Source: Cohnella herbarum
GTDB lineage: Bacteria > Bacillota > Bacilli > Paenibacillales > Paenibacillaceae
Assembly (NCBI RefSeq): GCF_012849095.1
Contig: NZ_CP051680.1
Coordinates: 8,284,251-8,348,250, forward strand
Length of the DNA: 64,000 nucleotides
Direction of reading: 5' to 3'
The position numbers were made by a program, and so were the translations under genes. Positions within the stretch are counted from its first letter, which is position 1, and each line of letters starts with the position of its first letter. The notes beneath the pieces are model-generated. The model did no database searches. It was not told the origin of the DNA and was given only the letters and a program-made list of their open reading frames with translations. Positions 1 through 64,000 of the stretch are shown here, one piece after another.

Positions 1-885
1 ACGATGAACCTTAAGCAGCACTCCGGACCGGTTAAAGTTCGATCCTACGGGGAATCGGCTGCCGATTTAACGGAAGGAAGACATATCGTTACGATCCGGC
101 AACTCCAGAATACGGGGTACGTCAGCTTGCAAGACGTGACGCAAGCGACGGGATATCATGGAGCTTGGTTAAAGGACGGTACTTACGGCGTAGGCGATTA
201 CGATGCCGTGTGGATCTTCGGCACGGGCGAAAGCAAGGTATCCTTCGCGGGTAAACTGTTGAAAATGCCCGGCGCGGCGATTAAAGAAAACAATCAAATG
301 TATATTCCCGTAACGGGTCTGCAGAAATTATTCGGGGACGTTACCGTATTCGCCGTAGAAGCGGACGATGTCGCGTTCTTTCCTAAACCGACCCCGAACG
401 AGACGGGAGCCTCGGGCAAAAATTTAGATTTCTCCGATGCGGGATCCGTCAAACCTGCCGCGAATACGACCGCCGACGAGAATGCGGGAAACGAATCGCC
501 GGTTATCGCGTTAGCCAAGAAGTTTATGGGCATTAAATACGAGTTCGGCACGGGGCCGTACAAAGAAACGGGAACTTTCGACTGCTCATCGTTTACGAGT
601 TACGTATTTAATCAATTTCATGTCGACTTGCCTCGGGTAGCGAGATCGCAAGCGGAGATGGGCTCCTACGTAGCCAGGGACAATCTGAAAATCGGCGATT
701 TATTGTTCTTCTACGTACCGGGCCGCTTCAAGAGCAACGAAACCGTCGGCCACGTGGGCATATATATGGGGGACGGCAACATGATTCATGCCAGTCCTAA
801 GCCTAAGGATGGCGTCCAGATTACTCCGATCAACAAACCGTATTGGAAGGAAACGTTCCTGTACGCCAAAAGATTCAAGTTATGA
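1..885 (+). CDS. NlpC/P60 (C40) cell-wall endopeptidase, 5' end outside window
   Basis: The frame is open from the first base. The first ATG is at 4, but the product has no signal peptide there, so the true start is probably upstream. The first 125 residues or so look like a stalk or copper-amine-oxidase-N-like domain, with motifs such as YVSLQDVTQ and MYIPVTGLQKLFG. The C-terminal third is an NlpC/P60 domain with the catalytic Cys in FDCSSF and the catalytic His in GHVGIYMGDG. Enzymes of this family cleave peptidoglycan stem peptides, usually D-Glu to diaminopimelate, outside the membrane. The linker between the domains is rich in Ala, Asn and Thr. The gene ends at a strong bidirectional terminator shared with the convergent HD-GYP gene. 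The family call is firm; the exact substrate is inferred. Confidence 0.85.
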   Translation, partial: TMNLKQHSGPVKVRSYGESAADLTEGRHIVTIRQLQNTGYVSLQDVTQATGYHGAWLKDGTYGVGDYDAVWIFGTGESKVSFAGKLLKMPGAAIKENNQMYIPVTGLQKLFGDVTVFAVEADDVAFFPKPTPNETGASGKNLDFSDAGSVKPAANTTADENAGNESPVIALAKKFMGIKYEFGTGPYKETGTFDCSSFTSYVFNQFHVDLPRVARSQAEMGSYVARDNLKIGDLLFFYVPGRFKSNETVGHVGIYMGDGNMIHASPKPKDGVQITPINKPYWKETFLYAKRFKL

Positions 886-890
886 ATAAA

Positions 891-930
891 AACAAGGGCA
901 GTCCCGCTTGAACGGGCTGCCCTTGTTTTA
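891..930. terminator. Bidirectional rho-independent terminator
   Basis: AACAAGGGCAG (891-901) pairs with CTGCCCTTGTT (917-927), with an inner CCCG/CGGG extension and a short loop. T-rich flanks lie on both sides: TTTTA on the plus strand and a run of T on the minus strand from AAAAAC. It separates the convergent peptidase and HD-GYP genes; the stop codon of the latter lies inside the structure. Confidence 0.85.
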
Positions 931-1980
931 CATAAATACTTGCTTGATTTCTTGGTTGCGTTGGACGGAGAGATCGATAAATTGTTCTCCGACTTGAACG
1001 AGCGGGCGGAAATAGTCCGTCGGATGAGTCATCACGATCGTGCCCGATTCGCCGGTCGACAGCTCGACCCTTTTGCCGATGAAATTCGGAATCATATGCC
1101 GAATGAACGTGTGGGTTACCTCCGGATCCAATTCCTCGAAGCTTAATTGAAACATTTCCCTTAGGACTTGAAGTAAATCCCTTTTCTCGCGGTAGACCCT
1201 GGACGATATCATTGCGCTATAAACGTCGGCCACGGCAACGATTCGTGCCATCGGATGAATTTCATCGCGCGTTAATCCGTTCGGATAACCTTTGCCGTCC
1301 ATCCTTTCGTGATGCTGCAGGGCAGCCAGAGCGATGACCGAATCATTGAAGGATTTTTTCAAGATTTCAAATCCGTAAGCTGGGTGATTTTTGATCTCTT
1401 CGTATTCTTCGTCGGATAACTTGGACGGCTTGTTCAGAATGGCTTCGGCGATTTTGCATTTGCCGATGTCATGCAAGAAACCCGCCTTGCCTGCCCGAAC
1501 CGTCTCTTCCTCGTTCCAACCGAGCCACCGCGCGATGTAATAGCTGAGCATCCCGACTTGAACGGAGTGCTGGTAGGTATAGTCGTCTTGACTGTTAAGC
1601 AGAAGCAGCAGGGAAACGACGTCCCGTTCGGCGCGGAAATTCTCGACGAGAGGTTGGAAGCTTTCCTTGACGTCTTCTTCGTAAATACGGCCTTCGACCA
1701 AAGCTCGTTCAAACAGCTGCTCCGCTCCGGCTACCGCGTCGTGGTACAGCGGACGAAGCAATGGATTATAGGTCGAACTCGGTTGCTCTTCCTCGACTTG
1801 AACCGGGGAATTGCCGGCTCGCCTTTCGATTTCCAGAAAGTCGATCTGATGCTGGTACATCCTAGAGAGTTCTTTTTCGTTCAGAGTAGTCCCTTTGGAT
1901 AAAACGTGCAATCCGAAGGAGTTGTATAGATCCTCCGCCAAACGGTCTCCTGCTCGCACATCCGTAATATGTACTCTCAT
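928..1980 (-). CDS. HD-GYP domain protein (putative cyclic-di-GMP phosphodiesterase)
   Basis: A 350-residue protein with an N-terminal region of about 110 residues followed by a full HD-GYP domain. The HD pair is in FLHDIGK, the downstream histidines are in QHHERMDGKGYPNG (which carries the GYP triad), and VAVADVYSAM follows. HD-GYP proteins hydrolyse cyclic-di-GMP or related cyclic dinucleotides through a di- or tri-iron site. No membrane segment or receiver domain is visible, so it is probably cytosolic. The N-terminal region resembles that of the second HD-GYP protein at 12549-13664 (both have an early AGDRLAEDLY/PGMKLAKKIY-type stretch), so the two may be paralogues. It appears to be a single-gene unit. 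Confidence 0.88.
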   Translation of the reverse strand: MRVHITDVRAGDRLAEDLYNSFGLHVLSKGTTLNEKELSRMYQHQIDFLEIERRAGNSPVQVEEEQPSSTYNPLLRPLYHDAVAGAEQLFERALVEGRIYEEDVKESFQPLVENFRAERDVVSLLLLLNSQDDYTYQHSVQVGMLSYYIARWLGWNEEETVRAGKAGFLHDIGKCKIAEAILNKPSKLSDEEYEEIKNHPAYGFEILKKSFNDSVIALAALQHHERMDGKGYPNGLTRDEIHPMARIVAVADVYSAMISSRVYREKRDLLQVLREMFQLSFEELDPEVTHTFIRHMIPNFIGKRVELSTGESGTIVMTHPTDYFRPLVQVGEQFIDLSVQRNQEIKQVFM

Positions 1981-2132
1981 TAGGCACCTCGACAGGATAT
2001 TCGATTTAACGACTAATTTCGATTAAATCTCTCATTTAGTTCTATGCTACCAAGTTAAGCGTTTACTTGCAAGACGATAGTTAATATTTTACATCCATAT
2101 ATTGGATTATAAAACTGAATGATGACTGCTTT

Positions 2133-2218
2133 TGAAAATTACAATCATTTAATGATTGTAATTTTCATTTAAAATGAAGTATAATTTCATTATTCATCAA
2201 TACATCCGATAGGAGTGG
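2133..2218 (+). promoter_or_regulatory. Promoter, palindromic operator and RBS of the sugar-phosphate operon
   Basis: A 35-bp perfect inverted repeat spans 2133-2167: 17-bp arms beginning TGAAAATTACAATCATT around one central T. A plausible -35 (TTGTAA, 2156-2161) lies inside the right arm, and a consensus -10 (TATAAT) is at 2180-2185, with an 18-bp spacer. The RBS AGGAGTGG (2211-2218) lies 6 bases before the TTG start at 2225. A protein bound to the palindrome would cover the -35. The DeoR-family gene two positions along is the obvious candidate repressor, but that link is inferred. Confidence 0.7.
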
Positions 2219-2224
2219 ATTATT

Positions 2225-3274
2225 TTGACAAGAGGAATTTTGACGCTTCCGGAAATCGGAGATCAAGCTGAAGCTCTGGCAGGAGCATGGGAACAATTGA
2301 AGCAACAGTCAAGCTGGGTGCAGGATTATTTGGCGAATAACGAATACGATGAGGTTGTGTTTATCGGATCTGGCTCGTCCTATTACCAATCGCAAGTGAT
2401 GGCTACGACTTTCCGGTTATGGCTTGGACGTAGCGCGAGCGCACTGCCGTCGTCGGATATTTTCCTGTTCCGCGATCAATCGGTCGCTCGAGACCGTAAA
2501 ATACTGCTCGTCGGCGTGTCCCGTTCGGGAGAATCTTCCGAAGTCATTCTTGCGCTCGACTCGGTGAAGGATTTGGCGAATTGGACGACTTGCGGAATTA
2601 CTTGCTACGAGTCGAGCCGATTAGGCGTCATGACCCCTTGCTTGGTTTCGCCACTCGGCAAAGAGCAAAGCACGGTAATGACGAAATCGTTCAGCAGCAT
2701 GACCTTCATGATGCAAGCGGCGATCGCGCAGGCAGCCGGAGGATCTATTTTGGAAGAAATGGAACAGGTTCTCGACCTTCACGGCGACGTCGTGAAGCGC
2801 GCGAATAGCTTTGCCGAAAGCTTAGCCGAAGCGAATGATTTCAATAAGTATATTTATTTAGGCATGGGAGCCTATTACGGCTTGTCGCAAGAAGTTTGTC
2901 TGAAGCTGAAGGAAATGTCGTACGTATGGACGGAAAGCTACGGCACGCTCGAGTTCAGGCACGGGCCGAAATCGGTCGTTGAACCGGGCACGCTCGTCTG
3001 TCTGCTAGTTTCCGAAAATGCTCGTTCTTACGAATTGAAGGTCGCGGAAGAAATGAAAGCCTACGGCGCTTTCGTGTTGCTCGTAACGACCGCGGGAGGA
3101 GCGGATACGGAATTCGCCGACGCGGTATTCGAGCTTGGAGGAGGTTTCTTGTCCGATGAAGCGCGCGCGGTGCTTTACCTTCCGTTGCTTCAGTATTTGG
3201 GGTTCTACACCGCGATGAAACGGGGAGTGGATCCCGACCATCCAAGAAATTTGACTCAAGTCGTTACAATCTGA
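2225..3274 (+). CDS. SIS-domain sugar-phosphate isomerase/deaminase (AgaS-like)
   Basis: A 349-residue protein with two SIS (sugar isomerase) domains. The first has GSGSSYY at residues 48-54 and SRSGESSE at 99-106, both phosphosugar-binding loops. The second has the characteristic EFRHGP. This layout matches AgaS/GlmS-C/FrlB-type enzymes that isomerise or deaminate 6-phosphosugars; no glutaminase domain is present, so it is not GlmS. It starts with TTG 6 bases after AGGAGTGG. It is the first gene of an operon with a DeoR regulator, ROK kinase, class II aldolase and PfkB kinase. That context favours galactosamine-6-phosphate deamination to tagatose-6-phosphate. A glucosamine- or fructosamine-6-phosphate substrate is the main alternative. 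Confidence 0.8.
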   Translation: MTRGILTLPEIGDQAEALAGAWEQLKQQSSWVQDYLANNEYDEVVFIGSGSSYYQSQVMATTFRLWLGRSASALPSSDIFLFRDQSVARDRKILLVGVSRSGESSEVILALDSVKDLANWTTCGITCYESSRLGVMTPCLVSPLGKEQSTVMTKSFSSMTFMMQAAIAQAAGGSILEEMEQVLDLHGDVVKRANSFAESLAEANDFNKYIYLGMGAYYGLSQEVCLKLKEMSYVWTESYGTLEFRHGPKSVVEPGTLVCLLVSENARSYELKVAEEMKAYGAFVLLVTTAGGADTEFADAVFELGGGFLSDEARAVLYLPLLQYLGFYTAMKRGVDPDHPRNLTQVVTI

Positions 3275-3292
3275 CCGAGGGAGTCTACGTAA

Positions 3293-4096
3293 ATGGCGCG
3301 TAATAAATCAGAGCGGCAGGAGCAAGAGCTAGCTTATCTGGAAAGGTACGGCAGCATCTCGTTGCTGGAAATGACCGAGAAATTCGACTGCTCTGAAGCG
3401 ACGGCCAGACGGGATCTCGAAGAACTGGAGAAAACCGGTCGAATTATTCGAACGATGGGCGGCGGAGCGAAGTACGGAAGCAACGGCATGTCTCGCGAGG
3501 TTCCCTTCCATGAGAAGCAGAGCGCGCTGTTCCGGGAGAAGGAAGCGATCGCGGACAAGGCGGCATCTCTCGTGGAAGAGGGCGACGTCATCGGATTGAC
3601 GGGTGGAACGACGACCTTTCTCATTGCCAAAGCCTTGAAGAAGAGAAGCAATATTACGGTCGTCACCAATGCGGTCAACATCGCGATGGAGCTGGCGGAC
3701 AGCGAGGAGCTGCAAGTCGTGTTGACGGGCGGAGTGTTGCGGAACCGAAGCTATGAGCTGTGCGGGCCATTGGCCGAACAGTCGGTCAAGGCGCTCAACA
3801 TTCATTTGATGTTCATGGGCGTAGACGGCGTGACGGGGCAAGGGGTAAGCACTTACTCGGAGCTTGAAGCGAACATCGCGAGTCAATTGATGAGAAGATC
3901 CGGCCGAACGATCGCCGTTTTCGACCGGTCTAAGGTCGGCAAGTCCTCTCTCTTTCATGTCGCTTCATTAAATGAGCTACATGCTTGCATTACCGACGAA
4001 TTACCGGCGGAGTCTACGCTGCAAGCGTTGAAGCAAGCTAATGTGGAAGTATATACCGCGAATTGGAGCTCAAACCATTCTCCATTGGAAGGGTAG
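3293..4096 (+). CDS. DeoR/GlpR-family transcriptional repressor (AgaR-like)
   Basis: A 267-residue protein. The N-terminal DeoR winged helix has ISLLEMTEKFDCSEATARRDL followed by a Gly-rich GGGA turn. The C-terminal DeoR sensor domain has GLTGGTTT and GVDGVTGQGVST, the phosphosugar-binding fold of this family. Regulators of this class sit in sugar operons and are released by a phosphorylated pathway intermediate. It begins 18 bases after the SIS gene, inside the same transcript. Local action at the palindrome 2133-2167 is the simplest model. The effector cannot be read from sequence. Confidence 0.88.
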   Translation: MARNKSERQEQELAYLERYGSISLLEMTEKFDCSEATARRDLEELEKTGRIIRTMGGGAKYGSNGMSREVPFHEKQSALFREKEAIADKAASLVEEGDVIGLTGGTTTFLIAKALKKRSNITVVTNAVNIAMELADSEELQVVLTGGVLRNRSYELCGPLAEQSVKALNIHLMFMGVDGVTGQGVSTYSELEANIASQLMRRSGRTIAVFDRSKVGKSSLFHVASLNELHACITDELPAESTLQALKQANVEVYTANWSSNHSPLEG

Positions 4097-4109
4097 GTCG
4101 CAGAATTCG

Positions 4110-5075
4110 ATGGCCATTACGATCGGAGTAGACGTAGGCGGTACGAATATCGTATGCGGGGCAGTGGATGAAACCGGCGGGGTGTTGCTGAAGTTGAAGC
4201 AACCGACCGAAGCCGGCAAAGGCCATGCCGAGGTGTTAAGCCGTATAGCGGGGATGGTACGGCATATTCGCGCCGAGTTGGGCGCGGAGCATGACGCGAA
4301 GGCAGTAACGGCGGTAGGCGTCGGAATTCCGGGTTTAGTCGATCCGATTTCCGGAATTTCCAGATTCGCGGGCAATTTGAATTGGCGCGATATACCGGTC
4401 GTCTCTCTATTGGAAAGCGAGCTCGGCATTCCGGTTCATATCGATAACGACGTAAGGATGTACGTGTACGGAGAGGCGGTAGCGGGAGCGGGACGAGGGA
4501 TCGAGCATGTGCTCGGGATTACGATCGGAACCGGGATCGCAGCCGCCATGGTTCATGGAGGACAGCCGTATTACGGGTATAAGTCGATGGCCGGAGAAAT
4601 CGGGCACGTGCGGATGGACGGCGTGGAAGATGCTTGTTCGTGCGGGCTAAACGGCTGCCTAGAAACGGTTGCATCCGCATCCGGAATGGTGAGGCAGGCG
4701 AAGAAGGCATTAATCGAAGGCCGGGAAAGCGTGCTCGGAACTTGGTTTCCCGGACAGGAGATCGACCGTCTGACGGCCGCTCATCTGTCGCAGGCGATGG
4801 ACCAAGGCGATGCATTGGCGACGGAAATCATCGCGAGGGCCGGAGCATTGACCGGACAAGCGCTTGCGGCCGCGGTTATGGTGTTAAGTCCCGAAGCGAT
4901 CGTCATCGGCGGCGGAGGCGCGTTAGCCGGCGAGAGATTGCTGAAGCCATTGCGCGAGGAATTGTTCCGTCTGATTTTGCCCGACTTCCGCGAAGGGCTA
5001 AAGGTCGTCACCGCGGAACATAACGACGATGCGGGCATTATCGGAAGCGCGTTATATGCAAGGCATAAGCAATAA
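4110..5075 (+). CDS. ROK-family sugar kinase
   Basis: The start is set at ATG 4110 (321 residues), where the protein opens with the ROK ATP-binding motif GVDVGGTN (residues 6-13). IDNDV (111-115) supplies the catalytic Asp, GEIGH (162-166) is a sugar contact, and CSCGLNGCLE (176-185) is the structural zinc motif of true ROK kinases. An open frame extends back to 4041 but overlaps the regulator gene and adds non-family sequence. ROK kinases phosphorylate hexoses or N-acetylhexosamines. With the SIS and aldolase neighbours, N-acetylgalactosamine or galactosamine is a reasonable guess; glucose, fructose and GlcNAc remain possible. Confidence 0.87.
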   Translation: MAITIGVDVGGTNIVCGAVDETGGVLLKLKQPTEAGKGHAEVLSRIAGMVRHIRAELGAEHDAKAVTAVGVGIPGLVDPISGISRFAGNLNWRDIPVVSLLESELGIPVHIDNDVRMYVYGEAVAGAGRGIEHVLGITIGTGIAAAMVHGGQPYYGYKSMAGEIGHVRMDGVEDACSCGLNGCLETVASASGMVRQAKKALIEGRESVLGTWFPGQEIDRLTAAHLSQAMDQGDALATEIIARAGALTGQALAAAVMVLSPEAIVIGGGGALAGERLLKPLREELFRLILPDFREGLKVVTAEHNDDAGIIGSALYARHKQ

Positions 5076-5157
5076 TCGAAGCCCATTCATAGTCGGGAAG
5101 GCTATAAATCGGTATATCATCTATCATCCTAAAGACTTTCATTTGGAGGAATCGAAT

Positions 5158-6012
5158 ATGGCATTGGTCTCATCAACTCCGCTTCTTAGCACGGCGCGTG
5201 CCGAAGGCTATTGCATCGGCGCGTTTAACGTTCATACGCTTGAAATGCTGCAAGCGGTAGTCGAAGCCGCGGAAGAAACGCGTTCCCCGCTGATCATTCA
5301 ATCCACAGTCGGCACCGTTAAGCATTTGGGCGCCGATTATATCGCCGCCGCGGCGACGGTTGCGGCGAACCGCAGCTCCGTTCCGATCGCGCTGCATCTG
5401 GACCATTGCTCTGATTTCAATATCATCATGCAATGCATTCGCGCGGGCTATACTTCCGTCATGATCGACGCTTCGCACGATCCGTTCGATAAGAACGTGG
5501 CCGAAACCCGCAAAGTTGTGGAAGCCGCGTCGGCGGTCGGCGTAAACGTGGAAGCGGAGTTAGGAAGAGTAGGCGGCGTGGAAGACGATATCGTTGTCGA
5601 CGAGCGGGACGCCCTGCTCGCGGATCCGGAGGAATGCGCGAGATTCGTGGAATTAACCGGCGTTCATACGCTGGCCCCGGCAATCGGAACGGCTCACGGC
5701 ATTTATAAAGGAGATCCGAATATCGATTTCGATCGGATCGGCCGGATCGCTTCGAGAGTTTCGGTTCCGCTCGTTCTTCACGGAGGTTCCGGTATTCCCG
5801 AAGATCAAGTAAGAAGGGCCGTATCGCTAGGGATGTCGAAGATGAACGTGGCGACGGAGCTGCGTATCGTGTTCTCGGACGCGATCAAGCAAGTGTTCGC
5901 GAACAATCCGGACGAGAACGATCCACGTAAATATATGGTACCGGCGAAGCAAGCATTAAAAGCGGCGGCGATCGAGAAAATGCGTTTGTGCGGCTCGATC
6001 GGCAAAGCATAG
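5158..6012 (+). CDS. Class II fructose/tagatose-bisphosphate aldolase (GatY/KbaY-like)
   Basis: A 284-residue zinc aldolase. The start at 5158 follows TTGGAGGA (RBS) by 7 bases. Catalytic Asp82 and metal ligand His83 are in HLDHC. His180 (GTAHGIY) and His208 (LHGGSG) complete the zinc site, and NVATELR binds the substrate phosphate. The family splits ketose-1,6-bisphosphates into dihydroxyacetone phosphate and glyceraldehyde-3-phosphate. Length and motifs fit both FbaA and tagatose-bisphosphate aldolase. The SIS and PfkB neighbours favour the tagatose version. It is followed 28 bases later by the PfkB gene. Confidence 0.88.
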   Translation: MALVSSTPLLSTARAEGYCIGAFNVHTLEMLQAVVEAAEETRSPLIIQSTVGTVKHLGADYIAAAATVAANRSSVPIALHLDHCSDFNIIMQCIRAGYTSVMIDASHDPFDKNVAETRKVVEAASAVGVNVEAELGRVGGVEDDIVVDERDALLADPEECARFVELTGVHTLAPAIGTAHGIYKGDPNIDFDRIGRIASRVSVPLVLHGGSGIPEDQVRRAVSLGMSKMNVATELRIVFSDAIKQVFANNPDENDPRKYMVPAKQALKAAAIEKMRLCGSIGKA

Positions 6013-6040
6013 TAGAATAGGCACAAGGTGGCGCGAAACT

Positions 6041-6979
6041 ATGAATCCAATCATTACGACCGTCACGCTGAACGCGGCGATAGACAAAACCTATTACGTG
6101 CCCGCGCTTGCAAAAGGGAAGGTGACCCGAGTAGCCGAAGTCGTAGCTACCGCGGGAGGCAAAGGGATTAACGTAGCCAGGGTGTTAAAGCAATTGGGGC
6201 ATGCGGACGTTACGGCAACCGGATTCGCCAGCGGATATAACGGACAATACATTCAGGATCGGGTGAAAGCCGCCGGCATTCGGGAGGAGTTCGTCGAAGC
6301 ATCGGGCGAGTCGAGAATATGTCTTAACGTTATCGATCGGGGCGACGGTTCGTCGACGGAGCTATTGGAACCCGGGCCGGAAGTTGGCGCGGAGCACTTG
6401 GAGACGTTCAGACGGAAGCTTAAGCGGTTAAGCGCGGAATCCGCGCTCGTCATCTTCTCCGGAAGTATTCCGTCGGGATTGCCGGTTGGCTTATATGCCG
6501 AATTGATCGGCATATCCCGTGCGGAGGGAGCCGAAGTGTTCCTCGATACGAGCGGCGAAGCATTGATTCAGGGGACGAAGGCGAAGCCCTCGTTCATTAA
6601 ACCGAACGAAGACGAGATCGTTGCTTTGCTGGGCAATGAAGGAGGAGATCTCTATGAAGGCGTTCTTTCATTGCAAGCGCAAGGGATCGCTAACGTCGCG
6701 GTTACGTTGGGAGCGGACGGAGCCGTGGCCGCGGTCTCGGGCCAACGATATCGCATAACGATTCCGGGCATCGCTCCGGTAAATACGGTCGGGAGCGGGG
6801 ATTCTTTCGTTGCCGGCTTTGCTTACGGGTTCGTCCGAAATTGGCCGGCAGAGGAATGTCTGAGGTACGCTGCCGCTGCGGGAAGCGCGAATGCGTTATC
6901 GCCTACGACGGGCGACGTCGATCCCGACGACCATCGTCGGTTGCTCCGTCAAATAACCGTGGAACCGTGGAAGAGTTAA
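6041..6979 (+). CDS. PfkB-family 1-phosphofructokinase / tagatose-6-phosphate kinase
   Basis: A 312-residue ribokinase-fold protein. It has the N-terminal PfkB signature with GGKGINVARVL (from residue 39) and the C-terminal anion-hole and catalytic-base motif TVGSGDSFVAGF. LacC, FruK and AgaZ-type kinases share this length. In this operon it would convert tagatose-6-phosphate (or fructose-1-phosphate) to the bisphosphate cleaved by the adjacent aldolase. It is the last gene of the operon and converges on the MoeB-like gene with only 15 bases between stop codons. No clear terminator was seen in that gap. Confidence 0.87.
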   Translation: MNPIITTVTLNAAIDKTYYVPALAKGKVTRVAEVVATAGGKGINVARVLKQLGHADVTATGFASGYNGQYIQDRVKAAGIREEFVEASGESRICLNVIDRGDGSSTELLEPGPEVGAEHLETFRRKLKRLSAESALVIFSGSIPSGLPVGLYAELIGISRAEGAEVFLDTSGEALIQGTKAKPSFIKPNEDEIVALLGNEGGDLYEGVLSLQAQGIANVAVTLGADGAVAAVSGQRYRITIPGIAPVNTVGSGDSFVAGFAYGFVRNWPAEECLRYAAAAGSANALSPTTGDVDPDDHRRLLRQITVEPWKS

Positions 6980-6994
6980 CCGCTCCATCTAAGG

Positions 6995-8041
6995 TTACTC
7001 TCCCATAAGTTCCGCGTAAGTTCGGCGGGCCAGTAAAGGTTCATCGGTCCCCATGACCAGAGCGCGGCCGTCCGCGAACAGCAAGAACGTAATGCCGCCA
7101 GGTAAATGCAGACGTAACGAGTAGGGGTTCAACTCGGTACGGCCTGCTTTGCTTAGGCGGCTTTCTATCGTTCCAAGGCCGATCGATAAGGGTCTTGCCG
7201 GGGAAACTTGAACCGTGTTCCTGCCGCAAAGAGCAGCGGTTATCGTCTCTTGCGTCTCGTCTCCGTCCAAAAGCTCGAACCGACGTTCGCCGCATACGGG
7301 GCAGGAGGCTCTTCGGGCGTCTTTGACCGATAAAGAGTGCCATTGGTGTTGCCAGAGATCGATCTGAAGCAGGGAACCGTGCAACGCCTCGGGCTGGCCC
7401 GTTAATAGCTTGATCGCTTCCATCACCTGAACGGACGCGATCGTGTCGATGATCGGGGAGAGAACGCCCGCCGTCTCGCAGGTATCCAACGCACCTCCGG
7501 GCGGAGGCACGGGAAACAAGCAGCTTAAGCAGGGCGTTGAATCCGGCTGGATGGTCAGAGTCATTCCGGATGCCCCTACCGCGCCTCCGTAAATCCACGG
7601 AATCCGATGTTTAACGCTGAATTCGTTGATCAAATACCGAACGCCGAAGTTATCGGTTCCGTCCATTACGATATCGGCTTCGGATAGAAGCGATTCCGCA
7701 TTATAAGAGGACAGGTCCGCTACCCGGGAAATCACGCGAATGCCGCTGTTGATCGCCGATAGCCGAGAGGCCGCCGCGATGGCTTTCGGGGTGCCGTTCA
7801 GGGCATCGTTCTCGTCGTAGAGCAGTTGACGCTGCAGATTGCTTCGATCCACGATGTCCCGATCTATTAAGGTTAGCTTGCCTACGCCTGCGCGGGCCAT
7901 ATGGTTGGCGATGACGCAGCCGAGCGCTCCGACGCCCACGATAACCGCATGGGCTTCCAGTAAGCGGGCTTGCCCGGATTGACCGATCGCGGCATATCTT
8001 ACTTGCCGGGCATACCGCGAATCCCCTTGAATAGAAGTCAT
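6995..8041 (-). CDS. moeB: ThiF/MoeB-family adenylyltransferase (molybdopterin-synthase activating)
   Basis: A 348-residue E1-like enzyme. The nucleotide-binding loop GVGALG is at 36-41, followed by LIDRDIVDRSNLQRQ, a classic ThiF/MoeB stretch, and MDGTDNF. Two CxxC pairs (CLSC and CPVC) bind zinc, and the likely catalytic Cys is in DTCETAGVLSP. The C-terminal extension of about 100 residues replaces the rhodanese seen in some relatives. MoeB adenylates the C-terminal Gly-Gly of MoaD before sulfur transfer. The gene directly follows the MoaD-MoaE fusion, with one base between stop and start, which supports a Moco role over thiamine (ThiF). Confidence 0.85.
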   Translation of the reverse strand: MTSIQGDSRYARQVRYAAIGQSGQARLLEAHAVIVGVGALGCVIANHMARAGVGKLTLIDRDIVDRSNLQRQLLYDENDALNGTPKAIAAASRLSAINSGIRVISRVADLSSYNAESLLSEADIVMDGTDNFGVRYLINEFSVKHRIPWIYGGAVGASGMTLTIQPDSTPCLSCLFPVPPPGGALDTCETAGVLSPIIDTIASVQVMEAIKLLTGQPEALHGSLLQIDLWQHQWHSLSVKDARRASCPVCGERRFELLDGDETQETITAALCGRNTVQVSPARPLSIGLGTIESRLSKAGRTELNPYSLRLHLPGGITFLLFADGRALVMGTDEPLLARRTYAELMGE

Positions 8042-8042
8042 G

Positions 8043-8795
8043 TTATTTCTCCTCCGGGGTGTCCAACGTAGCGGTCGGATCCCATGGCCCTAGCTGATGC
8101 CCCTTCCATTCCGTACCGTCCTCGTAAACTTCTTTTTTCCAAATCGGAACTTTCTGTTTCAATCTTTCGATGGCATAACGGCTTGCTTCATAGGAGGCGG
8201 CGCGATGAGAGGAGGAAACGGCGATAACGACGCTGATTTCTCCGATTCCGACCGTACCTGTCCGATGGGTAATCGCGCATAAAGTACCGGGCCAACGGGC
8301 TGAAATTTCTTCCCCGATCTGAGCGAGGGCGGACACGGCCATAGGGACGTAAGCCTCGTATTCCAAGGTTACGGTTCTCTGGCCGGCGGTCCACTCCCTT
8401 GTCGTCCCGATGAACGCGATCGCTGCGCCGTGATCCGGGTGGTATACTTTGTTCAATACGCCGTTCACGTCTATCAGGCTATCGATGATGGCGTATCTTG
8501 AATGTTCCGACGACTGGTCTTCGGATTGCGAAGCTTTATCCGTTCCTCCGGAAACCGGAGGCAACAAAGCAAGCTCGTCCGAGCAGCTTACGAGGGTTTC
8601 ATCGTTGGCATAGCTATGATTGCACGCCAAGAAGCTGACGGATAGAATATCGGCGTGCTGCGGAAACTTGTCGGCCAACCGCTGTTTGATCTGTCCCGCC
8701 TTCAATCGGGATTCTTCCCATTCCAGCTGAACGGAGCGCGTTTCGATGCGCTCCGCGAGTCCCGCGAATAATGAAATCGTCCACGTGTTCGTCAT
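8043..8795 (-). CDS. Fused MoaD-MoaE molybdopterin synthase
   Basis: A 250-residue fusion. Residues 1-84 are a MoaD ubiquitin-like domain ending LLPPVSGG, with Gly83-Gly84 exactly where free MoaD would end. After a Ser/Asp/Lys-rich linker, residues from about 100 on are MoaE, with FIGTTREW, LEYEAYVPMA, HRTGTVGIGE, SSSHRAASYEA and VPIWKKE. Molybdopterin synthase inserts two sulfurs from the MoaD thiocarboxylate into precursor Z. A fused MoaD cannot expose its C-terminus unless the chain is cut after Gly-Gly, as described for MoaX of Mycobacterium tuberculosis. It is transcribed with the MoeB-like gene and divergently from moaA. Confidence 0.87.
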   Translation of the reverse strand: MTNTWTISLFAGLAERIETRSVQLEWEESRLKAGQIKQRLADKFPQHADILSVSFLACNHSYANDETLVSCSDELALLPPVSGGTDKASQSEDQSSEHSRYAIIDSLIDVNGVLNKVYHPDHGAAIAFIGTTREWTAGQRTVTLEYEAYVPMAVSALAQIGEEISARWPGTLCAITHRTGTVGIGEISVVIAVSSSHRAASYEASRYAIERLKQKVPIWKKEVYEDGTEWKGHQLGPWDPTATLDTPEEK

Positions 8796-8914
8796 CTCTT
8801 ATGTACAACTTCCTTCCGTTAAACCTGAAACCTTAGTACGTCAAGCATACCATATCGACCGTGAAAATGTTATGCTAGAAGGACGCTATTCAAGTAACGA
8901 AGGAGTGGGTGGAG

Positions 8915-9916
8915 ATGCCGGATTTAATGGATCGGTTCGGGAGGCACCATACATACCTGCGTATTTCCGTGACCGACCGTTGCAACTTGAGATGCCTTTA
9001 CTGCATGCCGGAAGAAGGCATGGTTTTCATGGAGCAAGACAAACTATTATCCTACCCGCAGATCATTGAAGTCGCATCGGCGGCTACGAAGCTGGGCATA
9101 AGGAAGTTCAGGATTACCGGAGGGGAACCGCTCGTAAGACCCGGCCTGGAACAATTGATCGCGGGACTGTCCGCGCTGCCCGGCGTAGATGATATTTCGC
9201 TGACGACGAACGGATTATTGTTGGCGCCGCAAGCCGCCAAGTTAAAGCAGGCAGGGTTGAAACGCGTGAATATCAGTCTGGATACGATGGATGCGACCCG
9301 ATTTAAATTTATCGCCCGCCGCGGCGATCTGAATAAAGTATGGGAAGGAATCGAGGCCGCGGTCCAGGCGGGGTTAACCCCGATCAAGCTGAATTGCGTG
9401 CTGCTTAAAGGAGTTAACGAGGATGAAATCGGACGGTTTCTGAAGTTATCCCTGGAGCATCCGATGCACGTCCGGTTTATCGAGTACATGCCGATCGGTC
9501 ATGACGATGCGGGGTGGAGAGAACACTATTTGCCATTAACCAGAGTCATCGAAGAGGCCGGGAAGCTCGGTTATTCCCTAGAGCAGGTGGAAGGCCCGAA
9601 AGGAAGCGGTCCCTCCGACAATTGGCGGATCGCCGGAGGCGTAGGCACGTTCGGGCTGATTCATCCGATCAGCGAGCATTTCTGCAAAAGCTGCAATCGG
9701 CTGAGGCTAACGGCCGACGGACATCTCAAACCTTGCTTGTATTGGGTAGACGAATTAAACGTCAAGCCCGCGCTTGGGTCGCCTGAAGCGATGGAGCGGT
9801 TGTTCCTCAAGTCGATGGACATTAAGCCGGAAAATCACGAAATGGCGGCATTGCTTGCGGGAGAAAAACAAAGCCACGTGCCGACGGAGCGGCGTATGTC
9901 GCAAATCGGCGGTTAG
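8915..9916 (+). CDS. moaA: GTP 3',8-cyclase MoaA
   Basis: A 333-residue radical-SAM enzyme for the first step of Moco synthesis, GTP to 3',8-cyclo-GTP. The N-terminal cluster is CNLRCLYC (CX3CX2C). The second [4Fe-4S] site, CKSCNRLRLTADGHLKPC, marks MoaA. The C-terminus ends in Gly-Gly, which MoaA needs for activity. ATG 8915 is preferred because AAGGAG (8900-8905) lies 9 bases upstream; an in-frame GTG at 8909 would be only 3 bases away. moaC, moeA and mogA/moaB are not in this window. Confidence 0.94.
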   Translation: MPDLMDRFGRHHTYLRISVTDRCNLRCLYCMPEEGMVFMEQDKLLSYPQIIEVASAATKLGIRKFRITGGEPLVRPGLEQLIAGLSALPGVDDISLTTNGLLLAPQAAKLKQAGLKRVNISLDTMDATRFKFIARRGDLNKVWEGIEAAVQAGLTPIKLNCVLLKGVNEDEIGRFLKLSLEHPMHVRFIEYMPIGHDDAGWREHYLPLTRVIEEAGKLGYSLEQVEGPKGSGPSDNWRIAGGVGTFGLIHPISEHFCKSCNRLRLTADGHLKPCLYWVDELNVKPALGSPEAMERLFLKSMDIKPENHEMAALLAGEKQSHVPTERRMSQIGG

Positions 9917-9928
9917 GAGAGAAGACAT

Positions 9929-10066
9929 TTGTCCGTGACCGTAATATTGCCTAACGAAGAGAAGTCCACGACGACGCCCGAAGCGAAGGCGGTGCTGGCG
10001 GGTTTAAGCTTTCCCGTCGGCGAGGTTTCGCGGGATCGATTAAGTAAAGGGTTGAAAACCCGATGA
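9929..10066 (+). CDS. Small 45-residue protein coupled to the metallophosphoesterase gene
   Basis: A short ORF in the moaA-phosphoesterase gap. It starts with TTG 8 bases after AGGAGA (9915-9920), and its TGA overlaps the downstream ATG (ATGA at 10063-10066), the usual arrangement for translational coupling. The product opens SVTVILPNEEKSTTTPEAK and ends GLKTR. It is hydrophilic with no cysteine motif or membrane segment. I do not recognise it. The RBS, spacing and coupling argue that it is translated. Confidence 0.6.
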   Translation: MSVTVILPNEEKSTTTPEAKAVLAGLSFPVGEVSRDRLSKGLKTR

Positions 10067-11493
10067 ACGAGGCGACGGTAACTCTCACGCTGCTGCACAC
10101 CAACGATCTCCACAGCCACTTCGAAGAAGCTTCCCGAATCGCCGGTTATTTCTCGAGAGTGAGACAGGAAGTTGACCCCGACAAACTTATCGCGGTCGAC
10201 AGCGGAGATTTTCTGGATCGCGCGCGAATGGAAACCGAAGGGACGAAAGGATTCGTAAACAGAGCGGTTGTCGAGTACATAGGTTACGATGCGGTTATGC
10301 TCGGAAATAACGAAGGATTAAGCTACACCCCGATGGAATTGGACGTTTTATTCCAAGGGATGTCCGTTCCGGTCGTGTGCGCGAACATGGTCTATCAAGA
10401 AACCGCGAGATGCCCTTCCTGGATGGTTCCCGAGATCAAGCTGACGAAGTCGGGGGTACGCATCGGGATGATCGGCCTGACGGCTCCGTATAACGATTAT
10501 TACGAGCTGCTCGGTTGGAAATCGGCGGATCCTCTTGAGACGCTGCAAGCGGAAATCGTTCGCCTGCGTCGCGAAGTGGACGTATTGATCCTGATTTCGC
10601 ATCTTGGGCTGCGCTCCGATGAGCGTATTGCTTCATCGGTCGACGGAATCGATCTCATTCTGGGCGGGCATACCCATCATCTGCTCGAAGTCCCTCTCTT
10701 CGTCGGCCAAACCGCGATCTGCGCGGCCGGAAAATTCGGCGGCCATGTCGGACACCTGGAATTGGAACTTGGGTCCGACAACAAGCTGATTAAGATTACC
10801 GGAGGCAGTTATTCTACCGTCGATTTTCCAAGGGACTTCGGACTGGACAATCTGGTTGGCGAATATCGCGAACAAGCCGGCCGGAGCATGAACCGCGAAA
10901 TCGCGAAGTTGGCTAAGCCATTGGAATGTCGCCATGATCGCGAATCCGCTTTGCCGACGTTGTTGGCAAGCGCAATACGTCAATTGGCCGACGCGGACAT
11001 GGGGCTCGTCAATGCGGGACAATTCCTTCGGGGACTTCCTGCCGGGCCGGTAACGGAAGAGACGATTCATGCGATCTGTCCGTCCCCGATTAACCCGTGC
11101 GTCGTGAAACTGAAAGGCAGCTGGATCGTTCGGTCTCTAGAGGAGAGCTTACTGCCGGAATTTCAGGATCTGGAGTTTCGTGGTTTCGGTTTCCGGGGCA
11201 AGGTGTTAGGGACGTTATGCTTGGACGGTCTGGACGTTACCGCCGATCTTGCTGAGGCGCCTTATCATCGGGTTAAGGAAATCAAAGTCAATGGGGTTTC
11301 TCTCGACGAGGATCGAATTTATACGGTAGGGACTTTGGATATGTTTACTTTCGGAGTCGGTTATCTTGGATTGAAGGAAGGGTACGACGTACGTTACTTC
11401 CTCCCCGAGTTCATCAGGGATATTGTCGCCCAGGCGCTTCACGATCAACGGTTACTTAAAGATTGCGAGACTCCGCGCTGGCGGTTTAGGTGA
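10063..11493 (+). CDS. Metallophosphoesterase / 5'-nucleotidase family protein (YunD-like)
   Basis: A 476-residue protein with an N-terminal calcineurin-like domain and a C-terminal 5'-nucleotidase domain. Metal motifs are HTNDLHSH, DSGDFLD and GGHTHHLLE. The usual GNHE motif reads GNNEG, with Asn in place of the catalytic His; I recall the same substitution in the YunD group. No signal peptide is present, so it is cytosolic, unlike secreted UshA-type nucleotidases. The start overlaps the preceding small ORF by four bases. The natural substrate is not evident. Confidence 0.83.
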   Translation: MNEATVTLTLLHTNDLHSHFEEASRIAGYFSRVRQEVDPDKLIAVDSGDFLDRARMETEGTKGFVNRAVVEYIGYDAVMLGNNEGLSYTPMELDVLFQGMSVPVVCANMVYQETARCPSWMVPEIKLTKSGVRIGMIGLTAPYNDYYELLGWKSADPLETLQAEIVRLRREVDVLILISHLGLRSDERIASSVDGIDLILGGHTHHLLEVPLFVGQTAICAAGKFGGHVGHLELELGSDNKLIKITGGSYSTVDFPRDFGLDNLVGEYREQAGRSMNREIAKLAKPLECRHDRESALPTLLASAIRQLADADMGLVNAGQFLRGLPAGPVTEETIHAICPSPINPCVVKLKGSWIVRSLEESLLPEFQDLEFRGFGFRGKVLGTLCLDGLDVTADLAEAPYHRVKEIKVNGVSLDEDRIYTVGTLDMFTFGVGYLGLKEGYDVRYFLPEFIRDIVAQALHDQRLLKDCETPRWRFR

Positions 11494-11539
11494 GAAAACG
11501 ATCAAGATTAGATTAGAAGATTGGGAGTGAAGTGGGAAT

Positions 11540-12388
11540 ATGTTGCATTGGTTTGATTCCGTCATTCTTGGAATCGTCGAGGGATTGACGGAGTTTCTTC
11601 CCGTCTCCTCGACGGGACATATGATACTGACGAATAAATTGCTAGGATACGAGGAAACGCCGGAACAACTCAAAACTTTCGAAGTCGTTATCCAATTCGC
11701 CGCGATTCTCGCCATCGCGCTCGTCTATCGTCGCAAAATTTTACAAGTGTTCGGTCTTGGCAAGAAGGAAGCGGTTCGCGGACTTTCCGTCGATTCCTTC
11801 CCGAAACGTCGTCTGAATCTCCTCCATGTCGCGTTAGGGATCGTTCCTCCGCTCGGCATCGCGTTCATTTTTCGCGATTTCATTAAGGAAATCGGGTTTC
11901 ATGCCGCACCGGTGTTATGGGCGCTCGTCGTGGGCGGGATATACATGTGGGTGACGGAAGCGTTGTACGATTCCGGGAAAATCAAACGGACCGCGGAAAC
12001 GATGGATGATATCTCGTATAAGCAAGCATTATTGATTGGAGTATTACAATGCGTTTCGGCCGTTTGGCCGGGGTTCTCGAGATCGGGCTCCACGATCGCC
12101 GCGGGGATGCTGGGCGGGGTCAGCTATCGGGCTTCGGCGGACTTCTCTTTCTTCATCGCGATTCCGATCATGACGGTAGCTACGGGTTATGAAGTGTTAA
12201 GCAATTGGGAGAACTTCCGTTCGGGCGAAATCGATCTCGGCTTTTTATTTACCGGCTTTATCGTTTCCTTCCTTGTCGCATGGATTGTCGTCGTAGCGTT
12301 CTTGAAGGCTCTGCAGAAGTTTAAGCTTAAGTATTTCGCATGGTACCGTTTTCTCATCGCGGCCTTATTCTACATCTTCATTATGTAA
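11540..12388 (+). CDS. uppP: Undecaprenyl-diphosphatase UppP (BacA)
   Basis: A 282-residue polytopic membrane protein. The first family motif is GIVEGLTEFLPVSSTGHMIL (residues 11-30), with the catalytic Glu pair and Ser/Thr/His. The second is PGFSRSGSTIAAG. The enzyme removes the beta phosphate of undecaprenyl diphosphate at the membrane, recycling the lipid carrier for peptidoglycan and teichoic acid synthesis, and gives bacitracin tolerance when abundant. It is preceded by GGGAGTGAAG. The length is normal for the family. Confidence 0.95.
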   Translation: MLHWFDSVILGIVEGLTEFLPVSSTGHMILTNKLLGYEETPEQLKTFEVVIQFAAILAIALVYRRKILQVFGLGKKEAVRGLSVDSFPKRRLNLLHVALGIVPPLGIAFIFRDFIKEIGFHAAPVLWALVVGGIYMWVTEALYDSGKIKRTAETMDDISYKQALLIGVLQCVSAVWPGFSRSGSTIAAGMLGGVSYRASADFSFFIAIPIMTVATGYEVLSNWENFRSGEIDLGFLFTGFIVSFLVAWIVVVAFLKALQKFKLKYFAWYRFLIAALFYIFIM

Positions 12389-12548
12389 ATAGGATGATTT
12401 TTGATGAAATTTGTCGATTAATGCGGAGAATAGTAACTTTGTATCGGAACAACTCTTAAATAAACCGTTATAAATTCCGATGTTATACCTATGGTTATTT
12501 TTTCCTTGTGGATAATTTTGTTAGGGGAAAAGGAGGAATAATGACGAA

Positions 12549-13664
12549 ATGCGCATGATGCCGATTTCCTTAAGTCGGCCGGGCATGAAACTGGCCAAAA
12601 AAATATACTCCGACGATGGCATCGTGCTATTGGCTGAAGGAGTCGAGCTGACCTCTTCGCTCATCCGCCGGTTGGGAGAATGCGGCATTAGTTTTCTCTA
12701 CGTTCAAGACGCGAGATTCGACGATTTGGTCGTTCCGGAGCTATTAAGCGAAGAAACGCAGCGCAACGGGATTCAAACCATTCGTCAAGCATTCCGTGAT
12801 TTCATTAACTATCCCCAACGCAATAGATCGGGCACGTATCCTTATGTCGGCCGGAAAATAAGGCAAGTGATGCAACAGATTATGGACGAGTTAAGCGGCA
12901 GCAAGGACGCTATGATCATGTTGATGAACTTGCACACCGTGGATCATTATCTCTATATGCATTCTTTGAACGTGTGCGTATATTCGACTTTGCTTGGCAT
13001 CGCCAAGGGGTACGATCAAGATCAGCTGCTCACTCTCGGCCTCGGAGCTATGCTGCACGACATCGGAAAAACCCAAATTTCCATGAAAGTGTTATTGAAG
13101 CCGGGGGCGTTATCCGCGGACGAGTTCACCGAAATGAAGAGGCATACGGAGCGCGGCTTCTACTTGCTTAAAGACGAGCCGAACATCCCTTTGCTGGCAG
13201 CGCATTGCGCCTATCAGCATCATGAGAGGTTAAACGGTTCCGGATACCCGAGAGGAATTAAGGGGGATGAAATCCACGAATATGCCAAATGGATCGGCAT
13301 CGTGGACTCCTACGACGCTATGACGAGCCATAGACTGTACAGGGATGCCATGCTTCCGCATCAAGCGGTAGAAGCTTTATATTCGGGCAGCGATATTCTC
13401 TACGATACGTCAATGCTGCAACTGTTCCGGGATAAAGTCGCCATCTATCCGATCGGTCTGACGGTCAAACTGAACACGGGACAAATCGCGATCGTCAGCG
13501 ATATCAACTCGACGTGCGCCCATCGCCCCGTTATTCGAATAATTACCGACGAAGACGGCGTGGAGTTGAACGCGCCTTTCGATATGGATTTGTCGAAAAA
13601 TCTAAACGTACTCATATCGAAGATCGAGTTGGGCATGGGTGAATCCGATTCGTTACCTGCATAA
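12549..13664 (+). CDS. HD-GYP domain protein
   Basis: A 371-residue HD-GYP protein with MLHDIGKTQIS, HTERGFYLL, QHHERLNGSGYPRG and IVDSYDAMTSHRLY. The N-terminal region of about 110 residues starts with ISLRPGMKLAKKIY-like sequence shared with the HD-GYP protein at 928-1980. It probably hydrolyses cyclic-di-GMP in the cytosol. RBS AGGAGG (12531-12536) lies 12 bases before the ATG, a slightly long spacing. An out-of-frame ATG at 12541 is nearer the RBS but opens no useful frame. It stands alone and ends at a hairpin terminator. Confidence 0.88.
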   Translation: MRMMPISLSRPGMKLAKKIYSDDGIVLLAEGVELTSSLIRRLGECGISFLYVQDARFDDLVVPELLSEETQRNGIQTIRQAFRDFINYPQRNRSGTYPYVGRKIRQVMQQIMDELSGSKDAMIMLMNLHTVDHYLYMHSLNVCVYSTLLGIAKGYDQDQLLTLGLGAMLHDIGKTQISMKVLLKPGALSADEFTEMKRHTERGFYLLKDEPNIPLLAAHCAYQHHERLNGSGYPRGIKGDEIHEYAKWIGIVDSYDAMTSHRLYRDAMLPHQAVEALYSGSDILYDTSMLQLFRDKVAIYPIGLTVKLNTGQIAIVSDINSTCAHRPVIRIITDEDGVELNAPFDMDLSKNLNVLISKIELGMGESDSLPA

Positions 13665-13674
13665 TCGCGATATA

Positions 13675-13726
13675 GGCTGCCCCGCTAGCAGAAGGAAAAC
13701 TGCAGCGGGAGCAGCTTGTTTTGTTC
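13675..13726 (+). terminator. Rho-independent terminator after the HD-GYP gene
   Basis: GCTGCCCCGCTAGCAG (13677-13692 region) pairs with CTGCAGCGGGAGCAGC (about 13700-13715), with two bulges, around an A-rich loop, followed by TTGTTTTGTTC. It lies 10 bases after the stop codon. Confidence 0.7.
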
Positions 13727-13805
13727 ACGAACGGTAAAAAGTTTGTTTTTATCGCCTCCGAACAGTACAATAAAAGGTATGAAACAAACGACAGGAGCAT
13801 GAAAT

Positions 13806-14960
13806 ATGCAAGCAATTTCCCAACCGGCAGCAGCGGCTCCGTTCGCGCCGCCAGCGGGCTGGAGAGCATTAACCCCCGCTTATGATCCGTGGGATCCGAT
13901 TCGTTCGTTGCAGCGGTTCGGGCGTCACGAGTTAACGAGCGTGGAATTTACCGTAACCCATCTGTGCAACATGAGATGCGAGCATTGCGCCGTCGGAGAC
14001 AGCCTCACGATGACGGAAGCGCCGCGAGTGCCAATGGATCTCGTATTCAGAAGATTAGATGAAGTGGAGCGCCTCGAGACGATCAGCATGACCGGGGGAG
14101 AGCCGACTTTCAGCATGGATACGGTACGGAACGTGTTGATTCCTTTGCTCAAGTATGCGAGAGCGCGCGGAATAAGGACGCAATTGAACTCGAACGTAAC
14201 GATGGATTACGAAAGATATGAGCTTATCGCTCCTTTTTTGGATGTCATGCACATATCTTTTAACTATACCGAAGCGGAAGATTTCCATCAGGTCGGCTTT
14301 GCCCGAACGGGACGGAACGTCCGGCTTGAAACGACTTCCAAGATGTACGATCGCATGATCGATAACGCGCGGAAGCTCTCGCAGGGCGGATTGCTCGTAT
14401 CCGCGGAATCTATGATCAATTACCGCACTTATAACAAAATAACGGATATTCATCGGATGATCGTCGAGATGGGATGTCAGCGCCATGAAGTCCATCCGAT
14501 GTATCCGAGCTCCTTCGCTTCCGGTCTTCCCGCCATCACCCGGGAGCAAATGTTCGAAGCCGTGGAGACGCTGCTCGATAACCGGAATCCGGACGTGTGG
14601 ATGCTGTTCGGAACGTTGCCTTTCTTCGCTTGCAGCGAGAACGACGAGGAACGGCGATTGGTCGGAAGATTACGGGAGGAATCGAACGTTACGGTCCGGA
14701 ACGATCCGGACGGACGGAATCGAGTAAACGTAAATCTGTTCAGCGGCGACGTCTACGTAACGGATTTCGCGGCGGTACCGGCTTTCGGCAACATCCGTAA
14801 CGAGAAGCTTGACGAGGTGTTCGCCAACTGGCGCGAGCATCCGATGCAGCAAGCGGTAAATTGTCATTGTCCGGTCGCGAATTGCTGTGGTCCTAATCTA
14901 CTTGTATCGGATATGTACTATCGCGATGCCGATTTTACTAAGAGGCAAGCAATCCCCTAA
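13806..14960 (+). CDS. yfkAB: Radical SAM protein YfkAB
   Basis: A 384-residue radical-SAM protein. The cluster motif is CNMRCEHC (CX3CX2C), followed by SMTGGEPTF. The C-terminal Cys-rich tail reads NCHCPVANCCGPNLL, matching the CxCxxxxC signature that names the YfkAB group of Bacillales. The tail probably binds a second Fe-S cluster. The reaction is unknown in the family as far as I can state. The ATG follows GACAGGAGCATGAAAT. It is a single gene with its own upstream terminator. Confidence 0.85.
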   Translation: MQAISQPAAAAPFAPPAGWRALTPAYDPWDPIRSLQRFGRHELTSVEFTVTHLCNMRCEHCAVGDSLTMTEAPRVPMDLVFRRLDEVERLETISMTGGEPTFSMDTVRNVLIPLLKYARARGIRTQLNSNVTMDYERYELIAPFLDVMHISFNYTEAEDFHQVGFARTGRNVRLETTSKMYDRMIDNARKLSQGGLLVSAESMINYRTYNKITDIHRMIVEMGCQRHEVHPMYPSSFASGLPAITREQMFEAVETLLDNRNPDVWMLFGTLPFFACSENDEERRLVGRLREESNVTVRNDPDGRNRVNVNLFSGDVYVTDFAAVPAFGNIRNEKLDEVFANWREHPMQQAVNCHCPVANCCGPNLLVSDMYYRDADFTKRQAIP

Positions 14961-15019
14961 GACATCGACGTAAAGTCAGAATGTCATAATCGGGGCAGAC
15001 GAGGAGGAGCACGATTTAC

Positions 15020-16378
15020 TTGGAACTACAATGGGGTTTAATATTCTGGAACGTTGTTCTGGTATTGTTCTTAGTGTTTCTTAACGGATTTTTCGTAGCT
15101 TCCGAATTCGCATTGGTTAAAGTACGTCAGACGCGGCTTACCCAGTTAAGCAACGAAGGGAACGTGCGCGCCAAATACGCGCTTAAGGTCAATAAGAGGC
15201 TTGACGCCTATTTGTCGGCGACCCAACTCGGCATTACGTTGGCTTCGCTAGGTCTCGGCTGGGTGGGAGAGCCTGCGATCGCCGATTTGATCATCGCTCC
15301 CCTTCTGCACGAGTTCGGAGTGACCGACGAAACGATTATTCATACCGTCGCGTTCACGGTCGCCTTCTGCGTTATCACCTTCTTGCATATCGTGCTCGGG
15401 GAATTGGCACCGAAATCGCTCGCCATTCAGCGTTCAGTTGGCGTATCGCTATGGCTCTCTTTCCCGCTTCTTATGTTCTACCGGCTGTTCCTCCCCGTCA
15501 TCTGGTTTCTGAACGGGACGGCCAATCGCTTGCTTAAGCTGGTCGGCGTGGAACCCGCGAGCGAGCACGAAGCGGCGCATACGGAAGAAGAAATCCGTAT
15601 TCTAATGGATCAAAGCGCGAAGAGCGGCATCATCGATAAGGACGAAATGACGTTATTCGATAACGTCTTCGAATTCGCGGATCGCGTCGCCCGCGAGATT
15701 ATGTTGCCGAGAACGGACATGGATTGCTTATTCACGAACATATCGTATGCGGACAACTTAAAACAAGTTTACCTGACGAAGCATACGCGCTATCCGGTCG
15801 GACTCGAAGATAAGGATCAAATTCTCGGTTTCGTACATATTACGGATTTGTTGACCGCGGACCCGGACGAGGAACACGATCTGAAGGACTTCCTCAGACC
15901 GATTCTGAGCGTGCCCGAGTCGATGGAAGTCAGCAAAATCTTGAAGCTCATGCAACGCAAAAAGTCCCAAGTCGCGATCGTCATCGACGAATACGGCGGT
16001 ACGGCCGGCATGCTCACTGCCGAAACGATACTGGAGGAGCTTGTCGGCGAACTGCACGACGAATTCGACGACGAACTTCCGATGGTCGTCGTGAAAGGGG
16101 AATTAACGTCCGTTGACGGGCGTATTCTTATTGAAGACGTGAATCATCTGTTCGGTCTCGATATCGAAGACGAAGAAGTGGATTCGATCGGCGGCTGGTT
16201 GTTTAACCATCTTGAAGGCAATATCTCCAAAGGCCAGAAAGTGATCCACGATAGTTACGTGTTCGAGATCGCGCAAACCGAACGCTTGCGAGTCCAGCGG
16301 GTGCATATCTATAAAAATAAAATCGCGCTCGTTGATCCGGCAACGAACGATTCGCAAACGACTGATCGGTTGAAATAA
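15020..16378 (+). CDS. CNNM/CorC-type transporter (DUF21-CBS-CorC/HlyC)
   Basis: A 452-residue membrane protein. DUF21/CNNM transmembrane segments fill residues 1-195 (FFVASEFALVKVRQTRL; LGELAPKSLA), a CBS pair lies at about 205-330 (IMLPRTDM; VIDEYGGTAGMLT) and a CorC/HlyC domain at 345-435. The family mediates divalent cation (Mg2+) efflux or sensing; older annotation as hemolysin is misleading. Start codon is TTG at 15020, with GAGGAGGAGC upstream. The following YtvI-like gene begins 32 bases later, possibly in the same transcript. Confidence 0.88.
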   Translation: MELQWGLIFWNVVLVLFLVFLNGFFVASEFALVKVRQTRLTQLSNEGNVRAKYALKVNKRLDAYLSATQLGITLASLGLGWVGEPAIADLIIAPLLHEFGVTDETIIHTVAFTVAFCVITFLHIVLGELAPKSLAIQRSVGVSLWLSFPLLMFYRLFLPVIWFLNGTANRLLKLVGVEPASEHEAAHTEEEIRILMDQSAKSGIIDKDEMTLFDNVFEFADRVAREIMLPRTDMDCLFTNISYADNLKQVYLTKHTRYPVGLEDKDQILGFVHITDLLTADPDEEHDLKDFLRPILSVPESMEVSKILKLMQRKKSQVAIVIDEYGGTAGMLTAETILEELVGELHDEFDDELPMVVVKGELTSVDGRILIEDVNHLFGLDIEDEEVDSIGGWLFNHLEGNISKGQKVIHDSYVFEIAQTERLRVQRVHIYKNKIALVDPATNDSQTTDRLK

Positions 16379-16410
16379 CGGGGGAGTTTGGAGCCAAGAG
16401 GGGATACGCC

Positions 16411-17445
16411 ATGCCGATTCGCACTCTGCTTTTGATGGTCGTTTCGCTAGCCTTTTTGTATTTATTGTTTACGGTAGGTGCGCCTTTCCTGTTAGCTCTC
16501 GTCGCTGCCATCTTCCTGGAGCCGTTAACTTCGTTGCTCATGAGCAAATCCCGAATGAACCGAATGGCGGCTTCAACGGTATCCAGCACTTTGTTTACGG
16601 TCATTTTGTTAGGATTGCTGGGCTTGATCGGGATGAAGCTAGTCAGCGAGCTCAGGGCTTTCTTCGATAAGCTGCCCATGATGCTTGAGAGCGCGAATGA
16701 TTACATACGCGATTTAATAGAGCAAGCTCAGAGATTATCGAACAAAGGGGGAGCGCCGGTACCCGATCAATTGGAGCAATGGGTATCGAACGCGACCGGG
16801 GCTTTAACGCAATTATCAACGAAAATTTCCGGCGTTTTGTTCGGATTTGCTTCGGGCATTCCGGACTTCTTTATTTTCTTTATCGTATTTCTGGTTGCCG
16901 TATATTTATTTACGTTCAGCTTGCCGGTGATGAAGAGCTCGTTCCTGTCTCTATTCGAGGACAAATCAAGGTTGCAAGTCGAAGAAGTTCTTCAAAGTTT
17001 GCGCAGGTCGGTGTTCGGTTTTCTCCGTGCGCAATTGCTGCTTAGCATTATTACATACATCTTATCGTTCGCCGGATTGCTTATTATCGGGACGGGATAT
17101 CCGCTTGCGATTGCGTTGTTGATCGTTGTCGTCGATATTCTGCCCGTGCTCGGAGTCGGATCCGCTCTTGTTCCTTGGGCCGTATACCAGTTGGCGACCG
17201 GAGACGTTTATACGGGTGTCGGCTTAATCTTACTCTTCTTGATCATTACGGTCGTTCGACGGATCGTAGAGCCTAAGATTCTCGGAGATGCGGTCGGCAT
17301 AGGCGCTTTATCCGCATTGATAAGCTTATATGTCGGTTACGAACTCGTCGGCGTCATCGGAGTGTTCTTGGGTCCGATCGTCGTGATCGTGTTCATGGCG
17401 ATGAAGAAGGCCGGATTGTTCGATTTCAAAATCAAGTTCCAGTAA
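16411..17445 (+). CDS. AI-2E family transporter, YtvI-like sporulation membrane protein
   Basis: A 344-residue polytopic protein of the AI-2E/PerM family. It has two N-terminal membrane helices, a soluble helical region (about 75-145), then five or six further helices with the conserved VVDILPVLGVGSALVPWA stretch and EPKILGD. YtvI members are expressed in sporulation in Bacillus; the family assignment here rests on overall sequence feel and length. The transported substrate is unknown. A terminator follows closely. Confidence 0.78.
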   Translation: MPIRTLLLMVVSLAFLYLLFTVGAPFLLALVAAIFLEPLTSLLMSKSRMNRMAASTVSSTLFTVILLGLLGLIGMKLVSELRAFFDKLPMMLESANDYIRDLIEQAQRLSNKGGAPVPDQLEQWVSNATGALTQLSTKISGVLFGFASGIPDFFIFFIVFLVAVYLFTFSLPVMKSSFLSLFEDKSRLQVEEVLQSLRRSVFGFLRAQLLLSIITYILSFAGLLIIGTGYPLAIALLIVVVDILPVLGVGSALVPWAVYQLATGDVYTGVGLILLFLIITVVRRIVEPKILGDAVGIGALSALISLYVGYELVGVIGVFLGPIVVIVFMAMKKAGLFDFKIKFQ

Positions 17446-17468
17446 ATCGACGAAGGTATGAAGTGTCG

Positions 17469-17508
17469 GAAGGAGAGTCTCTCGCGGGAGGCTCTCTTTC
17501 TGTCTGAA
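17469..17508 (+). terminator. Rho-independent terminator after the YtvI-like gene
   Basis: GGAGAGTCTC pairs with GAGGCTCTC (one G-U pair) across a TCGCGG loop, followed by TTTCTGTCT. It starts about 25 bases after the stop codon. Confidence 0.75.
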
Positions 17509-17540
17509 GGAAGCGGTTTACATATTGTTTTATCATTGAT

Positions 17541-17552
17541 ACTATATGTTAT
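17541..17552 (+). promoter_or_regulatory. Candidate operator upstream of DeoR-family gene
   Basis: ACTATATGTTAT occurs here, about 35 bases before the regulator's start, and exactly again at 19239-19250, upstream of the isomerase gene. Both lie in AT-rich promoter-like sequence. A shared site for the DeoR protein is inferred. Confidence 0.4.
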
Positions 17553-17587
17553 ATTATGTGTGTAATTGAAACAGAGAGGTGCTTAGA

Positions 17588-18355
17588 TTGCTTCCTATTC
17601 AACGTAAGTCCGCCATCATCGAATATCTGTCAAAGGAAGGCGGATGTACGATCAAGCATCTTAGCCGAGCCCTGGACGTATCCGAAATGACGGTTCGTCG
17701 GGATTTGAAACAGTTAGAATCATCAGGCCAAGTGATCTTATCTCATGGCGGCGCTGTACTCGCCCAGAGTTATGTCCACGAACCGGCAACGATCGAGAAG
17801 GAATCCCGGAACCAAGACGTTAAGGAGCGGCTGGCTTCCTATGCGATTAAGCACTTTGTAAGCGAGGGCGATGTGCTTATTCTGGAGGGCGGGACTACGG
17901 TAGCCCGGATGCCCCCTTATCTGCAATCATTTTCGCAATTAACGATATTGTCGAATGGATTGAATACTTTGAATGCTTTAAATACGGGGGCCGGACGCAA
18001 TGTCGTGCTCTGTTGCGGCGGCATGCTGAGGGAACAGTCCAGTACTTTCGTCGGACCCGTAGCGGAATCGTTCTTCGAACAATTTCATGCGAATACGGTG
18101 TTTCTGTCGGGTCTGGGATTTACTCCGGAGACGGGATTCACGGATCCTAATTTACTCGATACGCGCGTGAAGCAGGCAATGATTCGTTCCGCCGGGCGCA
18201 CCGTCATGCTGCTTGATTCGTCCAAATTCGGCGCAAGGTCCTTCACGACGACGGCGATGGCCGCGGATGTATCCGCAGTGATTACGGATAGCGGAGTTCC
18301 AGAGGAAATAAAAGACTATTTCATTAAGCTGGGCGTACCCTTGCATATCGTATAA
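17588..18355 (+). CDS. DeoR-family transcriptional regulator
   Basis: A 255-residue DeoR protein from TTG 17588, which lies 6 bases after AGAGAGGTG; an in-frame GTG at 17579 sits inside that RBS. The winged helix includes CTIKHLSRALDVSEMTVRRDL and LSHGGAVL. The sensor domain has LEGGTTVARM and LSGLGFTPETGFTDPN. It belongs to the same broad family as the regulator at 3293 but is clearly diverged. Likely targets are its own promoter and the isomerase-ROK-glycosidase genes downstream, which share a 12-base upstream motif with it. A terminator follows. Confidence 0.87.
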   Translation: MLPIQRKSAIIEYLSKEGGCTIKHLSRALDVSEMTVRRDLKQLESSGQVILSHGGAVLAQSYVHEPATIEKESRNQDVKERLASYAIKHFVSEGDVLILEGGTTVARMPPYLQSFSQLTILSNGLNTLNALNTGAGRNVVLCCGGMLREQSSTFVGPVAESFFEQFHANTVFLSGLGFTPETGFTDPNLLDTRVKQAMIRSAGRTVMLLDSSKFGARSFTTTAMAADVSAVITDSGVPEEIKDYFIKLGVPLHIV

Positions 18356-18377
18356 TAAGGAAAATTAGAACCTCTGC

Positions 18378-18420
18378 AACCTCTGCCTCGGATGAGCTCA
18401 GAGGTTTTCTTTTGTTGTTT
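18378..18420 (+). terminator. Rho-independent terminator after DeoR gene
   Basis: AACCTCTG (18378-18385) pairs with CAGAGGTT (18399-18406), followed by TTCTTTTGTTGTTT. Confidence 0.75.
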
Positions 18421-18960
18421 AGGAATTACCGTTTTGGGGCTTTGCAGCAAACGAAAATCGAGCGTTCATTTTCTAGCGGCTGCCACGGCCGCTATTTCGT
18501 CGAAAACAGGTATTTATAGATTCTAACGGAGCGGAACGCCTTTATTTACGCGCAATGGGCATGGGCATGATTTCATTGAAAAATACACAAATAAGAGCGC
18601 CCACAAAAGCCATGATCCTACGGCCGATTGCAGTTCTTTGAATGCAAATCACCATTCTCAAATATTGAAAATATTTTCTGGCGGAGCGGGGTGCCGTATA
18701 GCTAACGAACGTGAGCATTTGGACTTCTAACGGAGCTGTACGCCGCTATTTTGAAGAAAACAGAGATATTGAATTTCTAACGGAGCTACACGTCGTTATT
18801 TGTGTCCAAATGGTCCATTTTTGTTGGATTATCGGCAAATAAGGGCGCTTATTTCCGTTACATTTTGAAGTGCCCCTTATTTAGCAAAATAAGGGCTGTG
18901 GGTTCCGTTACCGTTTTTCGGCCCAAAAACGCGAGACCAGCCCCCCTCCTCCGGATGTGC
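18421..18960. repeat. Gene-free interval with dispersed imperfect repeats
   Basis: No convincing gene lies between 18356 and 19243. The interval holds imperfect copies of a unit built on TTCTA(A/G)CGG...GC(T)ATTT, starting at 18471, 18531, 18725 and 18775; the exact 12-mer TTCTAACGGAGC occurs three times. Related inverted material, with ATAAGGGCGCTTATTTCCG and ATAAGGGCTGTGGGTTCCG, follows at about 18838-18920. The units are 50-60 bp and can pair into hairpins. This resembles a dispersed intergenic repeat family, not a decayed gene, since no frame stays open across it. Confidence 0.6.
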
Positions 18961-19179
18961 CAATGCATAATAGGGTAAGCAATAAATGGATAGTCGTTGC
19001 CCGCGAGGTTATGCGATAACGCACAAGGGCTAATCTGTCCCTCAAGTTTCAGTTTCGTAAGCGATTGTCCTGCATTTCCAATCCGATTGCCTTGTATTCA
19101 ATCCGATATTGGGTTGTGCAGGTATGTGCAGTTTACTCAGGCAGTCAGAAATCGCGTTAATAGAAAAAGGTTTAGCAAA

Positions 19180-19212
19180 ATGGTCACCCGTCAGGGTGAT
19201 TTTGTTCTTTAA
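19180..19212 (+). terminator. Small hairpin with T-rich tail upstream of the isomerase promoter
   Basis: GGTCACCC pairs with GGGTGAT across a GTCA loop, followed by TTTGTTCTTT. It has terminator form but no gene directly upstream; it may insulate the isomerase promoter. Confidence 0.45.
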
Positions 19213-19230
19213 TGTGTTAATTTAAGATAA

Positions 19231-19281
19231 TATATGTTACTATATGTTATGTATTGATAATATTAATCAAATTGATGGAGG
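19231..19281 (+). promoter_or_regulatory. Tandem decamer operator candidate and RBS of the isomerase gene
   Basis: TATATGTTAC and TATATGTTAT lie head to tail at 19231-19250. Their junction recreates ACTATATGTTAT, identical to 17541-17552. The RBS GGAGG (19277-19281) lies 10 bases before ATG 19292. I did not fix a single -35/-10 pair in this AT-rich stretch. Confidence 0.4.
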
Positions 19282-19291
19282 TATTTACGCA

Positions 19292-21061
19292 ATGACGACA
19301 ACTACGAAACCGACAAAAAACTATAATCAGTCGCCGACGGTACGAATAAAGGAATGCGAAGATCAAGCTTGGCAAGGTTATGATCGGATCGCGCAGGCAC
19401 TCCAATCCCGGATAAGCAGCCTGTCGGCATCTAAATCGGTTCTTGTCATCGAATGTTACCCTTCCGTTCGTCAGGATGAAATCATACAAGCGCTTGAATC
19501 TCGGCTAGAACCGGCATTGGTCATCCGCGCGGAAGAAGCCGCGCTGCCTGGAGAGCAAATCAAGCAGGAGATCCGCAAATATTTGACCGATGACCGGGTA
19601 TTCGGCTTTATGTCGCCCTCCAAGATCGAGGAGTTCTATGACATCGATCGTTTGCGGCAATTGAAGGATCAAGCGAACGCGGTGGACAACGGGATCGTCG
19701 TTATTATCGGCTTTGGAGCTTCCTTGGTCTCCGAGGGGGACGTGCTCGTCTATGCGGACCTGGCTCGTTGGGAAATTCAACAACGCTATCGCTCCAAGGA
19801 ATTCGGCAACTGGCGCTTGGACAATCACGAGGAAGAAATTCTTCGAAAATATAAAGGCGGCTTTTTCTTCGAATGGAGAATGGCGGACCGGTTGAAACGT
19901 CGTTTGTTCGATAAAATAGACTACTATTTGGATACGAACGCGAAGGATGACCCTAAGATGGTCACCTATGAAGCTCTGATGAGCGGTTTGCGGCAGACGG
20001 CTTCGCAGCCTTTCCGCTTAGTCCCCTATTTCGACCCGGGCGTATGGGGCGGTACGTGGCTGGAAGAGCATATCGATTTACCGCGACAAGAGAAGCCGTA
20101 CGCGTGGGGTTTCGATGGGGTACCGGAAGAGAACAGCCTTTATTTCCAATATGGTAGCATCCGACTTGAACTGCCTTCTATTAATCTCGTGTTCTTCCAG
20201 TCCCGGGAGTTGCTCGGAGATCGGGTTCTCGCTCGCTTCGGAGCTGAATTCCCGATACGATTCGACTTATTGGATACGATCGGCGGAGGAAACCTAAGCT
20301 TGCAGGTTCATCCGACGACGGATTATATTAAGCAAACTTTCGGTATGACCTATACGCAGGATGAAAGCTATTATATTCTGGATTCCAAGCCGGGCGCTCT
20401 TGTTTATCTCGGGGTGAAGGAAGATACGGATGCCGAGCGGATGTGGGGAGATTTGGAACGGGCTCAGGCAGGCGAAATATCTTTCCCTGCGGAGCGGTAC
20501 ATCAACGCATACGAAGCTAAGAAGCACGAGCATTTCCTTATCCCGGCGGGTACAATCCATTGCTCGGCAACGGATTGCATGGTTTTGGAGATTAGCGCGA
20601 CGCCTTATATATTTACCTTCAAATTGTGGGACTGGGATCAGGTCGGGCTTGATGGCAAACCGCGTCCCGTCCATCTTGAACATGGATCCAAAGTCATGCA
20701 GTGGGATCGTAGGACGGAATGGGTCGAGAACGAGCTTATGAACCGTGCGGAGACGGTCACGGAAGGAACGGGTTGGAGAGAGGAACGGACGGGGTTGCAT
20801 GAATTGCAATTTATCGAAACGCGCCGCCATTGGTTCTCGGAACCGGTCACGCATGAAGCGAACGGAAGCGTTCATATGCTTAATCTAGTGGAGGGCGAGG
20901 AAGCCGTAGTGGAAAGTCCCGACGGACAATTCGATCCGTTCGTTGTACGGTATGCGGAAACCTTTATCGTACCGGCGTCCGTGCAACGTTATACGGTTCG
21001 TCCAAGCGGACCGAGCGCAGGACAGACAATCGCTACCATTAAGGCGTTTGTGCGAGCTTAA
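19292..21061 (+). CDS. Mannose-6-phosphate-isomerase-like protein with extra N-terminal domain
   Basis: 589 residues from ATG 19292. The C-terminal part (about 240-589) is a class I mannose-6-phosphate isomerase: QVHP at 338-341 and IPAGTIHC around 417-424 supply cupin metal ligands, and LWDWDQ is also typical. Such enzymes interconvert mannose-6-phosphate and fructose-6-phosphate. The first 230 residues are unlike ManA. They suggest a degenerate uridine-kinase-like fold (VLVIECYP, VYADLARWEIQQRY) with no visible P-loop Lys-Ser/Thr. The total length is nearly twice a Bacillus ManA. The ROK kinase follows after 19 bases, so the pair could phosphorylate and isomerise a hexose released by the glycosidases nearby. 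Confidence 0.8.
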   Translation: MTTTTKPTKNYNQSPTVRIKECEDQAWQGYDRIAQALQSRISSLSASKSVLVIECYPSVRQDEIIQALESRLEPALVIRAEEAALPGEQIKQEIRKYLTDDRVFGFMSPSKIEEFYDIDRLRQLKDQANAVDNGIVVIIGFGASLVSEGDVLVYADLARWEIQQRYRSKEFGNWRLDNHEEEILRKYKGGFFFEWRMADRLKRRLFDKIDYYLDTNAKDDPKMVTYEALMSGLRQTASQPFRLVPYFDPGVWGGTWLEEHIDLPRQEKPYAWGFDGVPEENSLYFQYGSIRLELPSINLVFFQSRELLGDRVLARFGAEFPIRFDLLDTIGGGNLSLQVHPTTDYIKQTFGMTYTQDESYYILDSKPGALVYLGVKEDTDAERMWGDLERAQAGEISFPAERYINAYEAKKHEHFLIPAGTIHCSATDCMVLEISATPYIFTFKLWDWDQVGLDGKPRPVHLEHGSKVMQWDRRTEWVENELMNRAETVTEGTGWREERTGLHELQFIETRRHWFSEPVTHEANGSVHMLNLVEGEEAVVESPDGQFDPFVVRYAETFIVPASVQRYTVRPSGPSAGQTIATIKAFVRA

Positions 21062-21080
21062 ACATGTAGGGGGATTCGCT

Positions 21081-22019
21081 ATGGGAAGTCAGTTTCTGCT
21101 CGCTTTTGACGTAGGCGGAACCTATATTAAAGCGGGAGTCGTCAATAGAGACGGGGCGGTATTAGAACATACCGTGACGCAGTACGAGGCAAACTCGAAT
21201 GGAACGCAAGATGAAATCATAGAACGTTTCAGGGATATGACGAGAGATCTGGTTAGTCGCCTTAGCGAGGAATCGGGAGCCGGCGTATACGGAATCGGTT
21301 ATGCTTTCCCGGGTCCCTTCGATTATGAGAGAGGGATAAGCTATATTCAAGGATTGAATAAGTTCGAGGCCATATACGGTATTTCTCTCGGAGATAAGCT
21401 GAGGGACGTGTTCCGGAAGGATGCCGTAATTGCGGCGTCCCTTGCCCCGAATTGGAAGCTGGCATTCGAGAATGACGCATCCTTGTTTGCTCTTGGCGAG
21501 GCGGTGTATGGGCAGGCTTCCGCTTCCGACCGCGTCGTATGTTTGACGATCGGAACCGGCCTCGGTTCAGGTTTCGTAGAGAAAAGACGTCTGATCAAGC
21601 ACCAACGGGATGTGCCCGAGAATGGTTGGCTGTATCATCTGTCCTACGGGGAAGGCATCGCGGATGATTTCGTTTCTCGCCGAGGAGTGCTCAGCTTAGC
21701 CGACGAGCTCGGATTGGATCTCGCCGGCGGTCAGGATGTCCGGGAGCTTGCGCAATTAGCGCTAGCGGGGAATGAACTCGCGGTCGAACTGTTCGAACGG
21801 TTTGGACATCGCATGGCGCAAATCCTGACCGCGCCTATGGAGAGATTCCAACCGGATACTATCGTTATCGGCGGTCAAATCGCGAAAAGCGGACAATTGT
21901 TCGTGCCTGCTTTGTCTAGGGGACTTCAGCATAACGGCATAATTACGAATATTAAGCTGAGCGAGAATACATTGTTGAGTACGTTTCGCGGGATATATCG
22001 CTTCATGGGGACTGTTTAA
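21081..22019 (+). CDS. ROK-family kinase/regulator-like protein without the zinc motif
   Basis: 312 residues from ATG 21081, with GGGGGAT upstream. The ATP-binding motif AFDVGGTYIKAG is at the start, FENDASLFALGE contains the catalytic Asp, and CLTIGTGLGSGFV is the sugar-side loop. The CXCGXXGCXE zinc motif, present in the ROK protein at 4110, is absent: the equivalent stretch is NGWLYHLSYGEG. It has no HTH, so it is not a NagC-type repressor. It is most likely a sugar kinase with altered specificity, co-transcribed with the ManA-like gene. Confidence 0.8.
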   Translation: MGSQFLLAFDVGGTYIKAGVVNRDGAVLEHTVTQYEANSNGTQDEIIERFRDMTRDLVSRLSEESGAGVYGIGYAFPGPFDYERGISYIQGLNKFEAIYGISLGDKLRDVFRKDAVIAASLAPNWKLAFENDASLFALGEAVYGQASASDRVVCLTIGTGLGSGFVEKRRLIKHQRDVPENGWLYHLSYGEGIADDFVSRRGVLSLADELGLDLAGGQDVRELAQLALAGNELAVELFERFGHRMAQILTAPMERFQPDTIVIGGQIAKSGQLFVPALSRGLQHNGIITNIKLSENTLLSTFRGIYRFMGTV

Positions 22020-22051
22020 GCGAACAAAAAAGTAAGCAAAAAAGATCACCT

Positions 22052-22096
22052 TATATAAATCCTATCCACTGTTCGGCAGAGGATAGGGTTTATATA
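22052..22096 (+). other. Long hairpin in the leader of the GH38-like gene
   Basis: TATATAAATCCTATCC (22052-22067) pairs with GGATAGGGTTTATATA (22081-22096), 16 bp with one G-U pair, around a 13-base loop. It ends 4 bases before the AGGAG RBS at 22101. No T-run follows, so it may be a 5' UTR control or RNA-stability element, or a weak terminator of the ROK gene. Confidence 0.55.
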
Positions 22097-22116
22097 ATTT
22101 AGGAGTAATTTATATC

Positions 22117-24267
22117 ATGATGGATGGAGTGAGTGTGATCAACACTTCGATCAAAACTTCGATCAAAACTTCGATCAAAACTTCGATCAAAACCGTACAC
22201 ATCGTATTTAAAACCCACTTAGATATCGGTTTTACGGATACAGCCCGGAACGTTCTCGATCAGTACGTCGATTCATTTATCCCGAAGGCCATTGAACTGG
22301 CCGATCATTTAGCGGATAAGCCCGGTCCGGAGAAGTTCGTCTGGACGACCGGCTCATGGCTGATCCGTTATTATCTGGATCACGCGGCACCCGAAGATCG
22401 GGCGAAGATGGAGGAGGCTATACAGAAGGGTCATATCGTGTGGCATGGGCTTCCGTTCACGACCCATAGCGAGCTGATGGATAAGCGGTTGTTCGAATTC
22501 GGGCTGTCTATGAGCAGCCAACTCGACCGTACCTACGGTAAGCAAACGATTACTGCGAAAATGACGGACGTTCCCGGACATACCATCGGGATTGTCCCAC
22601 TGCTCTCCGCAGCCGGAATCCGCTACCTGCATTTGGGGACAAACCCCGCCTCCAAAGCTCCGGATGTACCGCAGGCTTTCGTATGGAAAGCAGCCGACGG
22701 TGCTGAAGTCATCGTGAATTATAATGACTCCTACGGAGAGGCGATGGTCATTCCCGGTTTCGACGAGGTATTGTATTTCTCTCATACTTTGGACAACATC
22801 GGACCGCCGTCGGTAGAGGATATTCATAAATTGTTCGTTGAATTGGCCGAGCAGTTCCCTAATGCCGTCATTCAAGCGTCGACGATGGACGCCTTTGCGG
22901 ACAAGCTGTGGAGCTACAAGGCTTCCTTGCCCGTTGTACGGGAGGAGATCGGCGACTCTTGGATATACGGAGCGGCGAGCGATCCATGGAAAATCGCCGC
23001 TTATCGGGAATTACTTCGTCTGCGGGACAAATGGATCGCGGAGGGTACGCTCGTATTGAACTCGGAACAATACGATGCCTTCTGTCATTCCCTAATCATG
23101 GTTCCCGAGCATACATGGGGATTGGATATGAAGAAATACCTTCCGGATTTCGTTAACTATGCGAAGAAAGACTTCGCGGCAGCGCGTAAGCGGGATATCG
23201 TCGGAGAAGATTTATTTCCGTTAACCTACGAATATACGAGAGGCTGGTCTGCCGGCCATACGAAAAACACCGGGAAAACTTCGTACTCCTATAGCGAAGT
23301 AGAATCTTCATGGAACGAGCAGCGGAATTATGTTCAAACGGCATTAATGACGCTGGACGCGGACAAACGTCGGGAGGCCGAGGAAGCCTTAAAGGGATTA
23401 CGTCCCGAACGTGCCGCCTCGACGGGTTACAATCCGATATCGATTAGACAGACTTACCGTCTCGGTCTATTCGAAGCGGAGTTCGCGGAAGACGGCTCTA
23501 TTAGCCTTCTTCGCGGGAATAACGGTAAAGTATGGGCCGATGACAACTCGCGTATCGGACGTTACAGCTATGAAACGTTCGGATTGCCGGACTATCGGCG
23601 TTGGTACGAGCAATATACGACGTATTGGGACAGAAACTTGGATTGGATTTCCGCGGACTTCGGCAAGCCGGCATTTGAATTCGCCAAGCCCTATCCGACG
23701 AATCGAATGTTTGAACCAAGCTTGGTCTCGCTGTCGGTGCGGCATGCGAATGATGGCGACTATGTCCAAGCCAAGCTTCGAATGTCCGAGCAGGCTTCCG
23801 AAATTCAAGGGGCTCCAAGAGAATTAGAGCTGTTGTACCGATTCGCTAAAGATGCGGAAGACATTGACTTGACCCTTAACTGGTTCGGCAAGGATGCCCA
23901 CCGCCTACCGGAGGGCAGCTGGATCGGCATTAATCCTATCGTAAATAACCCTAACTTGTGGAAGATGGATAAGCTTGGATCGTTACTGTCGCCGCTTGAG
24001 GTCGTGAAGAACGGTAACCGCGGCATGCACGCGATCGAATCTCGACTGACTTATTCCGGCGCCGACGGAGAAGCGACGATCCGAACTTGGGATGCGCCCG
24101 TCGTCTCCATCGGAAAGCCGCGGCTGCTGCAGTTCGACAACTTGTTCGCCGACCTGAGCGGAGGCTATTACTTCAATCTTCACAACAACGCGTGGGGAAC
24201 CAATTTCCGGATGTGGTACGAAGAGGATGCGCGGTTCCGCTATACGCTGACTTTCAGATCCAACTAG
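22117..24267 (+). CDS. GH38/DUF5054-like glycosidase
   Basis: A 716-residue protein. FKTHLDIGFTD near residue 31 supplies the His-x-Asp zinc pair of alpha-mannosidase-like (GH38/57 fold) enzymes. A second Asp in KMTDVPGHT is the likely nucleophile, and PEHTWGLDMK provides further His/Asp ligands. I recall the DUF5054 group with this layout. There is no signal peptide, so it acts inside the cell, probably on an imported oligosaccharide. The N-terminus is odd: a 12-base unit repeated four times (22144-22191) encodes SIKT repeats before the conserved domain. ATG 22117 follows AGGAG by 11 bases. The ManA-like and ROK genes upstream fit mannoside breakdown. Confidence 0.72.
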   Translation: MMDGVSVINTSIKTSIKTSIKTSIKTVHIVFKTHLDIGFTDTARNVLDQYVDSFIPKAIELADHLADKPGPEKFVWTTGSWLIRYYLDHAAPEDRAKMEEAIQKGHIVWHGLPFTTHSELMDKRLFEFGLSMSSQLDRTYGKQTITAKMTDVPGHTIGIVPLLSAAGIRYLHLGTNPASKAPDVPQAFVWKAADGAEVIVNYNDSYGEAMVIPGFDEVLYFSHTLDNIGPPSVEDIHKLFVELAEQFPNAVIQASTMDAFADKLWSYKASLPVVREEIGDSWIYGAASDPWKIAAYRELLRLRDKWIAEGTLVLNSEQYDAFCHSLIMVPEHTWGLDMKKYLPDFVNYAKKDFAAARKRDIVGEDLFPLTYEYTRGWSAGHTKNTGKTSYSYSEVESSWNEQRNYVQTALMTLDADKRREAEEALKGLRPERAASTGYNPISIRQTYRLGLFEAEFAEDGSISLLRGNNGKVWADDNSRIGRYSYETFGLPDYRRWYEQYTTYWDRNLDWISADFGKPAFEFAKPYPTNRMFEPSLVSLSVRHANDGDYVQAKLRMSEQASEIQGAPRELELLYRFAKDAEDIDLTLNWFGKDAHRLPEGSWIGINPIVNNPNLWKMDKLGSLLSPLEVVKNGNRGMHAIESRLTYSGADGEATIRTWDAPVVSIGKPRLLQFDNLFADLSGGYYFNLHNNAWGTNFRMWYEEDARFRYTLTFRSN
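22144..22191 (+). repeat. Four tandem 12-bp repeats at the GH38-like N-terminus
   Basis: ACTTCGATCAAA is repeated four times without change, coding for four S-I-K-T units. The unit is a multiple of three, so copy-number change would alter protein length without a frameshift. Confidence 0.9.
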
Positions 24268-24278
24268 CCATTCACGTT

Positions 24279-24314
24279 CAAGGCACCGCATCTAGGAAAG
24301 AATGCGGTGCCTTG
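24279..24314. terminator. Hairpin between convergent GH38-like and response-regulator genes
   Basis: CAAGGCACCGCAT (24279-24291) pairs perfectly with ATGCGGTGCCTTG (24302-24314) around a 10-base loop. T-tracts are weak on both sides, but the 13-bp stem between convergent stops fits a shared terminator. Confidence 0.7.
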
Positions 24315-24325
24315 AGCGCCTGTCG

Positions 24326-25921
24326 TTATATTTCCCCTCTCTTATAAGCCCCCGGAGTAACCCCCGTTATTTTTTTGAATGTCCTGAAAAAGTGCTTCTC
24401 GTCTTTGAATCCGACGATAACGGAAACCTCGTTTACCGTGTAGGTGCTTGATTTGAGCAATTCTCGGGCTTTTTCCATTCTGTATTGGATCAGAAATTCG
24501 ATAAAGTTCTGGTTATAGGTTTTCTTGAATTGTTTGCTTAAATAGGCCGGGCTCAAGCTGATATGCTCGGATACGGACTGCAAACTGATATCTTCGTTAT
24601 AATGACGGATAATGAATTCCATTGCTTTAGCCATGACCGAATTGTTCCAGATTTTATCGTTCTTGCCGATTTGCTCGAAGCAGATTTCGAGAATTTCGTC
24701 TACGGTAAGCAACAACTGCTCAAGACTCGTGCATACGTTAAGTTGCCTGTAAAGCTTCAGCTCGCTGCCGAGGAACGTTTCGGGATTTAATCCGAGCCGG
24801 GTTAGCAGCTTTATGAGCGTGACCGCCACATTGAAATTCAGTTTCAATAGGTTAGCCGATTGTTCTTGCGCTTGCTGATAGAACTGATGAATGATAACCT
24901 TTGCGGCTTCTTTTTCGCATTTTTCCATGCAGAGTTGCAACTGTTGTTCCGTTTCGAAGTTCATTACTAAAGATGCCGTGCTAAACTCCGATTTAAGCAT
25001 TTTATGGGAGTACGCCCGATTGCCGCCGCGAGTCATTCGTGTCATAGCCGCTTTTCTCGCTTGAGTATAGGATTTGTGAATATGGGATAGCTCCCCGAAC
25101 GTTTCGCCGACTCCGACGGTGATGGAGAACTTCAAATAATCCTTTGTAAACTCGATGATCTTGTCCAAAGCGCGCATCAATTGCTCCTCGAGCACCGGGT
25201 TAGCGGGAATATTGACCAGGAAGCCTAGATCATGATCGGTCTCGAAGGGCAAGATCGTAACGCCGAGATCCTCGATTAACTCTAGCGTTATATTTTCGAT
25301 GCAAAACTTGTACAGTTGGATGTCGGAGCTCGATCTACGGCTTATCAATTGCTCGAAATGATCGATGCTAATCGTCATAATGAAGATTTGATCATAGGGC
25401 AACGAAATATCCATCGCCTTAAAGTGCTCTCGCAGATCAGCCTCGTCGGTGATCTCCTCTTGAATGATATGCTGCAACATCTGTTTCTTGGCAAGCTGAA
25501 GGTATTTCTTGGCTTTATGATCGGCTTCGGTCATTCGATTGGCTTTCGTCCGGTCATGTATGATCCGATTTTCGATCCGGCTAAGGCAGCTTTTCAAGTC
25601 GTTTTCTTCAACCGGCTTGAGCAAGTAGGCGAAGGCGCCTTGTTCAAGCGCCGTCTTCGCGTATTCGAACGAATCGTAGCTGCTGACTACGACGAATATC
25701 GGAGGAGAGACCTGTTGCTTAACTTCGTTCAACAGGCTTAGTCCGTCCATACGCGGCATGCGTACATCGGCGAATATAACGTCCGGCTTACAATCCTCGA
25801 TCGACTCCAATGCTTCAATTCCGTCCGATGCCTTATTGATTAAGGAGTATCCCAATTCCTTAAGATCATGCTCCATGGAGTCTCTTGTTAGTTTCTCGTC
25901 TTCTACGATGAGTATTTTCAT
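24326..25921 (-). CDS. AraC-type response regulator (YesN-like)
   Basis: A 531-residue protein. The receiver domain (1-120) has the phospho-acceptor Asp52 in FADVRMPRMDG. A long middle region of about 300 residues is typical of Paenibacillus YesN proteins. Two AraC helix-turn-helices occupy about 425-527 (ISLSPAYLSKQFKK; VNEVSVIVGFKDEKHFFRTFKK). It overlaps the sensor kinase gene by four bases (ATGA), so the pair is co-translated. Such pairs control adjacent sugar ABC transporter genes; here the divergent solute-binding protein gene at 27966 is the natural target. Confidence 0.92.
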   Translation of the reverse strand: MKILIVEDEKLTRDSMEHDLKELGYSLINKASDGIEALESIEDCKPDVIFADVRMPRMDGLSLLNEVKQQVSPPIFVVVSSYDSFEYAKTALEQGAFAYLLKPVEENDLKSCLSRIENRIIHDRTKANRMTEADHKAKKYLQLAKKQMLQHIIQEEITDEADLREHFKAMDISLPYDQIFIMTISIDHFEQLISRRSSSDIQLYKFCIENITLELIEDLGVTILPFETDHDLGFLVNIPANPVLEEQLMRALDKIIEFTKDYLKFSITVGVGETFGELSHIHKSYTQARKAAMTRMTRGGNRAYSHKMLKSEFSTASLVMNFETEQQLQLCMEKCEKEAAKVIIHQFYQQAQEQSANLLKLNFNVAVTLIKLLTRLGLNPETFLGSELKLYRQLNVCTSLEQLLLTVDEILEICFEQIGKNDKIWNNSVMAKAMEFIIRHYNEDISLQSVSEHISLSPAYLSKQFKKTYNQNFIEFLIQYRMEKARELLKSSTYTVNEVSVIVGFKDEKHFFRTFKKITGVTPGAYKRGEI

Positions 25922-27747
25922 AGTTGCGTTCCCCTATCCAACGGTAAAATGATCTTAACGATTGTCCCTTCATCGGGCGCGCTCAGAATGCTGATCCCGT
26001 ACTCGTTGCCGTAATAAAGCTTAATCCGGGAATTCACGTTGTAGATGCCTACCCGGTCTCTCGTCGGGCTATCAAGCATCGTTCGTGGATTATCGCCCAG
26101 CATCGCATTCATCTTATCCGCCTGTCGGCTATCCATCCCCTTACCGTTATCCTCTATATAAATCCACAGCTCATTATCGTACGTTTGGGCGCAGATATGA
26201 ACGAGACGATGCCCTGTTTTGTTTTCCAGGCCGTGAAGGATCGCGTTCTCGACGATCGGCTGTAAAGTCAATCGCAAAATGCTCGTGGAGAGCAACTCGT
26301 CATCGATATCGAACGTCATCCGGAACTGTTCTCCGAAACGCAGCTTTTGAAGGGTCAAGTACTTGTTCACGTGATCCAGTTCTTCTACCAAGGTCACGAT
26401 AAATCTCCCCCTATTCAGCGAATAGCGAAACAAATCGGATAAATGTTGAACCATTTGGCGCGCCAACCCGGCATTCTCGTCTCTGATAACCGCTTTAATG
26501 GACGACAACGTGTTATACAGAAAGTGGGGATTAATCTTGCTCTGAAGCGACTCCAACTCGGATTGCCTTCGGGCAAGCTCGATCTCGTATTTTTCTTTGA
26601 TCAGATGATGTACGTTTTCGGCCATCGTATTGAAACCTAAAGCGATTTCCGCGAATTCGTCCGCGCCTTTGGCTTCGATCATAACGGAAAAATTCCCTCT
26701 CTGAAATTGGATGAACGACTTCTTTAAGCGAATAAGAGGAGAGGTAATGAGATTAGACAGCAAGATGGACAGGATGATAGTCGAAATGACCAACACGGTC
26801 ATCAGCAAGAAATTAATCCTTTTTACGACGCTCATTTTTTCCTCGATGACATGTCGATGCACGGACGTAATGACCTTGAATTCGAAGATCGACGAGTCAT
26901 CATAAATGATAAACTGATCCTTCCAGTTAAAGCTGATCTGCTCGTTCGTTTTGTCCGCGCGCTCTTGCTCGGCACGCTCAATGAGTTGCTGCAAGGAGTC
27001 CGGAGATTGTTCTCGGTTGCTAAATACGACTTTATTATTATCGGATAAGATGATGACCGTGTCCTCTTCGGTAATTCTGCTGTGGGTAACGATTTCTCCG
27101 AATTTGGACAATTCCTGCGTAAACAACGAGATTCCGATCGGCTTGTTTTCTATTTTGTAGTCTAGAAGGGTTCGTAGCACTCCGATCACGTTGTTGTTCT
27201 TATGATTTCTAATGGAACTGTTCATCGTTTGGTCCAGATCCATCATGGTGATGACGGGACCGCCGTTGTTGATCAGCGTATCTTCCACGCCTGGGATCCG
27301 TATTTTTGAATTTTCCTGAGGAGTAAATCCGTCCGCGTTAACGTACGTGGCGATGGAGCCGTTCAGGGAAAGCAACCCGATGCCGTCGAATCTATCGTTA
27401 TTGCTCAAGATGCTGGTCAGGAAGTAGTTCACCCGATTGGCGGCTTCAAAATATCCCTCGTCGATCGTGGTAGGTTTATAGGAAAGGAACCGTTGAATGT
27501 CGAGGATGTTGTAAGCGAGCGCCTCCGACTGTTTCTGCATAGTCTGCAAATTCTCATCGATACTATTTACGATCTGGTTATTCAATGTTTTCTTATACTC
27601 GATAAAATCGGACTGAAACAGTCTTCGCGTACTTTCATGAGACATCGTAGTCAGTATGACGGTGGGTATGGATGTCGCCAGCAGCAGGAGAAGAAAAATC
27701 TTATAGAAGACTTTTTTCCGGTACATGGATAGTAGTTTTTTGATCAT
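25918..27747 (-). CDS. Sensor histidine kinase (YesM-like)
   Basis: A 609-residue kinase. Membrane segments lie near residues 14-35 and at about 300-323, enclosing an extracellular dCache-like sensor. A HAMP linker follows, then the His_kinase domain with HFLYNTLSSIK (phospho-His) and an HATPase domain with NAILHGLEN and GKGM. This is the partner of the YesN-like regulator downstream. The extracellular domain probably senses a glycan or a binding-protein complex; the ligand is not evident. It is divergent from the ABC transporter operon. Confidence 0.92.
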   Translation of the reverse strand: MIKKLLSMYRKKVFYKIFLLLLLATSIPTVILTTMSHESTRRLFQSDFIEYKKTLNNQIVNSIDENLQTMQKQSEALAYNILDIQRFLSYKPTTIDEGYFEAANRVNYFLTSILSNNDRFDGIGLLSLNGSIATYVNADGFTPQENSKIRIPGVEDTLINNGGPVITMMDLDQTMNSSIRNHKNNNVIGVLRTLLDYKIENKPIGISLFTQELSKFGEIVTHSRITEEDTVIILSDNNKVVFSNREQSPDSLQQLIERAEQERADKTNEQISFNWKDQFIIYDDSSIFEFKVITSVHRHVIEEKMSVVKRINFLLMTVLVISTIILSILLSNLITSPLIRLKKSFIQFQRGNFSVMIEAKGADEFAEIALGFNTMAENVHHLIKEKYEIELARRQSELESLQSKINPHFLYNTLSSIKAVIRDENAGLARQMVQHLSDLFRYSLNRGRFIVTLVEELDHVNKYLTLQKLRFGEQFRMTFDIDDELLSTSILRLTLQPIVENAILHGLENKTGHRLVHICAQTYDNELWIYIEDNGKGMDSRQADKMNAMLGDNPRTMLDSPTRDRVGIYNVNSRIKLYYGNEYGISILSAPDEGTIVKIILPLDRGTQL

Positions 27748-27912
27748 GGTGTTCTCCCGCCATACAGATGTAATTTCATCATCTTACCGTACAAAACCAT
27801 TATAACGAATGGATTTTAAAAAGGATCAAGCGCTGCTCAAGAGCGCAAAATTGGTCACTAATTCTTAAAACTATTCACTATTCTAGCTAAAAAGGAAAGC
27901 ATACAATTAAAC

Positions 27913-27959
27913 TTGTCAAAACGCGCGTTGACACTACTATTCGTAATATCAAGGGGGAT
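27913..27959 (+). promoter_or_regulatory. Candidate promoter and RBS of the sugar ABC operon
   Basis: TTGTCA (27913-27918) and TACTAT (27935-27940) are 16 bases apart, followed by AAGGGGGATC before the ATG at 27966. The 218-base gap to the divergent kinase gene would hold the regulator's site; I could not identify it. The promoter match is modest. Confidence 0.35.
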
Positions 27960-27965
27960 CGACCT

Positions 27966-29297
27966 ATGCTGAAGAAAAAATTACTGCTAAGTTTAGTCGT
28001 TTGTATGGTCGCATTTACGCTTGCGGCTTGCGGAAATAGCAATAATAGCAACTCCGCTGCAACTAACGGCGCTTCGCCCGAAGCATCGTCAACGACATCG
28101 CCGGAAAAATCTTCAAATGACGAAGCGTTCGAAATTAGCGTCGCTCACTGGGTACTCGGTTCGGCTAACGCCTATGCCGAGGACTACATCAAAAACGTAG
28201 AAGCTCTGTACAAGAAAACGTATCCGAACGCCACGATCAAATGGAATCCTATCCAAGGCGAAAAATACCATGAGTTGTTAAAGGCGCAGCTTGCGACGAA
28301 GAGCGCTCCCGATGTGTTTTTCCATCAAAACGCGCTTGTTCCTTTCGCCAAAGCCGGTTACTTGACCGATCTTTCAGATCAGCCATGGGCCTCGCAAATC
28401 ATGGAAAGCTCTAAACCGGATAACGCATACGACGGCAAAGTGTATGCGGCGCCTGTCGACGTCTCCGGCTGGGGAATGTTTTATAACAAAAAAGTGTTTG
28501 CGGATCTCGGGCTTTCCGTTCCGAAAAACTATCAAGAGTTTCTGGATATAAGCGAAAAGATTAAAGCAGCCGGAATCATTCCGGTCACGGCCGGGTACAA
28601 GGATGGATGGCCGATATCCGGTACTTGGATTTCGATGGCATCGTTCGTATACGGCGTGAATCCGAATATCGACAAAGATTTATATGAAGGCAAGACCAAA
28701 ATCAATGGTCCTGAATTTACGGCGTTGTTTACCGCTTTCGAGAAAATGGTCAAAAATAACTATCTGACCAAAAGCGCATTGAGCACCGGTTATGATACGG
28801 CCGTGCAGCAGGTTGGCGAAGGCAAAGCGGCTATGATGTTCAACGGACCGTGGATCAACAGCGTCGTCGCCGACAAGTACAATGTCGACCTTGGTTTCTT
28901 CCCGATGCCTGACGACAACGGCAACAGCTTCGTTACTACGGCTACGAATGCTTCTTTGTCCCTGAATGCCCTGTATCCGGACAAACAGCGCGGAATCGAT
29001 ATGATCAACGCTTTGATTGACGCTAGCACGCTTCCCGGATTGCTTCAGAACAGTGCATTTACGGGTTTGCCGAACCTTACGATACCGCAAGAAACGAGCG
29101 GAGGCAAGGATTACGCTCAGGCGTTATCTACTTTCCCGTCGCAAATGCAAATGACTCTGTGGCTCCCGCCATCAACGCATGAAGCGCTATCGCAAGTGAT
29201 AACGAAAATCGCGGCAGGCAAAGCTTTCTCACCTAAGGATTTGGACGCGGCGGATCAAACCTATCAGCGCGATAAAGCGTTGGTAAATATTCAGTAA
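27966..29297 (+). CDS. ABC transporter sugar-binding lipoprotein
   Basis: A 443-residue extracellular solute-binding protein (family 1). A signal peptide ends in the lipobox LAAC, with Cys near residue 21, followed by a Ser/Asn/Thr-rich tether. Features of the fold include APDVFFHQNALVPF, WGMFYNKKVFADLG and MMFNGPW. It captures an oligosaccharide at the membrane surface and hands it to the two permeases encoded next. No ATPase gene is present, so the transporter probably shares an MsmX-like ATPase. It is adjacent to and divergent from the YesMN pair. Confidence 0.93.
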   Translation: MLKKKLLLSLVVCMVAFTLAACGNSNNSNSAATNGASPEASSTTSPEKSSNDEAFEISVAHWVLGSANAYAEDYIKNVEALYKKTYPNATIKWNPIQGEKYHELLKAQLATKSAPDVFFHQNALVPFAKAGYLTDLSDQPWASQIMESSKPDNAYDGKVYAAPVDVSGWGMFYNKKVFADLGLSVPKNYQEFLDISEKIKAAGIIPVTAGYKDGWPISGTWISMASFVYGVNPNIDKDLYEGKTKINGPEFTALFTAFEKMVKNNYLTKSALSTGYDTAVQQVGEGKAAMMFNGPWINSVVADKYNVDLGFFPMPDDNGNSFVTTATNASLSLNALYPDKQRGIDMINALIDASTLPGLLQNSAFTGLPNLTIPQETSGGKDYAQALSTFPSQMQMTLWLPPSTHEALSQVITKIAAGKAFSPKDLDAADQTYQRDKALVNIQ

Positions 29298-29392
29298 AGA
29301 TGGAGTGATCATACGAGTGCTGGGGATTAAACGCCGCAGCACTCGCATCATCGTTATTATTGTTTACTCAAACGCGGATTGGACTGATTGAA

Positions 29393-30271
29393 GTGAAGAA
29401 AAGCACCCTGGATTACACACAGCGAGTCCTATTCATGGTACCCGTGTTGCTCATTATCGCTGCATTTGTCGTATATCCTTTTCTATCAAGCGTTTACTAT
29501 TCTTTTACGGACTGGAACGGGATTTCGAAGCCCAATTTCGTTGGACTGCTCAACTACAAAAATTTGCTGAAAGATATCAGCTTCGTGCATTCTCTAAGAA
29601 ACATCTTGTTCTTTACAGTCGGAGCTATCGTTCTGATCAATCCGCTATCGCTGATCTTGGCTCTGATTCTTAATTCGAAGATTAAAGGACGCTCCGCGTT
29701 ACGGACGTTATTTTACTTGCCTTCCGTCATTAGCATGATCGTTATTTCGAACATCTGGGTGATCATTCTTGCCGGTGACGGGTTGCTTAATAAAGTGGTC
29801 GATCTTCTAGGCGTGGGAGGCCAAGAGATCAATTGGCTCGGAGATTATGACAAAACGCCTTGGGCGCTCTTGTTTATTATTTTATGGCAAGGCGTCGGCA
29901 ACTCCGCTATTTTCTACATCGCGGGGCTTCAGAGCATTCCGCAGGATTTATACGAAGCTGCCGATATCGACGGGGCGGTCGGCTGGACCCGCTTTACTCG
30001 TATTACTTTCCCATTGCTGATGCCAGCCGTTACGATCGTTACTTTTTTCCAAATATCAGGAACCTTAAAGCTGTTTGACCTTCCGTTGATTATGACTAAG
30101 GGCGGTCCCGGCGACGTTACGCTGACCCCTACGATGCTTATATACAATCAAGCTTTCCAATACAATGCTGCCGGATACGCAACCACTACCGGGGTATTCT
30201 TGCTCCTCATTATTTTCGTGATCTCTGCCCTTCAGCTTAGGTTAACCCGTTCTAAGGAGGTGGAGATGTAA
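29393..30271 (+). CDS. Sugar ABC transporter permease (UgpA/LacF type)
   Basis: A MalF-type permease of about 292 residues with six membrane segments. The EAA loop near the C-terminus reads EAADIDGAVGWTRFTRITFPLL. The start is uncertain: GTG 29393 gives the usual N-terminus (KKSTLDYTQRVLFMVP), while TTG 29360 would add 11 residues; neither has a strong RBS. The next permease gene overlaps its stop by one base. Confidence 0.9.
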   Translation: MKKSTLDYTQRVLFMVPVLLIIAAFVVYPFLSSVYYSFTDWNGISKPNFVGLLNYKNLLKDISFVHSLRNILFFTVGAIVLINPLSLILALILNSKIKGRSALRTLFYLPSVISMIVISNIWVIILAGDGLLNKVVDLLGVGGQEINWLGDYDKTPWALLFIILWQGVGNSAIFYIAGLQSIPQDLYEAADIDGAVGWTRFTRITFPLLMPAVTIVTFFQISGTLKLFDLPLIMTKGGPGDVTLTPTMLIYNQAFQYNAAGYATTTGVFLLLIIFVISALQLRLTRSKEVEM

Positions 30272-31113
30272 TGAAGGTTCAAGCAGGAAGCAGAATTCTC
30301 GGAACCGGGCTTATGTTCTTTGTCGCGCTCTTGTTTACCGTTCCGTTCATTGTTCTTATCCTGTCGAGCTTTAAGGATGAGGACCATATCTTTGATCCGT
30401 TTTACCCGCCGGACTTTACCAACTTCGAAAATTACAAAATGGTTTTTGCATCTCCGACTTTCGTTCCCGCGTTCTTGAATACGATCATGATCTGTGCCAT
30501 CACGTTAATCATTGCCATTATCGTTTCTTCTATGGCCGGATATGTCGTTAGCCGGTCCAAAGAACGGATATTCAAGTGGATGTATATCGTGTTCGTGTTC
30601 GCGCTCATTATCCCGGCTCAAACGAATATGGTCGTCTTCTACAAAATGGGAACCTCGTTAGGCATGATGAATACGATTCCTTTCCTAATCTTGATCTATT
30701 TGTCCGGTAACGTAGCCTATACGTCGATGATTTACGCCGGCTTTACCAAATCCATACCTAGGCAGCTGGAAGAGGCCGCCGCCATTGACGGCTGCGGCAA
30801 AATCAGAACGTTCGTCAGCATCATTTTTCCGTTATTGATGCCTGCGACGGCTACCGTATTCGTGGTGGAAATATTCTGGTACTGGAACGACTTTCAGGGA
30901 CCTCTCATTTATTTAAGCAACGGCGACGTGCCCACGTTAATGCTTGAAATATACAACTTTAAGAGTTATGTCGGCACATTAAGCTATTCGGTTACGTCAT
31001 GGGCGCCCGTATCGGCCATATGCGTCGTAGCCACCATTCCGATTCTCTTGTTCTTCTTATTTACGCAAAAGTACTTGCTCAAGGGACTAGCTATGGGAGC
31101 GATTAAAGGATAA
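30271..31113 (+). CDS. Sugar ABC transporter permease (MalG/UgpE type)
   Basis: 280 residues with six membrane segments. The EAA loop reads EEAAAIDGCGKIRTFVSIIFP. It has a strong RBS, AAGGAGGTGG, inside the end of the previous gene, and the ATG overlaps that gene's stop. Together with the other permease it forms the membrane channel. The giant SLH protein gene begins 35 bases downstream, probably in the same transcript. Confidence 0.93.
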   Translation: MKVQAGSRILGTGLMFFVALLFTVPFIVLILSSFKDEDHIFDPFYPPDFTNFENYKMVFASPTFVPAFLNTIMICAITLIIAIIVSSMAGYVVSRSKERIFKWMYIVFVFALIIPAQTNMVVFYKMGTSLGMMNTIPFLILIYLSGNVAYTSMIYAGFTKSIPRQLEEAAAIDGCGKIRTFVSIIFPLLMPATATVFVVEIFWYWNDFQGPLIYLSNGDVPTLMLEIYNFKSYVGTLSYSVTSWAPVSAICVVATIPILLFFLFTQKYLLKGLAMGAIKG

Positions 31114-31148
31114 GGTTCGAGCAACCATCTTGAAACGGAGTGGATAGA

Positions 31149-34100
31149 ATGCACGGTAAAGCGAGGAAATTCACAAGTTTTCTGGTAGCGGCAGTACTTA
31201 TGTTTAACATGATCTATTTGACGACGCCGCAGCTTGCCCAAGCTGCGGAGACGAATATCGCACCGCAGGCGCGGGTAACGGTTTCTTCTTTTTATGGAAA
31301 TGATCCCGCCTATGCGGGCGCTCATGCGGCGGATGGCCGTATGGACACGGAATGGGCTTCCGCTACCTCTGCACCGTGGATTGAACTGGATTGGGACAAC
31401 ACGTATGAAGTGTCCAAAATCGTAATCTATGACCGACCGGATGGCGCAGATGCCATCGGCGGAGTGCTGAGTTTCAGCAATGGCGCGCAAGTAACGGTGT
31501 CCGATATTCCAGGGAATGGCGTTGCCAAGGAAATTGTATTAAATTCTCCAATCGTTACCGATTCCTTGAAATTCGATATTACGGGCAATGGCTGGAATGG
31601 AGTAGGCTTAGTCGAGCTTCAGGTGTTCGGAGTCGAATCGGCTAGCGGAACGCCCGTTCAAAACATTAGCGTTGTCAGTAACGAGAATACGATAAGCATC
31701 TCCGGCGGCGCTCTTCAGTTGAATACGGCGGTATTCCCTGAGGATGCGACCATGAAAAGCGTGACTTGGGCGGTCTATGAAAGCGATGGACACACGCCTA
31801 CGAATAAAGCGGAAATCGATAACGCGGGCTTACTCCAGGCCAAAGCCGATGGAGTGGTTAGAGTCGTCGCGGCAGCGAAGGACGGGTCCGGCGTAACCGG
31901 TTACAAGGATATAACGATTAACCAGACCGTTCAACCGGGCAGCAATATTGCAGGCGGCGCTAGCGTTACGGTTTCAACGGAGCACAGCGCGGAATATAAA
32001 GGCGCTTATGCCGTAGATGGACAGTTGAGCACGGAGTGGGCTTCCAACGAAACGAAACCATGGATTCGGCTGGATTGGAACGAACCGCAAACGATAACGA
32101 AGCTTGTATTATACGACAGAGCCGATGGCAATAATGCCGCAGGTAAAATCGTATTCAGCAATGGCAAGGAAATCAAGGTAGACGGAGTACCGAACGACGG
32201 AGTAACGCCGAAGACGATCGTTCTGCCCAATCCTATCGTTGCGACCTCGATCAAATTCGATATTCATGAGGGTAGCGGCGGATGGAATGTGGGCTTAAGG
32301 GAATTCGAAGTATTCGGGTATCCAAGCGGAGCAAGCAAGCCCGTTGAAAGTATCGGAGTAAGCGGGGCAGGCGGCATTCACGCCATATCTGCCAAGAAGG
32401 GTACGTTGCAAATGATCGCGTCGGTGCTGCCTGCCGATGCAACGAATCAATCGGTTTCTTGGGCCGTGTTAGAAGAGGATGGAGTTACGCCTACTAAAAA
32501 GGCAAAAATAGATAGCCAAGGAAAGCTCTCGGCAACTGCCGATGGCACGGTTACTGTAGTTGCTAGATCGAAGGATGGATCCACGGTTGACGGATCGGTT
32601 AAGGTGACGATTTCCGGACAAGGCGTCGACCCTTCGATGGGAACGAATATTGCCGGAAACGCGTCCGTGTCCGCATCGACCGAATATAGCGCGGCGTACG
32701 TCGCGACCAACGCGATGGATGGAGACATCGGTACGGAATGGGCATCGAAAGAGACGAAGCCTTGGATCAACCTCGAGTGGGAGCAAGCGCAAACGATACA
32801 TAAGATTATCGTGTACGACAGGAATGACCCTGCCAATGCGGATAAAGGAATCATTACGTTTAGCAACGGCAAGAAGATCGAAGTGAAGGACATCCCGGTA
32901 GACGGGTCTCCCAAGGAGATTGATCTGGAAACGCCTATCGTAGCGAAATGGCTGCGATTTGATATCAGCAGTACAACCGGCTTCAATTCGATCGGTCTTG
33001 CGGAGATGGAAGTATACGGCTTTACCGAGGGAGTAACGACTCCCGTTGCGAGTATTGCGGTTTACGGAGAAACGGGCAATTCCATCGATGTGAAAGGCGG
33101 AAGCCTGAAGATGGTTGCCGCGGTTACTCCGGGCGATGCGACCGACCAGAGAGTGAAATGGTCCGTTCGCGAACCGGACGGCTCGGCAACGATCAAAGCT
33201 TCGATCGATCAAACGGGAACGCTTACGGCTTCCAAGAAAAAAGACGGAGACGTAAAGGTTAGAGCCGAAGCGATTGACGGCACCGGAGTCATTGGCGAGG
33301 CGATCGTCACGCTAATCAACCAAGAGGTGAACGCCAATACGCCTCCGGATGCCACAGCCACGATAGACTTTGCGAATGATACCGTAATAGGATCGCCTTA
33401 TGTATTCGGATTCAATAAAAATCCGATGAGAATGCACGCGGATGTTATGTTTCCGAAGCTAGCCGATATCGGGATGACAAGAATTCGCAATACGGTATAT
33501 TTCGATTATATTCTCAAAGACGTCTGCGGCAGCCTTGAAGATTGGAACAACAATACGAATGATTGTCAAAACCCCGACAACTGGAATTGGGATCAATTCT
33601 GGTGGGTCGATCAGGCAAAAGCCAATCACATGAAGGTTTCGATGATTTTTGCCTACGCTCCCAGCTTCTTAACCTATTCAGGCGATTATTTTGGCGTCCC
33701 GAAAGATTGGGAGGTTTACGAGGATATCGTTCAGAAGGTTTATCTTCGTTACAAGGACGATATCGACTGGGTTGAAATTCTGAACGAACCCGATGCTTCC
33801 TGGTTTATTAACTTGGAAGGCAGCGGGTACACCCGCATTGCATTTATTAAGGACTCTTACTATCACATTGCCAAAGCCATTCGTGAAGTGGACAGCGACG
33901 TGATCATGGGCGGACTCAGCACATTCGAGCCTGTCACTGAGGAAATCCACGCCGTTATGGATGATCCTAGAATTACGCCGGATATGCTGCAGTACGGCTC
34001 GTTCCATAAGTATAGTCCGCAAGCCGGCAAGACGGATATTCGTATTTTCAAAGACGCGTTCGCATCCCGCGCTTCGAAGGGGTTCGATGCCAATGCGCCT

Positions 34101-36884
34101 ATCATGATTACGGAATACAACACATCCGCCGGAAATTATGAAGAGAGAGGCTTCACTAGCGGATCTTGGCTCGGACTCCAGCTTTCCGGATTGATTAAGC
34201 AAGGTTATTACGCGGCCGACTTCTATGCGGCATTTCCATCCTACCAGCCCATTTACGGAGAGACCGATTTCTCCGAAGGCAGCGTGTCCAACTTCGGCAT
34301 GTACAAATGGGATGACGCATCGGGTACAGGCGATTTCTTGCCGCTCGGCTATACCTTTAAGCTGTTAAGCAAGTCGCTTGGCCTTGGCAAAGGCGAGTTT
34401 CAAGTGAAAGCCGCAACGACTAACGGCTTGGATGACGCCTTTGGCGCCGTTAACAGCGAAGGTAAGCAAGTAGGCTTTGTCGTTAATGAGTCCGATGAAG
34501 TGAAAAATATCGAAGTTACATTCGATAACGTTGAACTCGGCCATGCGGAAGTGACGGCGACTGCTTACATGGTAAGCGGTTGGGCGGATGGCTCTGCGGC
34601 GGTTCCGGTATTTACAAGAGTAGAGGGTGGCAAAGTAAAAGTTTCATTATCATTGCCTTCCCATGCGGTTGCCGGAGTTGTTCTTAACTTGGAGCCCTCA
34701 TCCGTCGTATTCCCAGTGAAATCTCTGGAAGCAGCGAATGAGAGTATCGCGGCTAAACCATGGGATTATATGAAGCTGACGACCGATGCGATTCAAGGTG
34801 AAACGATCTGGAAATCCAGCATCCCTTATATCGGAAACATCGATGCTTCAGGTAGATTTTACGCTTTGGCGGAGGGAACGACTACGATAACCGCCGAGAG
34901 CGCAATAGATCCGAATAATAAGGTAGAGGTGCAAATTCGCGTAGCGGCAATGAATGTTCCTTTGCTGCAGATTGAACTTAACCAGCACCGGATATTTACG
35001 ATGAGCAGGAACGCAATCCAGCTGGAAACGACGACTTTGAAGCCCCTCGAGGCTGTTAGCAAGTCGTTGACTTGGAAGTCCGCTAATCCGAATATCGCGT
35101 CGGTATCGCAGGATGGACGGGTAACGATTCACAAGGAAGGCAAGGCGGTCATTCGGGTAGAAAGCAGCGTTAACCCCGATGTGTATGACGAAGCGATGAT
35201 TGTCGTTATGCCTGAGGGCAATATGTTAACCGGACTGCAAGATAAGGTCACGGTCAGCGGGGAACAGCCTAGCGATTTGGGACGATTCGCGATAGACGGC
35301 AATATGGGCAGCAGATGGAGCGACTCCAACAAAGAGGCTTACTGGCTGCAGGTCGATCTTGGCGAGGAGAAAGAAATCGGACGTTATCTCATCGTTAATG
35401 CGGGTCCTTTCGAAAACTGGCTCGGGAATAAAATCAACACGCGGGCTTTACAGTTACAGACAAGTAAGGACGGAGAAACTTGGGTCACCGTTGACGACGT
35501 AAAAGGAAATACGGAGGATATTCTGGATCGAGTACTTCCGGCGGGCACGAAAGCCAGATACGTCCGTTTCAATATTACGGAACCGCAAGATCCAACGACG
35601 ATGTACCAAGCCGTCAGAATCTATGAGATCATCATGCTGCCGCCGCAAGCTAACGAGCCAGGCGGAGGGAACTCCTCTGGCGGATCGGGCGGAAGCGGCG
35701 GTTCCAACGGATCTGCTAAGGACCTGTCGATTATAATTACGGACAACGGTGTTGAGATCAAGGTAACGGCTAACATCGACAATGGTGTTTTGACGGCTAG
35801 CGTCGATGAGAATGCGATCAAACAAGCTCTTGAGAAGCTAGCTAAGCAATCAGGCGCGAATCCAATGATTACGATAAGCGTTTCCGGAGCGGGAACGGCT
35901 AAGGAAGTATCGTTACAACTTCCAACGAGCGCTCTCAAGTTATTGAGCGGTATCGGGTTGAATGTCGATGCCGGATTGGCGAGCATGAGCTTTGACGCCA
36001 AAGCTCTGGAAACGATCGGTGCTAACGCCTCCGGGCAAGAAGTCGTTATTCGTGCGCAAGCAGTGGATACGACCGGATTGCCTAACCCGATTGCCGGCAG
36101 ACCGGCAGTCGATCTCACGGTTAAATCGGGCGACGCTTTCATCTCATCGTTCGGCGGAAACGTGGAAATCGCGATTCCGTATGCTCCGCCAAGCAGCGAA
36201 AGGAACAATGCTATCGTGCCTTACTTTATTGACGCAAACGGTCGACTGAAGGCAATGCGCGGTAAGTTCGTTGCCCAACGAAACGCGGTCGCGTTTACGA
36301 CTTCGCATTTCTCCCGGTATGCGGTCGGCTATCATCCGGTTTCGTTTAAGGATGTTGCAGACACGGCTTGGTATAAGGGAGCAATCGATTTCGTAGCGGC
36401 AAGAGATATCGCGACGGGAACAGGAAAAGGGCAATTTAGTCCGGATTGGAAAATCACCCGCGGTCAAATGATCGTGATGATCATGCGCGCCTACGGAATC
36501 GAACCGGATCAGATGCCTAAAGACAACTTTGCGGACGCGGGCCAAACGTATTATAGCGGTTATTTGGCGGCAGCTAAACGTCTGAAGCTTGCCGATGGAA
36601 TCGGAAACAACCTTTACATGCCGGAGCAGGAAGTAACGCGACAAGATATGGCTACGACATTGTACAGAATATTGAAGTATCTTGGACAATTGCCGGTAAA
36701 CTCGGACGGTCATAATAGGGGTAGCTTTCAAGACGACGATCAAATCGCCCGATATGCCCTAGAAGCGATGAACTACTTTACGGCAAGCGGCGTGATAACG
36801 GGAAGCAGCGGCTTGCTGAATCCGAAAGAAGCGACAACACGAGCGCAATTGGCACAGGTGCTGTATCAACTATTGTCGAAGTAG
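31149..36884 (+). CDS. Giant secreted SLH-anchored glycosidase-like protein
   Basis: 1,911 residues from ATG 31149, about 5 bases after CGGAGTGG; a GTG at 31140 is a poorer choice. Signal peptide is residues 1 to about 31. Next come three tandem modules, each an F5/8-type-C (discoidin-like) domain with a trailing Big2-like Ig domain: about 35-260, 266-495 and 500-730. A GH39-like TIM barrel (about 736-1080) has Glu880 in EILNEPD as likely acid/base and Glu989 in ITEYN as likely nucleophile. It is followed by Big2 domains, a fourth F5/8C (about 1357-1500), a Gly/Ser linker (about 1503-1524), and three C-terminal SLH domains (about 1731-1911) that bind secondary cell-wall polymer. It probably works outside the cell on a glycan whose fragments the upstream transporter imports. 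The substrate is not evident. Confidence 0.88.
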   Translation: MHGKARKFTSFLVAAVLMFNMIYLTTPQLAQAAETNIAPQARVTVSSFYGNDPAYAGAHAADGRMDTEWASATSAPWIELDWDNTYEVSKIVIYDRPDGADAIGGVLSFSNGAQVTVSDIPGNGVAKEIVLNSPIVTDSLKFDITGNGWNGVGLVELQVFGVESASGTPVQNISVVSNENTISISGGALQLNTAVFPEDATMKSVTWAVYESDGHTPTNKAEIDNAGLLQAKADGVVRVVAAAKDGSGVTGYKDITINQTVQPGSNIAGGASVTVSTEHSAEYKGAYAVDGQLSTEWASNETKPWIRLDWNEPQTITKLVLYDRADGNNAAGKIVFSNGKEIKVDGVPNDGVTPKTIVLPNPIVATSIKFDIHEGSGGWNVGLREFEVFGYPSGASKPVESIGVSGAGGIHAISAKKGTLQMIASVLPADATNQSVSWAVLEEDGVTPTKKAKIDSQGKLSATADGTVTVVARSKDGSTVDGSVKVTISGQGVDPSMGTNIAGNASVSASTEYSAAYVATNAMDGDIGTEWASKETKPWINLEWEQAQTIHKIIVYDRNDPANADKGIITFSNGKKIEVKDIPVDGSPKEIDLETPIVAKWLRFDISSTTGFNSIGLAEMEVYGFTEGVTTPVASIAVYGETGNSIDVKGGSLKMVAAVTPGDATDQRVKWSVREPDGSATIKASIDQTGTLTASKKKDGDVKVRAEAIDGTGVIGEAIVTLINQEVNANTPPDATATIDFANDTVIGSPYVFGFNKNPMRMHADVMFPKLADIGMTRIRNTVYFDYILKDVCGSLEDWNNNTNDCQNPDNWNWDQFWWVDQAKANHMKVSMIFAYAPSFLTYSGDYFGVPKDWEVYEDIVQKVYLRYKDDIDWVEILNEPDASWFINLEGSGYTRIAFIKDSYYHIAKAIREVDSDVIMGGLSTFEPVTEEIHAVMDDPRITPDMLQYGSFHKYSPQAGKTDIRIFKDAFASRASKGFDANAPIMITEYNTSAGNYEERGFTSGSWLGLQLSGLIKQGYYAADFYAAFPSYQPIYGETDFSEGSVSNFGMYKWDDASGTGDFLPLGYTFKLLSKSLGLGKGEFQVKAATTNGLDDAFGAVNSEGKQVGFVVNESDEVKNIEVTFDNVELGHAEVTATAYMVSGWADGSAAVPVFTRVEGGKVKVSLSLPSHAVAGVVLNLEPSSVVFPVKSLEAANESIAAKPWDYMKLTTDAIQGETIWKSSIPYIGNIDASGRFYALAEGTTTITAESAIDPNNKVEVQIRVAAMNVPLLQIELNQHRIFTMSRNAIQLETTTLKPLEAVSKSLTWKSANPNIASVSQDGRVTIHKEGKAVIRVESSVNPDVYDEAMIVVMPEGNMLTGLQDKVTVSGEQPSDLGRFAIDGNMGSRWSDSNKEAYWLQVDLGEEKEIGRYLIVNAGPFENWLGNKINTRALQLQTSKDGETWVTVDDVKGNTEDILDRVLPAGTKARYVRFNITEPQDPTTMYQAVRIYEIIMLPPQANEPGGGNSSGGSGGSGGSNGSAKDLSIIITDNGVEIKVTANIDNGVLTASVDENAIKQALEKLAKQSGANPMITISVSGAGTAKEVSLQLPTSALKLLSGIGLNVDAGLASMSFDAKALETIGANASGQEVVIRAQAVDTTGLPNPIAGRPAVDLTVKSGDAFISSFGGNVEIAIPYAPPSSERNNAIVPYFIDANGRLKAMRGKFVAQRNAVAFTTSHFSRYAVGYHPVSFKDVADTAWYKGAIDFVAARDIATGTGKGQFSPDWKITRGQMIVMIMRAYGIEPDQMPKDNFADAGQTYYSGYLAAAKRLKLADGIGNNLYMPEQEVTRQDMATTLYRILKYLGQLPVNSDGHNRGSFQDDDQIARYALEAMNYFTASGVITGSSGLLNPKEATTRAQLAQVLYQLLSK

Positions 36885-36898
36885 AGTTTGAGAAGGGG

Positions 36899-36932
36899 AA
36901 GAGGCTGGCGATACTTTCGCCAGCCTCTTTCG
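36899..36932 (+). terminator. Rho-independent terminator after the SLH gene
   Basis: GAGGCTGGCG (36901-36910) pairs perfectly with CGCCAGCCTC (36918-36927) around a 7-base loop, followed by TTTCGC. It lies 16 bases after the stop codon. Confidence 0.85.
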
Positions 36933-37077
36933 CATAAGCGACGACTACGCAAAGGTTAATAATTTCTTATGAAATGACAGAAATCAAGGTTGCTGGGCAT
37001 AGGATATAAGCGGATGAGAATGCTGCTATTCGTGTTAGGTAGTGGGCTCAAGGTGAACTTCCAAGGAGGTAAAATGC

Positions 37078-37311
37078 ATGTATGATGCCCAATGGCGAGA
37101 TTGGAAGCCGTTCGTAAGTCCGCATGATCCATGTCCGCCTATCCGCGTGAAATGGTACATCGTTCCGCCGAATCAGTACATTACGTTCCAGCCGATGAAC
37201 TTGCCCCAATACTCGTTGGACGAAGCGTTGCGCCGAGGTACGTTATGGCCTGCGTTCTATAGTCCTTATCCTTCCAGGCGAGCGGTTAAAGGGGGGAAAG
37301 GCAATGGTTGA
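37078..37311 (+). CDS. cotJA: Spore coat associated protein CotJA
   Basis: 77 residues with the CotJA pattern: PFVSPHDPCPPI, a proline-rich centre with NQYITFQP and LPQYS, and EALRRGTLWPAFYSPY. RBS AAGGAGGT lies just upstream of ATG 37078. CotJ proteins are mother-cell-made inner coat components in Bacillus. It overlaps cotJB by 8 bases in the usual cotJABC order. Confidence 0.92.
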   Translation: MYDAQWRDWKPFVSPHDPCPPIRVKWYIVPPNQYITFQPMNLPQYSLDEALRRGTLWPAFYSPYPSRRAVKGGKGNG

Positions 37312-37675
37312 CCGGTTCGAGCGGAATGAGCGCAACGATCGCAACGACCGCGATGGACGCAACGATCGCAACGATCGCAACGATCGCAACGACACCGTCA
37401 AGAAACCGGATAACGGCTTGCGGGGCGACGAAGCTTATTGCCTAGAACTTCTGGAGCTGCAGAAAGTAGATTTCGCGTTAGTCGAGCTCACTTTATATTT
37501 GGATACCCATCCTACGGATATGCAAGCCGTTCAGCAGTTTAATCAATTGGCGCAACGAAGGCAACAAATCGCCAACGAGTTCGAGATGAGATACGGTCCT
37601 TTGCTGCAATTTGGCCAAAGCTTTAGCCGATTCCCATGGCAATGGGTGGATACCCCTTGGCCATGGCAAGTCTAA
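37304..37675 (+). CDS. cotJB: Spore coat protein CotJB with repeat-rich N-terminus
   Basis: 123 residues. The conserved part from about residue 42 (LELLELQKVDFALVEL, LDTHPTD, YGPLLQFGQ and a W-rich end) is CotJB. In front is a low-complexity extension of about 38 residues made of N-D-R repeats, encoded by 9-bp units of CGCAACGAT type at 37331-37393. The extension has no counterpart that I recall in Bacillus CotJB. RBS GGGGGGAAAGG precedes the ATG. Confidence 0.88.
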   Translation: MVDRFERNERNDRNDRDGRNDRNDRNDRNDTVKKPDNGLRGDEAYCLELLELQKVDFALVELTLYLDTHPTDMQAVQQFNQLAQRRQQIANEFEMRYGPLLQFGQSFSRFPWQWVDTPWPWQV

Positions 37676-37696
37676 GACGAGGGCGGTGTAGAGAAG

Positions 37697-37954
37697 ATGT
37701 GGATCTACGAAAAAAAACTCCAGTATCCGGTAAGGGTAAGTAAATGCGATCCCCGTATGGCCAGATATTTGGTGGAGCAATACGGAGGAGCGGACGGAGA
37801 GCTATCGGCGGCATTGCGATATTTGAATCAACGCTATACGATTCCGGATAAAGTCATCGGGTTATTGACGGATATCGGCACGGAAGAATTCGCGCCAACA
37901 ACATATACATCATATTATTCCGATAATTTGGGTTGTAGAATCAATTCAAACTGA
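37697..37954 (+). pseudogene. cotJC: cotJC, 5' part only, cut by prophage insertion
   Basis: The first 66 codons are CotJC, a manganese-catalase-like spore coat protein (KKLQYPVRVSKCDPRMA, EQYGGADGELSAALRYLNQ, GLLTDIGTEEFA). After GTEEFA the frame runs into phage DNA and ends at 37954 after 19 unrelated residues. In CotJC the expected continuation is HLEM, so the cut falls inside the E-E-x-x-H-x-E metal-binding motif and removes the His ligand and the rest of the enzyme. The missing 3' part should lie at the far end of the prophage, beyond this window. Confidence 0.88.
37885..37915. other. Probable left attachment junction (attL)
   Basis: cotJC homology stops at codon 66 (37892-37894), and the integrase stop codon is at 37915-37917. 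The crossover must lie within or just before this short interval. Large serine integrases use short cores, often two bases; GCGC at 37892-37895 is at the break. The exact core needs the right end of the element. Confidence 0.6.
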
Positions 37955-39492
37955 TCCGCGAGCCCCGACCATCGTCCGCCTACATCCTTCTTATAAACCG
38001 CCATTTCAAGCACAGATTTAAGAAGCTCGTTTCGCTTCGATGGATCTTCGGTATTGGGATAGAGCTCGATTACTTTCGTGACCTGCGGTATAACCTCAGA
38101 CCTTGCCTCGATACGTTTCCCCTCGTTAGATAACTCTTCCTCCAGTGTTATTATTCCATTCTCTATTTCGTCTATTTCTTTCTTGGTTGCTATTGATCGT
38201 GTCATGTAAGTATCTAAATCGTATATCTTGCGCTCTAGAAGATTGTGTTGCTCATTTTTCTGCTCATTCAATATGACGAGTTTCTTCCTCATCCCCTCAA
38301 TGGATGAGCGTATTACTTTGAGTTTCAATTCATCATCCGTTTTTGCGGGGTTTACATCATCCCATTGTTTACTGTATTGATCCAGCCATATTTTGAGGCC
38401 GTCTAAAATCCGTTCTTCGACGATATGAATGTAGGTGCTCACCGTTGGGCAATTTGGTTTGATACACATTAGAGATGATGAACCGTTCTTATAAGGTCTA
38501 CCTATCATAGTCGAGCCACAGATCGCGCAGCGTACGAGAGAGGCGAGAGGATTCGTAACTTTACCATCCCATGTACGTGGGTGGTTGTTCTTTCTTAGAA
38601 GCTCTTGTGTTCGCTCAAAAACCTCCTCCGATATAATCGCAGGATGTAGCCCTTTTTCTTCTGTTGTGTCCTCTCTAGCAAGCCTAGGGCGGCTCTTCCC
38701 GGCTCTTTTACGCACAACTGGACGGGTGCCCCATTTCACATTCCCAATATAAGTCGGGTTCCTTAGAATGCCATTAACAGTCGCGACGGTCCAACTGGAA
38801 TTTTTCATCGTTGGAACTTTCAGCACTTCATTGAGATAACGAGCTATTCTAGCTGTTCCCATACGCTTCTCCGGGTCAGGCTCGTTGTACAAATTAAATA
38901 TCAATTCTATTATCGGTGCTTGTTCTGGGTTAATTTCAAGCGTCCATCCCTTGCCGGGAAGTTTCTTTCGATCGTATCCATATGGAGCGATATTTCCTAT
39001 ATATTTACCTTCAGCAACAGCGGTCTTTCTCCCGTTCTGTTGCCGTCGATTAATAGTCTTAAACTCTCGGCGGCTCATGTATAGGCCGAATTCGAAATAC
39101 TCCTCGTCATCCGCATTGTTTGGGTCGAATGTCCTCATCGGTGTGACGATCAGGGTATTGGAATATTTAAACGCTTGAGCGACGATGCCTTGATCCATAG
39201 TATCCCCACGTGCCAAACGTTCGACCTCGACGACAAGTATACCCGTCCATTTCCCTTCGTCAACATCAGACAAGAGACTCATCATATCGGGGCGCTCCGA
39301 GATTCGTTCACCCGATATGGGTTTTTCCTGATAAATTTTCGAGATGGTGATATTGTGCCTTTTGGCCAAATCAAATAAGACTCGTTTATGTTTTGCATAA
39401 GTATCTTCATCACCGCGAGATTCGGCTTCTAGATCAACACGTGATTTACGGAGATACGCACCATAGTCTCCGGGTGGTAGTTGTCCGTACAT
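37915..39492 (-). CDS. Large serine recombinase (phage integrase)
   Basis: 525 residues. The N-terminal resolvase domain starts AYLRKSRVDLE, with the catalytic Ser in RKSR, and continues with VVEVERLARG. A recombinase domain (about 165-280) follows, then a zinc ribbon (CAICGS...CIKPNC) and a C-terminal coiled-coil region. Such integrases join attP and attB without supercoiling and need a separate directionality factor to excise. Its stop codon is about 20 bases from the cotJC break, as expected for an integrase beside attL. No excision factor is recognisable in this window. Confidence 0.93.
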   Translation of the reverse strand: MYGQLPPGDYGAYLRKSRVDLEAESRGDEDTYAKHKRVLFDLAKRHNITISKIYQEKPISGERISERPDMMSLLSDVDEGKWTGILVVEVERLARGDTMDQGIVAQAFKYSNTLIVTPMRTFDPNNADDEEYFEFGLYMSRREFKTINRRQQNGRKTAVAEGKYIGNIAPYGYDRKKLPGKGWTLEINPEQAPIIELIFNLYNEPDPEKRMGTARIARYLNEVLKVPTMKNSSWTVATVNGILRNPTYIGNVKWGTRPVVRKRAGKSRPRLAREDTTEEKGLHPAIISEEVFERTQELLRKNNHPRTWDGKVTNPLASLVRCAICGSTMIGRPYKNGSSSLMCIKPNCPTVSTYIHIVEERILDGLKIWLDQYSKQWDDVNPAKTDDELKLKVIRSSIEGMRKKLVILNEQKNEQHNLLERKIYDLDTYMTRSIATKKEIDEIENGIITLEEELSNEGKRIEARSEVIPQVTKVIELYPNTEDPSKRNELLKSVLEMAVYKKDVGGRWSGLADQFELILQPKLSE

Positions 39493-39531
39493 TAATGGGC
39501 CTCCTTAAAACATATCTACGAAGTCTCTTCT

Positions 39532-40215
39532 TCAATCGTAACCATATATCCTCCGGAGCCTATCTAATGCGTCAGAATTTTTCTTCCATAAAGTTTCATT
39601 TCTTTGGTGTGGCTGAAATATTTGATCCACCTTCGGAACTTGAATAACTTCTTGTTGTTTATGATTTTGATGTGATTTAGTTCGTGAGGAATGAAATGAC
39701 ATCTCTTCCTCTGCTAGGAAGTAGTCACTTCTTACGAGTTCTGATTCTAAATGTCGTATTCCAAGATGCGAGCATCGGATGGCCACGGAGATCGGAGAGA
39801 CACGAAGCCAGGATGCCATCTCCTTAATAGAAGTTTGTTCATTATGTACAAACCAAAATAACTCGTCTGGCATCAAGAGGCATGAGGCAAATTTATTAGC
39901 CTGAACCTCTTCATACCGGTCCTCATCGTGTGTTTGAGTAACGTCCGATTCGTGCCCAAGAAAATAATGTCCGATTTCGTGAGCAGTTGAAAATCGACGA
40001 CGTGTATAGGGATGATCCGAATTGATCGTGATGTAAATCCCATTGTTGCTCGGGACGATCATTCCGCAGGTATTTTGATGGAGTGGCAATTTTCTAAATT
40101 TTAATCCAAAGTGGAGCCCGACTTTTCTTAGGGAAATAGGTGAGGTTGACGATCTTCGATGGATGTCTATTCCCGATTGTTTCAACAGATACTTTGTGTC
40201 TGGTGAGTAGGGCAT
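39532..40215 (-). CDS. ImmA/IrrE-family metallopeptidase
   Basis: 227 residues. The zinc motif is FSTAHEIGHYFLGHE (HExxH) with a downstream acidic stretch; NKFASCLLMPDELF is typical of the ImmA/IrrE domain (DUF955). ImmA proteases cleave the cognate phage repressor to trigger induction in ICEBs1 and phi105-like elements. It sits directly downstream of the CI-like repressor on the same strand, matching that switch. The C-terminal 60 residues are hydrophilic with no known domain. Confidence 0.87.
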   Translation of the reverse strand: MPYSPDTKYLLKQSGIDIHRRSSTSPISLRKVGLHFGLKFRKLPLHQNTCGMIVPSNNGIYITINSDHPYTRRRFSTAHEIGHYFLGHESDVTQTHDEDRYEEVQANKFASCLLMPDELFWFVHNEQTSIKEMASWLRVSPISVAIRCSHLGIRHLESELVRSDYFLAEEEMSFHSSRTKSHQNHKQQEVIQVPKVDQIFQPHQRNETLWKKNSDALDRLRRIYGYD

Positions 40216-40238
40216 AGGGTGTCCTCGCCGATGATTAT

Positions 40239-40649
40239 TTAGTTTCCGTCTTTTTTCTCTGTTTCTATCATCTCGAACACTTTTAATATGTCCTTCAACT
40301 GCTCCTTGTTCATTTTAGAGGCAGTCCTTAGGATAGCTGTCGCTTCAAGTGCTGCTCCTTTTTTTTGAAGCTTATCAAGAAGTTCGATGATTTCTGGGTC
40401 GACATTATGATTACTACCAGATTTTGATGTTGTAGAACGGGCATCGGTTCTTCCCATTAGATAATCAACTGAAACCTCAAAGAAGTTAGCGAACTTTTCG
40501 ATCGTTTCCATATCTGGAGTTCTAGCGCCTGTTTCGTAGCCAGATATCGTTGATTCCGCAAGTGTAAACTTTTCACCAAATTGTTTTGCGGTTAATCGCT
40601 TTTCTTTTCTAAGTTCCCTCAATTTTTGGGGAAACACATGAACCACCAC
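40239..40649 (-). CDS. CI-like phage repressor (XRE family)
   Basis: 136 residues with an N-terminal Cro/CI helix-turn-helix (LTAKQFGEKFTLAESTISGYETG) and VDYLMGR, the common end of such domains. The helical C-terminal half may oligomerise or be the ImmA cleavage region; there is no LexA-type Ser-Lys protease, so RecA-driven self-cleavage is unlikely. It is divergent from the Cro-like gene, with operators of TTCGC-N5-GCGAA type between them. It would keep the prophage silent until cleaved. Confidence 0.87.
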   Translation of the reverse strand: MVVHVFPQKLRELRKEKRLTAKQFGEKFTLAESTISGYETGARTPDMETIEKFANFFEVSVDYLMGRTDARSTTSKSGSNHNVDPEIIELLDKLQKKGAALEATAILRTASKMNKEQLKDILKVFEMIETEKKDGN

Positions 40650-40658
40650 CTATTAGTA

Positions 40659-40686
40659 AGTATACTTCGCGAAATGCGAATTGCAG
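40659..40686 (-). promoter_or_regulatory. Repressor promoter (PRM-like) with operator O1
   Basis: On the minus strand, -35 CTGCAA (40681-40686) and -10 TATACT (40659-40664) are 16 bases apart. Operator O1, TTCGC-gaaat-GCGAA (40666-40680), fills the spacer. Confidence 0.65.
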
Positions 40687-40703
40687 AGTGGAAATAAAAA
40701 AAC

Positions 40704-40745
40704 TTCGCAAAATGCGTTGACAACAACGCGACATGCGTTTATATT
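40704..40745 (+). promoter_or_regulatory. Cro-side promoter (PR-like) with operators O2 and O3
   Basis: TTGACA (40717-40722) and TATATT (40740-40745) are 17 bases apart. O2, TTCGC-aaaat-GCGTT (40704-40718), overlaps the -35. O3, AACGC-gacat-GCGTT (40725-40739), exactly fills the spacer. Confidence 0.75.
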
Positions 40746-40755
40746 GAGAATAAAC

Positions 40756-40770
40756 ATCGCGAAACGCGAA
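40756..40770 (+). promoter_or_regulatory. Operator O4
   Basis: ATCGC-gaaac-GCGAA lies between the PR-like -10 and the Cro-like gene's start at 40791. It has the same 15-base layout as O1-O3. Confidence 0.65.
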
Positions 40771-40790
40771 GTGTTAGGGGGTGAAAAACC

Positions 40791-41018
40791 ATGAGTGCAC
40801 TTACACAGGCTCGTATCCTGGCAGGTCTATCCATTGAAGAAGCTGCAAGAGAAATCGGTATACCTTCGGGGTATTTGTCTGAAATAGAGAACGGAAAGCG
40901 TGGCGTAAGCTCTGAAAGAGCGGATGTTATCGCCAGTGTATACCAAAAAAGTAAGGACCAAATTTTTTTGCCCACTCGCTACGCGATACGCGAAGTTTTA
41001 TCAACGAACTCTGCATAG
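40791..41018 (+). CDS. Cro-like XRE regulator
   Basis: 75 residues, essentially one helix-turn-helix domain (LSIEEAAREIGIPSGYLSEIENGKRG). The ATG follows TTAGGGGGTG. It is the first gene of the rightward early transcript and divergent from the CI-like repressor, the classical Cro position. A fifth operator copy lies inside its 3' end. Confidence 0.85.
   Translation: MSALTQARILAGLSIEEAAREIGIPSGYLSEIENGKRGVSSERADVIASVYQKSKDQIFLPTRYAIREVLSTNSA
40980..40994 (+). promoter_or_regulatory. Operator O5 inside the cro-like gene
   Basis: TACGC-gatac-GCGAA matches the O1-O4 layout and lies in the last codons of the Cro-like gene, about 200 bases from O4. A distant copy could support looping or repression of the genes that follow. 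Confidence 0.55.
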
Positions 41019-41032
41019 CGAGGTGAGATTTA

Positions 41033-41236
41033 TTGGACGAACTTCAAAAAGCCCGCGAAGAAATAGCAGTAGCTTCGGAATCCAGAAGCAAACGGATTAG
41101 CGCACTGATCCGCTTCGTCAGCGTGCTGGTCGACCAAGCAAGCGAAGCGAACTTGACTCCTGATGAGATGCGATACGTCGGAGCTGTTTTTAAGAAAAAC
41201 CTGGACTTGTTTGCAGGATATGAAGAGAGGAGGTAA
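41033..41236 (+). CDS. Small phage protein, unknown function
   Basis: 67 residues from TTG 41033 with AGGTGA upstream. It is mostly helical and charged (KAREEIAVASESRSKR, NLTPDEMRYVGAVFKKNLD). No domain is recognised. It lies in the early transcript after the Cro-like gene. Confidence 0.65.
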   Translation: MDELQKAREEIAVASESRSKRISALIRFVSVLVDQASEANLTPDEMRYVGAVFKKNLDLFAGYEERR

Positions 41237-41242
41237 ATTTCA

Positions 41243-41485
41243 ATGCCCGTCCTCCAGATACAGCCGCATATAACTCCTAATGGAGGGGATGCGAACATGA
41301 AGAAACGGAAAAGTCTACCTGTTCCAAACATTGTTAAGACTTATAAATTTGGTAACTCTACGGTCCATATTGCTGATAATTTTGTTGCTAAAACCCCGGA
41401 CGATATCAAAAAGGTGTTGGACCGTTATCATGCTGCGGGTTGGGCAATCATCGAAGAACTTATAGCTAAAGGTGAGCCCGTGTAA
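41243..41485 (+). CDS. Small phage protein, unknown function
   Basis: 80 residues from ATG 41243, 9 bases after AGGAGG. A second ATG at 41297 has its own good RBS (GGAGGGG) and would give 62 residues starting MKKRKSLPVPN; it may be the true or an alternative start. The C-terminal half (ADNFVAKTPDDIKKVLDRYHAAGWAI-type) looks like a small folded domain. I do not recognise the family. Confidence 0.65.
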   Translation: MPVLQIQPHITPNGGDANMKKRKSLPVPNIVKTYKFGNSTVHIADNFVAKTPDDIKKVLDRYHAAGWAIIEELIAKGEPV

Positions 41486-41576
41486 AAAGAAAGCCCGCCA
41501 ACCGGCAGGCCTTAACATGAGGTGTGGGGTTACACCGGGTACAACATCATGATACATCGCTTCACGCTCCCGCGTC

Positions 41577-41593
41577 TGTTCGATATTCGAACA
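41577..41593. promoter_or_regulatory. Palindrome upstream of the second XRE gene
   Basis: TGTTCGA-tat-TCGAACA is a perfect 7-3-7 palindrome ending 27 bases before ATG 41621. It differs from the CI/Cro operator, so it may be an autoregulatory site for the downstream XRE protein. Confidence 0.5.
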
Positions 41594-41620
41594 AATAACA
41601 GAATTGGAGTGAAAGAGAAG

Positions 41621-41884
41621 ATGAAATTGGGAGCGATCTTGACCGCTATGCGTGAACGAGCTGGCTTTAGCCAAGAAGAACTTGCGGCGAAGCTGAACAG
41701 ATCCAGATCATCGGTAACAAAGCTTGAAAACAATAAGCAGACATTAGATGTGACAACGCTTGTCCAGTGGTCAAAAGAGACAAGTTCACAAGAAGTGGTC
41801 GTTGCATTCCTTTGTGGAATGGATGGCATTACGATCATGCAACAATTATTCCAGAACGTTATGCAAGTGACTGTAGGGCTTTAA
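41621..41884 (+). CDS. XRE-family helix-turn-helix regulator
   Basis: 87 residues from ATG 41621 with TTGGAGTG upstream. The HTH is FSQEELAAKLNRSRSSVTKLENNKQ. An open frame runs back to 41522 but is non-coding in character. This is the third HTH gene of the immunity/early region; a palindrome lies just upstream. The C-terminal 30 residues are hydrophobic and may dimerise. Confidence 0.8.
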   Translation: MKLGAILTAMRERAGFSQEELAAKLNRSRSSVTKLENNKQTLDVTTLVQWSKETSSQEVVVAFLCGMDGITIMQQLFQNVMQVTVGL

Positions 41885-41952
41885 TTAATTTATATACAAA
41901 TTGTATCATTTAATGAAAATAATAACAAGTTGTATCGAAAGGGATTGATACT

Positions 41953-42258
41953 GTGTACAGAGGAAACAACACCCAACAAGCGGCAAGTCACATTGAAACG
42001 GCGTTGCAGTACTTGAACGAGGCAAAGAGTTTGTTACTTCGAGCTAAGAATGACCAACGAATTAATTTGTGTTTGAACGTCGGAGCGTTGGAAGAAATTC
42101 ATAACACTTTAATGGACCCAGAGTGTACGCCGGAGATTGCAGAGGGTCATGGCGAGCTAGAATACGTTCCCATGTTTGATGATTGTATATGGGACGGGGA
42201 ACGTATCGAGGAAACCAAAACGTTGTTGTTCCATGAATTCATTGAGAATGGAGGTTGA
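41953..42258 (+). CDS. Phage protein, unknown function
   Basis: 101 residues from GTG 41953 with a weak AAAGGG upstream. The N-terminal half is helical (ASHIETALQYLNEAKSLLL) and the C-terminal half acidic. I do not recognise it. Its end carries the RBS of the next small gene. Confidence 0.65.
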   Translation: MYRGNNTQQAASHIETALQYLNEAKSLLLRAKNDQRINLCLNVGALEEIHNTLMDPECTPEIAEGHGELEYVPMFDDCIWDGERIEETKTLLFHEFIENGG

Positions 42259-42262
42259 GACA

Positions 42263-42430
42263 GTGGAAGCGTTGCGGATGCATTTGTGCAACCTGATAAC
42301 ATCGCGAAACCTACTGAATAGGCTAGATATGGACCCGGAATCGTTTGCACTCGCGCTTTTGTGGTTGGACAAAGAGATCGAAGAGGCACATCGGGACATG
42401 GATGCCTTAATGAGAAGTTCAGCGGCATAA
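42263..42430 (+). CDS. Small phage protein, unknown function
   Basis: 55 residues from GTG 42263, 8 bases after GGAGG. The frame is open further upstream but overlaps the previous gene with no RBS. It is helical and acidic (LLNRLDMDPESFALALLWLDKEIEEAH-type). No family is recognised. Confidence 0.6.
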   Translation: MEALRMHLCNLITSRNLLNRLDMDPESFALALLWLDKEIEEAHRDMDALMRSSAA

Positions 42431-42491
42431 AAAAATAACCCTTCCGCGTGGGGCGGGAGAGTTGTCGTCATTTAAAATCACTTTTTATGAA

Positions 42492-42509
42492 TATACCATA
42501 TTCGGTATA
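42492..42509. promoter_or_regulatory. Inverted repeat upstream of a small gene
   Basis: TATACC-atattc-GGTATA is a 6-6-6 inverted repeat ending 8 bases before the ATG at 42518. It may be an operator; no protein can be assigned. Confidence 0.4.
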
Positions 42510-42517
42510 AAGGGGCA

Positions 42518-42718
42518 ATGACATTGAGATTCCGTTGGAACAAGGAAGGATCAGAGAAAGCGGTAATCTGCATGGCCTACGGCCGCGTAAGAACGAAGCG
42601 AATGGATATCGATGAAGCCTTGCATCATACCATCGCACTCCATGCTCGAAATCCAGAAGCTATTCCTAAAAGAACTTTGGACAGGCTTCGAAAGATTGTT
42701 ATGGCAAAAGCAGGATAA
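42518..42718 (+). CDS. Small phage protein, unknown function
   Basis: 66 residues from ATG 42518 after AAAGGGG. It is basic, with an MAYGRVRTKRMDIDEALHH centre. No domain is recognised. Its end overlaps the RBS of the replication initiator gene. Confidence 0.6.
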   Translation: MTLRFRWNKEGSEKAVICMAYGRVRTKRMDIDEALHHTIALHARNPEAIPKRTLDRLRKIVMAKAG

Positions 42719-42731
42719 AGGAGTTGAGGGG

Positions 42732-43622
42732 ATGCCGGACAGTTACCCCTTTCCGATGTACTCGGGGATATTTGAACCAAAACATTATAAACAGATTGGC
42801 GCGGCCCTATGGTTCTTCTCCTGGTGCATCAACTCTACAACAAAGGAGTGCGAGGAGGAGGACGGAGTAACGTGGGGTTACGTGCACGGCAAGAAGCCCA
42901 TGAAGCTATCCGAACTCGCTGCACCTTTTGGAGTCAACGATAAAACGGTAGGGAGATGGATAGAAACTCTCGAAGAGCACGGCTATATTCGTACAACAAG
43001 AGCACCTTACGGGCTAATTGTTGCAGTACGAAATAGCAAAAAGAGAACAGACAAAAATGTCCGATCTGATGATATAGAACAGACAAATATGTCCGATCTC
43101 TCAATGCCAGAACAGACAAAAATGTCCGATCACGGAGTTATTTTACCGGAGAGAACGGACAGTAATGTCCTATCTAATAAAGACTTAGATCTTACTATTA
43201 CTACCTCTATTAATAAGTCACCGATCATTCAACTGATCGAATCATATTGCAATCTTCATAACAAAATTGAATTTCATTTGAAAGACAAGGAACGAACCCT
43301 CATGTTCAAAATGATCGGAGATGGTATACCCGTTTCACTGATCATCGAAACCATGCAGGCGGTGTATAGGGAGCGTAGCGTTGAAACGAATATTACGTCA
43401 TTTCTGTACTACAAAAGCGTTATTTATCAAGCTTGGGAAACGGTAAAAGCCATTACCGAGGGAGTGCCAATCTCTCCGGTCGCCCTTGGTGAAGATTCCA
43501 TAACTAACAGGGTGCCAGCCCCTGTAGTCGCCCTTGGCTCGCCGCGAAGAACCAGACCACAACAAGAACTTGACGATTTACGGAGAAAGCGAGAGGAGGC
43601 ACGACAACTTGAACAGGGTTGA
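42732..43622 (+). CDS. Phage replication initiator / replisome organiser
   Basis: 296 residues from ATG 42732, 8 bases after AAAGGAG. The N-terminal third is a winged-helix domain (MKLSELAAPFGVNDKTVGRWIETLEEHGYIRT). The middle is low complexity, with three to four repeats of the type T-x-x-N/K-M-S-D, probably flexible and possibly the DNA-origin region. The C-terminal part is a DnaD-like helical stretch. It precedes the helicase loader and helicase genes, the standard order for initiator, loader and helicase. The call rests on context plus the wHTH. Confidence 0.7.
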   Translation: MPDSYPFPMYSGIFEPKHYKQIGAALWFFSWCINSTTKECEEEDGVTWGYVHGKKPMKLSELAAPFGVNDKTVGRWIETLEEHGYIRTTRAPYGLIVAVRNSKKRTDKNVRSDDIEQTNMSDLSMPEQTKMSDHGVILPERTDSNVLSNKDLDLTITTSINKSPIIQLIESYCNLHNKIEFHLKDKERTLMFKMIGDGIPVSLIIETMQAVYRERSVETNITSFLYYKSVIYQAWETVKAITEGVPISPVALGEDSITNRVPAPVVALGSPRRTRPQQELDDLRRKREEARQLEQG

Positions 43623-43956
43623 GGTTATCGACTTACTCATGGAGATCAAAGAGGAATACCCATTCTTCGACGTTAGCGACGAAAATATCGAACGTCATTT
43701 TAGATACCTTAAGGATTTTCCCTTCGAAGCAGCGATGCGAAACGTGGAGCAATACATCAAAACTGACAGCAAGAAGCATCCGGGTATCGCAGACATTCGC
43801 GGCCGTCTCGGTGATCAGTTAGATAGTCAAAGGAGCAAAGAAGAAACAGCGAATTACTTCGCCCAACTGGAAGCATCGAGGCTTTGTAACTCTCCTCCTC
43901 CAACCGGCTACTGGGAACATATGCGAACGTTGATACGAGGTGAATCGGTTGAGTGA
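43609..43956 (+). CDS. G39P-like helicase loader/inhibitor
   Basis: 115 residues from TTG 43609, 9 bases after AGGAGG. The pattern VIDLLMEIKEEYPFFDV, the FRYLKDFPFEAAMRNVEQYI helix and HPGIADIRGR fit the SPP1 G39P-type loader family. Such proteins bind the replicative helicase and deliver it to the initiator-bound origin. It overlaps the helicase gene that follows. Confidence 0.7.
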   Translation: MNRVEVIDLLMEIKEEYPFFDVSDENIERHFRYLKDFPFEAAMRNVEQYIKTDSKKHPGIADIRGRLGDQLDSQRSKEETANYFAQLEASRLCNSPPPTGYWEHMRTLIRGESVE

Positions 43957-45388
43957 GATGAACGACATGAATAACTGGATGGATATGCAACCACCTGTTG
44001 ATATTGAAGCAGAGCAAGCCGTTTTAGGAGCCATCCTCCTCGAAGCAGAGGCCATTGAAACAACTCGCGAGAAATTACAAGGTGGAGAGTTCTCGGAGAT
44101 GGCTCATAAAAAAATCTATCGTGCTATGATCGCAATCGTCGATTCGGGTGAACCGCTCGACGTTCGTTCGCTCACGGCTAAGTTGGAGGATAGCAAGGAG
44201 ATCGACAAGGTCGGCGGTGTTATGTATCTAGCACGACTGGCTGATTCAACACCAACTGCTGCGAACGTCGGATGGTATGCCGATCGGGTGGCAGACATGT
44301 TCCTTAGGCGGGAAACCTACGAGACTATGACTGAGCTATGGCGTCAGGCCATGAAGCAAACCGACACGAACGCGTTCCTTGCAACGGCGGAAATGGCAAT
44401 GAGCAAGATTTCCGACAGGGCAGCTCCGCGGCAGGAATTCAAGCTTATGAAAGACATTTTGCAAGAAGTGATGGAGCAAACAGAAATCAGATACGCCAAC
44501 CGACATAGTTATCGCGGTGTCACTGGCATATCTTCCGGGTACGTCGACTTAGACAATATGACATCCGGGTTTCAAAAAGGCGACTTGATAATCGTTGCTG
44601 CTCGTCCGTCCGTAGGGAAAACAGCGTTTGCTTTGAACATCGCTCAAAATGCAGCGAAACATATCATTATTGACGAAGAAACAATCATTCTTGGAAGATC
44701 AATAGCTATTTTCAGCCTCGAAATGTCTGCTAGCCAGCTAGTAACACGCATGGTCAGTGCGGAAGGAAACATAGACGCAAGCAGAATGCGTACAGGGTTT
44801 TTGGAGGGAGAAGACTGGGAAAAGTTGTCGATGTCAATTGGGAAATTGCACGATGCACAAATTTATATCGACGATACCCCGGGCATCACAGTCAATGAGA
44901 TTCGCTCCAAATGCCGGCGACTAAAGAAGGATAAAGGGCTCGATATGATCTTAATTGATTACCTCCAGCTCATACAGGGCAGCGGCCGCCGCGGGGCGAA
45001 CCGTCAGGAAGAGGTATCGCAGATATCCCGGACATTAAAGCAGATTGCACGCGAGTTGGAAGTACCGGTTATCGCACTCTCCCAACTCTCCCGAGGAGTG
45101 GAGCAACGCCAGGACAAACGTCCAATGATGTCCGACCTAAGGGAATCAGGGGCGATAGAGCAGGACGCGGATATCGTTGCATTCCTATACCGAGATGACT
45201 ATTACGATAAGGAATCCGAGAAAAAGAACATTATCGAGATTATCATCGCCAAGCAGAGGAACGGACCAGTCGGAACAGTCGAACTCGTTTTCTTTAAGCA
45301 GTTCAATAAGTTCGTAAGTCTAGATCGTTCCCATTCCTCATCATTTGCACCATTGAAACCACCCAGGACTGATGATGAGACGGATTAA
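43949..45388 (+). CDS. dnaB: Replicative DNA helicase DnaB (phage)
   Basis: 479 residues from TTG 43949, 5 bases after GAGGTGA; GTG 43940 and ATG 43958 are alternatives. The N-terminal DnaB domain reads DIEAEQAVLGAILLE. The RecA-like core has Walker A ARPSVGKTAF, Walker B MILIDYLQLI and the arginine-rich SQLSRGVEQR loop. It unwinds phage DNA at the fork as a hexamer. It is full length, so the phage brings its own helicase together with a loader. Confidence 0.95.
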   Translation: MSEMNDMNNWMDMQPPVDIEAEQAVLGAILLEAEAIETTREKLQGGEFSEMAHKKIYRAMIAIVDSGEPLDVRSLTAKLEDSKEIDKVGGVMYLARLADSTPTAANVGWYADRVADMFLRRETYETMTELWRQAMKQTDTNAFLATAEMAMSKISDRAAPRQEFKLMKDILQEVMEQTEIRYANRHSYRGVTGISSGYVDLDNMTSGFQKGDLIIVAARPSVGKTAFALNIAQNAAKHIIIDEETIILGRSIAIFSLEMSASQLVTRMVSAEGNIDASRMRTGFLEGEDWEKLSMSIGKLHDAQIYIDDTPGITVNEIRSKCRRLKKDKGLDMILIDYLQLIQGSGRRGANRQEEVSQISRTLKQIARELEVPVIALSQLSRGVEQRQDKRPMMSDLRESGAIEQDADIVAFLYRDDYYDKESEKKNIIEIIIAKQRNGPVGTVELVFFKQFNKFVSLDRSHSSSFAPLKPPRTDDETD

Positions 45389-45410
45389 TTCATGATTGGA
45401 GGTGTGTTGG

Positions 45411-45620
45411 ATGAATGCAGGAGAAGATAGCTGGTTTTCGACTTTCGAACTTCCACCAAAAACGGCAGAGTTGGTCAAAGTGGATAAAGAAAAGAAGCAC
45501 ATTGTCGTGATGGATAAACAATCGAACGGAAACTACATCTTGAGATATCGTGGGTTTACAGATGCTGAGAAGGCAGACAAGAAGCGACAAGAAAAAATGG
45601 CGAAGAACATCGTCAGTTAA
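45411..45620 (+). CDS. Small phage protein, unknown function
   Basis: 69 residues from ATG 45411, 6 bases after GGAGGTG. It is lysine-rich with a beta-type centre (KKHIVVMDKQSNGNYILRYRGF). No family is recognised. Confidence 0.65.
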   Translation: MNAGEDSWFSTFELPPKTAELVKVDKEKKHIVVMDKQSNGNYILRYRGFTDAEKADKKRQEKMAKNIVS

Positions 45621-45646
45621 CGTTTCCTGAGAGGAAGGATAGAAAG

Positions 45647-45880
45647 ATGGTCCACAACCTTAAAACGTTGCCAAAACACTTCCGGGACGTTAAGAGCGGA
45701 GTAAAGACGTTTGAAGTCCGAAAGAACGATTGAAACTATCAAGTCGGCGACACGCTCAACCTGCAAGAATGGAGCCCAGAAGACGGATATACAAGCAAAG
45801 AGATCGAACACGATGTGATGTACATCCTAGACGATCCGGAATACTGCAAAGAGGGATACGTGATTCTAGGCTTCGCCTAA
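45647..45880 (+). pseudogene. DUF3850 (ASCH-like) protein with in-frame TGA
   Basis: An ATG at 45647 after GGAAGGATAG opens a frame reading LKTLPKHFRDVKSGVKTFEVRKND, then TGA at 45731-45733. The same frame continues NYQVGDTLNLQEWSPEDGY...GYVILGF to TAA 45878-45880. Both halves are the DUF3850 pattern, where FEVRKNDR-NYQVGD is expected, so a CGA Arg codon has become TGA. DUF3850 proteins are ASCH-like, RNA-related, and common in Bacillales phages. It is either an inactivated gene or, less likely, a readthrough site. Confidence 0.8.
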
Positions 45881-45955
45881 CTAACCCTACGCCCGACAAC
45901 ATAATCCCAAGCCGTATCAGGTTTACCCAATACCCTAAAGGAGAGATATAGATAG

Positions 45956-46366
45956 ATGACAACAGTTAAGATAATCGACCCTACACATGTGTTATTTGGA
46001 CAAGAGTTAAATGGAGGCTGCGTCTATTTTGACGTTTATCATCAAGGAAGCGGCGGCCCCGACTTATTCCAGATTGAAACACCGGCAGGGAAGCAGACAA
46101 TCCTTTCAACGAAGATCGATACAGAGCACTATTGGGAACAACGTCGCCAAAAGGAAATTCACAGAATCGGTGCAAACGTCGGTGACACCGTAATAATTAT
46201 TCGCGGTGGTTCTGGTTCATCCAAAGCTAACTTTGATTGGAAAGCACCTCACGTCATTACAAAGATTGATAGTAGCGGCAACGTTGAATGGGATAACGGG
46301 GCGGCCAAGGGATTCCGACCAGACGTCGAAGTCATTAGCAGAGCGGAGGCACATTCCCATGAGTGA
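45956..46366 (+). CDS. Phage protein, unknown function
   Basis: 136 residues from ATG 45956 after AAAGGAGAG. It is mixed alpha/beta with a Gly-rich IIIRGGSGSSKANF segment. No family is recognised. Its end overlaps the next gene by 8 bases. Confidence 0.65.
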   Translation: MTTVKIIDPTHVLFGQELNGGCVYFDVYHQGSGGPDLFQIETPAGKQTILSTKIDTEHYWEQRRQKEIHRIGANVGDTVIIIRGGSGSSKANFDWKAPHVITKIDSSGNVEWDNGAAKGFRPDVEVISRAEAHSHE

Positions 46367-47018
46367 GATAAGCAAACATAGGTTGATAGACGGAGATAAG
46401 TTAAAGGATCAAATTAAAGCGCGATTGAGCAAGGTTCCCGGTTATAGAGGTGAAGCAACAGAATTGTCCGATCCATTTCACCGAGGGAAAGCGACAAGTT
46501 ATGAAAATGTGCTGCGGGATATATATTACCTCCCATCCGATCAGGGAGAAGCTACAAGGATGCGGGAGGCGTTGGAGAGAATCAAAAAGATTGCAACTGA
46601 TGATCAACAAGCCAAGCTTCCTAACCCACTATGGGCGAATCTCATTATAGCCATAACGGATCAAGCCCTCTCCTTTCATACAGAGGAACAGCAAAAAGAA
46701 TCACCTGAAACAATGAGTTTCACAGAGTGGTGCAGGGTCATGGAAGCGGAAGATGGGGAGTTTCACGGAATTCCTCTTATTTTCAAGTGGTCGATGTATG
46801 GCGAGTATCTTGAACGCATCGGCATTCATGCAGGCAATACAGGGATACAGAAAGCGCGGAGCATTGACGAATGGCATGAGGATTACGGAGATGTTCTTTG
46901 GTGGGCGTTTCCGATTGAAGAGCCGCCGTATGTCGGATCACCACTTGATAATGACTGGCCGGGATACCATACGCACTGGACAGGCATTACCATCCCAGGA
47001 ATCACAGAGGAGAGATAG
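46359..47018 (+). CDS. Phage protein, unknown function
   Basis: 219 residues from ATG 46359, 10 bases after GCGGAGG. It starts SEISKHRLIDGDKLKD and has an acidic, Trp-rich C-terminal half (WHEDYGDVLWWAFPIEEPPYVG). The ID(G)DKL opening is common in small phage proteins of unknown role. No catalytic motif is recognised. Confidence 0.65.
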   Translation: MSEISKHRLIDGDKLKDQIKARLSKVPGYRGEATELSDPFHRGKATSYENVLRDIYYLPSDQGEATRMREALERIKKIATDDQQAKLPNPLWANLIIAITDQALSFHTEEQQKESPETMSFTEWCRVMEAEDGEFHGIPLIFKWSMYGEYLERIGIHAGNTGIQKARSIDEWHEDYGDVLWWAFPIEEPPYVGSPLDNDWPGYHTHWTGITIPGITEER

Positions 47019-47067
47019 AGCCGATCTATCTGGCGGAGTAGACACATTATGCGAAGGAGTGTTGACA

Positions 47068-47154
47068 ATGTTGGATATCTGCAAAGGTTGCTTAGACGCC
47101 GAGATCGTGGACGATCAGGGCTATTGCCAGAGTTGCGCTGACGATCATAAGTAG
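47068..47154 (+). CDS. 28-residue CxxC/CxxC mini-protein, copy 1
   Basis: ATG 8 bases after GAAGGAG. The product has CKGC at residues 5-8 and CQSC at 20-23, joined by an acidic spacer with DDQG, and ends ADDHK. The two CxxC knuckles 11 residues apart could bind one zinc as a minimal ribbon. I do not recognise a family. Identical copies follow at 47195, 47322 and 47449. Confidence 0.65.
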   Translation: MLDICKGCLDAEIVDDQGYCQSCADDHK

Positions 47155-47194
47155 CGACTGTGAATATGACACATTATGCGAAGGAGTGTTGACA

Positions 47195-47281
47195 ATGTTG
47201 GATATCTGCAAAGGTTGCTTAGACGCCGAGATCGTGGACGATCAGGGCTATTGCCAGAGTTGCGCTGACGATCATAAGTAG
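47195..47281 (+). CDS. 28-residue CxxC/CxxC mini-protein, copy 2
   Basis: Identical in sequence and RBS to copy 1, 127 bases downstream. Confidence 0.62.
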   Translation: MLDICKGCLDAEIVDDQGYCQSCADDHK

Positions 47282-47321
47282 CGACTGTGAATATGACACA
47301 TTATGCGAAGGAGTGTTGACA

Positions 47322-47408
47322 ATGTTGGATATCTGCAAAGGTTGCTTAGACGCCGAGATCGTGGACGATCAGGGCTATTGCCAGAGTTGCGCTGACGATC
47401 ATAAGTAG
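47322..47408 (+). CDS. 28-residue CxxC/CxxC mini-protein, copy 3
   Basis: Identical in sequence and RBS to copy 1, 254 bases downstream of it. Confidence 0.62.
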   Translation: MLDICKGCLDAEIVDDQGYCQSCADDHK

Positions 47409-47448
47409 CGACTGTGAATATGACACATTATGCGAAGGAGTGTTGACA

Positions 47449-47535
47449 ATGTTGGATATCTGCAAAGGTTGCTTAGACGCCGAGATCGTGGACGATCAGG
47501 GCTATTGCCAGAGTTGCGCTGACGATCATAAGTAG
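47449..47535 (+). CDS. 28-residue CxxC/CxxC mini-protein, copy 4
   Basis: Identical in sequence and RBS to copy 1, 381 bases downstream of it. It is followed by the partial fifth repeat and a zinc-ribbon gene. Confidence 0.62.
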   Translation: MLDICKGCLDAEIVDDQGYCQSCADDHK

Positions 47536-47579
47536 CGACTGTGAATATGACACATTATGCGAAGCAGGGAGGGGAAGAA

Positions 47580-47825
47580 GTGGAGTACGAAAAACCGAAG
47601 TGTGAATGCGGCACGGATTTAGTTGTAAGGATGGATAAAATTGCAGAGTTTGAGTTTGCGATCAAGAAGGACGGACGGATATCAAAGAAAGGAAAGAGGG
47701 TTACGGCATTTTCACAGAGTAATTGGGGTAGCTTACATTGCAATAAATGCGGAAACATTTACGAATTTAATTACGACCTTATTGGACAAGAATCATTTAA
47801 GTTCAAGCGCGAAGAGCAACTTTAA
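47580..47825 (+). CDS. Small zinc-ribbon phage protein
   Basis: 81 residues from GTG 47580 with GGGAGGGGAAG upstream. KCECGTDL near the start and HCNKCGNIYEF near the end supply four Cys for a zinc ribbon. Function is unknown. It directly follows the repeated CxxC mini-genes, so this stretch is rich in small zinc-binding proteins. Confidence 0.65.
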   Translation: MEYEKPKCECGTDLVVRMDKIAEFEFAIKKDGRISKKGKRVTAFSQSNWGSLHCNKCGNIYEFNYDLIGQESFKFKREEQL

Positions 47826-47860
47826 TACACATATCGAAGATAAAGCGAAGGAGATAGGAA

Positions 47861-48160
47861 ATGACCAATAAAGGAGCGATAGCGATGAACAATCAGTTTA
47901 CGTTGTGGTATGAGCCCAGTAAGGCAAACGAGGTGCGGGGAGTAGTAAGGGAGAATGTAAAGCGGAAATACGGCTTCTCCGAAAGTGAGTTCGTATCGAT
48001 CGGTGGAGGATTCAAGTTCCTTTTCGATGATGAGACCAACGGCGAGATCGCCATCACGTTCGAAGAAGACAAGAATGGATTCCGGGTAACGGTAGCCGGC
48101 ACATGGTCATATGAGGTTATCGATGTTTATCACAATACGCTTCCGTTTTCTGCGGATTAG
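47861..48160 (+). CDS. Phage protein, unknown function
   Basis: 99 residues from ATG 47861 after GCGAAGGAG; ATG 47885 has its own RBS (AAAGGAG) and is an equally good start (91 residues, MNNQFTLWYEP). The pattern is beta-rich (SIGGGFKFLFDDETNGEIAITFEEDK-type). No family is recognised. Confidence 0.65.
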   Translation: MTNKGAIAMNNQFTLWYEPSKANEVRGVVRENVKRKYGFSESEFVSIGGGFKFLFDDETNGEIAITFEEDKNGFRVTVAGTWSYEVIDVYHNTLPFSAD

Positions 48161-48170
48161 GAGGTATCCC

Positions 48171-48332
48171 ATGACCCAACCTAATGAGCAGTACGAATTC
48201 ATTTGTCATCATTGCAAGAAGGTAATAGATGCATTATCGCGGGAGATTTACCAAAAAGCATATGAGGGACATAATCGTTGCTTATCCTGTAGAACGTCTC
48301 ATCCTAAACCTAATGAGCAGTTGAAAGATTAA
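48171..48332 (+). CDS. Small zinc-finger phage protein
   Basis: 53 residues from ATG 48171 after AGGAGG. FICHHCKKV and RCLSCRTSH give two CxxC pairs. It starts and ends with similar P-N-E-Q segments. Function unknown. Confidence 0.62.
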   Translation: MTQPNEQYEFICHHCKKVIDALSREIYQKAYEGHNRCLSCRTSHPKPNEQLKD

Positions 48333-48381
48333 ACACAACAAATTAGTCATCAATGATAAGGAGGGAAGGTCATTAACTAAA

Positions 48382-48717
48382 ATGAAAACCTATGTGGTTG
48401 AACTTATTCCAAGGCCGGATTTAAAATACGATTCTAACAAGTGGGCAACACTTTTAGTTCTCGCATATGAGAAGAATGAGGAGCTGTACGGAGTCTTAAA
48501 GGGAATTCGTTCAGGCGGTACGAGGTTGAGGGTAGGTAAAGCTACTAATGGCGTAAAGCGTTGGATTCTAAAACCTGACATCGATCCATCAGGAAAAATC
48601 GCGTGGGCTTCGAAGTCAGAATACGAAGAAGCTCGGGACAAATACCTTATGCCTCATATGGAGGAAATAATCATGTTACTTAAGAAATTAGAAGATCGTT
48701 TTCCGCCTTCATGGTAG
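48382..48717 (+). CDS. Phage protein, unknown function
   Basis: 111 residues from ATG 48382. It has a mixed fold with KTYVVELIPRPDL at the start and a helical, acidic end. The upstream GGAGGGAAGG is rather far away (over 15 bases). Its end overlaps the next gene by 7 bases. No family is recognised. Confidence 0.6.
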   Translation: MKTYVVELIPRPDLKYDSNKWATLLVLAYEKNEELYGVLKGIRSGGTRLRVGKATNGVKRWILKPDIDPSGKIAWASKSEYEEARDKYLMPHMEEIIMLLKKLEDRFPPSW

Positions 48718-48947
48718 ATCGGAACAACCCGCCATCTTGGGGAGATTGGGGAGGAATCAATATCAACATTAACCTAAACCAACGACTAATCGCAATTGAA
48801 AACGGTGAACAACCCTATGAAATCGATGGTTACAAGTTACTAGAACCGGATGGAATCGTACTTTTTAAGGGTCAAGGAACATTAACCCTCGCTAGATCAG
48901 ATGTGTCGATAGTGCAAATTGGGGAGAAGGAAGAGGGAGACAGGTAA
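48711..48947 (+). CDS. Phage protein, unknown function
   Basis: 78 residues from ATG 48711, overlapping the end of the preceding gene. It contains an alternating N-I-N-I-N-L-N stretch. No family is recognised. A terminator-like hairpin follows. Confidence 0.55.
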   Translation: MVDRNNPPSWGDWGGINININLNQRLIAIENGEQPYEIDGYKLLEPDGIVLFKGQGTLTLARSDVSIVQIGEKEEGDR

Positions 48948-48952
48948 AGAAA

Positions 48953-48990
48953 AACCCCCGATCCTAGCTGGGGAGCCGGTCGGGGGATAC
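48953..48990 (+). terminator. Hairpin between early and late-control genes
   Basis: CCCCCGA (48955-48961) pairs with TCGGGGG (48980-48986), extended by CC/GG; an A-run precedes and no T-run follows. It may end the early transcript or, on the minus strand, act as a terminator (TTTTT follows there). Confidence 0.5.
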
Positions 48991-49037
48991 GAACATACGC
49001 ACCCTTATTATACTACATGAGGCGGGGTGCCGGGTAC

Positions 49038-49415
49038 ATGATAATAATTAGCGAATATAAAGATTTGCTCGGAGAACTTGAAACACTAGAATGGATGCTG
49101 GACAACGTAAATCGTCAGTTCATGCAAAATAGGGCAGATATGCATGGACACAAAATTCCATTTATCAAAACAATTGCACGCCAAGATAATTTAGTAGAAA
49201 GAGTGCGGGAGTTAGAACGGGAAATTGGAGAAAAGAAAACGCTAATCCGGCGCATTGAAGAGAAGTTTAAGAATTTCACTGGGCTATCTTATGTCGTATT
49301 CTATAAGCGGGATATAGAGAATAAAAGCCTGCAAATAATTGCAGACGAGCTCGGATATTCATACGATCACATCAAAAGAATAAGTAGAAAAACATCCATG
49401 AAGTCTGAAAAATAA
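49038..49415 (+). CDS. Sigma-70-region-4-like late regulator
   Basis: 125 residues from ATG 49038 (an upstream ATG at 49017 lacks an RBS). A coiled-coil-like N-terminal region leads to YVVFYKRDIENKSLQIIADE and a recognition-helix-like SYDHIKRISRK, the pattern of sigma region 4 / ArpU-like phage regulators. Such proteins switch on the late (packaging and structural) genes. Its position, just before the packaging module, fits. The call is by pattern and context. Confidence 0.65.
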   Translation: MIIISEYKDLLGELETLEWMLDNVNRQFMQNRADMHGHKIPFIKTIARQDNLVERVRELEREIGEKKTLIRRIEEKFKNFTGLSYVVFYKRDIENKSLQIIADELGYSYDHIKRISRKTSMKSEK

Positions 49416-49493
49416 CCACGATGCCACTTTTATGCCACCACGGGGTTGCAAATTAATGTTATTCTCATAGCATCGAAACATATGATAGTAAGC

Positions 49494-49530
49494 GAAAGAG
49501 GTTGTCCGATTATGGGCGGCCTCTTTTGTA
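49494..49530 (+). terminator. Rho-independent terminator
   Basis: AAAGAGGTTGTCC pairs with GGGCGGCCTCTTTT (with G-U pairs) around a GATTAT loop, ending in TTTTGTATTT. Confidence 0.7.
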
Positions 49531-49556
49531 TTTCATTCCAAAATGGGGTGGTGGTT

Positions 49557-50117
49557 TTGAATCCTGTACAGCCGATCCGCGATGACAGAATCGTGGAAGG
49601 CATGAAGCATTACTTTCGAATGAGAAGTATGAGGAATTACTTGTTTTTCTGCATCGGCATCTATTCCGGTCTCCGGGTTTCAGACTTGCTGACGATTAGG
49701 GCAGGGGAAGTAAGGAGCATTCATGTTAACAAGATGGAAAAAAAGAATAAGAACAGTAAAAGGTTCATTATTCACGATAGCATTCGCTACGAGTTGGACC
49801 TGTATATCGAAGATAAGTCCGACAACGAATATCTGTTCGCGAGTCGGCAGAAAAAGACGATTAGCCAACTTGAAGAACAGCCTATCGACCGTTCAACGGC
49901 TTATCGATTCCTCAATGAAGCGGCTAAACACTTCGGACTCGAAGAGATCGGGAACCACACTCTACGCAAAACGTGGGGATACAGGCTATATTGCCAGGAC
50001 GAGCGCAATCTAGCGTTACTAATGGATGCCTTCGGTCATAGCGATATGCGAGTCACTTTGCGGTACATTGGCCTTACTCAAGACCTTTTAGACCGTGCAA
50101 CCCTGCGAATGCGTTGA
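49557..50117 (+). CDS. Tyrosine recombinase (XerC/D-like), catalytic domain only
   Basis: 186 residues from TTG 49557 after GGGGTGGTGG. Catalytic residues are visible in order: Arg in YSGLRVSDLL, His-x-x-Arg in NHTLRKTWG, His in FGHSDM and Tyr in LRYIGLT. There is no N-terminal SAM-like DNA-binding domain. The prophage already has a serine integrase, so this enzyme is probably not the integrase. Similar short recombinases sit just upstream of terminase genes in many Firmicute phages; their role is unclear to me. Confidence 0.82.
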   Translation: MNPVQPIRDDRIVEGMKHYFRMRSMRNYLFFCIGIYSGLRVSDLLTIRAGEVRSIHVNKMEKKNKNSKRFIIHDSIRYELDLYIEDKSDNEYLFASRQKKTISQLEEQPIDRSTAYRFLNEAAKHFGLEEIGNHTLRKTWGYRLYCQDERNLALLMDAFGHSDMRVTLRYIGLTQDLLDRATLRMR

Positions 50118-50120
50118 TAT

Positions 50121-50242
50121 TGGTGCACCATAATTCGGGTGTTGTTGCACTCGATATTTTTCGGCTCAACGCAGTATATGAAGGAACAGAAATTCGGACA
50201 TAGGTCGTGACTGCACCAGAATTCCTTTGTGGTGCACTCGGG
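50121..50242. other. Non-coding packaging-region candidate with TGCAC motifs
   Basis: The 243 bases between the recombinase and the terminase genes hold no gene. They contain TGGTGCACCA (50121-50130, perfect palindrome), TTGCACTCG (50145-50153), TGCACCA (50212-50218) and TGGTGCACTCGGG (50230-50242). The location just before terS is typical for a pac or cos site, or for a late-activator site. Confidence 0.4.
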
Positions 50243-50360
50243 AACCAGTTTCTAGGAGATTGTTAATGGAGTTCTTTACCTCGCTAAAGTAATTCATGGA
50301 AATAAACTGGTAAAAAACGATTGACAAACTCGAATACCTCTCGGAGGTGGTGGTGATGGC

Positions 50361-51104
50361 GTGAGACCAAGGAGTGACAAGCGGGAAAAAGCATTCATGA
50401 TGTGGCACAATTCCGGGCGAAAAATGAAATTCGTTGAAATCGCCAAGCGACTCGGAATATCACCGTCGCAAGTTCGGAAATGGAAGCATGAAGACGTATG
50501 GAAGACAAAGCAGCCAAGGAAGCGCGGCGGTCAACCAGGCAACGTTAACGCCTCAGGAAATAATGGCGGCGGCGCTCCACCCGGGAATAAGAATAACTGG
50601 AAGCATGGGGGCTATGAATCCATGTGGATGAGCCAAATTGCTGTTGATCACAAATTGAAGCTAATGAAGACGGAGACGGACCCGCGAAAGATTCTCGTTA
50701 ACGAAATCTTCCTTCTTGAATATCGCGAATTCAAGCTGATGGGCTACATCAAGCAGATCGAGGAAGGATGGGACGCGAGCTCCACGCAATCGAAGAAAGA
50801 GCGGTTCCAGAAGATCGTGGATGATATCGGTGACGTACCGACGTTTGACGAGGAAGGAAATCTCCAGACGGAACGGAAAGTCGAATACGAGATGATCGAA
50901 GTCGAGATCGTCACGAAGACGCCGCAAATGCTGGAGCGTTTACTTTCCATCGAGAATGCTCTATCCACGGTTCAAGGAAGAAAACTGAAGTGCATCGCGC
51001 TCCTTGACCAGTTTGACCGGAACGAGCTTACCGTCGAAGAACTTAAACTCAAGGTCGAGCGTATGCGGCTTGAGGTCAAGAATCTTAAGGAGGCAGCGTG
51101 GTAA
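50361..51104 (+). CDS. Terminase small subunit-like protein (YqaS/PBSX type)
   Basis: 247 residues from GTG 50361, 10 bases after GGAGGTGG. The N-terminal HTH reads MKFVEIAKRLGISPSQVRKWK. It is followed by a Gly/Asn/Pro-rich linker (GGQPGNVNASGNNGGGAPPG) typical of YqaS/PBSX small terminases, and a long helical region that may oligomerise. TerS recognises the packaging site and recruits TerL. A second TerS-like gene lies just before terL, so only one may be the packaging TerS. It may be translated with the HNH gene that follows with no gap. Confidence 0.65.
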   Translation: MRPRSDKREKAFMMWHNSGRKMKFVEIAKRLGISPSQVRKWKHEDVWKTKQPRKRGGQPGNVNASGNNGGGAPPGNKNNWKHGGYESMWMSQIAVDHKLKLMKTETDPRKILVNEIFLLEYREFKLMGYIKQIEEGWDASSTQSKKERFQKIVDDIGDVPTFDEEGNLQTERKVEYEMIEVEIVTKTPQMLERLLSIENALSTVQGRKLKCIALLDQFDRNELTVEELKLKVERMRLEVKNLKEAAW

Positions 51105-51788
51105 ATGGCGCGTCATAGTGTGCTTCAGGCGTTTTATGTTTCGAAAGTTTGGCGCGATTTTCGAATGACTTTGATTCTGGAGCGCGGCTTACGATGCGAA
51201 CATTGCGGAGAGATGGTGACCGTTGCAAAGGAGTTAACCGCTCATCACGAGATTGAGCTAACGCCGGACAATGTTCATGATCATATGATCTCTCTTAATC
51301 CTAAGCTAGTAAAGCTGGTGCACCATCGTTGTCATAACGTGATCCACGGAAGATTCGGAGCTAAGCGAGGGCGCAGCGTTTACCTGGTATATGGTCCACC
51401 GCTCGCCGGTAAGAAGACGTTCGTGACAGAGCAAATGATGCGCGGCGATCTTGTCGTCGATATGGATCGGCTATTCGAAGCTGTATCCTTTCAACCTTCT
51501 TATGATAAGCCGGACAATCTATTGAGCAATGTCATGGGCGTACACAACCTATTGCTAGACAACGTCAAGACGCGAATGGGTAAGTGGGGCAACGCTTGGG
51601 TGATCGGCGGATACGCGGATAAGTTCAAGCGAGAACGGACAGCTGACATGATCGGTGCTGAGTTGGTATTCATTGATGCGTCTCAGGATGAGTGCCTTGC
51701 TAGACTCGAAGCAGATTCAATGCGAATGCATTATGTTTCAGACTGGCGGGGATACATCTGCAAATGGTTTGAACAATACCAAGCATAA
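51105..51788 (+). CDS. HNH endonuclease fused to a P-loop NTPase/kinase domain
   Basis: 227 residues. The first 85 are an HNH nuclease with zinc Cys pair CEHCGEM, AHHEIELTPDN (catalytic His) and HHRCHNVIHGRF. From about 90 on a P-loop domain follows: VYLVYGPPLAGKKTFV (Walker A), DLVVDMDRLF and FIDASQDECLARL, like zeta-toxin, adenylylsulfate or polynucleotide kinases. HNH enzymes beside terminase are needed for packaging cleavage in HK97-like phages. Joined to a kinase-like domain it could trim or repair cut ends; that is speculation. Confidence 0.8.
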   Translation: MARHSVLQAFYVSKVWRDFRMTLILERGLRCEHCGEMVTVAKELTAHHEIELTPDNVHDHMISLNPKLVKLVHHRCHNVIHGRFGAKRGRSVYLVYGPPLAGKKTFVTEQMMRGDLVVDMDRLFEAVSFQPSYDKPDNLLSNVMGVHNLLLDNVKTRMGKWGNAWVIGGYADKFKRERTADMIGAELVFIDASQDECLARLEADSMRMHYVSDWRGYICKWFEQYQA

Positions 51789-51900
51789 TGGGATACCCCC
51801 CCGGTTCAAAAAAGGAGGGCTACGGGGCTACACCGCGCCCCCAACCCGATTTTGGAGCAAACATGAAAAATCGAAATTCGGACAGAAGGTGAAAATTCCG

Positions 51901-52227
51901 GTGAAAAAGGATGAGTACGACAAAGAATTGGCGAGATTGCGCGAACTATTCGCAAAGGCGGACCCGGATAAGGCAGATTTGGTTGATGGTCTTTTGAAGG
52001 ATGCAGCCTTCTTAAAATCTGAGAACGCGGAGTTGCGCGGTGTGCTGGCGAAGACCGGAACGGTCAAAGTGCATCCGACTAACCCGATGTTGCAAAAGCC
52101 GGTCGAAGCGGCCCGTCAGTACCTGAAAAACGTCAATTCCTATTCCGTCATCATAAAGACGCTGAACGGCATCTTGAATAAGAACATCATTGACGACGAT
52201 GATGACGACATGAAGGAATTCGAATGA
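51901..52227 (+). CDS. terS: Terminase small subunit, P27-like
   Basis: 108 residues from GTG 51901, 9 bases after AAGGTG; the frame is open further upstream without an RBS. DKADLVDGLLKDAAFLKSEN, ELRGVLAKTGTV and NVNSYSVIIKTLNGIL match the helical pattern of P27-family small terminases, which usually pair with this kind of TerL. It ends with an Asp run and overlaps terL by four bases (ATGA). I consider it the best candidate for the working TerS. Confidence 0.62.
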   Translation: MKKDEYDKELARLRELFAKADPDKADLVDGLLKDAAFLKSENAELRGVLAKTGTVKVHPTNPMLQKPVEAARQYLKNVNSYSVIIKTLNGILNKNIIDDDDDDMKEFE

Positions 52228-53933
52228 ACGCACCTTGGTCTTCCTGGCTGCATGAGTATATGCACAAATGCCGGTCCGGTGAAATCCTTGTCGGCCAGGA
52301 ACTAATGCAGATGTTCGACATTTTGGACGAGCTACTGCATGATCCGGACATTCGTTTTGATCCAGAAGACGCGAACAAGCGAATCAAGTTCATCGAAGAA
52401 AAATGCCGACATTTCGAGGCCCCCTATGCGGGAAAGCCGTTCAAGCTGGAATTGTTTCAAAAGGCGTTCGTAACCGCGCTACATGCGTTCAAGATGTTTG
52501 AAGAGGAAATTAGCAAATGGGTGCGCCTGTTCCAGGACGTGCTTTTTTTGGTTGGACGGAAGAATGGCAAGACGCCGCTTATTGGCGGGCTGAACCTTGC
52601 CGAGTTTTTCTGCGGGCCTGAAGGGATCAAGATCCTTTGTTCCTCTAATGACTACGAGCAAGCTGCGCTAATGTTCGACGCAATTAACGCCATGCGCGAG
52701 GAATCTCCATCACTGGAGAAGGTGACACGAAAGAACCTGACGGGAATCTACTTTGGTAACCCAAAACGCCGGACGAAGAAGAGTAAATTCAGCTATCGCA
52801 ATAAGGGCCATATCAAGAAGATATCCGCTAAGACGGGCGCAAAGGAAGGACGGAATATCGCGGTCGGCGCTGCTGATGAAGTCCACGAAATGAAGGACAA
52901 TTCCGGTGTCATGCCGATTCGTCAATCTCTATCGACGCAAGATGAGCCGCTGTATTACGAGTTAACGACTGAGGGATTTACCAACGACGGGTACCTTGAT
53001 GGACGAATGGTTGAGGCCCGTCAAGTCCTTAACCGAGAATTGCATCGTCCGCGTTGGCTCGTCTGGATATATACGCAGGACAGCGAACAGGAAGTTTGGC
53101 AGGACGAACGGACATGGGTGAAATCGAACCCCGGACTCGGCACGATCAAGAAATGGTCCTTCCTTCGGACGATGGTCGAGGAGTCGAAAACGAATAAGGC
53201 GACACGCATATTCGTCTTGGCGAAGGATTTTAATATCAAACAGAATAACGCGGCGGCCTGGTTGACTGCGGATGAAATTACGAACCAAGATGATGTGCCT
53301 TTTGATCTGGAGAAGATGCGCGGACGTATTGCGATCGGTGGTGTCGACTTATCGAAGTCGGGAGATCTTGCTTGCGCACGTGCTTTGTTCCTGATGGGCG
53401 GGAAAAAGTACACCGTTTCGCAATATTTCATTCCCGAATCAAAGCTCTCTCAGCTCTCCAAAGAAGATTTGGAAAAGTACAAATCATGGATTCGCGAGGG
53501 TCGGATGACCGTGAGTGATGGGAATGAAAACGACTTCCGTTTGGTGACGCAATGGTTCGTCAAACTGGTTAAATCATACGGCATCCGCTTCCTCAAGATC
53601 GGATATGACAAATGGTCAGCAATTTATTGGGTGAAGGAAATGGAGGATGCGGGTTTTGATATGGTTCGCGTGGCACAGGATTGGGCACCGATGTCCGAAC
53701 CGATGAAGCTGGTTGAAGCCGATCTTCGGAGCAACCTAATTTATTACAACAACGACAATCTGGATAAGTTTTGTCTGGAGAACACGGCCATTACCGTCAA
53801 TTCCAAAATGGAACAAATGCCGATCAAGGTACAGGGCAAGGACGATAGAAAGATCGACGGAGCGGTGACGCTCATCATTTGCTATCGGGCATATATCGAC
53901 AACCGAAGCGATTTTGTGCGATTGTCCGCATGA
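52224..53933 (+). CDS. terL: Terminase large subunit
   Basis: 569 residues. The ATPase has Walker A FLVGRKNGKTPL and Walker B with VGAADEVHEM. The nuclease domain has GGVDLSKSGDLA and GYDKWSA with conserved Asp. This is the HK97-type TerL (Terminase_1) motor that packages and cuts phage DNA. Length is normal. It is translationally coupled to the P27-like terS and followed by the portal gene. Confidence 0.95.
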   Translation: MNAPWSSWLHEYMHKCRSGEILVGQELMQMFDILDELLHDPDIRFDPEDANKRIKFIEEKCRHFEAPYAGKPFKLELFQKAFVTALHAFKMFEEEISKWVRLFQDVLFLVGRKNGKTPLIGGLNLAEFFCGPEGIKILCSSNDYEQAALMFDAINAMREESPSLEKVTRKNLTGIYFGNPKRRTKKSKFSYRNKGHIKKISAKTGAKEGRNIAVGAADEVHEMKDNSGVMPIRQSLSTQDEPLYYELTTEGFTNDGYLDGRMVEARQVLNRELHRPRWLVWIYTQDSEQEVWQDERTWVKSNPGLGTIKKWSFLRTMVEESKTNKATRIFVLAKDFNIKQNNAAAWLTADEITNQDDVPFDLEKMRGRIAIGGVDLSKSGDLACARALFLMGGKKYTVSQYFIPESKLSQLSKEDLEKYKSWIREGRMTVSDGNENDFRLVTQWFVKLVKSYGIRFLKIGYDKWSAIYWVKEMEDAGFDMVRVAQDWAPMSEPMKLVEADLRSNLIYYNNDNLDKFCLENTAITVNSKMEQMPIKVQGKDDRKIDGAVTLIICYRAYIDNRSDFVRLSA

Positions 53934-53957
53934 TCATACAAGAAAGGAGGAATGTGC

Positions 53958-55196
53958 GTGATTTTAATGGACGTTCTCCGGCGCTGGTCTATGGGGCGCA
54001 AGGAAAGCAAGTGGTTTCGGATGTTGAACGGAGGTATTCCCGTCTTCGGCCAGTTCGGGACAAACATTTACGCCTCAGACATGGTTCAAAACTGCATTAA
54101 CGTCATCGCAACGGAAATGAGTAAGTTGCAGCCACGTCATATTAAGACACGGGAGAATGAACAGACTGTTCCGAATGGAAATATTAACAGGCTGTTTCGG
54201 TTCGGGCCGAACCCGCTCATGACGACGAGCGAATTTATTGAAAAGAAGATTTGGCTGCTGATGATGAATTACAACGCCTTTATCGTCCCGATCTTTGATT
54301 CGGACTATAGTACCGGAATAGAACGGCGGACATATCGCGCGTTGTACCCGATCAACCCAAGCCGAGTTGAGTTTCTACAAGATCCGACTGGGGAACTGTT
54401 AATTCGCTTTTTCTTCCCATCCGGTGTTGACTTTACATTCCGTTATGCAGACGTGATTCACCTACGAAAGAAGTTTTCAGTCAATGAACTTATGGGCGGT
54501 GGTGCAGACGGGCAACCGGACAACGCAGCCCTACTCAAAGTCCTGCAAACCAATCATGCTCTTTCGCAAGGTCTGGAGCGTGCGGCAAGAATAAACGCTG
54601 CAATTCAAGGCATCTTGAAGGTCAATACTGTGCTTGATGATGATGGGATGAGAGCAGAGCGAGATCGGTTTGTAAAGCTTGTTGAATCAGGCGAAAATGG
54701 CATACTCCCAATGGATTTAAAGGGTGAATATACATCGGTCAAGGGCGACGCGAAGTTTATCGACAAAGATACACTTTCCTTCCTGCAACAAAGTATTTTG
54801 AACTGGTTCAGCGTCTCGTTGCCGATATTGACCGGTGAATTTACGGATGACGAGTACCAAGCGTTTTATGAAAAAGCGCTTGAGCCACTCGTCATTTATT
54901 TTGGCCAAAAATACTCTAAGGTGCTATTTACGGAGCGGGAGCTGGATGTTGGTAACGAAATCGCTTGGTATCAGCGGGATATGAATTATTTATCCACCAA
55001 CTCCAAGATAAACATACTAAAAACGATGGGCGAACAAGGATTGTTAACGGACAATCAGAAGCTTGCGTTGCTAGGTTATCCGCCGATTCCGGGTGGCGAT
55101 CGCATTACGCAATCTCTCAACTACATTGACGTGAAGTTGATCAACCAATATCAAATGCAAAACAAATCCAAGGCGGTGACTGAAGATGAAAAATAA
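53958..55196 (+). CDS. Portal protein (HK97 family)
   Basis: 412 residues from GTG 53958, 7 bases after AAAGGAGG; ATG 53952 touches the RBS. The pattern SDMVQNCINVIATEMSKLQ, RLFRFGPNPLMTTSEFI and DEYQAFYEKALEPL is Phage_portal. It forms the dodecameric ring at the capsid vertex through which DNA enters. The protease gene overlaps its end by 11 bases. Confidence 0.92.
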   Translation: MILMDVLRRWSMGRKESKWFRMLNGGIPVFGQFGTNIYASDMVQNCINVIATEMSKLQPRHIKTRENEQTVPNGNINRLFRFGPNPLMTTSEFIEKKIWLLMMNYNAFIVPIFDSDYSTGIERRTYRALYPINPSRVEFLQDPTGELLIRFFFPSGVDFTFRYADVIHLRKKFSVNELMGGGADGQPDNAALLKVLQTNHALSQGLERAARINAAIQGILKVNTVLDDDGMRAERDRFVKLVESGENGILPMDLKGEYTSVKGDAKFIDKDTLSFLQQSILNWFSVSLPILTGEFTDDEYQAFYEKALEPLVIYFGQKYSKVLFTERELDVGNEIAWYQRDMNYLSTNSKINILKTMGEQGLLTDNQKLALLGYPPIPGGDRITQSLNYIDVKLINQYQMQNKSKAVTEDEK

Positions 55197-55830
55197 GACG
55201 TTGCCTCAAGGTATGGAGCGAGAGCGCCGGTCTTTTGCGGTTCCAGACCTTCGGGCTGATGGCGGGGATGGGATCATCCAAGGACATGCGGCTGTATTCG
55301 GACAAGAGGCGAATATTGGTGGTTGGTTCTTGGAGATCATTGAACGCGGTGCATTCGACAAGACGGATTTCAAGGATGTGGTCATGAGTTTTAACCACAA
55401 CCTCCAACAAATCCCGTTAGCCCGCAGTCGTAACAACAACGAAAATTCCACACTGCAATTAAGTGTGGATGATGCCGGATTGTTTACGCGAGCAACACTC
55501 GATACGGAAAACAACTCGGAAGCCAGATCTTTATATAGTGCAATTGGGCGTGGCGACATCTCAGGGATGTCGTTTATTTTTTCCGTCCGAGCTTCCGGTG
55601 TTTTCTGGGAAGGGCTTGATACAGAACTTCCCATCAGAAGGATCAAAGACATAGCTCGTGTGTACGAAGTATCTGCGGTATCTTTCCCGGCCTATGCCGG
55701 GACTGACATACAAGCTCGGGACGCGCAAGCGCTGGAGAGCGCCCGCGCTGCACTGGAGAGTGCGAGGTCGGGACTGGTGAGTCCTAAAAACGAGTTAGAA
55801 CTATTGAAAGCAAAACTAAACTTGCGCTAA
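55186..55830 (+). CDS. HK97-family prohead protease
   Basis: 214 residues. The family start GHAAVFGQEANIGGWFLEIIERGAF is followed by the catalytic His in SFNHNLQQIPLAR and the Ser in GDISGMSFIF. It cleaves the scaffold domain from the capsid protein during prohead maturation. It lies between portal and capsid genes, the standard order. Confidence 0.93.
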   Translation: MKNKTLPQGMERERRSFAVPDLRADGGDGIIQGHAAVFGQEANIGGWFLEIIERGAFDKTDFKDVVMSFNHNLQQIPLARSRNNNENSTLQLSVDDAGLFTRATLDTENNSEARSLYSAIGRGDISGMSFIFSVRASGVFWEGLDTELPIRRIKDIARVYEVSAVSFPAYAGTDIQARDAQALESARAALESARSGLVSPKNELELLKAKLNLR

Positions 55831-55850
55831 TTAAAGGGAGGACTTTACTC

Positions 55851-57137
55851 ATGAAAGAATGGCTGAAAAAACTGTTAAAACAAAAAGAAGAAAAACGCTC
55901 TGCTCTGAAACTACGCGGGGATAAGAGTGAAGACGTTCAAGAAGTGCGCTCGATCATCGGCGAGGTTGAAGAAATCGACAAGGAAATTACGGAGCTTCGC
56001 CAGCAAATCGAAACGCTTCCGGATGATCAAATCGCAGGCGGGGCAACCCTTCCGGCGGAAGGTCGTAGCCAGATGACTGCGGCAGGTGGAGCAGGTGGGA
56101 ATTCGGGACTTGCACAAGTATTGGCGTCCTACGGACTGACACAGCAACGCCAAGCAGATCCGGAGGATAGGTACGGATCGCTAGAATACCGGAAGGCGTT
56201 CATGGCCTTCGCTGTTACCGGCGAGATTAAGCCGGAGTTACGGGCTAATGCACAAACGACGACGGCTGACGTTTCAGCAGTTATTCCAACGACCATCCTG
56301 AACGAAGTTATTCGCAAGTTGGAAGTGCGTGGTCGTGTTTGGGGACGCGTTCGAAAGCTTAACATTAAGGGCGGCGTCGATGTACCGATCCTTTCTGTTA
56401 AGCCGGTTGCAACGTGGATCACGGAAACAACGCCTTCTGATCGTCAGAAGACGCAGGCGAACACGAAGGTATCTTTCAGCTACTACGGTCTCGAATGCAA
56501 AGTCGCGGTTTCCTTATTGGCCGATACGGTTACGCTTGATGGCTTTGAATCGTTGATCATTGATTTGATCGTTGAGGCGATGATCAAGGCACTAGAAGCC
56601 GCGATTGTCAGCGGTACAGGAGCGGGTCAACCGATGGGGATCACGAAAGATACGCGTGTACCGGCCGGGCAGATCGTGACGTTGGACCCGACGGAGATTC
56701 TCAACTATCAGCAATGGAAGAAGAAAGTTTTCGCGAAGCTTCCACTTGCATACAAGGCGGGCGCTGTGTTCTTCATGGCGAGCGGAACATTCGAAACGTA
56801 TATCGATGGCATGGTAGACGATGCAGGCCAGCCCATCGGGCGCGTGAATTACGGCATTACGAACGGCATTCAAGAGCGTTTCGCAGGTAAAGAGGTCATT
56901 TTGGTTGAAGATGACCTTATTCAACCTTTCGATACGGCTGCAACGAACGATGTGTTCGCAATCTTCTGCGATTTGACGAATTACGGGGTCAACAGCAACA
57001 TGCAATTGACGCTGTTCCGCTATCTCGACCACGATACGAACCAATGGGTCGACAAAGCGATCTTGATCGCTGATGGAAAGCTACTTGACCCGAACGGCGT
57101 CGTCATCGTGAAGAAGGCAGCCGGAAGCGGTACCTGA
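55851..57137 (+). CDS. Major capsid protein (HK97 fold)
   Basis: 428 residues. The first 110 form a charged coiled-coil delta domain (RSIIGEVEEIDKEITELRQQ) that would be removed by the protease. The rest is the HK97 fold with TTILNEVIRKLEVRG, LLADTVTLDG and SGTGAGQPMGI. RBS AAAGGGAGG precedes the ATG. Confidence 0.95.
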   Translation: MKEWLKKLLKQKEEKRSALKLRGDKSEDVQEVRSIIGEVEEIDKEITELRQQIETLPDDQIAGGATLPAEGRSQMTAAGGAGGNSGLAQVLASYGLTQQRQADPEDRYGSLEYRKAFMAFAVTGEIKPELRANAQTTTADVSAVIPTTILNEVIRKLEVRGRVWGRVRKLNIKGGVDVPILSVKPVATWITETTPSDRQKTQANTKVSFSYYGLECKVAVSLLADTVTLDGFESLIIDLIVEAMIKALEAAIVSGTGAGQPMGITKDTRVPAGQIVTLDPTEILNYQQWKKKVFAKLPLAYKAGAVFFMASGTFETYIDGMVDDAGQPIGRVNYGITNGIQERFAGKEVILVEDDLIQPFDTAATNDVFAIFCDLTNYGVNSNMQLTLFRYLDHDTNQWVDKAILIADGKLLDPNGVVIVKKAAGSGT

Positions 57138-57195
57138 TAATCATTCCAACAGGGAGCGGGAAACCGCTCCTTTCTAAAGAAAGAAGGTGAACAAC

Positions 57196-57456
57196 GTGGC
57201 AAAAACCAAAGATACGGAAAAACTGATCATCGTTTCGGCGGCTGTACCTGTGCTGATCTGCAAAGCTAATCGGCCCTTGAACGAACAACAGCATGAAGAG
57301 CTTGTACGCAAACTCGAAGCCGAACAGGCTCGAACAGGTTTAAAAGTGTTACTGGTTCCGAATTCGGCTGATGTAGCCGTGGGCGCGGAGATCCAGGAGC
57401 AAGAGCAGGAGGGCGAAGGGAATGCCAATGGACAGTCCGGAGCTCCAGGACTATAA
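57196..57456 (+). CDS. Small structural-module protein, unknown function
   Basis: 86 residues from GTG 57196, about 7 bases after AGAAGG; GTG 57187 is an alternative start. The centre (RPLNEQQHEELVRKLEAEQARTG-type) is helical and the end acidic and Gln/Gly-rich. It lies between capsid and connector genes, where head decoration or head-linked proteins occur. No family is firmly recognised. Confidence 0.65.
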   Translation: MAKTKDTEKLIIVSAAVPVLICKANRPLNEQQHEELVRKLEAEQARTGLKVLLVPNSADVAVGAEIQEQEQEGEGNANGQSGAPGL

Positions 57457-57718
57457 GGATTACTTGCGTGTCGATTCCGATGACGAGGATTATCAGATCG
57501 AAGGCTTTGTTCTTGCGGCTAAGGGATATTTGTTAAATGCAGGTGTCAAGGATAATGCGCATGGCGAGTTATACGATGTCGTTGTTAAGATGCTTGTCGC
57601 CTTATTTTACGAGCATCGTGACACGGCGGATAAGCAAATCAATATACCGCCGATCATGAATAACCTGATTACGCAGTTATCCATCGTGAGCCTGAAAAGC
57701 GAGGGCGTGTCACCATGA
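57422..57718 (+). CDS. Head-tail connector protein (gp6-like)
   Basis: 98 residues. It opens with LQDYKDYLRVDSDDEDYQIEGF and continues with an Ala-rich helix and ALFYEHRDT, the gp6-like connector pattern of HK97/SPP1-type phages. It binds the portal to begin the neck. It overlaps both neighbours. Confidence 0.85.
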   Translation: MPMDSPELQDYKDYLRVDSDDEDYQIEGFVLAAKGYLLNAGVKDNAHGELYDVVVKMLVALFYEHRDTADKQINIPPIMNNLITQLSIVSLKSEGVSP

Positions 57719-58041
57719 CGAAAAGCCTTATTGACCGGATGGATAAGCGAGTGACGATCTATCGCCCGACAGAGGAAACAGACGAGGCGAATCAACCACT
57801 TGATGAACTGATCGCAGTCGCGACACTGTGGGCTGCAATTGAGCCGCTACGAGGTCGTGAGTATGCTGCTGCATTACAGCAAAATGCAGAAGTCAATACG
57901 CGCATTCGCATTCGCTTCCGCGAAGGGATTGATCGAACGATGGTCGTTAAGTATGGCGATCACGTATTCGAGATCTTATATGTGTTGCATTCGGAATTTG
58001 GCAAAAAGGAACTTCAGCTTATGAGTAAGGAACGTCAGTAA
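57715..58041 (+). CDS. Head closure protein
   Basis: 108 residues. DRMDKRVTIYRPTEETDEANQ, LWAAIEPLRGREY and INTRIRIRF-like sequence fit the phage head closure (SPP1 gp16-like) family. It closes the connector after packaging. It overlaps its neighbours by 4 bases and 1 base. Confidence 0.88.
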   Translation: MTKSLIDRMDKRVTIYRPTEETDEANQPLDELIAVATLWAAIEPLRGREYAAALQQNAEVNTRIRIRFREGIDRTMVVKYGDHVFEILYVLHSEFGKKELQLMSKERQ

Positions 58042-58469
58042 TGGCAAGGCGGCGGACATCCCGAACTGGGATACGTGTCGAGGGAGCGGAAGCGGTTATT
58101 AAGGCACTTCGGGAAGCGAACGAGGAAATTCATAAGAAAATAAACGACCTCATCTCCGAAGCGGCTGAAATTGTATTCAAGGAGGCCGATATACGCGCGC
58201 CTATCGGAGCAACGGAACGAACGCGTTTTAGTTTGCGGATCGTAACAGGCATATCAAAGAAAGGTAATTTTTATGCCAATGTTATCGTTGGTGCGCGCGA
58301 TGGCCTCATGACAGCAGAAAGCGCCTTTTATGTCACTTTCTATGAGTATGGCACAAGTAAACAGCCGCCACGTCCGTTCATGCGTCCAAGTATGGACAAG
58401 AGCAGAGCGAAGATTCGAGCGCTGCTTAAAGAGGGACTGGAAAAAGTCATCCGCGATTTAAGGGGGTAA
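58041..58469 (+). CDS. HK97 gp10-family neck/tail protein
   Basis: 142 residues. IRVEGAEAVIKALREANEEI, FKEADIRAPIGATE and YEYGTSKQPPRPFMRPSMDK are the gp10 family signature, including the conserved EYGTSKQPPRPF. It helps link head and tail. It overlaps the next gene by one base. Confidence 0.92.
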   Translation: MARRRTSRTGIRVEGAEAVIKALREANEEIHKKINDLISEAAEIVFKEADIRAPIGATERTRFSLRIVTGISKKGNFYANVIVGARDGLMTAESAFYVTFYEYGTSKQPPRPFMRPSMDKSRAKIRALLKEGLEKVIRDLRG

Positions 58470-58852
58470 TGCCAGTGTTGGCAATCGATTTGAAGGATTA
58501 CCTCATGGCGATCCCGGAAATCTCCAATGTGATTGGCAAGCGGATCTACCCCGGTTGGTTCCCGGAAAAAGTCGAATATCCTGCTGTAGCCTTCTTGGAG
58601 GTTTCAGGAGTATCTCATCATGATATTGCTGTCGGGTATCCTCGCTATCAGTTTTCTTGCTTTTCTCCACGATATTTGGAAGTAAAGGCTGTATCCAGTG
58701 AGCTTCGTAAAAATCTGCAACGTTATAAAGGGATGATGGGCAGCTCACGGATTATTCAAATTGTTTGGGAGGGCTCACGCGAGATGTATGAGCCCGAAAC
58801 CAAGCTTCATCATATCGCAACGGATTTCAAAATCATTTACTGGGAGGAATAG
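58469..58852 (+). CDS. DUF3168-like tail terminator/completion protein
   Basis: 127 residues. A helical start with LKDYLMAIPEISNVIGKRIYPG and a beta-rich rest (YPAVAFLEVSG) match DUF3168 tail-terminator proteins in this gene position, between gp10 and the tail tube. It likely caps the tail tube for joining to the head. Confidence 0.78.
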   Translation: MPVLAIDLKDYLMAIPEISNVIGKRIYPGWFPEKVEYPAVAFLEVSGVSHHDIAVGYPRYQFSCFSPRYLEVKAVSSELRKNLQRYKGMMGSSRIIQIVWEGSREMYEPETKLHHIATDFKIIYWEE

Positions 58853-58855
58853 CTA

Positions 58856-59653
58856 ATGGCTAGAAATATGACGACGGTTCAAAATGCAAATAGCATTCGA
58901 TTCGGATCGGCAAAATTTGAAGTCGGGGAAGATGAATCGAGCCTGATCGATCTTGGTGCAATGCGGGGGATCGTCTTTGAAGAATCATGGGACGAGGTCA
59001 AGGTCATGTCTGACAACGCCGGGGTTATCCGGGTGGGGATTAATAACCATATGGCCGCTATCGAGGGTGAACTGATGGAAATCAATATTGCCACTCTCGC
59101 AAATATTCGTGGTGGCATTGATACCTTGTCTAATATCACCGCAGCTCCTGCTAATGTGACCGGCGAATCCGTAAAACTGATTGGGAATAAACAGAGGCGT
59201 CTCGCCTATCGCAACGGTGCTGGAACAATCGTAACGGCTGTTACGGTAAAAAAGGGAGCAACAACCCTTGTCGAGGGAGATGACTATGCGCTGGCTGTTG
59301 ACTCGGCTGGTTACACGGTTATTTCTCGTGTTACAGGTGGGACCATCGCTGACGGGGATACGGTTGCAGTGGCGTATACCTACACTCCAATCTCAGCAGT
59401 CAAGCTGCTGTCCGGTGGATTGAGCACTTTTAAGCCACGAGTCGCACGAATCACGAACTATGACGAGCAGAATAAGAAATTCCAGATTACCGTGTTCAAG
59501 GCGACACCGGAATCCGGGCTTAACATCACGTTCCCCGAAGCCGATGGCGAAGACCCAGCAATGACCCCGATCAGGATGAGCGGCACGTTGGATACAAATC
59601 GTGCTGTAGGGGAACAACTCTTCGAAATCTACGATGAGCAAGGAGCTGTATAA
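58856..59653 (+). CDS. Major tail (tube) protein with Ig-like insertion
   Basis: 265 residues. The first and last parts have tail-tube character (IRFGSAKFEVGEDESSLIDL; LNITFPEADGEDPAMTPIRM). The middle (about 100-180) is Val/Thr/Gly-rich and resembles a surface Ig-like or adhesion-type insertion. It precedes the tail assembly chaperone pair, as expected of the tube protein. Confidence 0.83.
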   Translation: MARNMTTVQNANSIRFGSAKFEVGEDESSLIDLGAMRGIVFEESWDEVKVMSDNAGVIRVGINNHMAAIEGELMEINIATLANIRGGIDTLSNITAAPANVTGESVKLIGNKQRRLAYRNGAGTIVTAVTVKKGATTLVEGDDYALAVDSAGYTVISRVTGGTIADGDTVAVAYTYTPISAVKLLSGGLSTFKPRVARITNYDEQNKKFQITVFKATPESGLNITFPEADGEDPAMTPIRMSGTLDTNRAVGEQLFEIYDEQGAV

Positions 59654-59655
59654 GC

Positions 59656-60000
59656 ATGAGCAATCAACCTCAGATCCTTGATTTGGACAAGGTCATATCC
59701 ACCAAACGTATTGTAAAGCTTGCCGGTAAGGAAATCGACGTTTCCAAGATTCCATCAAGAGTAACGATGGAACTCGTCGAAAAGTCGGAAGAACTGAAAG
59801 CGGGGGGCAAACAAAGCTTTCCGCTGCTGTTGGATATGATCGTTAAAGTATGCCGTCCTTCACAGCCAGAAATCACATCGGATTGGTTGATCGATAACAC
59901 CGACTTCGAACAATTAATGGCCATTATCGAATTTGTTATGGCTCCGGTGAAAGCGCGGGCTGAAGGAAATGTAAAAAACGAGGAAAGCCCCAACCAATAG
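59656..60000 (+). CDS. Tail assembly chaperone G
   Basis: 114 residues, starting 3 bases after the tube gene. A helical C-terminal half (FPLLLDMIVKVCRP; DNTDFEQLMAIIEFVMAPV) fits siphovirus tail chaperones. Near its end, in frame, lies the slippery heptamer A-AAA-AAC (59973-59979), seven bases before a 6-bp GC-rich hairpin. A fraction of ribosomes should shift to the -1 frame and make a longer GT protein. Confidence 0.87.
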   Translation: MSNQPQILDLDKVISTKRIVKLAGKEIDVSKIPSRVTMELVEKSEELKAGGKQSFPLLLDMIVKVCRPSQPEITSDWLIDNTDFEQLMAIIEFVMAPVKARAEGNVKNEESPNQ

Positions 60001-60009
60001 AGCTGGGGC
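59973..60009 (+). promoter_or_regulatory. Programmed -1 ribosomal frameshift signal (G to GT)
   Basis: A-AAA-AAC (59973-59979) sits in the zero frame as X-XXY-YYZ. A 7-base spacer (GAGGAAA) leads to GCCCCA (59987-59992) pairing with TGGGGC (60004-60009). After a -1 shift the frame reads CGA-GGA-AAG without a stop through ATG 60024 to 60281. Confidence 0.88.
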
Positions 60010-60023
60010 GTATCTTTGCGAGA

Positions 60024-60281
60024 ATGGGGTCCATGTATGCATGGGCCTCTCCGGATTACATGCTCGACCATATGAGCTTTGAACAAATTGTTATGTATTA
60101 TGACTATGGTTTAGAGCAAGAGGAAATCAAATCAAACATCTTGGTCGGTCGCTTAGCGGTCGGCCTTTTTGGTGCGAAAGAAAAGCCTAAGGCGAAGGTT
60201 ACTGAGGAAAAACCTGACCGTAAAGCGTTTCAAAACGCATACGGCAATCGAATCAAACGACCAGAAGGAGGGGCGACATGA
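60024..60281 (+). CDS. Tail assembly chaperone T domain (made by -1 frameshift)
   Basis: An open -1 frame of 85 codons from ATG 60024 that also reads back to the slippery site at 59979 with no stop. It is best seen as the T part of a GT fusion of about 208 residues (108 from G plus 100). The content (AWASPDYMLDHMSFEQIVMYYDYGLEQEE) is typical of T domains. No good RBS precedes ATG 60024, which favours frameshift expression. The tape-measure gene overlaps its last codon. Confidence 0.85.
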   Translation: MGSMYAWASPDYMLDHMSFEQIVMYYDYGLEQEEIKSNILVGRLAVGLFGAKEKPKAKVTEEKPDRKAFQNAYGNRIKRPEGGAT

Positions 60282-63200
60282 GTCTTCTCGGCAGTCTTAT
60301 TGTTAGTATATTGGGAAGTACCACGGGCTTGGATGAGGCTATTCGGGATGCCGAGCAATCTGTTGACCGATTTGGTAAGTCAATGGGTGATGTCGGGAAG
60401 TCCATGTCTCTTCTCGTAACGGCACCACTGGTCGGGTTAGGAGCACTAGCGATAAAGTCTTCTATTGAATTCGAATCTGCTTTCGCTGGCGTCCGGAAGA
60501 CCGTTGATGCCACAGAGGAGGAGCTCCAAGGTTTTCGAAAGGGAATATTGGACATGTCAAAGGAGATACCTGCTGCGGCAACTGAAATTGCTGCGGTTGC
60601 TGAAGCTGCGGGACAGCTAGGTATCAAGAACGAAGCTATATTAGGGTTTACGCGCACGATGGTTGATCTAGGTGTTGCGACTAACCTATCATCCGATGAA
60701 GCCGCAACTGCACTTGCTCGGCTGGCCAACATAACGCAAATGCCACAGGAGAACTTTGACAGACTCGGCAGCACGATCGTTGCTTTAGGTAATAATCTAG
60801 CGACAACAGAAGCGGATATCGTTGCGATGGGATTGAGGTTGGCCGGAGCAGGTAACCAGGTTGGGCTGACAGAAGATCAGATCCTCAGTTTCGCTGGCGC
60901 CTTATCTTCTGTTGGTATCGAAGCGGAAGCCGGTGGTTCAGCGGTATCCAGAGTAATGATTGATATGGCTCAGGCGGCAGCCACTGGTGGGAAAGCAGTC
61001 GGTGGATTTGCTGCTGTTGCGGGTATGAGCGCCAGTCAGTTCCAAAAGGCGTTTCAGGATGATGCAGCAGGGGCCCTTATATCCTTTATTGAAGGCCTTG
61101 GTCATATGAGTGATGCCGGTGAGAATGTATTCGGCGTCTTAGATGATCTTGGATTATCCGAGATACGCGTACGCGATGCGTTACTACGTGCATCCGGAGC
61201 AGGCGACTTGTTCCGCGAATCTTTGGAGATCGGATCTAAAGCATGGGAAGAAAACAATGCATTGTCGAATGAAGCTGCTCAACGATATGCAACCACAGAA
61301 TCTCGCTTGAAAATATTAAAAAATCGTTTTGATGATGTAATTGGGACGATCGGAGATGCGCTTGTTCCGGTCATGATGGAAGCCTTGGATGCCATGGAAC
61401 CGTTATTAAAATTGGTTTCAGATGCAGCGAATTGGTTTGCGAATTTAGACAGTTCAATGCAAAGAACAATTATCATAATCGCAGGTATTGCCGCCGCGAT
61501 TGGACCCGTACTTGTCGTTATTGGCACAGTTATAAGCTCGTTTTCGGCACTCTTGCCTGTGTTGGCTGCTATTGTCAGTCCGGTTGGGCTAATCGTTGCC
61601 GGTATAGCTGCGCTCGTTGCGGGTTTGGTGTATCTCTATAATACGAACGAGACGGTAAGAGAAACACTTAACGCGACATGGGAGTGGCTAAGCGCGACAG
61701 CGGGAACGGTATTCAACGCTATAAGAGATGTCGTACTTGCTGTATTCGGCGAAATCCAAGCTTTCTGGGATAAATGGGGAGCTGAGATCACGACATTCTT
61801 CACGGAAGTATGGGCCTTCGTCAGTGATGTCTTCACGGCTGTATTCAATACAATTAAAGAGATTGTGATGTCCATATTCGGAACGATCAAAGCTTTCTGG
61901 GATAAATGGGGAGCTGATATTGTTGCGGCTTTTAAAATATACTTAAATACTTTGAAAACCTTCTATTCAACAATTTTTGAAGCCATATGGACGTTCATCA
62001 AATTCATATTCGGTGAAATCAAGTCATTTTGGGACAAATGGGGAGATACGATCCTTCAAGCATTTAAGGATGTGTTTAAGATTCTTGAAATCGTTTGGAG
62101 CTCAGTATTCGACGCTATATTCACCGCGATAAAATTTATCTTTAACGCCATCAAAGCATTTTGGGACAAATGGGGAGATACGATAACGGTTGTATTTAAA
62201 ACCGTATTCGCCGTTGTAAAGGATGTATTCATTGGCGTCTGGAATGCGATAAAAATTGTCATTGAAACGGTAATCGGAGTCGTATCCGGCATTATTAAAG
62301 CTTTCCTCGCTGTATTGAAAGGCGACTGGAAAGGCGCTTGGGACGCGGTTAAAGGCGTCGCAGAGTCAATATGGGATGGTATCAAAAAGCTATTCTCGAC
62401 GGTCGGATCAACTATGATGCAGATTGGTAAAGACATTATGCGCGGCCTAATGGAAGGAATCAAGAGCATGGCTGGTGCTGTTAAAGATTCAGTCATGGAT
62501 GTTGCGACAGGTATAGGCGATGGATTTAAGAACTTTTTCGGCATCCATTCCCCATCGAAGCTGATGGCCGGTTACGGTGAGAATATATCTGAGGGCGTTG
62601 CGCAAGGCGTCAGTTATGCATCGTGGAAAGCGGAACAGGCGACAGCGGACATGGGGAAGAAAATAAAGAAGGAAGCGGATAAAGCAGCTAAGGCCGCCAT
62701 TGCGGCAGCGAAGAAACAATTCGAAGATTCGAAGACCTATATCGAAGCGCGCAAACAAGCGAATGAAATTTCCGCAACCCAGGAACTGGTCTTGTGGGAG
62801 AAATTGCAGGAAAAGTATAAGGTCGGAACGAAGGAGCGCATCGCGGTAGATAAGGAAGTGAACCGCCTTCGCAAGGAATTGGACAAGGAAGCGTATGAAA
62901 CCTCCAAATCCTATATCGATGCCAAGAAACAAGCGAATCAACTCTCTCTTACGGCTGAGTTAACCGCTTGGGAGCGGGTACAGAGCCGCTATCTAGCAGG
63001 TAGCAAAGAGCGCGAGGATGCGGAGAAGAATGTCATGCGTGTGCGGCAGGAAATTTATAATGAACTAATTGCCGCAAATGAAAATTACCTCTCCAGGACG
63101 AAAGAAATCAATGAGAACGTCGAAGCCGAAGAAAAGCGCTTGAACGAGGAATATGCGAAAGCGGTGGACGATCGGGCGAAATCGATTTCTTCCTTCGCCG

Positions 63201-64000
63201 GTCTGTTTGACGAAGTGGTGATGAAGGCGGACAAGTCCGGACAGGACTTGCTGAATAACCTACGTGGGCAAGTAAGTTACTTGGCTGAATGGTCATCCAA
63301 CATCGAGCAACTAGCGGCAAAAGGAATCGACAAAGGCTTGCTCGAAGAATTGCGTCAAATGGGGCCAAAGGCGGCTCCCGAGTTGGCTGCACTCAATCAA
63401 TTGACGAATACCGAATTGCAGGAGTACCAATCGTTATGGCTCACAAAAACGTCACAAGCACGTTCGGTTGCAACGAAAGAATTAGAGGGATTAAAGCAGG
63501 ATACGTCCATTAAGATATCGGAATTACACAAGGATGCAGCGGCTAAACTCGAAATTGTGCGCCTAGAGTTTGAGACGAAGATCAAGGCGATTCGCGGAAA
63601 TGCAACGAATGAGTTCTCGGCGATGAAGGCGAGTATGCCTGAGATCGGGAAACAAGCGATCAAGGGACTTATGAATGGATTAGAAAATATGAAGGGGCCA
63701 TTGGTTGCGCAAGCGAAGAGCATTGCTGATGCTGTAAGCGGCACGATTAGAAAGGCACTTGATATACGCAGTCCATCACGTGTCATGATGGGTCTCGGTG
63801 AATATATCGCCGAGGGTTTGGCAAAAGGAATCGAGATGCAGACGGGGATCGTCGAACAGGCTGCACAAGGTATGGCTGATGCTGCGGCAATTAGCGTATC
63901 ACTCCCCGAAGTTGGCGAAGTGAACAAACGTCTGTCTGCGCCTTCGTCCGCTAACATTATGGATCAATTTACCGCTGGGGAATCACTATCAAATGGAATG
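60278..64000 (+). CDS. Tape measure protein, 3' end outside window
   Basis: Starts at ATG 60278 after AAGGAGGGG and stays open to the last base (1,241 codons). Features in order: a TP901-1-like core domain (FRKGILDMSKEIPAAATEIAA; QLGIKNEAILGFTRTMVDLG); hydrophobic helices at about 408-455; four exact-period 44-residue repeats with FWDKWG; a membrane-like and Lys/Glu-rich coiled-coil region; and two FGIHSPSK / DIRSPSRVM elements. It sets tail length and is ejected with DNA. The many minus-strand open frames over it are shadows. Confidence 0.93.
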   Translation, partial: MSLLGSLIVSILGSTTGLDEAIRDAEQSVDRFGKSMGDVGKSMSLLVTAPLVGLGALAIKSSIEFESAFAGVRKTVDATEEELQGFRKGILDMSKEIPAAATEIAAVAEAAGQLGIKNEAILGFTRTMVDLGVATNLSSDEAATALARLANITQMPQENFDRLGSTIVALGNNLATTEADIVAMGLRLAGAGNQVGLTEDQILSFAGALSSVGIEAEAGGSAVSRVMIDMAQAAATGGKAVGGFAAVAGMSASQFQKAFQDDAAGALISFIEGLGHMSDAGENVFGVLDDLGLSEIRVRDALLRASGAGDLFRESLEIGSKAWEENNALSNEAAQRYATTESRLKILKNRFDDVIGTIGDALVPVMMEALDAMEPLLKLVSDAANWFANLDSSMQRTIIIIAGIAAAIGPVLVVIGTVISSFSALLPVLAAIVSPVGLIVAGIAALVAGLVYLYNTNETVRETLNATWEWLSATAGTVFNAIRDVVLAVFGEIQAFWDKWGAEITTFFTEVWAFVSDVFTAVFNTIKEIVMSIFGTIKAFWDKWGADIVAAFKIYLNTLKTFYSTIFEAIWTFIKFIFGEIKSFWDKWGDTILQAFKDVFKILEIVWSSVFDAIFTAIKFIFNAIKAFWDKWGDTITVVFKTVFAVVKDVFIGVWNAIKIVIETVIGVVSGIIKAFLAVLKGDWKGAWDAVKGVAESIWDGIKKLFSTVGSTMMQIGKDIMRGLMEGIKSMAGAVKDSVMDVATGIGDGFKNFFGIHSPSKLMAGYGENISEGVAQGVSYASWKAEQATADMGKKIKKEADKAAKAAIAAAKKQFEDSKTYIEARKQANEISATQELVLWEKLQEKYKVGTKERIAVDKEVNRLRKELDKEAYETSKSYIDAKKQANQLSLTAELTAWERVQSRYLAGSKEREDAEKNVMRVRQEIYNELIAANENYLSRTKEINENVEAEEKRLNEEYAKAVDDRAKSISSFAGLFDEVVMKADKSGQDLLNNLRGQVSYLAEWSSNIEQLAAKGIDKGLLEELRQMGPKAAPELAALNQLTNTELQEYQSLWLTKTSQARSVATKELEGLKQDTSIKISELHKDAAAKLEIVRLEFETKIKAIRGNATNEFSAMKASMPEIGKQAIKGLMNGLENMKGPLVAQAKSIADAVSGTIRKALDIRSPSRVMMGLGEYIAEGLAKGIEMQTGIVEQAAQGMADAAAISVSLPEVGEVNKRLSAPSSANIMDQFTAGESLSNGM
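61740..62190 (+). repeat. Four 132-bp repeats within the tape measure gene
   Basis: The FWDKWG codons begin at 61763, 61895, 62027 and 62159, an exact 132-bp (44-residue) spacing, with similar FGEI/IKAF sequence before each. The repeats differ at many bases, so they are older than the 127-bp repeats at 47041. Confidence 0.88.

Follow-up and report, generated by a model that had tools for sequence, protein, structure and literature searches.

In this genome, the sporulation gene cotJC, part of cotJABC, is split by an element that has a flanking repeat and its own site-specific recombinase gene. From its genes, the element looks like a complete temperate siphophage of about 37 kb. The interruption is potentially reversible and in frame, it affects the sole copy of cotJC found, and it is comparable to the interruption of spsM by SPbeta. 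Precise integration, together with the possibility of precise excision, is as good as shown, and we consider it likely, if well short of certain, that cotJC is rebuilt during sporulation. Chance is not a reasonable explanation for the split, because the repeat, the phage dyad, the integrase and the reading frame all fit together and relatives show the arrangement again. Since related bacteria carry other, unrelated elements in cotJC, the gene looks like a favoured dock for elements able to leave at spore formation. Intervening elements in sporulation genes are of a known kind; we did not find cotJC described as a target, nor its repeated use by distant integrases.

The interrupted cotJC gene and its prophage

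The window, which means the whole stretch of DNA analysed, covers the final 64 kb of contig C1 (8,348,250 bp; genome size 8.52 Mb), up to the last base of the contig. The genes cotJA (37078..37311, plus strand; PF11007 CotJA, E 2.8e-11), cotJB (37304..37675, plus strand; PF12652 CotJB, E 3.5e-28) and cotJC start in that order within 37078-37893. Directly upstream of cotJ, a 1914-aa ORF (31140-36884) appears by eye to encode a secreted, repeat-bearing surface protein. The 5' part of cotJC (37697..37893, plus strand) matches positions 1-68 of the Mn_catalase profile PF05067 (E 3.8e-27). It was claimed in the initial annotation that the gene breaks inside its metal-binding motif next to a serine integrase gene, and both points are borne out: 65 codons and two bases are intact up to TEEFA, followed by 19 foreign codons and a stop ending at 37954, and the integrase gene lies on the opposite strand, with its end 21 bases past the repeat core. 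The 3' part with HLEM, which was expected at the right end of the element, is present outside the window at C1:11302-11685, near the first base of C1 (locus L004; EEFAHLEM..., PF05067 profile positions 52-198). With a circular chromosome assumed, the two halves lie 37,419 bp apart across the record start, and because the element spans this point, it is contiguous there only under that assumption.

An 11-bp direct repeat, GAAGAATTCGC, is found at both ends of the element, as the attL core at 37883..37893 and again at L004:11302-11312. Next to the attL core, the phage arm CCAACAACATATAC (37895..37908) is the inverted repeat of the arm adjoining attR. When the flanks were joined in silico, an uninterrupted 189-aa CotJC with E-E-F-A-H-L-E was obtained, and joining of the inner ends gave an attP in which the two arms of a perfect 14-bp inverted repeat enclose 16 bases. 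The centre of the dyad, read off the repeat alignment, is the GA at 37886-37887 in the second Glu codon of EExxHxE. The cotJC halves have no stop and show a dN of 0.020 to the nearest intact copy. A second, intact cotJC, which had been raised as a possibility, was not found: the whole-genome search with PF05067 gave only two places, both of them cotJC halves, and no second Mn-catalase gene.

Judged from genes alone, the element has integrase, repressor, replication, packaging, head, tail and lysis genes. The large serine integrase (37915..39492, minus strand) contains Resolvase (PF00239), Recombinase (PF07508) and Zn_ribbon_recom (PF13408) domains, and when it was compared with solved structures, strong matches were obtained only with SprA/YokA of SPbeta (E 3e-48 and 5e-48), a third match being weak. 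It is adjoined by genes for an ImmA/IrrE-type peptidase (39532..40215, minus strand; PF06114) and a repressor-type HTH protein (40239..40649, minus strand; PF01381), and the gene of a small HTH protein (40791..41018, plus strand; PF01381, PHROGs transcription regulators) diverges from the repressor. Ten scanned proteins matched PHROGs. Six of them are encoded on the plus strand of the window: a DnaD-like helicase loader (42612..43622; PHROG 7498), a DnaB-like helicase (43940..45388; PHROG 19), the large terminase (52224..53933; PHROG 9), the portal protein (53952..55196; PHROG 12), the head maturation protease (55186..55830; PHROG 80) and the major head protein (55851..57137; PHROG 10). The other four are Dit, a tail/minor head protein, a holin and an amidase, whose genes lie downstream in L004, where the element continues past the window end to L004:11301. 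A long ORF (60278..64000, plus strand; 1282 aa including its continuation at the contig start) matched no family and is tape-measure-like by size and place only. The tail region of the prophage also contains a tyrosine recombinase gene (PF00589; L004:4851-5843) and a radical-SAM/SPASM gene with a weak PADLOC match to viperin models (L004:3459-4463). The last gene before attR (L004:10183-11265), a typical spot for a phage-borne defence gene, encodes a 360-aa protein with AbiJ N-terminal domain 3 (E 8.4e-54).

Split cotJC genes in related bacteria

The genome_contigs scan confirmed seven relatives of the integrase, each with a cotJC piece beside it (one about 0.8 kb off), and cotJC was in two pieces in all six genomes of these relatives that were examined. 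Within the same genus, the gene is split in five of 37 genomes, including this one (G000, G005, G018, G025 and G032). When 143 Paenibacillaceae genomes were searched with the 62-aa 5' piece, 127 gave a match, and cotJC is split in 11 of these, again including this one (frames below 185 aa); the 3' half was found for all 11, and each pair gives 189 aa when joined. As a control we used yabG, a longer sporulation gene with one known intervening element in another genus. A match was obtained in 130 of these 143 genomes; no yabG is split by an element, and that of G055 is broken within 0.9 kb. The difference between 11/127 and 0/130 corresponds to a Fisher p of 3.4e-4 with this genome and 6.9e-4 without it, for a single control gene and genomes that are related to one another. 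In the class-wide sample, the 5' piece was matched in 100 of 151 genomes, and four of the five genomes of family f17 have a split cotJC, all four joinable to 189 aa.

Wherever both halves were found (22 of 22 genomes), they could be joined to 185-189 aa without a stop, including eight genomes in which they lie on different contigs (G025, G041, G042, G097, G104, G110, G157 and G160). The junction giving the best restored protein was chosen by script, so the crossover points with cores of 2-6 bases are not independently fixed. Outside this count are L006, whose 5' half was not seen, G216, for which no 3' half turned up, G022, which shows a gap of 31 bp but no element, G182, where the break coincides with contig ends, and G192 and G275, which matched partially or weakly. 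Additional partial copies of cotJC in G010 (L021:2756-2914) and G038 (C7:42897-43130) were also left uncounted; they contain stops, lie 1-2 kb downstream of cotJC and are possibly scars of past insertions.

The elements occupy three insertion points in cotJC and use at least three distant families of integrase. Site 1 (codons 62-65) holds 12 elements, including the one studied here, and their integrases are 44-66% identical to its own. Five elements occupy site 2 (codons 75-77): the integrases of G032 and G307 form a third family (51% mutual identity, about 20-31% to the rest), and those of G267, G297 and G277 are 36-44% identical to the site-1 family. At site 3 (codons 120-125) there are six elements, with integrases 52-91% identical to one another and about 19-29% identical to the others compared. 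Some elements have their integrase gene towards the 5' half of cotJC, others towards the 3' half. Most informative is the element of G307, which measures 2,658 bp and contains one serine integrase gene, a gene for 49 aa next to attR and an ORF of 112 aa that has no Pfam match; a remnant reduced to so little suggests that there is value in retaining the means of excision as such.

Several further observations were made at these sites. The cotJC element of G277 (L127:5212-13689) has a CRISPR-Cas locus inside (cas1, cas3, cas4, cas6 and cas7). At attL of the G104 element (L046), 3 kb outside the full integrase gene, there is a 52-aa fragment with 56% identity to the integrase C-terminus, as if two elements were stacked in one site. 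Truncated CotJC proteins from Bacillus, Neobacillus, Hazenella, Laceyella, Croceifilum and others have a match that ends right after MIATM[VI]YK, which is the site-2 point (P0138, P0144, P0145, P0148, P0153, P0165, P0188, P0198, P0205 and P0216), and in another lineage CotJC ends with TEE[LM]AP at site 1 (P0236, P0237 and P0239).

The candidate excision factor and its leader motif

The best candidate for the recombination directionality factor is the 62-aa product of 41297..41485 (plus strand; model m728254f8628b), a function that we infer for a conserved protein that has a homolog in 11 of the 12 site-1 elements and at 11 of the 15 viral_contigs loci. It had no Pfam or PHROG match, and its structure and profile matches to SprB were not significant, leaving no detectable homology. 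Leader alignment, codon analysis and a scan gave a GTCC-N14-CATA motif ahead of the gene (41249..41270, plus strand). In the alignment of 20 of 23 distinct leaders, from which L065 (a near copy of L059) and L006 and L066 (spacing misfit) were omitted, CATA is invariant and is preceded by GTCC (GTAC in two), with a gap of 14 bases in 17 leaders and 11 bases in three.

These leaders bear on the alternative that the directionality factor is some protein other than the 62-aa one, or that the motif reflects a coupled leader peptide or a phage operator, with another gene controlling excision. Most members do have a leader start codon and a ribosome site, the three gaps of 11 instead of 14 bases amount to one codon less, and the links to SprB are weak, all of which would suit a peptide or another controller. 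However, the fixed bases include a codon third base, which is G in 17 of 20 leaders, with P, A, E, Q, L, S or D as the encoded residue, as well as the first bases of codons whose amino acid varies, and the leader of G118 is out of frame with the gene, so that DNA, and not only peptide, is conserved here. No structure was predicted for the leader, and GGACAA...CATA is common to the 2.66-kb element, which is not phage-like, and to the site-3 family, whose proteins are dissimilar. We regard this alternative as rather unlikely, and continue with the 62-aa protein as the most likely factor.

The small genes of the two other families gave no tblastn link to the 62-aa gene. Those of G307 and G032 have GGACAA-N11-CATA at the same place, and those of site 3 have GGACAA-N9-CATA in six of six elements, so the spacing differs between families and members (14, 11, 9 or 11 bases). 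Either pattern combined with a ribosome site and a start was found at 20 places in 602,555 bp, 17 of which are these genes, and at none in the reversed sequence, the pattern having been written partly from the same data: it was set after the site-1 leaders, G307, G032 and G097 had been viewed, and the other five site-3 members are homologs of the G097 gene. G104 escaped the scan, and the pattern is not matched by L006 or L066. G267, G297 and the examined parts of G277 yielded no small gene with the motif. A scan with strict sigma-E/sigma-K -10 patterns gave 13 hits, six of them at candidate factors and none in the element studied here, whose leader CATATAACTC matches neither strict pattern.

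In the DNA upstream of sprB, AGACAA-N11-CATATAAT is present in all four SPbeta-group phages examined. GGACAA resembles a SpoIIID box. According to the available parts of the sources, the start used for sprB in the sporulating mother cell was mapped to 20 nt ahead of the start codon, with a -10 of sigma-E/sigma-K type (PMC4191935), the skin excision factor of C. difficile requires sigma-E and SpoIIID (PMC5025042), and in B. subtilis repression was associated with SpoIIID sites overlapping those of the polymerase (PMC517825). This last point calls for caution in taking GGACAA as an activator site; by analogy, repression would be no less frequent than activation where GGACAA overlaps a promoter.

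Proposed mechanism and comparison with known systems

In the explanation that we favour, and consider fairly probable as a whole, a temperate siphophage would have entered the only cotJC of the host by means of a large serine integrase resembling SprA, at the codon for the second glutamate of EExxHxE. The integrase and the phage directionality factor, most likely the 62-aa protein, would recombine attL with attR, releasing 37.4 kb and leaving an exact cotJC. On induction, the factor would probably be supplied from the phage early operon, and in the sporulating mother cell probably from a promoter located at the CATA motif that directly precedes its gene. CotJC would be rebuilt in the mother cell, and the spore chromosome would retain the phage. 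In B. subtilis, cotJ is expressed in the mother cell. It had been proposed in the initial annotation that excision restores cotJC in this cell. The structural half of the proposal stands, in that cotJC is the sole copy and its in-frame interruption is potentially reversible. For the developmental half, the timing and cell type of excision, we infer from comparison: the recurring different elements, the halves without stops or frameshifts, the 2.66-kb element and the candidate factor with its sprB-like motif point towards it, and the failure of its own CATA motif to fit the strict sigma-E and sigma-K -10 patterns scanned speaks against it.

The element may instead be an ordinary temperate phage whose integrase reads a conserved codon run, which would excise only on lytic induction and whose lysogens would sporulate without a dispensable CotJC. 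Distant serine integrases with a common target gene are a known general pattern, for example in a Mg-chelatase-like gene and a prolyl isomerase gene (PMC10083194, in the part available), and recurrence alone is therefore no proof of a link to sporulation. The candidate factor also sits in the early phage region, and mutants of two C. difficile CotJC homologs are described without a marked coat defect in the accessible text of PMC11222575. On the other hand, yabG is also a sporulation gene and was never found split by an element (0/130), the halves are intact in 22 of 22 genomes where both were found, the motif is common to three families, and there is a 2.66-kb remnant; we consider an ordinary phage unlikely. 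An assembly error or a dead gene fragment is very improbable: the element does span the record start, where contiguity depends on circularity, but contiguous split loci occur in other assemblies and the halves are free of stops with a dN of 0.020.

Beyond this single prophage, cotJC may be a convergent developmental dock, struck at three points across Bacilli by at least three distant serine integrase families whose dissimilar factors would have converged on one mother-cell motif (GGAC/GTCC...CATA), with CotJC made only from a chromosome just freed of its element. The carriers would range from complete phages through CRISPR-bearing and metabolic islands to the 2.66-kb integrase-plus-factor element, each choosing the target independently. 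Our confidence in this joint reading is evenly balanced. A gene struck so repeatedly is a replicated natural experiment on why cotJC is hit, whether its rebuilding is selected and whether dissimilar excision factors acquired the same mother-cell switch. It also yields sets of integrases, candidate factors and att sites for testing the reversal of serine integrases, and, if the explanation is true, a catalase-like spore-coat enzyme is under phage control.

Among known systems, the closest likeness is to SPbeta in spsM of B. subtilis (SprA integrase, SprB factor; PMC4191935, available in part), a prophage in a spore-envelope gene with a serine integrase of the same family and a small gene with a CATA-type motif at a similar distance from its start. 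Unlike SPbeta, the present element targets cotJC, measures 37 kb and not 134 kb, and has an integrase 29.7% identical to YokA of SPBc2 and a candidate factor without detectable homology to SprB, and its excision is predicted from sequence. Close kinship with SPbeta (Spbetavirus) is not supported by this integrase identity, by the difference in size or by the SprB matches, which are confined to seven Bacillus records. Like skin in sigK, and the C. difficile skin with its factor CD1234 (sigma-E, SpoIIID; PMC5025042, partial text), the element lies in a mother-cell gene and has a small, here candidate, excision factor, whereas sigK encodes a regulator and cotJC a coat protein. The intervening elements gin in gerE, vfbin in spoVFB, vrin in spoVR and yin in yabG likewise use serine recombinases in other sporulation genes, and gin shows that such an element need not be a phage, as is also the case for the 2.66-kb and 7.7-kb cotJC elements; unlike cotJC, none of these targets is described in the available parts of the sources as struck at three points by distant integrases (PMC5595907, PMC4191935, PMC10747680).

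The sporulation genes named as split in the same parts of these three papers are sigK, spsM, spoVFB, spoVR, gerE and yabG, and the accessible text of PMC11222575 describes a CotJC-like gene as a neighbour of phage phi027, not as split. No published account of cotJC split by an intervening element was found in the literature searched, outside which most subscription papers fall, and an earlier report may exist. For Paenibacillus phage phiIBB_Pl23, which is an isolated phage, no integration site was found in the available part of PMC6070908. Its integrase is 48% identical to the one studied here, its homolog of the candidate factor is 44% identical, and just past its integrase gene it has ACAGAAGAG (reverse strand), which resembles the site-1 core.
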